Below are positions 1 to 64,000 of a stretch of 64,000 nucleotides of DNA, in pieces. The notes under the pieces are model-generated. The model made no database searches. It was not told where the DNA came from and saw nothing but the letters and a program-made list of their open reading frames with translations. This DNA is from Tubulanus polymorphus (Eukaryota > Nemertea > Palaeonemertea > Tubulaniformes > Tubulanidae), in contig NC_134029.1 in the NCBI RefSeq assembly GCF_964204645.1, forward strand, positions 19,734,450 through 19,798,449. Reading direction: 5' to 3'. The number at the start of each line of letters is the position of its first letter. Position 1 is the stretch's first letter. The position numbers and the translations under genes are program-made.

Positions 1-690
1 ATGTATGCAATGTATACATTTTTGCCCGTTTTCACTCTCGAAAACCGGGTAAAAAGTCACGAAACGGGGTCGTTAGCAGACTTGCTTTTTAATGCTCGAA
101 ACATATAGTCGGGTCCCAGCAGGCTAGCGCCAGCCCGTCATAACAATAAATCACAGACGCCGAGCGGTGCAGCGAGCATTCCCAAACGATAACTGACATC
201 ACGAAATATTGTTTTCCCACTGCACCCGGCCGGCTTGATTAATGCGGCTAAATGTAAGATTAATTTTGATCGACGAAGCGATAAAAGTTTAAACTCAACG
301 GTGAAAGAATCTTTATATATACGGAATGTATACGCGGCTTCTTGACTCTTAAAAATCGATGACTTTTATTTTCGGCAAATCTCCCGGCAAATCTCCGGAT
401 GATACGTAACATAATACATCGAGACCTGCATAAAGGGCCATTCTTCGCATCACTGCCCTCGCTCTATGAATGAGCATAACTGGACTTACCGGTAGCTTTC
501 TTATATCTCGGAGTAATCGTTTGATTCCAAGCTTATATTAATCGTGCTTATATCTTGAATTTGTGTGTGCTACACCTCGTTATAAAACTGTCTTAAAACC
601 CTCGTTATACCGGGTCTATTGTGGCCTCAGGAATAGTGTCGGTCAAACGTATAAAGGTTAAAATGTCTTTTCGCTCTTGTTGTTTTACAG
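1..690. other. No gene recognised (window edge)
   Basis: No exon with convincing coding character was found. If the small exon at 691-717 belongs to the Ig gene downstream, this stretch is intron or upstream gene sequence. The locus probably begins outside the window. Confidence 0.4.
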
Positions 691-3600
691 AAAGACCGCT
701 TGAAGGAGGCGATACAGGTAAGAACAATGTCCATATCATCCCGTCTTCGTTAAGTATCGTCACATAATAACTAAAAAAGTTCTTTTCTTATCGACCGCTG
801 AATCATCAATTGATCAATTTTCAACCATTCCTTTCTTCTAATTGCACAACAGTATATTTTTCTAGCGTATTAACTATAATTTATCAAAATTTTGATTATT
901 GTGGACAATTTTTTTCCTCATTAATTAATTCATCGTTTTAGCTTTGAAATATGATTACGATCGATGGAATGGTAGAGTACATTCCTCAGAACTACGCGTG
1001 AACTCTTTCCTTAGCTTTTAGATAGAAATCACGTTTCCCTATCCTTGACCTGTTAAGCTTCGATTTAGATTAAATTCAGAAATGATTTCCCAAAAAGAAA
1101 ACAGTGTAGAGATTGTTAAAAATGCTTTTAAACTCACTTTTTCGACCTAGCTAGAACGATAGCATGATTGAAATGCTTTCCTCTCAAGATTGGATAAAGG
1201 TTTTTTTCTTATTAAATTTTCATTCTGTGTATGTGAATTGGCTTTTGGGTTTTTTACACGGTGGAATATGACGACGATGAACTTTCATTTTTCGAATTAT
1301 TTTTCTCCATTTTATCCCGGTTCATATGTTTTGTATCCCTTCGGGAAATCTGCTTCGGTGTGTTTAAAGGCGGGATCGCGTTCAGATGCTCGATTTTCGA
1401 ATAAAATGTACTATATTCGTACCGACCTTGACAGTAAAAAGACTTGTCAACACACTTACAGTAAAGGTAAACAGATAACTCTGACATTCGACACCGGTGT
1501 TCGGATAAGATCTTCAGAAAATCTACCACGCCGTATTAATATGATTCCCGACACTGTAAGCTATGGTATACGCGTAGACAATTTCAAATTGGATTTACAT
1601 TTGATGGAGAACATATATATATCTACATATGTACGAAGTACGATGTCTAAATTATGTATCGCAATTATAAGATGATAATGAAATTAATACTGGTAACCCC
1701 GCACTTAGCCTATCAGATACTATTCGCAAAGCGCTTACTCAAATTCGAATGTAACTGTTACTGTAATTCTGATGTGATTAGGGTAGCCTCAAATGAAGCC
1801 ATTTTCGGCGTTAGTTATAGAATATCCGCTGTGATTAGCTATTCGAAACGAAAGTCTCTCTCCCAAGGGGCGGAAGTTAGAGTAAAAATTTGAAACTTTT
1901 TTTGAGATGCGATTAGAACGACAGCATTTAATTCGATTTCTATCGTACTCTGGTTTTTTTCATACATCGTTCACTGTTTTCTGCTTTGAATATCATCGAC
2001 GCGACGCAAGCACTGGAAAAAAAATTACGATGAACTTTAACATTATTAAGATACGTAAAATACCGTAAAAAAGAAACTCGATTCAAAATCTGAGACAAAA
2101 ATTCAGATATTCTAAATCGAAGAGATAGAAGAGATATGGCGAAAAGTGATCGCACGCCTTCACAGATAGATACGAATTTGTGTCTGTGTGGCTTACAAAA
2201 AAAAGTGATCTGACATTTGTAATTGAGTCCAAATACCCCACGGACACAATATATATTCGAAATCCATATAGTAAAAGATAGCGTACGTATTGAATCGGCA
2301 CACACCCACGATGTATACATTACACTGCACAAATATAAGTGCAATATCGAACGATCTACCTACTTCGTTTTCCCAATTTCAAAATTTAATGCCATGTTTA
2401 CATTTATAACGAATACCTCCTCCTCCACACACACACATACACACACACACACACATTATAGATAAAAAGGACGCAACTCCCGCCTAAGACTTTTTTTCAA
2501 AACATTGATTGATTCGGCGATGGAAGAAATTTCACGAATTCTCAACGCGCCCTAGTTTACCCTTTGATCATAGCGGAGAATTTATCAAGAGAAAAACATG
2601 GCCACGTTTTTGATTGAAATTCCTAACACCCATCTCCAAAACTCGTAATGTAAATATCACAACTCGTATGTCGTGCCTGCGGGCTTCGAAGGCGGCGGCG
2701 TTAATAGACTTTTTGACGAGCGTTGCGTATATTTCTGTGTTTCAGTAAAACTGTCGGGCACGAACGTCGTCGAGAACGGGACGCAAATATACCTGCTGTG
2801 CAACGCTACCGGAATGAGAAAACCGCCCGAGGACATAACGTGGTATAAGAGCGGTGATAAAATAAACTCTAACGTTAAAGCGAGAATTCTCATAACGAAG
2901 CACATACGAGACCGTTCGCTCATCAGCGTGCTGGTAATCGAACGGAGCCGACCCAAAGACAGGGGCACGTACACGTGCGAAATGACGAAAGATATTTCGG
3001 CCAGTATCGATATTAAAGTTTATAATGGTGAGTATATGATGTAAGATTCGTAGCCGCAAAAAACGATGATGTCATTTTGTCTCCGCTGTTCGCGAATTTT
3101 GGGCGACCTTCGGTTATCGGAGTTAGTCGAACTAAATGAAACCGAATGTCCGTTAGATGGAACTATGGTCCGGAAATGGTCGACAACGCAATTGAGCACG
3201 GTCGTTCGGACCTAGGTTCAAGATGGCCGACATTGTGAAATACGTTACTACCGAACTATAGTGCGTTCGGTTATTAGTTCCGACCACTAGTCGATTACCT
3301 ACGAAAACTGAAGTTGGCCCTGTGTTAAAGTTGCGTGTATTTGTTGTAAATGTGGGTCGATGTTGACACGGCTGCGGCGCCAATATTGTTACCTTGGTTG
3401 TTAAACTTTCCCTTACTCACAGCGGACTGGTCGTTAAACGTTCCCGTGTGCTGTATGTATCCGTATCACCACTTCAGCGGACAACAGACGTGCTTTTCGG
3501 TTCCACTTTTCTTTCGAATCATTTTTCCCTCATTATTATTTATATCGGCTTAATTAGTGCGGCTTTGAGTGTTTTGTCAGTAACCGATGGTGAAAATGTT

Positions 3601-6600
3601 TAGAAAAACAAAATTATTCTACGCTATGACCTTAAGAAAGGCTTTTTCGAAATACATGCGAATAACGTATAACCTACTAGGCCTTTAAAATTCGATTCTG
3701 GGTTCAACTCTCTACATTATCGCATTTGTTCAGCAATGCAATGGTATACCGACAAAGCTACAGTGGCAAGCGAGGATTCAGCGATGATCCGCCAGGATCG
3801 CTAGTGGCACTGGGTTTACTGCGCTCAATTTCCTTCTACATATTAAATAAATGCTAATCGACTTTTCTCATTAGTAAATCAACTTTCAGTGAAATCTATA
3901 CCATACGCTGAGTGAGAAAGCGGATCTTATATCTATCCGAAGACTCGATTGACAATTTTCGGATTTTGCCGATAATTTTGATGATTTTTTGATTTAAAGT
4001 TCAAATTTCATTGAAAATTAACTGATTTTCACTACGAATAACCCAGTGTTTTGTTGCGCTATCTGGCGAATGCCGGTATCCCATTGATTGCGGTAACTAC
4101 ATTCATAAGACGTGTGTATTTTCTTGAATATTTCCAGAATTTGAAAATCAATGGGAAAATCTCGATCTTACATGTGGTGAGCCCATAAGTGCTAGGCGCA
4201 CAAAAGTCTTCGACCTTGAAAACGCGGTGGATATAAGAGACACGTCATAAACAAAAAAAAAACAAATATTCTAAATAGAATAGAATATAATTCGAAATAG
4301 AATGATATAAAAAGTCCTTGGAGGTATCACGTGGGAAAGCCTTAGAAATAGTGGATAAATATATCCAAAACAAGGGCATCTAAGGCCATTTTATTTTTTA
4401 TAGTCGAGAAGCATATAATATGCGTATTCTTATCCGAAATATTTCATAACCTTTGCCCACCGGTCATTTATCATCGAGTCACTTAAAGGAAAAAAAGAAA
4501 ATTCGATTCTTTCATTACATTTATCTATTTTCCTGCTAGAAAATTCTGTTTTTGAATATCATATCCTCGGGAGCTTCCGCGCTGAGCAAACAGTAACTCT
4601 TTTCATAAATCTTATACGGCGCAAAAGAAGTAATGCCATAATGATTTCCACTGAGGGTAAGAAACGTAGTATTGTAATAATGGAAACCGAGCAACAAGAC
4701 GGGGGCCATTATAATTAAACATCAAAGCTTAAATACATCGGGGAATAGGTAATATCTTTGTCAAATAAAAGCGACCATCGCAGAACAAGATCTGCAAAAA
4801 TAAATGGTTTTATTTATTATCAATCTCTAACGTAGAATCAAATTCGAACCGTGACGCATTGATTACACGCTGTTGTTAAATGTTGACTTGTTCGCTTTTT
4901 GTTCGTGCATCCCATGTGTGATTTCTTTATTTGCGGCTTAATCGTAATAAACGTTCGTCAACCCAATTATTGGACAAAAATGTTCGGTTTTTGTCCTGCA
5001 TTTTTGCTTCTTTTTTGAGTTTCAATCGTTCTGAAAAAAAGATCTTTATCAATATCTTTATCATGAGAAATCGAAATTTTTAAGGTTATTTATTTTCGTC
5101 GATATCTCCCCGATTTCAGTGATTTTGTATCATCGTTTTGTTGATTTATAGGAATTAAGTACAGAGAGCATAGAGCCAGCGCTTTCAAAAAACGAAATAG
5201 ATCTATGAAAGGTAAAAGCTTACCTGTTTACCTGTTGTAAAACACCGCCATGAAATTCTAGAAATTCCATATAGTACATCAATCTATGTATTAGTTTCTA
5301 TTTTCGATTGTGTTCCTTTCGTTGCGTGTTGTTGTTTTGGTAAATGGAAAAATCAGATACGCAGACGTCTATGACGTCATCTTAAACAAACGCCTCCGCA
5401 CTGACTATCAATTGAAAATCAATATAACACATAAGATCGACCTTTTTGGTGAAATAGATAGCGGCAATGCGCTATTTTAGGTAAATGCGAGATAAATAGT
5501 CGAATGATTCACAAATATGAAAAAGTGTTTTACTAATTTTTAATCTCAATTTCGTTTAAACAAATTGCCCACGCTATCACTAAGTCAATACACATACTTC
5601 TCTCGTGAATATACTTATTCTTCAAAATATCTACTTTTGCTGAAATCCCCCATTACTTATATGATGTCTACCTTTATCCATAGACCTTTATCCAAATTTC
5701 GTGATTGAGCTTTTCATCAAATAAAGCTACCACCTGGTATATTTTGCTACGTGGAATATAGCTTTTCATAGTATAATCTGTTTAACAACCAATGTAACAC
5801 ACAATATAAGAGCGCTATAAAGAACCATTTCATATTCGCTGTTAACCGTACGATGTTTTTAACTTCGAGAGATTTGAAATTGTCGATAATATTATGTGTA
5901 ATACCATTCATATATGCAAATGAGTGATCTACTCTGTGTTAATGCATTTTTGTTTTATTTTTTTCTTTCATTTCATCTCCTGCATGACAAATCAAGTTGG
6001 CACTGCTAATGTTAAACGTGGTAAGAAATCCCTTTATTTTTGTTCCTACTAAAAAAAATACCGATCAGAAACGGTCAATGTTCTAATTGTTCATAATTAT
6101 CATCAATATCATTATTGCTATAACCTAATATCAATCATATTACTACATGTGAAATGTCCATGAATATCGATCGGAAAACATGACTGATTATTATGCTATG
6201 ATGCGGCATTGCCTGATGGCATGTTTTTAATTTCTCAATGGCGGGTTTATTTGCAGTCCCTTTTTCAGATTGTTTGCAATTTTTCTTCTTACTTTGCATC
6301 ACAATAGAAGCGAACGAAAATCATAGAACTAGCGTTTAGTCACATTTACGAACTGTATTGCACTGAAATATAATGTAGTAGGTAGCTTGCACCCACTGAA
6401 ATATATACGGTATAGCAAGTAGTTCTGCTGTCGTTTTAAAAAGTAAAACAAGCGAAAATGAATATTCCCTTACCAAAAATTAATTCGAAATTGAATTATA
6501 GAATAAGCGATTCCAAATTACACTTACTGCAGAAATAGAAAAATTGCACATCTCTATTTTTCGGATCCGTATCTGCCTATAAAACATTCATAGCCCGATC

Positions 6601-6958
6601 TAATCAACGAACGAATTCAAAAATGATCGTGATCATACGATAGCGAATCGCTACATTTATCATATCCAGTGCATACATACAGTAGCGTCAATATTATCAT
6701 CGCCATCGACAATAAGTCGAAATCGCCATTTTTCAAGCATGTTCGCTTAGGCTCTTCACACTGTGGGACTTGGGAAATAGCGGCATTTCTGTTTCATATA
6801 TTAGTATGTTGCACTCCTATCTTATATATTTTCCAGGTACTTCAGTCCTCCATGTACGAAGCGAAAATCTGAGTGGTTCGGCGACGCCTCGTTCTTATTC
6901 GTGTCTTATGACTGTGCTTACTCTTCTACTGACTGTGCGGCATTGCTTAGTGTCATGA
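691..6958 (+). CDS. Ig-domain cell-surface protein, model 1 (5' partial)
   Basis: 3' part of an immunoglobulin-superfamily gene. Proposed exons: 691-717 (27 nt), 2746-3027 (one Ig domain), 5152-5211 (60 nt), 5997-6020 (24 nt), 6837-6958 (last exon, TGA). Every internal exon is bounded by AG/GT, has a length divisible by three and is phase 1-1, so all join in one frame. The Ig exon encodes about 94 residues with the canonical Cys (YLLCNATG), Trp (ITWYKSG) and Tyr-x-Cys (YTCEM). The two linker exons are basic and polar. The last exon encodes about 40 residues ending in a hydrophobic stretch (CLMTVLTLLLTV) 6 residues from the stop, as in GPI-anchor signals, so an extracellular GPI-linked protein is likely. 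The signal peptide and earlier domains are not in the window. Alternatively these exons are the 5' part of one gene that continues to 17412, with 6837-6958 as an alternative end. The Ig exon and the tail are solid; the microexons 691-717 and 5997-6020 are weaker. Confidence 0.65.
718..2745 (+). other. Intron of Ig model 1
   Basis: About 2 kb between the small exon and the Ig exon. ORFs here (for example 1190-1675) have no domain, no codon pattern and no splice context. A (CA)n microsatellite lies near 2425-2455. Nothing else was recognised. Confidence 0.5.
2425..2455. repeat. (CA)n microsatellite
   Basis: About 30 bp of CA dinucleotides with one interruption, inside the intron before the first Ig exon. 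Confidence 0.95.
2746..3027 (+). other. Ig (I-type) domain exon I-1
   Basis: Acceptor TTTCAG before 2746, donor GTGAGT after 3027, 282 nt, phase 1-1. Encodes a full I-type Ig fold: strand-B Cys in LLCNATG (with an N-x-T sequon), strand-C Trp in ITWYKSG, strand-F Cys in YTCEM. The same pattern recurs in the six I-type exons of model 2. Confidence 0.88.
3028..5151 (+). other. Intron of Ig model 1
   Basis: About 2.1 kb with no recognised exon or repeat. Confidence 0.45.
5152..5211 (+). other. Basic linker exon
   Basis: 60-nt phase 1-1 exon after TTTATAG and before GTAAAAG. It encodes about 20 mostly polar and basic residues, including a KKRNR cluster, without a fold. It would form a stalk between the Ig domain and the tail. 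Confidence 0.6.
5997..6020 (+). other. 24-nt linker microexon
   Basis: Between ATCAAG and GTAAGA, phase 1-1, encoding about 8 residues (GTANVKR core). A long pyrimidine tract lies upstream, but the immediate acceptor is purine-rich, so the call is moderate. Confidence 0.45.
6837..6958 (+). other. Terminal exon with GPI-signal-like tail
   Basis: Acceptor TTTTCCAG, phase 1, TGA at 6956-6958. Small residues (SGSA) precede a hydrophobic C-terminus (LMTVLTLLLTV), the layout of a GPI attachment signal. It closes Ig model 1 or is an alternative end of a longer gene. Confidence 0.65.
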
Positions 6959-7141
6959 CCGGCTTCTTCTCCGATATAATCTCTACCCCCCTCATCTTAC
7001 GAATAAGAACCATGTGCAATTATCTGAATTATCAACCACGCCGCCAGCAGCGAGAGGAATAATTAAAACAAAATAGTACGAAACAGTCGTTCAAAATGTG
7101 TTCGTTTAGAATGATCGAAAGTGCGGACAGGAAAGAAGACC

Positions 7142-7167
7142 TATATATACATATATATATATATATA
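7142..7167. repeat. Short (TA)n repeat
   Basis: About 25 bp of TA dinucleotide with one C interruption. Confidence 0.85.
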
Positions 7168-9838
7168 CCCGGTTCCTTTTTACCGTTTCCGAACTTAAGT
7201 CCGTTTCTTTATAGAGAGCGTGCTTCATAACCTTGACGAGGTGCGGGTATTTTAGAGTACGAATATATACCATATACGAGGTGATTTTTTTCGGGAGTCG
7301 TGTGTGAAACGGGATGAAAGCTTAGAATATTGACTAAACTGTGAATATTTTACACACCGTCTGAGAGAGGACTTCACGACGCAGATTGTCATCGGAGAGG
7401 TTTTATTTGTAGGTTATAAGTTAAACATTAAGACAAGGCATTTAAACGTCAGTTAAGATTTCGAATGGAGGAGGAACATCGTCTATTGAACAGGGTGTAA
7501 TATTACGATAGTCCGCAGTACGATAGTTGAATTATGACTTCGAAATATAACCTATGTTTACCCGCGTAAATTGTACGGTTGAAATGTATCATTTATAATA
7601 GCGATGTTTATTTGTCAATTTTCTGGTTCATTTGTTTTGTATGATATGGACATGATATGAGTATATGAAGAATATATAGATATTGCTTACCCGTCACACT
7701 AATTTTGTAAGGAAATCTCGCGAAGAGAAAAGGAAAAAAAGTAAAATCGTTTTTTAGACGTCTAGTGTAAGCCCATAAAGTAAACGGTATAATGAAATAA
7801 ACCGCGAAGGCATGTTGCTATATATGTATATTGAGAAATGGGTTTATATGAGTACAATTCGCAACTCGAAAGGTACAACACTAGTCTCAACCACTGTGCA
7901 TTTTATCAGCAAACTGCAATCTCCCCGACCAAACCGACTCTCAATTCGTCAAAAAGACCCAGAACGCGTAACCTTTTTCTTAGACCTAAACCACATCATC
8001 AAATCCTTTTACGAATTTAGCTTTGCTACTTACTCGATTATCCAGGAAAACTGCAATGAAGTCTTCCTGAAAATCACCGGTTTTAACGGGCACTTGACGT
8101 GGATTGTATTCGTTGTATATACATATACATGAATTGCCATTTGTAGTTTCATGAAAACAGAAGTGCCATAATGATGTTCGCGGATATGAAATTTGAATCG
8201 ACGATTGTCCGCTCCTGGACCTTACCTTATTCTTTTAAACGGTGTAATTCGTGGCAATGTGTTTGCCACAACAAAATGATGAACACTATAGTAAAATACG
8301 GTCTGATTTTTTTCAGAATGAGAAGCTTATTTTGACTTTTCCTGCCTAGTTTAAGTTGGCCTAACATGTCGGTACTTTTATGTGCAAACGCCATTAATGC
8401 ATTTACATATTGTTAATTGACAGAACGTCGTGTTTTAAAGCGTATAAATATGAAAACTATTTGATTTTTTCTTCAAAATTCGCTTTTTCGGTGTCCCTGA
8501 GTATTTTCAGTTCTCGGTGAGCGCGCGACGGCGTTTTGATGGAAACCTTATAACTCGAATTGTTGTGGTCGGTATGAAAGTTTAAAATTACCCCGGGTCC
8601 ATTCCCGCGGTAGTGACCACTCGTTCGCTTGAAAAACACCGATGAGTCATAAGTTTGTACTGTGTACAATATTTCTGTAAATATGATATTACGAATTTTT
8701 CGCCTCTGAATCGATCGACATCGTTCGGAAATTTGCCTTATTAGTCGCGCGCGTGGCTTAAGTATGCGCCAGTCAATTGAACGCCGTAAATCGATGTACA
8801 TTTTAGAAACTGATATACGTAGCTGAATTATTGTTATTCCTTTAATTGGTAATGATATAAGTATCTTTAAGTACATACGATACGATGTTGCCACCACACA
8901 ACAGAAACAACACACTTAGCGTGTATATACATATATATATTTGCTACGTAAGGTGTGGTGGCAGGTCGAGTTCTTTAAGGTCTATTGATGTTAACACGAT
9001 ATGAATGAAGGCTATTAAAAACATGTTGAGAACCTTTTTCACATATTGTATTACATTGACAAAGATATCATATATATACTATTCAAATTCAATACAATAT
9101 TCATTGTACCGAATGCATGTATCATACTGATTGAAAGACGTGTACATTTATTTCATCTTCAGTATTGTGACGAAATTTTGAAATATCCACCTAACTATTA
9201 TGTCCTATTAATACAGTTCAGTACACATCATTGGTATGTCATTTTGGACCAATGAACCATTTTTGTTTCAGCCGATATATATCCGTGTACAAAAACAAAC
9301 ACTGCCGATCGATATTTCATCATAGTAAAAACAATGCTGTTATTTCATTTCTCGGTATGTAATCGTTGTACCGATATATTACCTTATTACCCGTCGTCTT
9401 TATCACACACTTCAATACTCTACTAATCTTCTCACTATATAGAAGTCGGACATTTTTACCTCGAAAACGAGCGAACGAAAGTCAAGGGATTTTTTTCGGA
9501 CGTGCGTTCGATGGGTGACTTTTTTGAGAAAGGTTACAGAAATTCTGGGGATTCCGACGGATCGACATTGTTTTGTCTCCGGTTGCTTTGCCAAATTTTC
9601 CAGCTAATCGTTCGGAAATTGTCTAATCATCTCCTGGGATATATAATTGATCGTCTAATTGCCGTTAGTCATAAATTCTATCGAGTCATATATGTAGGAC
9701 GTATCACTTTTTCCACGTTAGTACCTTTTGTAATATTTTTGTGATACTATCATATATAATGATGTGAATAGATACGTAATTCTACTATTATACTTGCCTA
9801 TTACATTTCGAGTATATCTGTTGATTGATTTGAATTAT

Positions 9839-10086
9839 CAGGGGCGGATCCAAGGGGAGGGTGCACCCCCTAATCCCTAAAAATGTCAAATGCCCATAAA
9901 TTTTATTGCAAAAATGAAATAAATTAAACTGATACACAAACAAGTTTGGATTCATAAGCTTTTCTGTGTATTGCCAAAAATGAGTTCATTTTTGCAAAAA
10001 ATGAGATCATTTTTGCCCTTTTAATTATATAATACCCTATTTTGGGGGAACACCCCTCTCTGAATTAGACCCTGCATCCGCCCCTG
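9839..10086. mobile_element. TIR element (MITE), CAGGGGCGGATCC family
   Basis: 248-bp non-autonomous element. The left end CAGGGGCGGATCCA is inverted as GCATCCGCCCCTG at the right end. It is flanked by a 5-bp direct repeat ATTAT (9834-9838 and 10087-10091), consistent with a target-site duplication. CAGGG termini are typical of hAT transposons; 5-bp duplications would fit only some hAT groups. A second copy with a perfect 5-bp duplication is at 54982-55227. Confidence 0.8.
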
Positions 10087-11346
10087 ATTATTTCTAATTT
10101 AGATTAATTATAGTCGTATAGATCGGTAAACAATGACAACTTGGTATGTGACGTCACTGTGAAAACTAAGCGTGTATGAAAATTACGTTGCTATAAGTCT
10201 TGTCAAAATCTGTTGATTATTCAAAGGCTTCGAGTTTTCGAATTTCAGATTTTGCCTCCCTTACAATATGGTTCATGGACGCTGGTACAACCGCTTAAAA
10301 ATGATTTTTGTCTCATTTCGCACGCTATTTTCGTTTCGCGAATTCGTAGATTTACCCAGGATCTATACTAGATCAAAGAGTTAAATTTTCATGACATCAC
10401 CTCGCAAGTTGTCGATATATGTATAGCGAATAAGTGCCAAATATTTTTTCAATTCGTACTATACAATATTGTTGCCCCGCTTCTGAACGACGACAAACTA
10501 CATTCATTATAATGGTATCCCCACATGACTGTAATCATTCTGTAGGAGCTAAAAATTGTAACATAAATATATTATATATAATGTATCATGTGAAATGTGA
10601 GAGCTTGAAAAAAAACGGTTTTTTGTTGATAATGTATTAATGAATATTTTTCTTAAATGGCTACAGTTGTAAATTTGTCAGTTCAATGAAAGCATACGAT
10701 TACAAATAATAAAAGCAAAGTGATTTATCCAAATGTTATCGTAATCTGGTCTAATGCTATTACCGTTCCTTCGAGAATGCGTGTTCCTGTTTTTTCTGGA
10801 TAGCCTCTTATGTTGACATCGCAAGGATTAGCTGATGTTCCATACATACTCTATAGACTTGTAAAACAAAAACATCTGGATTGAAGTGAAATTTCGATAC
10901 ACATCGTGAAACATTGGACGCCTGGTGTTTAATTGAGGAACTGAATTCGTCTGTAGGCACCTACGTATAGACGGGTTGGCGGTCTCTACATTCAGTCCTA
11001 TTCTGACTGCGAATGCAGGTGGCGCAGAATTGGACAGGTGACCAGTCTAACCTACGTAAGAACAGCTAAAATGGAGCTTGATTCAGGGAGATCCAAGAAA
11101 ACTGTATGCTATTTATCTTAATTGTCATCATTGATATTCATTCTATCGGAGGGGCATGGCATATTGTAATTGCTTGATGAGGTGGCGGTCTTATCAACTA
11201 TATGCATTGCATGATGGTAATGAAGGTGGATGATCTTTGCTACGACTTGGTTAAGAAATACTATCAAAATCATAGAAAACCGACAATTAGATATAACCTA
11301 TGATTTCTGGAAATTTCGTTATTTTGAATTACGTTTGTTTTTGTAG

Positions 11347-11805
11347 ACCCATCGTCGACAAATGTAACGGTTAGGACCGGGGGGTCCACTGTACTCAAAT
11401 GCCGAGTACACGATTCATGCCATAAAACGGTAGGAATGAAGTAAAAAAATCATGACATATGATAAAGTGACCTGTAACCATATCGTATATAATGTCCCAC
11501 GAGTATATACGTAATAAATCTTCCTGAAACTTAGACGGGGAAAGGAATCTAATTTGCATAATGTTTTGATATGCGGTTGCAGGTAATTTGGCGCAAGGCG
11601 TCGAGTGTTCTGCCGTTGGCGGTCGGTTCGTTGAAGTTCGTCGGCGATAACCGGATCAAGGTCACTACCAGACGAAAACCCGGAAATGTAACCGAGTACA
11701 ATCTGAAGATCCGCAACGCGGAACTGTCCGACGACGACATCTACGATTGTCAAATACGTTCAAAATCGACGCTGCTAATTAAAGTATTCAACCTAACAGT
11801 ATTCG
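11347..11805 (+). other. V-type Ig domain V-1 (two exons)
   Basis: Exons 11347-11429 and 11583-11805, split by a phase-0 intron. First Cys in LKCRVHD, Trp in VIWRKAS, last Cys in YDCQIRS. Exit is phase 1, so the exon pair forms one exchangeable cassette. Confidence 0.85.
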
Positions 11806-14800
11806 GTACGAGAAATGGATTTCAAATTGAAATGTTGAAAAGTTATAAATTTACAACACTAATCACCACTGATAAAAGATATATGATATACATGAAGTAT
11901 TAATACAAGTAGGAACACGGCTATCTGAAATATCAATGCCAGGGGCGCATCCATGAATCTCGAATAGGGCATCCAAAACCTCCTTGCCCTAGTTATAGTA
12001 TTTACAACACGAAGTGCGAGTGCGGGTAGGGAGAAGCATAGGGACCTCCTCCAAGAATATTTGATGAAATTTACCTTTTTCTGACCATCGAGGGTAATTG
12101 AAAAACAAAAATTACCATGCAACTAATGTTATCTTGGCAAAAAAGGGCGCATGAACCACCCTTAAAACCCCTACTAAATGCTGCTTTATATTAGTAGCCG
12201 TATCGACGGATTTAAACATACGATAACATAGTCCTTCTAAAGAAACTTACATAAATGCTTGTTAGATTATCATTTTTGCAGCCGCAACAAACAACAACAT
12301 AAATGCGACAGGTACGTACGAACTATCTATCTTCAGGTTTAGTTAAATCCTGAAATCATTCGCGCATTTGATCAAGAATTGTATGCAGATTAGGAATAAT
12401 CAGGAATCATCGATTCTGATACATGTTCTCTTTTTGTACAGTCAGGGTGACTGGCACTCGGATTGTGGAAGCGGGCAGACGTCTTTATTTGTTGTGCAAT
12501 GCGACCGGCACCCAAAACAATTCGCCCGCAGATATTTCCTGGTTTAAAGACGGAAAGATACTTCATTCCGATGCCGTAGACGGGATACTTATCACCAAGT
12601 ATTATCTGACGTCTACTACAATCATTAGCGTGCTTATCATCGGGCAGAGTAGACTGAACCATACAGGAAAGTACGCCTGCCAAATGACACCGGGAAATAC
12701 GTACGGCAGCGCTAACGTTAAGATCATAGCCCGTGAGTCTTCTCAATAAGGATTCTACAGCAAACTGACCAAATTGACCAATTAGTAGTAGACCTAGTAT
12801 TTCATATTCCGTACTGTCCTAATAACAATTTTACCTTCGGTAGCAATTTTGATATGCCCTGTTTGGTTCTAATTTGCAGCTGAAAATGAAATTGATGGTG
12901 CGAAAGGTAATCAATTGCATGATTCTAAAATCCTGCGTTCTCTCGAGGTTAAAAACCATTCGACGGAAGCTCCATCGGTAGTTTTTCACATGTGCCTGAT
13001 GAATGTACGAATTTGTTGTAGTTAAAGTTGCGGGTAATCGTATTGTGGCCGAGAATGACAAACTCAGCTTGTTCTGCAATGCGACGGGAAGCCGCGAGAA
13101 CCCGCCCGATAATGTTTCGTGGTTAAAAGACGGAAAGGAACTTCATACAAACTCCGACGACGGCGTACTTATCACTAAATATTACTTATCGCGCACTTCT
13201 TTGTTTAGTGTACTAATCATAGAGTATAGTCAGTTGAAAGATGGAGGCCAGTACACCTGTCAAATGACACCCGGTAGCGTATTCGACACTGTAAGCGTTG
13301 ACATTTACACCGGCGAACTAGACGTAGAAAACCGCAGACGACATCGTGTCAGCCGCCGTGACATTTTCCAGAGATCGTCTGGTAAGATATATCGTCTATT
13401 CATTTGCATGCTTATCAGATACTTAAGAATATCAGATTATGTTTATGCCCACAAATATACATATATTGGAGGAAGTTTAACGTCTTTGAATGCGCTATTG
13501 CGCTGGGAAAATGATTTCATCTTTAGTATTTCTCACATCGTTCAGTTAATTTTATGGAGATAAATAAATGAATGTTATGAAGAATTCTTCGTATTACAGT
13601 GATAGGTATAATATTTCTTATAAATCCGTACAGTTTTCATTTTGATATTCGACAGTGACGATTAAAGGAAAATCGGAAGTGGAAAGTGGAGGACGATTAT
13701 ACTTGTTATGTAACGCTACGGGAAGTGAACAAAATCCACCTAGAGATATTTCCTGGTTTCGATACTCCAGCGAGCTCCATTCAAACTCAGCTGACGGGAT
13801 ACTAATCACAAAACGGCTATACCGTAAAACGTTGTTAGGCATTCTTGTCATTGCCCGCAGTCGAATGAATGATACAGGCCTGTACACCTGCCAAATGACG
13901 CCTGATAAGCTACGCGCCTCCGTCTACGTCGAAGTTTCCTCTAGGAATTATCTCAATCGTGTGCGTCGTGACCTTTCTCCGAGAAAGTCTCGTAAGATTT
14001 CGACATTTGTTTAACGATGAGCCTGGCTTCGTCTACCAGTATTGCAATCGTATAGATAATGATATTTCGTTGCAGGCACACGTAGTCGAGCACTGACCAC
14101 AAGGTTTAATCCATCGCCGTCTTATAACGTCACGATTACGACCGGGGAGACGGCACTGCTTGTATGTTCTGTACACAATCTAGGCCCCAAAACGGTAGGA
14201 AAACGTCATTGTATATCCCGATAACTTATCGTCCAAAACGGCATCAACCCTGACTTCAGTTTTAGGAGCCAGTCGCTCAAAAGAGTTTAACCAGTGGATA
14301 GTTAGAATTATGTAGATTCATCTACCTAGGTTTCTTCGTATAATTGAACCGTTTAAACTTATTTTCATTGAATAAATTGTAGCCGAGTTATAGCTTTCAT
14401 CGAATTTCATCGGAATCCAAGAATGATGTCATCAGAGGAACCCAGTTGGTGAACAAGTCTAGAGTCGGAGATAATTTCGGCAGTGAAAATAACTTTAACT
14501 GGTTCAATTACAGTGGATAGTTAACATAGTTTTAAAACAAACTGCATTTCTACAAAGGTGATCGGCCGGTTATCTGCCGCAACGATGCCGCTAGTCCCCC
14601 ACTACAATATCTTTTATGAATCTTCGATCCTTTGGCATCTACGTAAATCGTGTCATATCTATCGCGTGATGAAGGTATATCATCGTCTGGTTGTCGTTTG
14701 AAGGTAACGTGGCGAAGGGCATCTGATGCGTTTCCGTTGACGGTTGGTTCGTTCAAGTTCGTCACCGACGACCGCATCAGCGTGACCAACAGACGAATAT

Positions 14801-17412
14801 CCGGGAACGTAGACGAGTATAATCTGATAATACGAGACGCCCGATTATCCGACCAAGACAAGTACGAGTGTCAAATCAGCTCGAAGCCGAAGTTGTCGCA
14901 AGTGTTTATCTTGACAGTAATGGGTACGAAATCTAAATCGTTATCTGGAACTGTCGATAGTCATAACTATAAAGCGTTTGGAAAAAAACTCGGATTTGTT
15001 GCAATATCCATATCCTTCGAAGACAACAATACTATACCTACATCTAGGTTACAATGATTATCAAAATTAAGTTATTAGTAAACGTAAAAAGGTAAATCAG
15101 AACCTCGGGTAAAATTTTGCGTTGATTCGTTTCTAATTCTTTTGTAGAAATCAAAAGAGACCCAACTGGTAAGTACCTAGAAATCAGAGCCTAGATTCGA
15201 AAGACAAGTTATGAAATATTTAAATGTGTCGAAATCGATATCTTTCGATTAAGAAGTGAATTCCATCGTCTTTTTAATGCGATACAGTCACGGTCACAGG
15301 AAGTTTATACGTTCAAAACGGTAAACAATTGTACCTCCTGTGCAACGCCACGAGCGGCGACCAAAAGCTACCCGACGACATAACCTGGTATAAAGACGGT
15401 CGTGAACTTCATTCCAACGTCGCCGATAGGTTACTTATCACGAAGCATTTCCGGCTCGGGTCGATGATAAGCGTGCTCGTGATAGGACACAGTCTACTGA
15501 ACCACACCGGGCAATACAGCTGCCAAATGACACCCGGGTACATTCACGACACGGTCGACGTGGAAGTCTACATACGTACGTTCGTTTAATCTTAAATGAT
15601 AAGTACAAAATTTCCTGTTCGTCAAAACTCCAATGATTTAGAACCTACAACAGATTCCAGGGCGGATCCATGGACAGACTTTGATAGGAGCACACGGTTA
15701 TGAAAATGCCATATTATACTGAAAAAGGCTGAAGACAACGGCCTGGAAAATGTAGGAATTTCTGTGCATTTTCTACGCACTTGAGGGATATATAATATAT
15801 TATGCTAAATCTTGCGCTGCGGACTGCTGTGTTATCATTTGCGGGTGGAAAAATTGCCCTGAAAAATATTGCAATTGTGTTTTCAAAAGGGTCGCGCATG
15901 TTCCTTATGCTCCCCTCTGGATCCGCCCCGCCTGAGTTATGATCTTGATCATTTATCTGGCTGTAATCTATATTTATAGCCTCGGTAGTTTTGACCGGAA
16001 CTGAACTCGTGCAAATCGGGCATCAGCTATATCTCGTCTGCAACGCCACGGGTATTTTCGGGGAAAATGGCGCCGCAATGGAGTGGTACAAAGACGGAGC
16101 CCTGCTAAGACCGAATCCCAAGAAGAACGGTTTCGCCGTATCCAACATACTGGGTCCGAATGGCCATACGTTGGTCAGTATTTTGGCCAAACGAAACAGT
16201 CACCGCTCTGATTCAGGGGTGTACTCGTGCAAGGAGCCTCACTACAAAAGCCATGAGTTGACCGTGGAAGTTTTCCCGAAATTTTCTAGTACGTAATATC
16301 TAATCAACTTATACTCAATGTATATACTCTATTTGCAAATTTATCATCATGAATTATGATAATGCATCAATGAATGCGAGAGTATTCCTGCTGTTCTTTT
16401 TTTTCTATAGTTTCGTTACAAGGAACGAATTTCGTCGAAGTGGGAAACGTTTTGTATCTGATGTGCAACGTTTCGGGTTTGTTAAGCGCCCCGAATGACA
16501 TCACGTGGTACTCGGAAAGGGGAGAAGTCATCGTCGAAAAGGGTCAAACTCGGATCAGCATCACTAAAGTGGTGAGGCACTTTACTTTGATCAGCGTTTT
16601 GAAGATAGAAGAAACTCGTCTGTCGGATGGAGGCACTTACACGTGTGAGGTTAACGAGTTTGAATCGTCTAGTTTGAGAGTCCATATGCTTGAACGAGGT
16701 GAACTCAAAAAATAATCTCTTTTAGTTCAGAAATGGACATCGTTCTTAGGCTAAAACTGATACCTTGTTTCAACTGATCGTCTGGTCATGCTGTAATCTG
16801 AAAAATTTGTGATCAGCTCATTTCTATAACTGCCGCGGGTCTCTTGATCATAATCTTTTCTAAAAAGTAATGTACAGGGACCGTATTCACGAAGCACCTG
16901 TAGTTACGTGTCACGTAAATTTACGGGTTACAGGCGAACTTACGGGTTGTCTACGTGGTATTCACGAAACTACCCGTAAGTTTGCACGTAAATTCACCCG
17001 TAAGTTCACCCGTAAATCTCGCACGGGCACTTATATCAAAGCGCATATTATTCTTCGAACCATCATTGGCGAAGGCCCGTCCAGACGGGTGCTTCGTGAA
17101 TAAGGACTTTTCTCTACGTGTGAACTTACGGACAGACTTACGTGACACGTAGGCTTACGGATGCTTCGTGAATACGGCACTAGGGTAGATAGGCGATCAA
17201 TTCTTATTATCAATTCTTTTTACCTTACTTGATTTCGGTGTTATATGCTACGCGGTAAATTGAAAAGTAAATTTGGTTTTTTTTCAGTTAAGAAATACAG
17301 GAAGAGTTCCCAATCATCGTCTGCGGCCGGTTCAATATCTTCAGTAGGTTCGGCAGTCGCCGCGTTGATATATACGCATTTCTTCTATCGAGTTAAAACT
17401 GTTATGGAATGA
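11347..17412 (+). CDS. Ig-superfamily surface protein, model 2 (V-I-I-I-V-I-I-I)
   Basis: Fourteen exons: 11347-11429, 11583-11805, 12282-12311, 12442-12732, 12880-12906, 13022-13381, 13656-13991, 14076-14194, 14704-14923, 15148-15168, 15288-15575, 15980-16288, 16411-16698, 17288-17412 (TGA). All join in one frame, giving about 906 residues; the first exon with the signal peptide was not found. There are eight Ig domains: two V-like, each split over two exons by a phase-0 intron just before strand-C Trp (VIWRK, VTWRR), and six I-type, one exon each, phase 1-1. Microexon linkers of 21-30 nt lie between some domains. V domains carry RI.VT and YECQIS-like motifs reminiscent of lachesin/DPR-type neuronal Ig proteins; I-type domains share LCNATG...ISWFKDG...YTCQMTPG. 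The last exon encodes a Ser-rich stretch, a weakly hydrophobic segment of about 23 residues and a short RVKTVME end: a transmembrane anchor or atypical GPI signal. Likely an extracellular adhesion or recognition receptor; ligand unknown. Confidence 0.82.
12282..12311 (+). other. 30-nt linker microexon
   Basis: TTTGCAG before, GTACGT after, phase 1-1. Encodes an Asn-rich linker (TNNNINAT) with a possible N-glycosylation sequon. Confidence 0.6.
12442..12732 (+). other. Ig (I-type) domain exon I-2
   Basis: 291 nt, phase 1-1. LYLLCNATG, ISWFKDG and YACQMTPG carry the canonical Cys, Trp and Cys. Confidence 0.9.
12880..12906 (+). other. 27-nt linker microexon
   Basis: TTTGCAG before, GTAATC after, phase 1-1; encodes an acidic linker (ENEIDGAK). 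Confidence 0.55.
13022..13381 (+). other. Ig (I-type) domain exon I-3 with basic tail
   Basis: 360 nt, phase 1-1. The Ig domain (LFCNATG, VSWLKDG, YTCQMTPG) is followed in the same exon by about 25 extra residues rich in Arg (RRRHRVSRRD). The next exon has a parallel tail, so exons I-3 and I-4 look like a duplicated pair. Confidence 0.9.
13656..13991 (+). other. Ig (I-type) domain exon I-4 with RVRR tail
   Basis: 336 nt, phase 1-1. LYLLCNATG, ISWFRYS and YTCQMTPD mark the fold. The tail NRVRRDLSPRKS contains RVRR followed by Asp, which fits the R-x-[KR]-R furin consensus. Confidence 0.9.
14076..14923 (+). other. V-type Ig domain V-2 (two exons)
   Basis: Exons 14076-14194 and 14704-14923 with the same internal phase-0 intron as V-1. 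Cys in LLVCSVHN, Trp in VTWRRAS, Cys in YECQISS. Confidence 0.85.
15148..15168 (+). other. 21-nt linker microexon
   Basis: TTTTGTAG before, GTAAGT after, phase 1-1; encodes IKRDPT. Confidence 0.55.
15288..15575 (+). other. Ig (I-type) domain exon I-5
   Basis: 288 nt, phase 1-1. LYLLCNATS, ITWYKDG and YSCQMTPG. Confidence 0.9.
15658..15934. mobile_element. TIR element related to the CAGGGGCGGATCC family
   Basis: Sits in the intron between Ig exons I-5 and I-6. Left end CAGGGCGGATCCATGG, right end GGATCCGCCCCGCCTG. The TIRs are slightly diverged and no clear target duplication remains, so it is older than the copy at 9839. Confidence 0.65.
15980..16288 (+). other. Ig (I-type) domain exon I-6
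   Basis: 309 nt, phase 1-1. LYLVCNATG, MEWYKDG, YSCKEP. More diverged than I-2 to I-5. Confidence 0.88.
16411..16698 (+). other. Ig (I-type) domain exon I-7
   Basis: 288 nt, phase 1-1. LYLMCNVSG (sequon NVS instead of NAT), ITWYSER, YTCEVNE. Confidence 0.88.
16876..17184. mobile_element. TIR element (MITE) with internal short repeats
   Basis: About 300 bp in the last intron of Ig model 2. Ends CCGTATTCACGAAGCA and its inverse TGCTTCGTGAATACGG. The TIR continues inward imperfectly (TTACGTGTCACGTAA). The interior holds several CCCGTAAGTTCA-like repeats. No coding capacity. Confidence 0.75.
17288..17412 (+). other. Terminal exon of Ig model 2, hydrophobic tail
   Basis: Acceptor TTTTTTCAG, phase 1, TGA at 17410-17412. 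Encodes about 40 residues: a Ser-rich stretch, a weakly hydrophobic segment (GSAVAALIYTHFFY) and RVKTVME. Could be a membrane anchor. Confidence 0.7.
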
Positions 17413-18299
17413 TAATCAAAAACTAATTACTAAATTCAGATCCCCACCGGTACGAAAGCGTGAGTCATCTGCTGTACAAATGATTTGTAATAGATATTCA
17501 ATGAAATACATAGGATGTTTATCGAAATCGTTCATTCACTTTAAAGATATTTTCAGCGTGAGGAAAGTGGCTCATTTCTGCTACCTCAGGTGTGCATAAG
17601 GAACGATTTCTTCATCGGCCAGGGCGTTTGGTGTCTGCTCCGTCACCTTCGCAATGGCAAATAAAGCCATGCCACTTTCCTCGCTCATCAAAGTATTTTG
17701 GAGCCATTTCCTTCAGAGCATATTTTCATTGGGGATCCAAAAAAAGACAATTCAGCCTAAAATACAACAAAGTAAATGTTCCAGACAGACACTGAGATCA
17801 CAAGTCAATATTCTCGTACAAATTTCGAAATTGATGATTTATATTTTATTTCAAGAAATTGTGTTATTTTACAGGCGTCAACTTGTATTACTGCAGAGGT
17901 CCACTGAAAGAATTAAAAATAAACCATACATTACACTTTAAAGGATTTAAAACATTCGACATCGAATATTCATAAACAAAAATCTCGTGTTGCAAGTCTT
18001 AGTTATAGTAGAAAGATTCTTGCAAGTGCAATTAATTTTACCTGAACAATTTATAGCAGTCATTAATGCAGCCAAGATATTTGTCTTCAGCTGTGCTATG
18101 GCAGAATCGTTTACAGTACGCCTGGCACTGCGAGTCACAATCGTAATACGCCATTGCGAAACTCAGCAAAAAAGCTGCAACTGCAAATATATTTTTGACA
18201 AAAAGAATGAAGGACACGAAATCTAGTAAAGAAAGAATGGGTTTTAGATACCATAATCATAGTCAATTTGTTTGTATCTTAGTCTTATTCCTGAGATTT

Positions 18300-18600
18300 T
18301 CCTAATACACGGTCCCTACAGATCAGTCATTCCTGATATAAGGAGTTTCCAATCCAAAGGAGAACATTTACCGAAGTGTCCGCATCACTCACTTTCATAT
18401 CCCAATTTACTGTAAATTCCTCCGGAATCGGTACTGTTTAACTCGGTAAAACATTATAATTCGGTGGTTTTGTAAGCAAATTTTCATCCTACACACTACC
18501 TAAATTACTCGGTTCCTAATTCGGTAACCGCGTAATTTGATTTTTTTTTAAATCCTGGTCCCAACTGTCTCAAAATCCTGGTCCCAATTGTAAGGCGTAG
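18300..18600. repeat. Dispersed repeat, copy 1
   Basis: Shares GGTCCCTACAGATCAGTCA and a series of ordered shorter blocks (GGTACTGTTTA, ACACTACCT, CCTGGTCC) with 20590-20870. The copies are clearly diverged. Class unknown. Confidence 0.6.
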
Positions 18601-19364
18601 TCTACTGTACAACTAAAACAAACTAAAAAAAAATTCAAATTGCCTATTTCGAAGAATTGAAGGATTTGTGTGCATTTTGCTCGAATTAAATGAGTTTTAA
18701 ACACCCTAAAGCACTTTCCGTTTAGAAGGGGTTTTTACCGAATCAAGGGGTCGTAGGGGCCCTTTGATATGAATGCACAATGTTGAAAATGGTTTGAATA
18801 TATTTGTTTAAGAACGACAAAAAGCCTAGGATACCTTTAGCCTACTTACACACGAATAAAATCAAGGATTTCATATTTCGTCCTCGTCAGTTTATCACTT
18901 TGTCGTACAGCAAATTGTGCAGACCGTCCGTCCACAAAGTTGTTTTTTTTTCGTTATCGTGGACGTTATCAGTAACATCCGCAATCAATCAACTTATCGC
19001 TAACAAATTAAGTGACACATTACGAATTTGTTTAGCTACAAAAATAGCGTTTTGTTACGTTATGTCGCAGGCAATTGAATTCCATCTCATGATTTGCAAT
19101 TCTTTCAGTCCACAATGCGTACTTTCCTGATTATCTTTTTGTTGATACGTAGAGGACACAGGACGTTCTGAAATAAACTTGCACTCCATTTCAATAGTAC
19201 TATGGGACACCTGTTCCATCTTTTCAGCGGCATAATAGAGCAACAATAACAATGTTTTTGGGTGAATGTTGCTTGATTTATTGTACAATGCGATAACGCA
19301 ATTGCATAGAATATCATACACATTATTTACATTCACATACTTTTTACGCAGGCCCGGCAGAGTC

Positions 19365-19500
19365 CAAGTGCTGCCCCTTTACACATCGTTAACGGTAAAT
19401 ATGTGAACTAATCTGTTACTTGCATGCCGCAGTGAGAATACTGCGCAATTCAGTTAGTTCACGCGTTTGCCGTTAATGATATATCTAGGGGCAGCACTTG
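19365..19500. repeat. Fold-back (palindromic) element
   Basis: 136 bp. The ends CAAGTGCTGCCCC and GGGGCAGCACTTG are perfect inverted copies. Further inward ATCGTTAACGG pairs with CCGTTAATGAT and GTGAACTAA with TTAGTTCAC, around a short centre near 19435. Would fold into a long imperfect hairpin. Confidence 0.75.
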
Positions 19501-20420
19501 ACAGTTAGGATCTGACAGTCGAGCGGTGGGCCACGCTCCACCGAACATTCCGATATTCTTCATACACAACGGAAACCACAAAAAAAAGCGTACCGAAATT
19601 TGTTTGACTAGCTTTTTCTCAAAAGAAAACGTGAATCTATGATATTTTCTGTCAATTGACATCAATCTATCGTTTTAATTAATGAATACAGGCAAAGACG
19701 GCCACCCTAGGCGGTTTTGTAGAATGTATGCAAGAAATTAAGTTTGATAAGGTTAATCACGCATTCTAAAACGATTTAGAATCCATGGGTTAATCCAATG
19801 TTGCATTTAAACTCTACAAGCAGCTCTAAGTCTACAGCTTGCACCTATCAGGGACTTGCCATGAAACTTAGTGAAACGTGATGTATTGTACCAATAAAAA
19901 TATCCACGAATACCAGAAATAAAAGAGATAAAAATATCTATTCAATAATAAAAATGTTTATTGATTCATATTGTACAGTCATTTTCTTTTTTTTAAGTTC
20001 AGGAGTGTGCAACGTATGGCAGGTTTCTATTGGTCTCTACCGTCCGGAATTCTCTTCTGGCGCGTTCGTTTTGACCAGAATACGCGGTACCTATCCCGCA
20101 ATAGCATAATTTGTAAACCCGTATAAAAGGCTGGAAGAGAGTTTGTAATTTCCATCCATGATTCCTACTTGATTGCGTTCAATTGAAACCTGCCTAAGTC
20201 CATCCTCACTTGCCAGCGTTTGATTGCCTCTTGATCAAACCCTGGCAGGTGTAGGATAGCCCAAGTCACCGAGTCTCAGAAGTTTACCAATGTCGACATT
20301 TTCCTAGGCATGTAATCCGATTCACACGGCGTTAAATAATCCATAATTCAATTCCATTGTTTATCGCCGGTAGTGTTTTCCCGAGGCTAACTATTATCGA
20401 AACGCGTAAACGCGAGAGCC

Positions 20421-23400
20421 TCATAACCGTTTCGCTTTCCTCGGTCTATCGCCTCCGATCGGTACGTAGGTGTTATCGGTTATCGATACGACTATCACTC
20501 CGGACATGGTTAATCCTTTAATCGCCGACTGCAAAAAGAACGAAAACAAATTCTCTGGAATTATCGACAAAATACAATGATAGACAAGAAAAGGGTCCCT
20601 ACAGATCAGTCAATTGTGGACATGAGGAGTTTCAAGGAGTTTTAAACGAGAAAATCTGAAATTTCGAGGACACCACCGACCAGCACACTGTCATATCCTA
20701 ATGACTGTAGACTCCTCCTGAAACGGTACTGTTTATCTCAGTAAACAATCTATTTGGTAGTTTCAAAACCTAATTTCTATCCTTAACACTACCTCAACTC
20801 GGTTTCTAGGCCAGTAACCACCTAATCCTGGTCCTGACTGTACCACTGAAACTAGGATTAATTTCCAAGTTCTATTTGTAAATCAATATTTCTAAAGCAT
20901 TTTAAAAATTTACGACATGCAAAATGATACTTCCATCCATATTATTTTCTAAGGAGAAGTTTGTTTAAAAAAATCTGTCTCGCGCAACATTTCTAAAATT
21001 TGCACAAAACTTAAGTTCGGTGAAATCCTTATAAGGAACATGCCGAGAACATTTTGTGATATCTCATTACCATAACACTACTCAGATACTTACCAAACGC
21101 CCAGGACCGAGTCCCTTGACGATAACTCGTACGTACTTCGAACCTTTATTTATGGCTTTCTGAAACATGAATAGAAACCATTGAATTCAATAAATTCTTT
21201 TTTTCAATAAGGTTCTGACGATTTGACATAAACTTCATTAACCGGACAGTACAGTAGACTCATCTTTACTCGGAACCAGTCTAGCCAAAATGACCAGCCA
21301 CATCTTTAAATTTAACAAACACTTTCTTGGAGTACCCGGCCAGCTAAGTGAAATAAGTGAAATAAGCTAAGTGAAATATAACGGTCCGACCAGAACCGAG
21401 TAGAGCGGAGTGTACTTTACTAGATCTTTATCCATCCACTGATAAACTTACTTCTCCCATCGACATTCCAACAGCTTGCGCAGCAATATTTGTGCCTTTC
21501 TTCGCGTTTCTAAATCCCTCAAAGCCCTATAGATATATGTAGATCGAATTACAGACATATCAAGCTACTGTTACTATAAATATCACGAAACAATTTTCTT
21601 TTTCATTATTGAAGTAAAAATTACCTACTAGCAAACTCATTACAACAAACTTCCGGGCACCATAAAATTACTTTGTTATAACTGATAGTTCAGTTTACAG
21701 TATGAAATTAATCAAATTGTCTTGGGACAAAATACTCTATTTGTAATGAGTGACGAGTCATTGCATTCCAACGTCGTTATAATGAGGTTCCACTGTTTGA
21801 GGAAATACCGAAGTTGGAAGAAACATTTTATAATTCTATAGTCACTAAAAGTAAGTTAACACGTTTGCTGCCACCATGATAATACGGTGCTGCCCCCAAT
21901 TACCACTACGACTTTAATTGTAGGCTGGCACTGGAGCTATTACATCGCCAGCGTTTGTTCAAAATTCACCAGTGAGCAGTGAGAATGAAGCTGAGTTTAT
22001 TTAAATTGCCAGCTCATCAGGAACTGTGTAAATTCCTGTGCGCCAAAGTGCAAATATCTAACTGTAAGTGGGAGAAATCAGCTATGAACATATTCGTAGT
22101 GGCACTGGTGACAAAACCGAAAGTACGAGTATACTGCTAGCTGGCAGCAAACATGTTTAAACAAATTCCACTAATTCTTACTTACAGCACTTGCATGCGT
22201 CATGACAGTGCCTGTAACATAAAAAGAAACAAAACTACAGCTTAAACAGAACAGAGTCAGTCGGAAAAGCGGGATTTCGTTTCACAATAATCAGTTTCTA
22301 CGACTTACCATTGTGGTCGGTAAGGTCTATGTGAGTATTATTATGAGTAGCTTTGATATGCATTATCGGCAATTCCGAATAGAGTTTGTCATCTATGACC
22401 ATGCTGTGCGTTTCAGCAGTCGGTATCGGTATTCCCGTTCTAAAACACAAATTGCACACGATATTCATTAATCTATATCAAGTACTAGACTACAGACTAA
22501 CTCAGACGAATTAGGACCGGCAAAATTGGTCCGAGTTTAAGCGAAGTCCTGAGTAAATAAGGATAGGAAAATTATGTTAGCAAGCCACAAAAATTATTCA
22601 ATTTTTGTCTGAGGTCATCAAAAGTCCCCATGTTCGAGTAAGGCGAGTTAGAACTTCTACCAAATTATTGGAACCCTAGAATTATTATCATTTAAATGAA
22701 TGCGTATTCTACAATGGCAGCTAGACATTTCATATGTTAAGAAAATTTAGATTTTCAAAAATTGTTTAGATTATGCGAATTGACGACATACTGAAACATT
22801 CCTTCCAGCTCTACATCGACGTCTTCCGACGGTGCGTCGAGGACGGTGACATCGCGATTTCTCGCCTTCGAAAGCTCTTTTTTACTTTTCACGTCTTTGT
22901 CCAAAATGAAATTAGCCGCAGATAAGTGCAACGAACGCATTCTTCCGGCTGAAAAACAAAACGAGATTTCGTTGATATCAGATTCAGTCAAAATAATCAA
23001 ATTCAAGCAGGGGGCAAGAGATTCCAAGGTTAAAATTAATCAGCAGTGTAGCAAGTGCCAAGCACCAAATTTTTTTTCCATGAAAAATAAAAGGTTCTAG
23101 ATGCATTTTTCTACATTTAACAGTGAAATTTAACATTCAGTGATGAAGGACTGATTTTTTTCAGAACATTGGGAAAAGCAGTGTTAAAAGAAATTCAGGG
23201 GGATTCCAGATACCCTGAAATCCCCCTGGACCCGCCCTGTTAAGGGTTCAGTTTCACAGAGTAGATTAAAACTATGAATAGAGAATTGAAAAGAAGCATC
23301 CCAAAATTAACTGAGGGGAAATTAAGAGAAAGCATCCTAAAATGAAATGAGGGAAAGCATCCTAAAACAATCTTATAATTCATACAGTATGTCAAAACGA

Positions 23401-23746
23401 GGGCAAAAACAGGACTGGAGTTGGACTGGACTGGGAAAATGGTATCCCACGAATACACTAAACGCAAAAATATTCACAACGATAAAATTTGCCACGATTG
23501 GTGCGATTTTTGCTTTACCACCAATGATTTGGTCAGTCACCTAGCCATGCCCATAACAAGAAATAGGTGTCCCTCCAAAATAAGCAGAGCTAGAATCATC
23601 TAAGGTGACAATAACACAGCAAAATTCTCAACATACATACCTGCATCATTAGATAGTCTATATATATTACTAGTAGAACGTAGAACTGGAACCGAGTTGT
23701 AAATTCTGTTGGACGGCAAAGCAGCAACCACCACTCGTCTCAACAT
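20421..23746 (-). CDS. MRPS11: Mitochondrial small ribosomal subunit protein uS11m
   Basis: Nuclear gene for the mitochondrial 28S subunit protein uS11m, which binds 18S-like rRNA in the platform near the decoding region. Seven exons on the minus strand: 23641-23746, 22792-22948, 22309-22439, then 26 nt near 22184-22209, 21452-21526, 21094-21159, 20421-20528 (TGA). All junctions are GT-AG and the frame is continuous, giving about 222 aa (human about 194). The N-terminus is rich in Arg, Ser and Ala with no acidic residues in the first 30 or so, as expected of a mitochondrial import signal. Diagnostic uS11 blocks: [51 protein letters not shown]. The usual C-terminal PHNGCRPRKARR-like motif reads [14 protein letters not shown] here, so the HNGC part is altered. 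Start chosen at the only Met that precedes the import signal in frame. Confidence 0.94.
20590..20870. repeat. Dispersed repeat, copy 2
   Basis: Partner of 18300-18600, just outside the last MRPS11 exon (in its last intron). Begins with the same GGTCCCTACAGATCAGTCA block. Confidence 0.6.
21249..21422. mobile_element. Probable mariner-like MITE in MRPS11 intron
   Basis: Begins near TACAGTAGACTC and ends near GAGTGTACTTTACTA, with internal inverted CTCGGAACCAG / ACCAGAACCGAG. TA at both ends fits a Tc1/mariner-type insertion. The TIRs are imperfect. Confidence 0.45.
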
Positions 23747-24875
23747 TTTTCTGTACTATGCCTAGAACAAGATTAATAGGATATCTGAAGGTAGCTGACT
23801 GGTTGTAGCAATACTTCAGATCATATGGATAAAAGAAAATAAACTTCATGACAATAAAACTTAGGAAAAACCGAAAATGGTAAAGCACATTTTCCAGTTT
23901 CCCGGAAATTCAATTGCCCCAAATTAAACACGGCTTCTTAAATACGGACTTGACGCAGTTTTGACTGAACACATTTGCATCCTACACAGTTTCAATTAAA
24001 TTTGTACATTTTCCCATTAATTTAACGAAGGTTTGAGTCGGCTAGGTATAAGTGGAATGGAAATAGAGGCATTTTATACCGTGTTTTTTTAAGATTTCTG
24101 GTAGTCGGCTCAATATTATTGTAGAGCCATTACTTCCGGGGTAATGGGAAACGATGTGACAGAGAAATAATGAAGTATTTTTCCTAGGTGAATACTCACT
24201 GTGCGATATCTTTTCCTATAAGTCTTTTGAAACCGTCTATTTTGTCGATTTGATGTAATGATTAACAGTGTGTCAATTGGTGACCATCCGGTTGTAGGCC
24301 CTATTATATATACCAAATTCCACAGGACATTTTGAAATTGACAATGATGGCATATAGTCGAAACATTGAATGAAACATTTCAGACTTTATTTCTCATAAC
24401 CGGGATGATTGTCATCATATGGATAGTGTTTCATCAATGGTTGTGTACCCATCGTATTACATCTCCTCCAGTCAGGCTATGCCTTTCACCCAGTTCTGGA
24501 AGTGGTTGTATCGCAGTGATTTCCATCGCTCTACCATCCTAGTGTAACCAACCAGGTAACAGTGTGCTTGTGTGATAGCGGGGGTTTACTTAGCACACAC
24601 AGAAAGCTACTTTTTTTTTTATTTTTACAATTTTGCTTGTTGAAAAATCGTAAATTTCATTGTTGTGAAATAAATTTGAACATAAGATACAAATGCCAGT
24701 TTTCTAATCACTTGGAATATGGATCCGCCTCCAAGAATTCTGCCAAAATCATCAAATTAAAGAAAATTCTGTTGTACATCAGACACTATTAGGTTCTTGG
24801 TGAACCTATGCCTTAGTTTCAAAACCAGCTTCATAAATGGATAAAGACCAAAATTGTTTGTTTATATTTGCCGAG
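23747..24875. other. Intergenic: MRPS11 promoter side and MYND gene 3' side
   Basis: No gene recognised. Both neighbours are on the minus strand, so this holds the upstream region of MRPS11 and the downstream region of the MYND gene. No canonical promoter motif could be assigned with confidence. Confidence 0.4.
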
Positions 24876-24881
24876 TTTATT
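24876..24881 (-). terminator. Poly(A) signal AATAAA of the MYND gene
   Basis: AATAAA on the minus strand about 45 nt after the stop codon of the MYND-domain CDS. Confidence 0.55.
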
Positions 24882-24924
24882 GATAAAAAATTGCCATGTG
24901 TGTACTCTCACTTATTACACAAAA

Positions 24925-26553
24925 TCACGTTCCGCTAATCCTTTTTTCTAGTTCGACATCAAAATCCGACGACGACTGATTGCCTTCTTCTTTCTCTAAA
25001 CGCAAATTCGATTTAAGAACTTTCGAAAGTTCCATCAAAGCCCACGCGTTACGATCGATGGTTTCGTTGTACTGCAAATGATAAATATACGCGTTTGAGT
25101 ACACGGGCATCTTATTCTCCTCGCTGAATATTCGAACGGGACTGCGAAACGGATTGATCACCGGTTCCGACGTCGTTCCCAGCTTCAAACCTTCCATCGG
25201 CGCGCGAGAACTAGCGCAGCTATATTTACAATAGTCCGTGAAGTAAGCCGGAATTTTCTTCGCGGCCATTTCGACCAGGGCTTTACCCCACGACCGGTAA
25301 GCGGCCAAACCGGCGTTGAACCCGACGACCAAATCGGGCGAAGCGCTGTCTACTTTTCGTAAAAACTTTTCGTAACGACCGCTATACACGACCGCGTGAA
25401 CGTTGCCGTTGCTAAATTGTTTTCCGTGCGCTTTTTTGTCGATGTTCGGCCCGATAAACGCGAGCATAAATCGCGTTCTGGGAAGCAGCATCCCGAGTTG
25501 CGTAAATACAGGTAAAATATCAACTTCTTTTTCCGCGCCGACAACGTGCACGACAGCCTTTCCGAAAACCGATTCGCAATCTTGAAACCGATGAAGAGAA
25601 GTCATTATATAATAAAGAGTCAATGGAAAACTGAGCAAAATCGAAATCGGCGAATTTAAACGCAACCCGATGAATTTGTAATACGAAGCCCAGTTCTCTA
25701 ACGGAGCGTCGGACGTGTCGCCGATCGGACTTTCCAACGCGACGCTCTCCGACGGCAAAACCCATTCTAAATAGTCATCATCCAACGCTCCGTACGGGAC
25801 ATCGCGCGCTCGCCCGGCGGATAATACGTGCGGACATTCGCGACAGATTCTCACCTCTCGACGCCAATATCCCTGATGCAGTACGCCTTCCGAGCGAAGA
25901 AATTCGTGATAATCGAACGACGTGAAATCGTCGTCGGTCGTAACGCCGGCATACGTGAACGGGAAATCGGCTAATTTGCACGATTCGGCCGCATACGACG
26001 CCATTTTGTCGCACCAATGCGAATGACTATGTTCGCCGTCGTTCCGCATATCGGCGACGAGACACTCGTCGCTGCAGTAAAACGCGACTCGACACTGCGG
26101 ACACACGAGGAACAGTCGCTCCTCGCCCCTCATTCGACACGAACTACACGTCCTCATCGCCGCGAATATTCTTTCGACGTTATGAGTCCCGGAGGACGCG
26201 TTTTCTACGCATTCGAATCCGTATCGCGAAAACCGGCCGACTAAAACTTCAGAGCTCGGTTCGAACGTTATAGAACGCGGTCGTCTCGGTTTTCCATGTT
26301 TAGGCTGCATTACGCAATTCAAAATACCGCGCAACACAAATAACTCATCAGGGGGCGCCACCTCCTGGTCTACGGAGTACGAGCCCACGAAGCAGCCGCT
26401 GGTCAAATTCCTGATCGTCATTTCTACTGAAGCGCGTGAATCTTCCCGCGACAATTTGATCACCCATATAGTGTCTTCAACCGGCATCTTTAATATAGAC
26501 TCGGCCTCTTCTTCTTCGCCAACATCGGTTTGCGCCATTGATTCAGACTCCAT
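24925..26553 (-). CDS. MYND zinc-finger protein, ZMYND15/MSS51-like
   Basis: 542-aa protein in a single uninterrupted CDS. Residues about 136-181 form a MYND zinc finger: C-x2-C-x11-C-x2-C-x5-C-x3-C-x12-H-x3-C (C136, C139, C151, C154, C160, C164, H177, C181), a protein-protein interaction module. The C-terminal half (from about 300) has motifs of the MSS51/ZMYND15 C-terminal region: LSFPLTLYYIMTSL, VVHVVGAEKEVD, LAFIGPNI, DLVVGFNAGL. ZMYND15 is a transcription-repressor-linked testis protein in mammals and MSS51 a mitochondrial/muscle protein; which function applies is unknown. Start: an in-frame TAG lies 21 nt upstream (26572-26574), so ATG at 26553 is the first possible Met. A good 3' splice site at 26607 suggests an intron in the 5' UTR. 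It is unusual beside intron-rich neighbours. Confidence 0.85.
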   Translation of the reverse strand: MESESMAQTDVGEEEEAESILKMPVEDTIWVIKLSREDSRASVEMTIRNLTSGCFVGSYSVDQEVAPPDELFVLRGILNCVMQPKHGKPRRPRSITFEPSSEVLVGRFSRYGFECVENASSGTHNVERIFAAMRTCSSCRMRGEERLFLVCPQCRVAFYCSDECLVADMRNDGEHSHSHWCDKMASYAAESCKLADFPFTYAGVTTDDDFTSFDYHEFLRSEGVLHQGYWRREVRICRECPHVLSAGRARDVPYGALDDDYLEWVLPSESVALESPIGDTSDAPLENWASYYKFIGLRLNSPISILLSFPLTLYYIMTSLHRFQDCESVFGKAVVHVVGAEKEVDILPVFTQLGMLLPRTRFMLAFIGPNIDKKAHGKQFSNGNVHAVVYSGRYEKFLRKVDSASPDLVVGFNAGLAAYRSWGKALVEMAAKKIPAYFTDYCKYSCASSRAPMEGLKLGTTSEPVINPFRSPVRIFSEENKMPVYSNAYIYHLQYNETIDRNAWALMELSKVLKSNLRLEKEEGNQSSSDFDVELEKRISGT

Positions 26554-26606
26554 TCCTTTAATGAAGTGTAGCTAATGGCACCAACCTATTCACTGAATCT
26601 GCACCC

Positions 26607-27858
26607 CTGAAATCAGAAATACAAAATATATCAATCATATCATTGCTTGACAAAAGGAGCACTGTGGTTAAATAATTTACCTCGCAACGGAATCAAATCC
26701 CCACCAAAGCTTTTTCACCAACCCTGAAGTGAAAGGACTAGGATTCTGAAATTTTCTTATTTTCTTGTTTAAAAAAAACAGGGTTTTTGATTCCGTGAAA
26801 ACAGTTACAATAATGTTTATATCGATTGATACCTAATATTTGTTGTTTAAGGGGTTCTGAATGTGCACTTTCATCAATAATGGCATTTCAAAATTTCAAT
26901 TACAATTGCAAATTTTGGCATTTTTTGTAATATATTTCATAAATCATATCTTTTTTCCATCTATTTATTATAATTATTTTTAGAGGATGTGCACTATGCC
27001 ATCAATATATCGAGGCTAGACTGGTTACCAGTTATAATTCAGTTAACAATATCATTAATCAATATTAGTATGAATACCAGTCGTTGCTACCGGTTGTTTG
27101 GGGAACAACGGCTAGGTACTAATAATAATATTACTAAAAAAAAGACTATAATCAATTCATGTCTTATTTTTCAACTTTCATGTTGTTAGATTTCTTGTTG
27201 TTAACAAAAACCTGGTATGACTAAATATAGGACAGTGGTCCAAGAAAAAGATATTTTGTAGTGGTTGACTGGTTTATCGATGAAAACAAATTTCTGTGCA
27301 ATGACTTTAAGTATGAGGATTGAGGAAAAGTTTCGTTTGGTAATTAGCGCGACGTCGAACGGAACGATATCGTCGTAGTAGTCCCACGACAACAAACTTT
27401 TTCATTAATCGGCCTAGCAGCAAAAAGCAGACACAATACGGGTGATTTTTGAAACCACATTCAATTGGATTACCCAAAACTAGCCTGCGGCAGGTTATTT
27501 CTTTAATTTCGATCTCGCATGTAAAATAAAATATTACTCAACGACCTTGGGATTTTCGATCGATGTTGGTTGTAGCGACGTCGAAATTAATTATTATAAA
27601 TAATTAATATGATATTGATAAATCTAAATCATATCTGTCATAATAATGCTAAAACTGGATCCCTCCCGTTAAATACACGGTGATTTTAATTGGAATTTTA
27701 TCAACCGCAGAATTCTTTTCTCAAGGACGTTGCGCTGAAGTAAATATTTATTTATTGAAGCACCGACCACATGGCTACTGTCCGTGGATGAGTGAACTGT
27801 CACGGGACGCTGGTTGATAAAACATTCTGTGACTGGGCCTTGTCGTAAAGTTTTCAAA
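26607..27858. other. Divergent intergenic region
   Basis: Separates the MYND gene (-) from NR2C2AP (+). Probably holds both promoters and a 5' UTR exon of the MYND gene, but no motif was assigned. Confidence 0.4.
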
Positions 27859-29513
27859 ATGAGATGTGCTGAAGCGATCGTAAAGTAAGTAATGTTTAAT
27901 ATTGATTTTACATACAGGCTTTTTTCACAGCCGGTACAGGCTGACTGACAGGGATAATGGTGTCATCCATCGTCCTCCATCGAATTGTGACAAGTCCCCA
28001 GTGGCTTTTTTTGGTTAGGATTATCAATGAGACAATATCAAATTCATTTATTGTAAGATACAGAGAATACCCCTCCACCCAGTCCTAGTCAGTGAGTACG
28101 GTACCGGTATACTGTATTTGGGACTGGTCTTGATCTTCATCTTGATGTATTACTGTGCCTATGTGTTGATTTATATTTCGGTGACACAGAGGCTGAGCTC
28201 ACAGGTTTTGTGGTAGTGGTACTACTTGCTTCAATGACTACAATTTCATGACCTATTTTAGACATGTACCAGGTAATATGCTTTGTGTTTTGTTTTAGAG
28301 TAAGTTCCGTGTTGAATAGGGACACGAAACAATTCGGAAAGAAACACTTGTTTGACGGAGATGAAGAAACCTGTTGGAACTCTGATCAGGTACATCTGCT
28401 ATTCAAACGTTGTTATGTTCCACTATAATCCGGTTTTGGAAACTAGACTAGTACGGTATAGGCCTTGAATCTGCTCCTGAAATGAAAGCAGTGATCACAC
28501 GGAGATGGTTTGGCCCGTGCCTAATTAGAGAGCGCGTTCACACGTAAACCACTCACTTGATACTAAACGATGCGAAGTGATTCACTTCTGAAACCAAGCA
28601 TTCATAATTTAAACCATGCTAAAATTTGGCTCAGACCTGGTCCCGCGTTTTTGGACTGACCGAACAGGCATGGGCCCATTTGGCACCCGTGTGAACGGTT
28701 GTTCCGGGCCAAAAATGCTCGTGTGATCTGTTAAACTGCAGTCAGGTTATTGACTATAAAATAGACAGCTTACCCACAGTAGCTCGAATTTGAAGTTTGG
28801 AAGCTTCAAATACGAGCCTGGTGAGTTGACCAATTACTGGTTTTCAATTCAGGGATCTCCACAGTGGATCATGTTGGAATTTGCGGATCCTGTAACAGTG
28901 AACGCTGTACACATTCAGTTTCAAGGTGGATTCGTAGGTCGTGAATGTTACGTGGAAACGACCGCTGCCAAAGAACAACCTTTTAAGAATGTGGGCGATT
29001 TTTTTCCTGAAGATATCAACAAATTACAGGTACATGACGTAGGCTCCGGGCATATAATCATTGTTCTGCACAAAACCGGTTATTTTTATACGCACCCCTC
29101 TTGAAAATCAGCCACTCACCTGTAAAAGGTATCTGCAGCCACACGATCAATTTCAATGTCATCCATCATGTTATATTAAAACTTTCAGCAATAATTGATT
29201 TTTTAAGGACCCAACATGACAAATTAGGCTTATTTTTCAATATTTTTTCCAATGGTGCACTTACAAAGATTTTCAACCGCGGAGTTTGTTGGCTACAATG
29301 CAGCCCCTCTGAAATCCCAGCTAACGGATAACACAAAATAATCAGTTTGATGATTAGACCTGAACAGTCTCAATACTATATCTAAATTTTTCATTCCAGA
29401 CTTTTCAACTGCATTCCACCCCGAATGAGAAAGTAAAGCTAGTGAAGATTGTTTTCAAAAACAGCACTGATTTCTTCGGCAGAGTGACCATTTATAAACT
29501 CGATCTTACGTAA
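27859..29513 (+). CDS. NR2C2AP: Nuclear receptor 2C2-associated protein (TRA16) homologue
   Basis: Homologue of NR2C2AP, a small protein with a discoidin/galactose-binding-like fold that in mammals binds nuclear receptor TR4 (NR2C2) and represses its activity. Exons: 27859-27884, 28299-28389, 28853-29029, 29400-29513 (TAA). GT-AG junctions, continuous frame, 135 aa (human 139). Diagnostic blocks: VSSVLNRDTKQFGKKHLFDG, DEETCWNSDQ, PQWIMLEFADPV, HIQFQGGFVGREC, FFPEDINKLQ, KNSTDFFGRVTIYKL. The N-terminus is about 7 residues shorter than in human, so a start further upstream is possible. A TIR element begins only 6 nt after the stop codon. The last exon was copied in the downstream segmental duplication (relic at 44820-44932). 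Confidence 0.93.
28488..28740. mobile_element. TIR-like dispersed repeat in NR2C2AP intron 2
   Basis: Left part GCAGTGATCACACGGAG pairs with CTCGTGTGATCTGTTAAACTGC on the right, and GGTTTGGCCCG with CGGGCCAAAAATG. Related copies lie at 38672-38945 and around 54937-55390 (shared: TTCACACGTAAACCACTCAC-like block, GATACTAAAC). Confidence 0.6.
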
Positions 29514-29519
29514 AGGTAA

Positions 29520-29905
29520 GGGCACACGAGCGTATTTTTTCGCCCGATCGCGGCAAATTTATAAATCGCCCGAAAAATTTGCTCGTGTGGCCACTCACGG
29601 CGACGATTTCGTCGGCCGACTCGATCGCCCGGAGAATCGCCCGTATCAAACATGTATCGCCCGCAAATTCGCTCGTCTGCCCGCACTCAGCAAATTTCGC
29701 CGAGCGATCAATTTTTATCAACCAATAGGATGCATTGTTGATATCATGTGATTCCTTAACTCTCTCCCTCTTAGTGCCAGTCGCTGACCGAATTTCGGTT
29801 TGATCGCTATGTGTGCCCGCTCGTATCGGGCGTATAATTTCGTCGGCGAATTCGCTGGCGAATTTAATCGTCGCGATCGGGCGAAAAAATACGCTCGTTT
29901 GTCCC
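29520..29905. mobile_element. TIR element at the 3' end of NR2C2AP
   Basis: 386 bp with long TIRs: GGGCACACGAGCG then CGTATTTTTTCGCCCGATCG, inverted at the right end as CGATCGGGCGAAAAAATACG and CGCTCGTTTGTCCC. The paralogous stretch at 44932 lacks it, so it is an insertion dated after the segmental duplication. No coding capacity. Confidence 0.85.
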
Positions 29906-31771
29906 TAGCTTAAGGTCGTGAACAAGGAGATTTATAAATTCAGTGATATCTCCATCAGCCTGCTGGGAATTCAATTCGTAAATGGAGTCTCTATAAGTAC
30001 CAGTTTCAATGGATTTTCAGCTTGATTGATGGAAAAACAAAACATTTTTTATCACGAGGAAAACTTAAAGAATTGTTGGTGTCAGATATTCAGATGGTAG
30101 AGAGTTGGTCCTTGGGAGTACCGGTAATCGAATTTGTCAAATGATTACTCCGAGTTGGTTCTAGTCAACCATCTGATAAATATAATGATTTCTAGGTAGT
30201 TTTAATAGTCATTATGTCAATCATTCATTCACTGGTTAACTTTTAAACAACTGACCTCAGCACCGCAAATTCTGTTGATCAATAATAAATTTCAAAATCA
30301 TTTCAGTATTCAATTCTATGTTCGATTTTATTTCAATCTCCATATAGCACATGTATTTTCTGTTAGCGTACTTTTAGTCATGGTCTATTAATTTTCTATA
30401 CCAGTTACCTAAGCCTTAGCGTACATCGGACCACTCCCACCTCCCTGATCGGACAAACAACTGATCATATCAGAGTCTTTTTTAACTGAATTATCCAGTT
30501 GCCAGTGAGTGAGTACCCCGCTCATTGAAAATCTAGTAAAAACCAGCAATTTCATGGCTCATGCCAGGCTCTAACGCGTGCATCGACAGCAACTAAAATG
30601 TGATCTAGCAAATATTCTTGAGGGCATCCCAAGTCGCATGTCATTTTGCTTCGTTTAAGTCAGTTGTAACCATGTGTTGTTGATTGAAGAGCACGCACAT
30701 TGGCAGAGATGACCGTAACCAGTTGCTCAAAAGTAGAACTTGGGCAACTGGCTGGAACTGGAGATCGTCGCTTACCTAAGCTAGTAAAATCGACAAATTC
30801 AAGCAACTGATTGTATTTATCCAGTTCCTCTCCTCGAAAACCGCCTTGCAACACAGTTGTCTCCAGTTACATTGTCGATCTACGCTAGGCTTAAAATATA
30901 TACTTGGTATTCCAAATATCAACAAGAAGCAAAAGTCCATTATAATAACATTGTTTTAAAGTAAACATGATCAAAATAAGATTCCCTATTTACAAAATAT
31001 ATCTATATACATGTATTTATTATTCATAATTTCATTGATATTACGCTTATTGTAAACAACTGTCAAAATCTAACCACAATAAAATATACATTCAATCAAC
31101 AACAATAAAAAGAAACGATATTAATTTCCATGTAGATAAAATAATTTCTTCCTTCTTCGAAAAAGATCACCTGCCTCAAAAACACATTTTATCACAGATT
31201 ATCAAGAGATCCTAGGGATAATGCATTCATATTGATGGCATCGCAGATTAACAAGTCATTTTCATGCACAACCCAAAACGACTACTATCTTGCCATTGGC
31301 ATGGGTTTCCATTTTCAAATTGCCATCTAAACACCCCTTCGATTTTTGACGCCAAGTAGAGTGATTGATCACTTGCCCTTTTCAGGCGGGCCAATTGAAT
31401 TGAAAAGCCTTTATCTAAAAAAAATTAGAAAAGTAATTTTCAAGAATAGTAGCTGAAAAAAGTTGGTGTTAGCTATCGCTCAGTAAGAATAAAATGAACT
31501 TCCCAAGTATTTTTCAGATGAGAGAAACATCTATTTCCCAAATATTTCCTAACTCCGAATATTTTGAAAAAATTTTTGCCAATTTCTCTGTACTGTGGGA
31601 ACCATGATTGTAAATCCAACCTGATTATTCTCATCACTTCACACATCTCATATCATCAGGTTAAACTTCGAAACATAAATAGTTGATTGTCATTTCATTT
31701 AGTCTTAAACTCCCACATGTCGCCAACAGTTTTATCGCCACTTATATTCCATTGTTTAGTCCCGAATTCGA
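29906..31771. other. 3' flank between NR2C2AP and OCA2 copy A
   Basis: Convergent genes. AATAAA at 30284-30289 (+) could serve NR2C2AP. The stretch from about 31160 to 31300, 3' of OCA2, is markedly conserved with 45852-45990 and is probably OCA2 3' UTR. No other gene. Confidence 0.5.
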
Positions 31772-43155
<11,384 letters not shown>

Positions 43156-43556
43156 TTCTATACTTGCCCTCAAATTCACGATTTGCGGACAGACAGCAAT
43201 GAAACGCTCATCAATCCCTCGGTTAGATTTTTTCTACGTGTGTCAAAGCCGCGCGAATGAATTGAATAACATATAGTTTATAAAATCTATCCCGAAACAA
43301 GTTTTGATAAAGGATCAATTACAGGTCAACAGGGCTGTCAATGAATTGGTCAACAAAAGGCTTTTAAAACATCGACTATAAGCTTAGGCCTTTTAAGTGT
43401 GTACAGTAACTAGTCATGTGAAGTGAAGTGTGGAAGTTAATAAACATGAATAAATATGATGCGTCATTATTTCAGTCAAACATGCCCGATCATTGCTGTA
43501 CAATGCCTGCACTATAGCACGATAACCACACTCAAACGTGGTGAACGGCTAATATG

Positions 43557-43680
43557 ATAAAAACCCACTATGTACAATTAAAAGAATTTAAAACCGAGAA
43601 TTTATTTCTAAAATGAACAAAACACGACGTTTCGATCTCACACTAGAGATCATCTTTTAATTGTACATAGTGAGTTTTAT
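43557..43680. mobile_element. Short TIR element
   Basis: 124 bp. ATAAAAACCCACTATGTACA is inverted as TGTACATAGTGAGTTTTAT; AATTAAAAG pairs with CTTTTAATT. No coding capacity. Confidence 0.75.
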
Positions 43681-44398
43681 CCTGATGCCTGCACTATTAG
43701 CTACAAGGTTTCCAGTGGTGAGGCCAGGGTTAAAGTACTAAGAAGGACTTTTTCGGCAATTTTAGACCGACAAGGGGGGAAATTTTGGACTTGAAAACAG
43801 GTTCTTTTTAGTAAAATGAGGGCCCATAATGTGCATTTTCGCAATGCCTTCACCGGAATACTAGTCATGGTAGACCAGCCATATGTTCAAGGGTAATTCG
43901 TGACAAAATTACGCACAAAAAATACATAAAAATAAAATTTGGAAGGACATTTTTATCAAAAGAAAGGACTTCGAGCAAAAAAGAAGGGCAAAGATGATGT
44001 TTATCCAAACTTTTTCCAAAAGAAGAACAAAGAAGGACCGCTGGAAATCCTCTAGCTACCACGTGACCTGGTGTTTAGTCCGATGGCCCTACTTATAATC
44101 TATTCTTTAAATATTTGTAATATAAGTTGACAATAATTCAGCTCCTTACCATTATCGTTGTGTTTATGAGCTTCACTTGAATCATCGTCTCACTATATTT
44201 TTTCGAGTTGAATCTGAAAAGGAAAAAGCACATTCGTTTTTATGTTATTAATGTATCTAAAGTGTTTATCAAGCATTTGTAATATGAAATGGGTATTTAT
44301 AAAATTTGGGTACTTACCATGGCCAACTTCTCTTTGTTGGCCAACAGTGCGCCTAGGATTTTCTCATTTTTTTCTCTGCGCATAAACTATTAATGCTA

Positions 44399-44414
44399 CC
44401 CCCCCCCCCCCCCC
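44399..44414. repeat. Poly(C) run
   Basis: Sixteen consecutive C residues. Confidence 0.95.
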
Positions 44415-44419
44415 ACATG

Positions 44420-44650
44420 CATGTTGTTTTCCCTGACTTGATCTGCTAAGAATCCAATCCTATAGTACAATCAAAAACGTAAGACATAAACGGAAACTTT
44501 TCGATCATTCGCACAACCTAGCAATCTCAACAAATTTCTCTGACTTTTCCCCTGATTTTTAGCTTTTTTTACGAAACTCCCCAACTATTCCCTGACTTTT
44601 CTAAATATTTGAAAATTCCCGGACTTTTCCCTAATTTCCAGGTACATGAC
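44420..44650. repeat. Dispersed repeat of the TTCCCTGACTTTTCC type
   Basis: Repeated phrases such as CCCTGACTTTTC and ATTCCCGGACTTTTCCCT. Related stretches occur at about 50565-50697, 54000-54122 and (inverted) 59953-60136. Confidence 0.55.
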
Positions 44651-44819
44651 CGCACCCTGCGAATGAATGCAGCCCCTCGAGAACCGCATCAAATAGTTTA
44701 CAAAAAATTAATCAGTTTGATGATTATTTGTTACTCAAGATAAATGTGAATTTTCGGCACAGTATGTATACCGGTAGATTTTCTCCGAATAGTTTTTCAT
44801 TCCACACTTTTCAACCGCA

Positions 44820-44932
44820 TTCCACACCGCGCGAGCTTAAAGTTATACAAGCGAAGATCATTTTCAAAAACAGCACATATTTTTTGGCAGAGTGACTTCA
44901 TAAACTTGATCTTACATGATGTCGTCAACAAA
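44820..44932 (+). pseudogene. NR2C2AP last-exon relic
   Basis: Copy of NR2C2AP exon 4 (29400-29513). The 3' splice site CCAG has become CCAC, small indels break the frame and the upstream exons are missing, so it cannot encode the protein. It marks the edge of the duplicated segment. FKNST and HKLDLT can still be recognised. Confidence 0.85.
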
Positions 44933-45420
44933 GGAAATCTAAGAATTCAGCGATATCTGGTATTCAATCCGTCACAGTTTCAAGTCACAGTTTCAACAAA
45001 TCTACAACTAGATTGCTGGAAAAACAAATACTTTTCTCATGAGAACTTTTACCACAGCTATAAAGCATCTAATCAGTTGCTCTAAAGTTGGCAAATCAAC
45101 CATGGGATAAATACCATAACAATGCCGTCTTGATATAGTCGCTACATATGTCGTTCATCCACTGGTTAACTTTAACCAACTTTATACCGACCTTGGAGAT
45201 ATCATTTGATTACTTCAAGAAACAAATGACCCCAGCACTGCAAATTCCATTGGTCAATGATAAATTAAAGAAAAAAAAAACACTTTTTACAATCATTTCA
45301 GGGATTCGATTTAATTTTTCGCTTTTATTCTAATTTGCTCAATCATATTCACAATGTACATACAGACAGTATTTGTATATTCTGTTAGCAAACTTTTAGT
45401 CATGGTCTATTTACTTACTA

Positions 45421-45584
45421 CAGTAAACCTCGCCTCGGACCTGCAAAATTGGCCCGTCCGAGGTAAGCAAAAGTCCGAGTAAATGAAAGTAAAATATGTT
45501 AGGGAGTCACAGAAATGATTTCGTTCGAGTCCCAGTTAGTCCAAAGTCAGAGTTGGCCATATCAGAGTAAGGCGAGATTTACTG
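45421..45584. mobile_element. Tc1/mariner-type MITE with TA target duplication
   Basis: 164 bp. CAGTAAACCTCGCC at the left, GGCGAGATTTACTG at the right, TA on each side. Unit A has the empty site with a single TA (near 30405), which proves insertion and its position. Confidence 0.88.
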
Positions 45585-46238
45585 TATACCAGTTCCCTTA
45601 AATATATACCTAGTACTCCAAAAATCTTACATGCTATGCAAGTCTTTTATAATTAGTTTGTTACAGTAAAAGTGATAAAAATATAGTACCATATTTACAA
45701 AAATACATCTTTGATTCATCATTGCATTGATATTACACATATTAAAAAATAAAGTTCAAAATCTACTAATTCTACATTTTTCATAAAATATACATTCAAT
45801 CGACAAAAACAATTTTAATGTACATGTATATAAAAAAAATTCTTTCATTCTCTGAAAAAGATCACGTGCCCCGAAAACAAAATTTATCACAGATTATCAA
45901 GAGATACAAGGGATAAAGCATTCATATTGATGGCATCACAGATTAACAAGTCATTTTCACGCACAACCCAAAACGGCTACTATTTCGCCGCTGCAATTTT
46001 TCACTAAGGCCGTTTTTTTATGATAAGTTGGATAGGATTTGACAGACTTAACGTGTATTGTGAATCCTTATTATTCTTATCACTTCGCGCTTTTCATATC
46101 ACCAGCTTTAACGCTGTACCATAGATAGACTGATTCCTTCGCCGTAAGATTGTCATTTGATTTACTATAAAAAGTCCCATGCAGCGGCGATAAATTCATC
46201 GAGACAAATTACATTCCATTGTTTAGTCCCGAATTCGA

Positions 46239-54471
<8,233 letters not shown>

Positions 54472-55766
54472 TTCCGTATGTTCCTTCGATGTTCACGATC
54501 TGCGGAGAGACAACGATGAAACGTTCATCGAACGCACGGTCGAATTGTTTGGCTAAGTCGTCTGACAAGCCATAAGCCGTCTGACAAGCGATACACTCGT
54601 GCTAACTCGTGCTATGAATTGAATGACCTATATAGAAATCTAGGCCAAAACAAGAAGGTTTGATAAACGAATAAACCGCTGGCCGACGAAAGGCTTTCAA
54701 AGCATATATAGATTACGGGTCAATATGAGAGCAGAAAAATTAGAAAAAGTCATATGAAGTGGAGTGCGAAAGATCATGTAGTCACACATGCTCAGTCACT
54801 AACATTGCTGTATGATAGCACAATGCCTGCACTATAAGCTAATCACCGCAGGAAGTCAGCTAGAGGCTAGTTCGTACAAGCCCTATTTATATATATATAA
54901 ACTTTATTGTCAAAGTATTACAACTTTTATAAGACACGACCACACGTAGACGATTTGGCCCGGCACAAATTGGTACAGATCCAGGGGCGGATCCAGCCGG
55001 TCAATTTGACTATATTCCTAAAAAAATTAATGCTCAATTATCTGCCGGCGACGAAGCTGATTAAAGGGGGTTTGATATCCTCCCCCAGGAAAAATTTGAA
55101 AAATCATTCATTTTGTATCTAAAGGCATTCTGGACCTGTCAGATTAGGTTCTTCTAGGAAGTATGTTATTCACATTTTTCTGACTATATTCTGGAATACA
55201 GTGGAATATAGCTTGGATCCGCCCCTGAGATCAGACCCGAGTCAAATTTGCCCAGTGCATAATTCAAATTAAGTGCGTTCACATATAAACCACTCATTCA
55301 ATACTAAACAAAAAAACGATGCGAGTCACTTCCAGAACCAGCTACAATTCACAAGCAATGATTTTAAGACCTGTGCTAAAACTTAACTTAGAAAATTTAA
55401 GGAAAGTGTGGAAAACAATTAGAAAATAGAGCGGACCCTAACCTTATCGAAACCAACCCTACATACATAACCCTACTTATTGATTCTATTGTTATTTTCA
55501 TTAGTAACTGTTATAGGCCTATAATTAGATATCGCAAATATAGAATTTACTGAAATAATGCTGTGTATCCAAGCATCACTTCATCATGACTTAAAAGTTC
55601 AAAAACTTTCAACTAAAAACTTAAGTTCATCACAAGCAAGGGTCCAGGCAAGTAAAATTCTAAAGTGGATGGGCACAGGGGCTTGCCTTGTCACGATAGC
55701 TGGGGTTCTGAAATCAAAGATTCGACCCATTATCGATCCTAGGTGCTCTACCATGTCATCATGACG
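54472..55766. other. OCA2-B upstream region, repeats
   Basis: Up to about 54870 it matches the OCA2-A 5' flank. Beyond that lies a nested pair of TIR repeats (54937-55390) and unassigned sequence. No gene. No promoter motif assigned. Confidence 0.5.
54982..55227. mobile_element. CAGGGGCGGATCC MITE nested in another repeat
   Basis: 246 bp. CAGGGGCGGATCCAG left, GGATCCGCCCCTG right, 5-bp duplication AGATC (54977-54981 and 55228-55232). It interrupts a copy of the repeat family seen at 28488 and 38672, whose halves flank it. Confidence 0.85.
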
Positions 55767-56750
55767 AACTTGAACTTGAACTTGAACTTTAATTTTATTG
55801 CTCCATATAATACATAAGTTACATAGGAAATGACATGCAATAAAATATTAACATCAAGACACAGGGAAAACAGTACAAGAGTGGACATACATTTAAAATC
55901 GCTTTTATAATGGATAACATAGGAATAGAGAATATTTACAAATAAAATATGTTAAACGTAAAACAAAATATAATACTACAGCAAGGAAACTAGGTGGCGA
56001 TACAATCAAGTGAATATAATATAAAAGAATCAAAGTGTTGAACGGAGGGCAAATAAAGAGTTAACTAGGTTACACATAAGGCTGGCAATTTCATAGTCTC
56101 CGTTGTTATAGGACATCAAAAATAGGAATTTATCGAAAACACAAAAAGACTCAAACTCTGTGAAACATACAAGTGAGGATAAAATGGAAACTCTGGCAGG
56201 ATGAAGCGAGGGACACTCGAGTAAAAAGTGGGATTCGTCCTCAACGACTTTATCTACAGTACAGTAGAGGCAAAATCTCTCATTGGCTGGTAAAAATGGA
56301 CGACAGTGACGCCCCGTCTCGATTCTAAGCCGATGGGAACCGAGACGCAGTTTGGAAAATTCGCGTCTTTTGAGGAAAGAGTTCGAAATAATATATTTTT
56401 CTAGTTCAAAGCGTTTTTTAAAAAGTTTATAAGTCCTTAATTTGGGGTTGGAATTACTGTCGTTGATTTGAAATAGCCACGAAGAAGAATATAAGAGATA
56501 CATTTTAGACTGGAGCAGCTTGATAATTTTATTGGGGTGGTTTGAGCCATGATTAGACCAAACACCATGAAGATCAAATGATTTTAGTATTGAAAAAATT
56601 CCAGAACACCAATTTGGGAGTGTGTCCATGCTTTGCACACAGTCCGGATAGGATTTATACACTAATGAGGCGGGATTCAATTTACAAAGACGAAACCAAA
56701 ATTTAACCATCAGGGGAATAAATGATATAAGCAAGGGGTACTGGCCTAAG
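55767..56750 (-). mobile_element. 5'-truncated non-LTR retrotransposon
   Basis: 984 bp flanked by TCATGACG at 55759-55766 and 56751-56758, an 8-bp target-site duplication. Minus orientation: the 5' end is truncated at 56750 and the 3' end finishes in a short (GTTCAA)n tail at 55767-55789. Contains the open C-terminal part of a reverse-transcriptase ORF2 (56030-56734). Intact duplication and frame suggest a fairly recent insertion upstream of HAUS1. Confidence 0.88.
56030..56734 (-). pseudogene. Non-LTR ORF2 C-terminal fragment
   Basis: About 234 aa in frame to a stop, representing the region after the reverse-transcriptase core. Carries the LRLGSHRLRIETGRH and ERFCLYC motifs and a zinc-knuckle-like C155-x2-C158...H169-x4-C174, usual in invertebrate CR1/RTE/L2-like elements. 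The reverse-transcriptase catalytic core and endonuclease are missing, so it cannot transpose alone. Confidence 0.8.
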
Positions 56751-57316
56751 TCATGACGTCTACCAGTGACAGTGTCTACTTTAAAAAATTGCTTTTTGTT
56801 TATTCTTTTTAATAAAGTAAGCGGAGTAAAAAGGACCTACCATAAATATTTGTCCCATTAATTCCAACTCGTCAGCTGAATAAATTACACCACTATATCA
56901 GCTGACAACAACTGCCAAACTTGCAAAACGCGATAACATACAACTATTTTTGGGGAGCTGTCAAAGTTCTGTGTATAAAATTTCTATGGACCATGTTGCC
57001 ACAATTTAGGTAACATGTTGAACAGTTTTGCAGTTAGGTTCGAGTCCCGTTTATCAACTCGTGAAGTTCATCTATTTCAAAATTTGTAACTTGTGTTTGT
57101 ATGTTGGTATCTTCTTATTTTAAAATTTGTTGTAACTTTATTGAATTTGGGAATCTTATATGTAATGTTTAGCGTAAGAATCAATAAAGAATTGAATTTA
57201 ATTGAATCGAATAATCTATGGCGGCTGTTAGTTATAAGATTTTTACTTGCTGCGATAAGCATTAACCTGGTTAAACCATTCGTCAAATCTTCATTCTTTC
57301 TTTTTCTACGATTAGT

Positions 57317-60300
57317 ATGGAATTTGAAGAGAAGTTAAAACTGGTGGGTTATGGAGGCATTATAAGAAATGATAGCTATTTTTTGGCCTAAAATTTAGTC
57401 AAATGAAAAACAAACTTTTTGAGATTCTGTGTCTGTGTGGCAATCCATTCAATAAATTAATCTTATTTTGACACTTCCCCTCACTAAGCCTGTCCTGTGT
57501 ACTATACTCTACTGGCACAGTATCCTTGACTTGAGATAACAAAATATTGGGCGCTATAATTGCACTGTCTTTCGTACCCATCTCCCAAGCATTTTTATTT
57601 TTGAAGTGGATATTTAACCATATACGGCAAAGTATTTATTTCCGCTATTTTACCGTGCATAAGTATTAGCTAATAAAAGTAACAATAAAATCATTATATT
57701 GGGTTTAGGGTTTCGATAGGGTTAGTGTCGCGAGGGTAAGAAGATGGTCCAGAGGGTTCCGTTTAGCTCTAGCTCTATTTGCTCTATTTTCTCTAACTCT
57801 TTGTTCTCCACACTTTCCTTGAATTTTCTAAGTCGCGCACCTCTGTGCGCATGCGCAGCGTAAATCAGCCAATCAGCGACGATGTACGGTAAAATAGCGG
57901 AAACAAATACTCCACTGCCTTTTATTTTTGTAATATCAGGGAGGTCTTAGGATTTCTTGTCAAAAGTCATTGATTTTGAATCCCCTCTAGGCCTAGACAA
58001 GGAGACTGTAGAACTCCTATAATTAATATGCATAATTACAATTTTTGTGGAGGGGTACGAGAGTGCAATAATGGCGCCAACTATTGTGCCTGTGTTCTTA
58101 GTGATAAGTAATTTCTTATCCTCCATTATGGTAAAGATATGATTGTCCGCCAAATCGCTAGTAATTAATCAATTGATTATGAAATTTTTCAGATTCAGCC
58201 ATGGCTGTGTACGATGTTTGGGGACGGCAACGTACCGCAGTTCGAAATCTGCGAAAGAACGGTGAATTACATGTATGAGCTGATGTCGCGGTGTCAAACT
58301 AAAGAAAACCACACGGCATTGGAAATCAAGGATTTAAACCGAAAAAAGATCGAATACGAAGCCGAAGGTGATGATTCTAGGATGGGGCTTACTGGGGCCC
58401 TTAAGCCCTTGCATACCCCTCGGACAACTGGGTGCAGTTTCATAGTCGAACTTAGACTTGATCATTCTAAGCCCATCTTAGTTCTATGACCAGTCTAACA
58501 ACTTAAGACCAGTCTAGAATTTAGAACAGGTGTCTAGAATTTTGTCTAAATGTCAAAAAAATATTGCTGTAAACTGCGTTAAACTTGAAATTAATTGATT
58601 TCAGCAAAGCGTCTTCACAAAATCATCTCGACCATGGATCTTTCATATTTGTCCGATGTTGATGAACACCTTAAAGTTTTGACGGACGTGGCTGAATCGT
58701 TAAAACTTTCAGATGTATCAGAAACCCAGTAAGTGGCAGAAATACATATTATAATCCCATATTTGTCGGGAAGCCAATTTTATGTATCGATAACTCGTGG
58801 TATCGCGATGAAATGGTCGTTTTAGTTTCATGCTGGGACTGGAAACTTTGAAAATGGAGCTATTCTCGAAGACGCGACTTTTTCGACAACAGCAAAAACT
58901 GTCGCGAAAGATACAAACGGAGATCGAGACCATGCAAAGCAAGTGCACCGCCTTAGAAAAGTAAGAGAAATATCCGCGGAGTCCGTGTTATGTCGGAGGA
59001 ACTGATAAAAATCTTATCGAAATTTCCTTGCCCGAAATAGAATTAAAAGAACGGTTTTGGGTACGGGTCTTATCAATTAACTTAATGTTCTACCGAGGAA
59101 AACAGGATCCAGTTCCACAGTCAGTCAGGAGTTAAGAGATAACTCTGAGATAGAATTAGTTCGTTTTCAATGAGTTAACTCTGAGTTAAATCTTAACTCA
59201 CAACTGTGGAACTGGGTCCAGTATATTTAACTCCCATGTTTGTGGAAGAGTTAAAGTACAAAATTGAAAATGGTATCAAGATGTTTCCAACTTGTAGATT
59301 CATGACAACGACCATGTTTTGTCTACTTTAGTAGCTTTAGGAAGTTACTTATCCAGCAGTTTAATGCGGCATAAACCATGTTTGCCATTTTTGTACCAAA
59401 TTGATAAATCTAAACTTTCCCTAAATCGAAATGTCAAACTTTTTCGAAGATGATGAAGCTTATATAGGCCTTCCTTGGCCGATCTATTTGAGATCAATTA
59501 GAACCACTTTTTCTCAATTACACTGACCCAGAAATTTTACAAACCTGAGTTTTATTACCTTCAAAATTGTTTTTGTATTATAAATACTTCATGTATTTAT
59601 TGTTTGAAATTTTTGTAAATCGAAGTTAAGAAATCCTATGGATCTTTATGGCATACCAACCTGTGACTAAATCACATAATTGCACCTCTTTTGTAGCTTT
59701 TTGTGCTTTGTAGTACAGATAGATACGATCTAATTTGGTTTTGGTATAAAACTGAAACTCTGGATGGCAGGATAGGGAATCTGCAGCCTCTCATTTGTTT
59801 ATTTCGTATTAGGACGTTATTGGACCTGGAACAACAAGCACGGAGGGTCGGACCGAAGCTCAAGAAGAGAACGAAAGAGACGCGAACCATTTCGAGTAAA
59901 TCCGAAGATTATCGAATTGCGATTCAGAATTTTAAGGTCGGTACAATATCACAGGGTGGCCGAGTCTTACTGGCAAAGTCAGGGAATTTTTTATCTTTAA
60001 AAAAAGTTTTTAAGGAAATTTTTAACGAGGTTAAAATCAGGGATAAGTCGGGGAAATTTGTTGAGATAGTTAGATCGAACATATTATCAAACAGTTTCTG
60101 TCTATATCTTGTGTTTGACTGCGTTAATTGATCCAATTCGCAGCAGATCGAATCGGGGAAAACAGATGCATGTCAGGGAATGGGCGGGGTGAAAGAAGCA
60201 AGTCCAAAAACAGTGGCCAGTATATGTAGTATTATTGTCGCTTAAAATTGAATTAGTAAAGAAGCTTGTATTAAATTTTCTTGGCAACAGGAGGAAATGA

Positions 60301-61051
60301 ATGCTCCCTACACCGACCACGGTACACTTGTAGAGAAATCAAAGGTAAATACCTAAAATGCAGCCTCAATTTACAGATTCTCGAACTGAAACTTCTGAAC
60401 GACAGTTGCCTCGATTTTACGTTTTCAGATGTTGTCCAGTCTCGAAGAAAAGTTGGCACCGTTAAACAAACAATTAGATAGTTATTGCTCTTTACCTCCT
60501 GTAAGTTGAATATTTATCCTGTCCACTGCATACCTATTTTCGAGTGAATTATCACTACTGCTTGACTTGTATGTCTATGTTATGTTCTAGGATATGTCAA
60601 GTGCTAAAGTGAAAATAGAAGAACTGAAACGTGATATAGTAAGTTTGTTATTATTCAGCCTCTCGTAAACAATTCATGAATTTCACTATGTCATTTCACT
60701 ACGTAAGACTGGATTGCAGTCCATTCATAGCGATATGCATGGTCGCGTTTATGGGTCTCAAATTTATGACTGTTGGTGTATGATTCCTTGGATTTTAAGA
60801 AGTATAGAATGCAAATTTAAAGAATTTGTTGATCCACTAACGAATGTACTAAGCCCTTAATACACGATTTAATAAACACCATTCGATTCCTTCTACCTCC
60901 ATGTTTGCATGTACATCTAAATGTTTTTGTCAAATTATTTCTTGGAAATTTGAAAAATGAAAAAAATTCTCGTACAATGTTTTCATTTCAGGAATCTGTG
61001 GAAAGTGCGCTCAGTGACGCGATAGATCAAATGCACATTGGAAGCCAATAA
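57317..61051 (+). CDS. HAUS1: HAUS augmin-like complex subunit 1
   Basis: Subunit of the eight-protein augmin complex, which recruits gamma-tubulin to spindle microtubules for branching nucleation in mitosis. Exons: 57317-57343, 58193-58367, 58605-58728, 58826-58960, 59813-59936, 60291-60344, 60429-60500, 60591-60638, 60992-61051 (TAA). The frame is continuous: 272 aa (human 278). Recognisable HAUS1 blocks: PWLCTMFGDGNVPQFEIC near the N-terminus (W-L-x3-FGD, P-Q-[FY]-E), DLNRKKIEYEAEAKRL, EEKLAPLNKQLDSY, SSAKVKIEELKRDIESVE. Otherwise long coiled coil, rich in Lys, Glu, Leu. Exon 1 uses a GTGGGT donor, the least certain junction. Introns carry several MITE fragments. Confidence 0.92.
58426..58525. 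repeat. Partial MITE in HAUS1 intron 2
   Basis: Shares TCTAACAACTTAAGACCAGT with the element at 50390-50529; the left end GGGTGCAGTTTCATAGTC is diverged. Confidence 0.55.
59105..59220. mobile_element. Palindromic MITE in HAUS1 intron 4
   Basis: 116 bp. GGATCCAGTTCCACAG at the left, CTGTGGAACTGGGTCC at the right; internal CTCTGAGTTAA repeats. Same family as 35293-35403. Confidence 0.8.
59953..60136. repeat. Dispersed repeat of the CAGGGAAATTT type
   Basis: In HAUS1 intron 5. CAGGGTGGCC followed by GTCAGGGAATTTTTT; reverse orientation of the TTCCCTGACTTTTCC family. Confidence 0.5.
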
Positions 61052-64000
61052 TCAATAATTCACTTACTCATTTATCTATTCATCCTTGTATATTTCGTAA
61101 GATACCGAATGAAAAAGCATAAACAATTCTACATAAAGTTAAGACGGAATTAAGCTTTGGTGAACTTTTTCTTGATAGGGATGACGAAATCTGGATTCAT
61201 TTTGAATATCATTTTATCTTCTCCATATTTATTTTCGATTTGTTATGTATTTGGAGAGCAATCGCGGGAGTGTTTGAAAGCAACTTCGCGCTCTATTTAT
61301 GATTATTATTTGTCTCAGCCCCCAGACCAAAGATATCGAATTCATCGGAGGCAGAGAGAGTTCAAGTACTAGCTATTCCTGTTTGCCTTTTGGTGTGTTG
61401 TGGTTGTGAGCATTTGACTGCATTACTTGTTGCTTTGTCATTATCTTGCCGCCCTTATCAGCTATATCAATCTGCATCCCGGAACCACCCTATTGTAGCG
61501 CATTTCAACAATTAATGTTTGAGGGTGTAATGATGAAATAATTAACATCTGGTATTTGTAGCGCATTAGTCCATTACAATTCAAAATGTTTCAGATGCAA
61601 TTCTGAATACAAGGTTAAGCCTAATTGATCCCAAATTCGAATGGCAATTACGTATCAAATATCCTGAGGAAGGTGCGGGTCCAAGCTGTCAATCGATACC
61701 AGAAGAAAACTGTCCGACAAGATTACTGAAAATAGAAAACTCAAGCCGTATACTGCAGTGAAGAAAGAATTTATTTTTTAAGAGACACTTTTGAATCCGA
61801 CAAAAAAAGCACCAGCATGAAAATGCTAATATAACAATCATCATCCCTTGATTTTTGTGACAACCACGTGATTTACTAACAAGTGTGAACTGAACAGTGA
61901 ATTGATTTAGGAGCGAAATTTCTTTACAATTCTAACCCCCTCCCGAGGCCAAAAATTACTATCTTTATCGACTTCGCCTTCGTGTGTTCAGATTATAGCT
62001 TGAATGTCCTTAAAAAAAAAAACACGACGCAATGGAAAACTGATTTCGCGTATGATAACGATTCACGCGTATGAATAGACATTCATAAAGAACTATAATA
62101 TCGAAGGAAAACTAATCTGAGGAGTGATTACCCGTGGATTCGGCTTAATTCGACGAACTTTAGAATAAGTACACGTAATTACATTTCTTAGAATAATAGC
62201 GTTCGCCCGGTCCGGTCGTACCGACTGATTACGCTTTTCGAAACGACTAACGCGCCATAAAAACGACGACGGTAGGTGAATCGATATCCGATAAAATATA
62301 TAATTTACAGGTGTGATAGCCGAAGAACACGCTACGACGCCCGCCGCCGCGTATTGTCGTCGTTGAACTAAATAAATGCCCGAAGGCTTTCGGGATGATC
62401 GATATATCGGCGTTACGATATATACACATGTACTGCATAGCGAAATAACAACCACACCTACCGACGTACGACCAATATATAAGTTTTCGAAAAAACCGTT
62501 CGATAATGTAATACTAAATTCGGCGCACAGAAATTCGACGTTTGCATAGTTCGTACATGTTAAAATTGTATGTTAAAACGTGCAGGGTCCGATCTAAGCA
62601 CTTGTCCGATTGCCCGGGACAAGTATATTCTCATTAGGGCAAGTAGGTTATCATTATCACTCGTCCACCGGGCTAGTGCATTTTTATGTCTCAAAGCTTT
62701 TTTCCCAATCGATACAGCAGTTGGACTGAGTGTAGGGCAAGTAGATTTTTGATGGGGCAAGTAAAATTTCGGATATGCTTGTTACCAAGCGAGTAGCTTT
62801 TATTCCTTAGATCGGACCTGACATCGCGAAGGAAAGGAATTCGAACGCTAGCGGCGTCGTTGACGAACAATGACCGTCTTATCGATAATAACACAGAGCT
62901 GCCAACTGTCGCTGATTTTCAGTCTATTTGTTACTATTTTACAACGAGAAATATGTAAGATGTTACTGAGGGTCTTACTGTTGATAACTGATTAATTTGA
63001 TTTTTCATTTTCTTTCATATTTCAATGAAAGGTTACTGAAAAAGATTCAATTCGTTACCGATAGCACTTTTCAGAGGTTGGCAGCCCTGATCACACGGGT
63101 GTAAACCGTCGAATTTTGAATAGAATCGGAGCATTATCAACAACGCGTCTTAACGAAAATGTCTAACATTCGCTATTCGCGATCACGAAGCCGAAAAATT
63201 TAAAATATCGCGACATAAGAAATTTAAACCTCGTTTCTCATTTCTGCTGTGCTTAAAAGTTGACCCGGCCGGCTGCCTATCTGCCCTGTACATAACTTTT
63301 CTTAAATCACGACCAAGCGAACCATGTTACAGTCCAGACACCTATAGTAATGAACTGATTACAAATTATGTTGTAGTTCACGAAAGTGACCCGGCTGATA
63401 AAGAGAGAAACAAGGTATCATTTTCTTTTAGCCTTAAAAATCGAATGTGGATTAAAAAACAAACTTTAATATGTTGTATTTCTGGTCATTCCTTGATAAT
63501 GGCTTTTCGAGAAAAACCAAAAATTCTGATACTTGAAAAAAAGATTTCAACTTTGCAACATTTTAAGATTTTTCAGCTTCGTGATTGTGGGACTTACCTA
63601 TAACTCTTTATTCGCGACACATCGCTCAGTTAAACCTCGTCGAGCTTTTCACCGCAAAGCCCTTTCCAGTCGCAAGACTTATAAAACGTACGCTCATAAA
63701 AAAATAAGAATCTAACGACTCTGTCAATCTTCGAACAACAATCTATAGCACGCCAACCAAGTCGCATCGGAGCTAGATAGGGCCGAGATAGAGGCCGGAT
63801 ACCGAGAGTAACGATCATACGTACAAATCATGCAGTTATATGCGTAAAAAATTTCAACGAGAAGCTCAAATAAAACCGCTTCGAATCCAATAATACATTT
63901 AAATTCACTTGTAAAAAATATAGTTCGCGAATCGCGGAAAAATTTTCTTTACGATATACTTTTGAGAAACCAATTGCGAGATGGAATTCAATTGAATTTG
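61052..64000. other. No gene recognised (window end)
   Basis: Downstream of HAUS1. ORFs such as 62093-62455 (-) show no domain. The only structure seen is a repeat copy at 63234-63426. Confidence 0.45.
63234..63426. repeat. Dispersed repeat, copy 2
   Basis: Partner of 48424-48610 in the same orientation, about 190 bp, with shared GAACTGATTACAAATT core and GACCCGGC blocks. Class unknown; possibly a SINE or MITE. Confidence 0.65.

Follow-up and report, generated by a model that had tools for sequence, protein, structure and literature searches.

The locus is probably a single-copy Dpr orthologue whose unit of a V-type Ig domain, a linker exon and an I-type Ig domain has been multiplied within one gene. 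We analyzed a 64,000-nt window (C5:19734450-19798449) and searched a genome of 267.8 Mb in 77 contigs. Positions below are window positions unless a contig is given. Judging from the V-domain searches, the genome search with fly Dpr6, and the V-domain tree, the animal's orthologue of Dpr is most likely this gene, with three copies of the V-I unit. So far, 1140 residues of the chain can be predicted, with three V and seven I domains in the order V0-IgA, V1-IgB-IgC-IgD, and V2-IgE-IgF-IgG, followed by a short tail. Most likely, the V-I unit is repeated inside one Dpr gene, unlike the many separate genes of the fly. We agree with the initial annotation, which was made from the letters of the window, that this is a modular Ig receptor of the recognition type.

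Seventeen exons were mapped on the forward strand with AG and GT at every internal border, and their spliced frame is open from 691 to the TGA at 17412. Unit 0 is represented in the window by L1 (691..717), a 27-nt linker exon between V0 and IgA that encodes ERPLEGGDT, by IgA (2746..3027), and by L2 (5152..5211), a 60-nt basic linker exon (FKKRNR) leading from unit 0 to unit 1. The second V domain is split into V1a (11347..11429, phase 1 to 0) and V1b (11583..11805, phase 0 to 1). It is followed by the 30-nt linker exon L3 (12282..12311) between V1 and IgB, IgB (12442..12732), the linker exon L4 (12880..12906) between IgB and IgC, IgC (13022..13381) with the basic C-terminal tail RRRHRVSRRD, and IgD (13656..13991) with the tail RVRRD. 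The third V domain consists of V2a (14076..14194), separated from IgD by an 84-bp intron, and V2b (14704..14923). The 21-nt linker exon L5 (15148..15168) joins V2 to IgE (15288..15575), and IgF (15980..16288), the most divergent I-type domain, and IgG (16411..16698), the last one, complete unit 2. The terminal exon (17288..17412) encodes a weakly hydrophobic C-terminus and the stop.

All seven I-type Ig exons that had been claimed are present. Each runs from phase 1 to phase 1, as L1 does, and each exceeds the curated threshold of one or more Pfam Ig models; the best E-values range from 6e-12 (IgA) to 4e-6 (IgF). Single V halves reach no such threshold, the second halves scoring 3 to 7 bits below the cut-offs of their best-matching Pfam models, but the joined V domains with both halves give strong matches to Dpr V domains. 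The V1 and V2 cassettes are entered in phase 1, split by a phase-0 intron, and left in phase 1. The claimed symmetry of the two V cassettes therefore holds for whole cassettes, but not for the single halves, whose lengths (83, 223, 119, and 220 nt) are asymmetric. Likewise, any subset of exons had been described as skippable; whole modules do keep the frame, but the two halves of a V domain must go together. An open frame at 4419-4718 had no Pfam match and was dropped as a domain exon, and motif matches at 18255, 36073, and 57543 and two on the minus strand were not Ig-domain-like. A tblastn search with six domains against the window beyond 17412 gave no match under E=0.4, and Rfam at gathering scores gave zero matches within the window. 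The earlier exon observation was largely right and is in part confirmed here.

For the short exons, splice scores were trained on the window's 11 Ig and V exons, the terminal acceptor, and the general donor consensus, with the linkers excluded. At a score sum of at least 15, the 12 introns contained seven short in-frame phase-1 candidates in sense orientation, against zero for the antisense strand, and at a sum of 12 the numbers were 10 and 1. The seven candidates are L1, L2, L3, a short form of L4, L5, and two nested in a MITE-like element. Read in phase 0 and phase 2, the same sense strand yields five and three candidates, respectively, at a sum of 15, so that the phase of the linkers is argued from the fit to their neighbours and not from the count. 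Phase-1 linkers thus exist, although five (L1-L5) are supported in place of the six or more previously listed. The weakest linker acceptor is that of L3 (3.9) and the weakest linker donor that of L4 (3.7). In L4, an alternative donor at 12897 scores better than the one at 12906, and either preserves the frame, which makes a small splice variant possible. One short in-frame exon lies at each of the three V-to-I junctions. A further candidate at 4138-4176 has a lower score, and the well-scoring candidate at 16934-16975/16999 was rejected because it lies inside the MITE-like element. This element occupies 16881-17177 in the last intron and has the inverted ends CCGTATTCACGAAGCACCTGTA and TACGGATGCTTCGTGAATACGG.

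The identity of the V domains was examined by searches against the PDB. V2-L5-IgE matched Dpr4 first (5.7e-22) and Dpr2 next (2.4e-19) among 114 matches, with both Ig domains aligned, so an I-type Ig2 directly follows Ig1 as in the Dpr family. V0 matched Dpr6 (1.7e-20) and then Dpr10, Dpr4, Dpr2, and Dpr1. Its best 13 of 159 matches consist of Dprs and DIPs alone, including one named CG32791, which we take to be DIP-alpha. V1 gave 29 matches with Dpr2 first (3e-11), Dpr6 second, and IgLONs close after; by these matches it is probably the most derived V domain. The V-set Ig1 nearest to Dpr Ig1 is thus found in V0, V1, and V2 with IgE. The stretch LTVG occurs in V0 and V2, and LAVG in V1. The I domains by themselves do not appear diagnostic for Dpr Ig2: in a search with a profile of all seven, titin and Dscam come out on top and Dpr4 is 21st of 57, and IgA alone places Dpr4 4th of 90 matches.

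Genome searches pointed in the same direction. Fly Dpr6 matched eight places, with V0 best (9.8e-11), V2 second (5.8e-6), and V1 last (E=0.49). V0 as a query matched 18 places at E up to 1, led by four exons of its own locus and followed by two DIP-like genes and then by a place on C9. At E<=0.001, all matches of V2 (4/4) and of IgB (7/7) were in their own locus. No second Dpr-like place was present among the matches of the genome searches run, which score the best candidates only, so that a further Dpr-like gene or remoter relatives may escape.

The V-domain tree comprised 14 domains, namely V0-V2, five from fly Dprs, four from fly DIPs, and two from the animal's own DIP-like genes. V0-V2 and the fly Dprs were split from the fly DIPs and the own DIP-like genes with a support of 93/92. 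Within this division, V0-V2 (84/86), V1 with V2 (97/96), the fly Dprs (88/92), and the fly DIPs (98/98) formed groups. Since V0-V2 and the fly Dprs are separate groups, duplications later than the divergence from flies seem to have produced the three V domains. The I-domain tree had long branches at IgF and at Ig2 of Dpr4, and its group of IgB-IgE (82/93) alone was used. A Dpr has only two Ig domains, and the ten predicted here indicate a derivative of the Dpr family rather than a standard Dpr.

The gene extends beyond the window. A V0 cassette lies 2.9-5.7 kb outside, at C5:19728702-19728814 and C5:19731339-19731558, and splices to L1 in frame. Because of this upstream cassette, the gene begins outside the window; of the span of 691-17412 given in the initial annotation, the stop at 17412 stands and 691 is not the gene start. 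A first exon with a signal peptide was not found in a 77-kb scan, in which 10 candidates were on the plus strand and 19 on the minus strand. Units 1 and 2 almost surely belong to one gene, since the 84-bp intron between IgD and V2a hardly has room for a gene end and a gene start. For units 0 and 1, the phase in which L2 ends (phase 1) suits V1a, but a 6.1-kb intron lies between them, and the joining of these two units and the 5' end of the gene are inferred.

The phases of the exons resemble those found elsewhere in the family. The four mapped exons of a DIP-like gene upstream, which leave out the second half of its Ig2, have phases 1 to 0, 0 to 1, 1 to 1, and 1 to 1. The same phases in that gene mean that the phase-1 symmetry is no sign of exon choice, and the symmetric exons look like the inherited layout of the family. 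Phase 1 is usual among extracellular modules. In eight other Ig exons, the best donor was in phase 1 in 8/8 and the best acceptor in 4/8, although these exons come from one 0.2-Mb region of contig C1, so that they are not independent, and several of their acceptor scores are low. In the alignment of V2-L5-IgE, the residues that Dpr4 has between Ig1 and Ig2 are provided by L5. As L5 gives this Dpr4-like spacing and L1 and L3 are equivalently placed, these three linkers look constitutive. The repeats within 11300-17412 are coding, except for the MITE and one 19-nt family with one copy in the last intron, and no shared intronic element as in mutually exclusive exons was seen in this range. In the 11 of 24 exon pairs with an estimable dS, dN was below dS, the other 13 being saturated. 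Together, these observations fit old, constrained domain copies in one chain.

These results bear on two other readings of the receptor. The initial annotation had suggested combinatorial isoforms as in Dscam, with the seven I exons and, as we would now add, three V cassettes being alternative or freely skippable. Every whole module can be skipped without frame loss, L4 has its two frame-preserving donors, and IgB-IgE resemble one another. However, we consider a Dscam-like gene with many isoforms improbable. The phases seen here are ordinary and recur in the four mapped exons of the upstream DIP-like gene, the V-then-I order is repeated without blocks of interchangeable versions of one domain, no repeated intronic elements other than the MITE and the 19-nt family were found in 11300-17412, and L5 suits the Ig1-Ig2 spacing of Dpr4. 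Arrays of mutually exclusive domain versions, the typical Dscam feature, are replaced here by the V-linker-I order, and the combinatorial suggestion is therefore not supported. Close orthologues with a known adhesion role had been named as evidence that would remove it, and in part these exist, as the relatives in fly and worm act as adhesion receptors on neurons. An immune recognition receptor like those of molluscs (FREP, IgIT, and similar), in place of a wiring receptor, is still harder to reconcile with the data and is very improbable. Invertebrate receptors with several Ig domains and a role in immunity have been described (PMC11999971). Against this, the searches and the tree place the V domains with Dprs (FREP and IgIT sequences being outside the comparison), antibody light chains match V2-IgE far more weakly than Dprs do, close copies elsewhere are absent among the genome-search matches, and the 40-residue terminal exon of this gene model cannot hold a fibrinogen domain or a long signalling tail.

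Two further readings accept the Dpr identity and differ in how the units are delivered. The locus could be two neighbouring genes, a two-Ig Dpr gene (V0-L1-IgA with a hidden end) and a gene from V1 to the terminal exon that starts in the 6.1-kb gap. The longest mapped intron does sit at the border of units 0 and 1, unit 0 is the most Dpr-like by its V domain, and the gap contains candidates for a signal-peptide exon (5942-6020, donor score 9.7) and for a terminal exon (6257-6339), of which the antisense strand of the gap has none. This arrangement is nevertheless unlikely, since the candidate end is downstream of the candidate start, which is the wrong order for successive genes, signal-peptide-like candidates are not commoner on the plus strand (10) than on the minus strand (19), and the phase-1 end of L2 is compatible with V1a. 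The single gene could also encode a Dpr polyprotein cut by a furin-type convertase at KKR in L2, RVSRRD in IgC, and RVRRD in IgD into several Dpr-like ligands. The border stretches are L2, the IgC tail, and the IgD tail with the first 11 residues of V2, and make up 71 of the 1140 residues. Their K+R content is 35% vs 12% elsewhere, and the IgD-V2 border (RVRRD) has the one R-x-[KR]-R that occurs in the predicted protein. Five of the seven RxxR motifs fall inside the border stretches, which was equalled in 7 of 100000 random placements, although the stretches were picked after inspection and the figure flatters the polyprotein idea. Linkers are often basic for other reasons. The basic borders allow, but do not show, the cutting apart of the units, and we regard the polyprotein as a doubtful though conceivable outcome. 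The products would be V-I, V-I-I, and an anchored V-I-I-I in a fixed ratio. If true, internal duplication would substitute for the 21 genes of the fly, with a DIP partner gene nearby.

The C-terminus was also inspected. The terminal exon encodes 40 residues with a best 17-residue hydrophobicity mean of 1.49, which is weak, and charged residues at the end. A usual GPI signal is unlike such a weakly hydrophobic, charged-ended tail. Three terminal-exon candidates including the mapped one were found on the plus strand of 16699-24900 and none on the other strand. The acceptor of the mapped exon scores 11.9, and those of the two alternatives 6.7 and 6.9. We infer that the terminal exon is a candidate membrane anchor.

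Other genes were observed in the neighbourhood and elsewhere. The upstream DIP-like gene (C5:19609106-19622095) is on the same strand, with its last mapped Ig exon about 107 kb before V0a, and contains a V exon pair and parts of Ig2 and Ig3 exons. Its best PDB matches are DIP-theta (2e-19) and DIP-eta. Between it and V0a, only a reverse-transcriptase frame was recognised by eye among ORFs of at least 105-110 aa, a threshold at which short-exon genes may escape. A second DIP-like gene at C5:4511824-4531823 has an identical V split, so that two or more separate DIP-like places exist in this genome. A search with a DIP-like V domain matched 27 places at E up to 1, of which 17 cluster on both strands of C3:22833302-23206079; these 17 matches are all weak (E 0.001 or more), and V-type Ig genes may be arrayed here in tandem. 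On the minus strand of the window, a short frame at 18041-18256 has a hydrophobic start, a cysteine-rich end with CxxxC spacing, and no Pfam match, and looks like a secreted peptide. A 548-aa open frame at 24928-26571, also on the minus strand, contains a MYND finger and an MSS51 C-terminal domain. Frames matching CitMHS (citrate/anion transporter type) are on the same strand at 32711-33028, 47462-47761, and 50715-51110. Of these, the first and second, separated by about 15 kb, are near-copies and may represent a duplicated gene.

We propose that all exons of the Dpr-like gene would be spliced constitutively into one surface protein, and that one chain would present three DIP-binding Ig1 faces. 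By analogy with the known pairs, Ig1 of V0-V2 may bind DIP-like partners. Dprs and DIPs bind via Ig1 faces with a conserved hydrophobic core, as stated in one report (PMC6374074). Another describes that the worm proteins RIG-5 (three Ig domains) and ZIG-8 (two Ig domains) interact at synapses by way of Ig1, and that both ZIG-8 and the Dprs are GPI-anchored with two extracellular Ig domains (PMC12881522). A multivalent Dpr could then adhere to DIP-like partners on other neurons with a higher valency than a two-Ig Dpr. Dpr-DIP pairs are a leading case of molecular matching between neurons, with the fly diversity coming from many two-Ig genes, counted as 21 Dprs and 11 DIPs (PMC11999971). If our reading is true, the one detected Dpr-like locus with three Ig1 faces would reveal another way to gain diversity or valency. 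The DIP-like gene nearby may be a remnant of the duplication that founded the Dpr and DIP families, which makes the Dpr-DIP linkage on C5 a possible relic of that event. Among the matches listed from the open-licence PMC literature, there was no report of a Dpr whose V-I unit occurs more than once, which is weak evidence of novelty.

Three known systems can be compared with the locus. In the hypervariable Dscam of arthropods, many Ig exons have symmetric phases, as they do at this locus. Unlike Dscam, the locus has no arrays of alternative versions of one domain, and no fibronectin domain was found among the exons scanned against Pfam. In the PDB search with V2-IgE, Dscam (5e-10) was a weaker match than the Dprs (6e-22). 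The Dpr family, with the Dprs of Drosophila and ZIG-8 of C. elegans, has a V-type Ig1, a short hinge, and an I-type Ig2 as here, and is closest to V0-V2 by sequence match and by tree position. In contrast to the two-Ig Dprs, the predicted chain has ten Ig domains, three of them V domains; units 1 and 2 carry additional I domains, basic stretches border the units, and there is no clear GPI signal. A micro-exon is present at every V-I junction here. The DIP/RIG-5/IgLON family belongs to the shared superfamily, and the phase-0 split of the V domain also occurs in the animal's own DIP-like gene. However, members of that family have three Ig domains in the order V-I-I, whereas V0-V2 are on the Dpr side of the tree.
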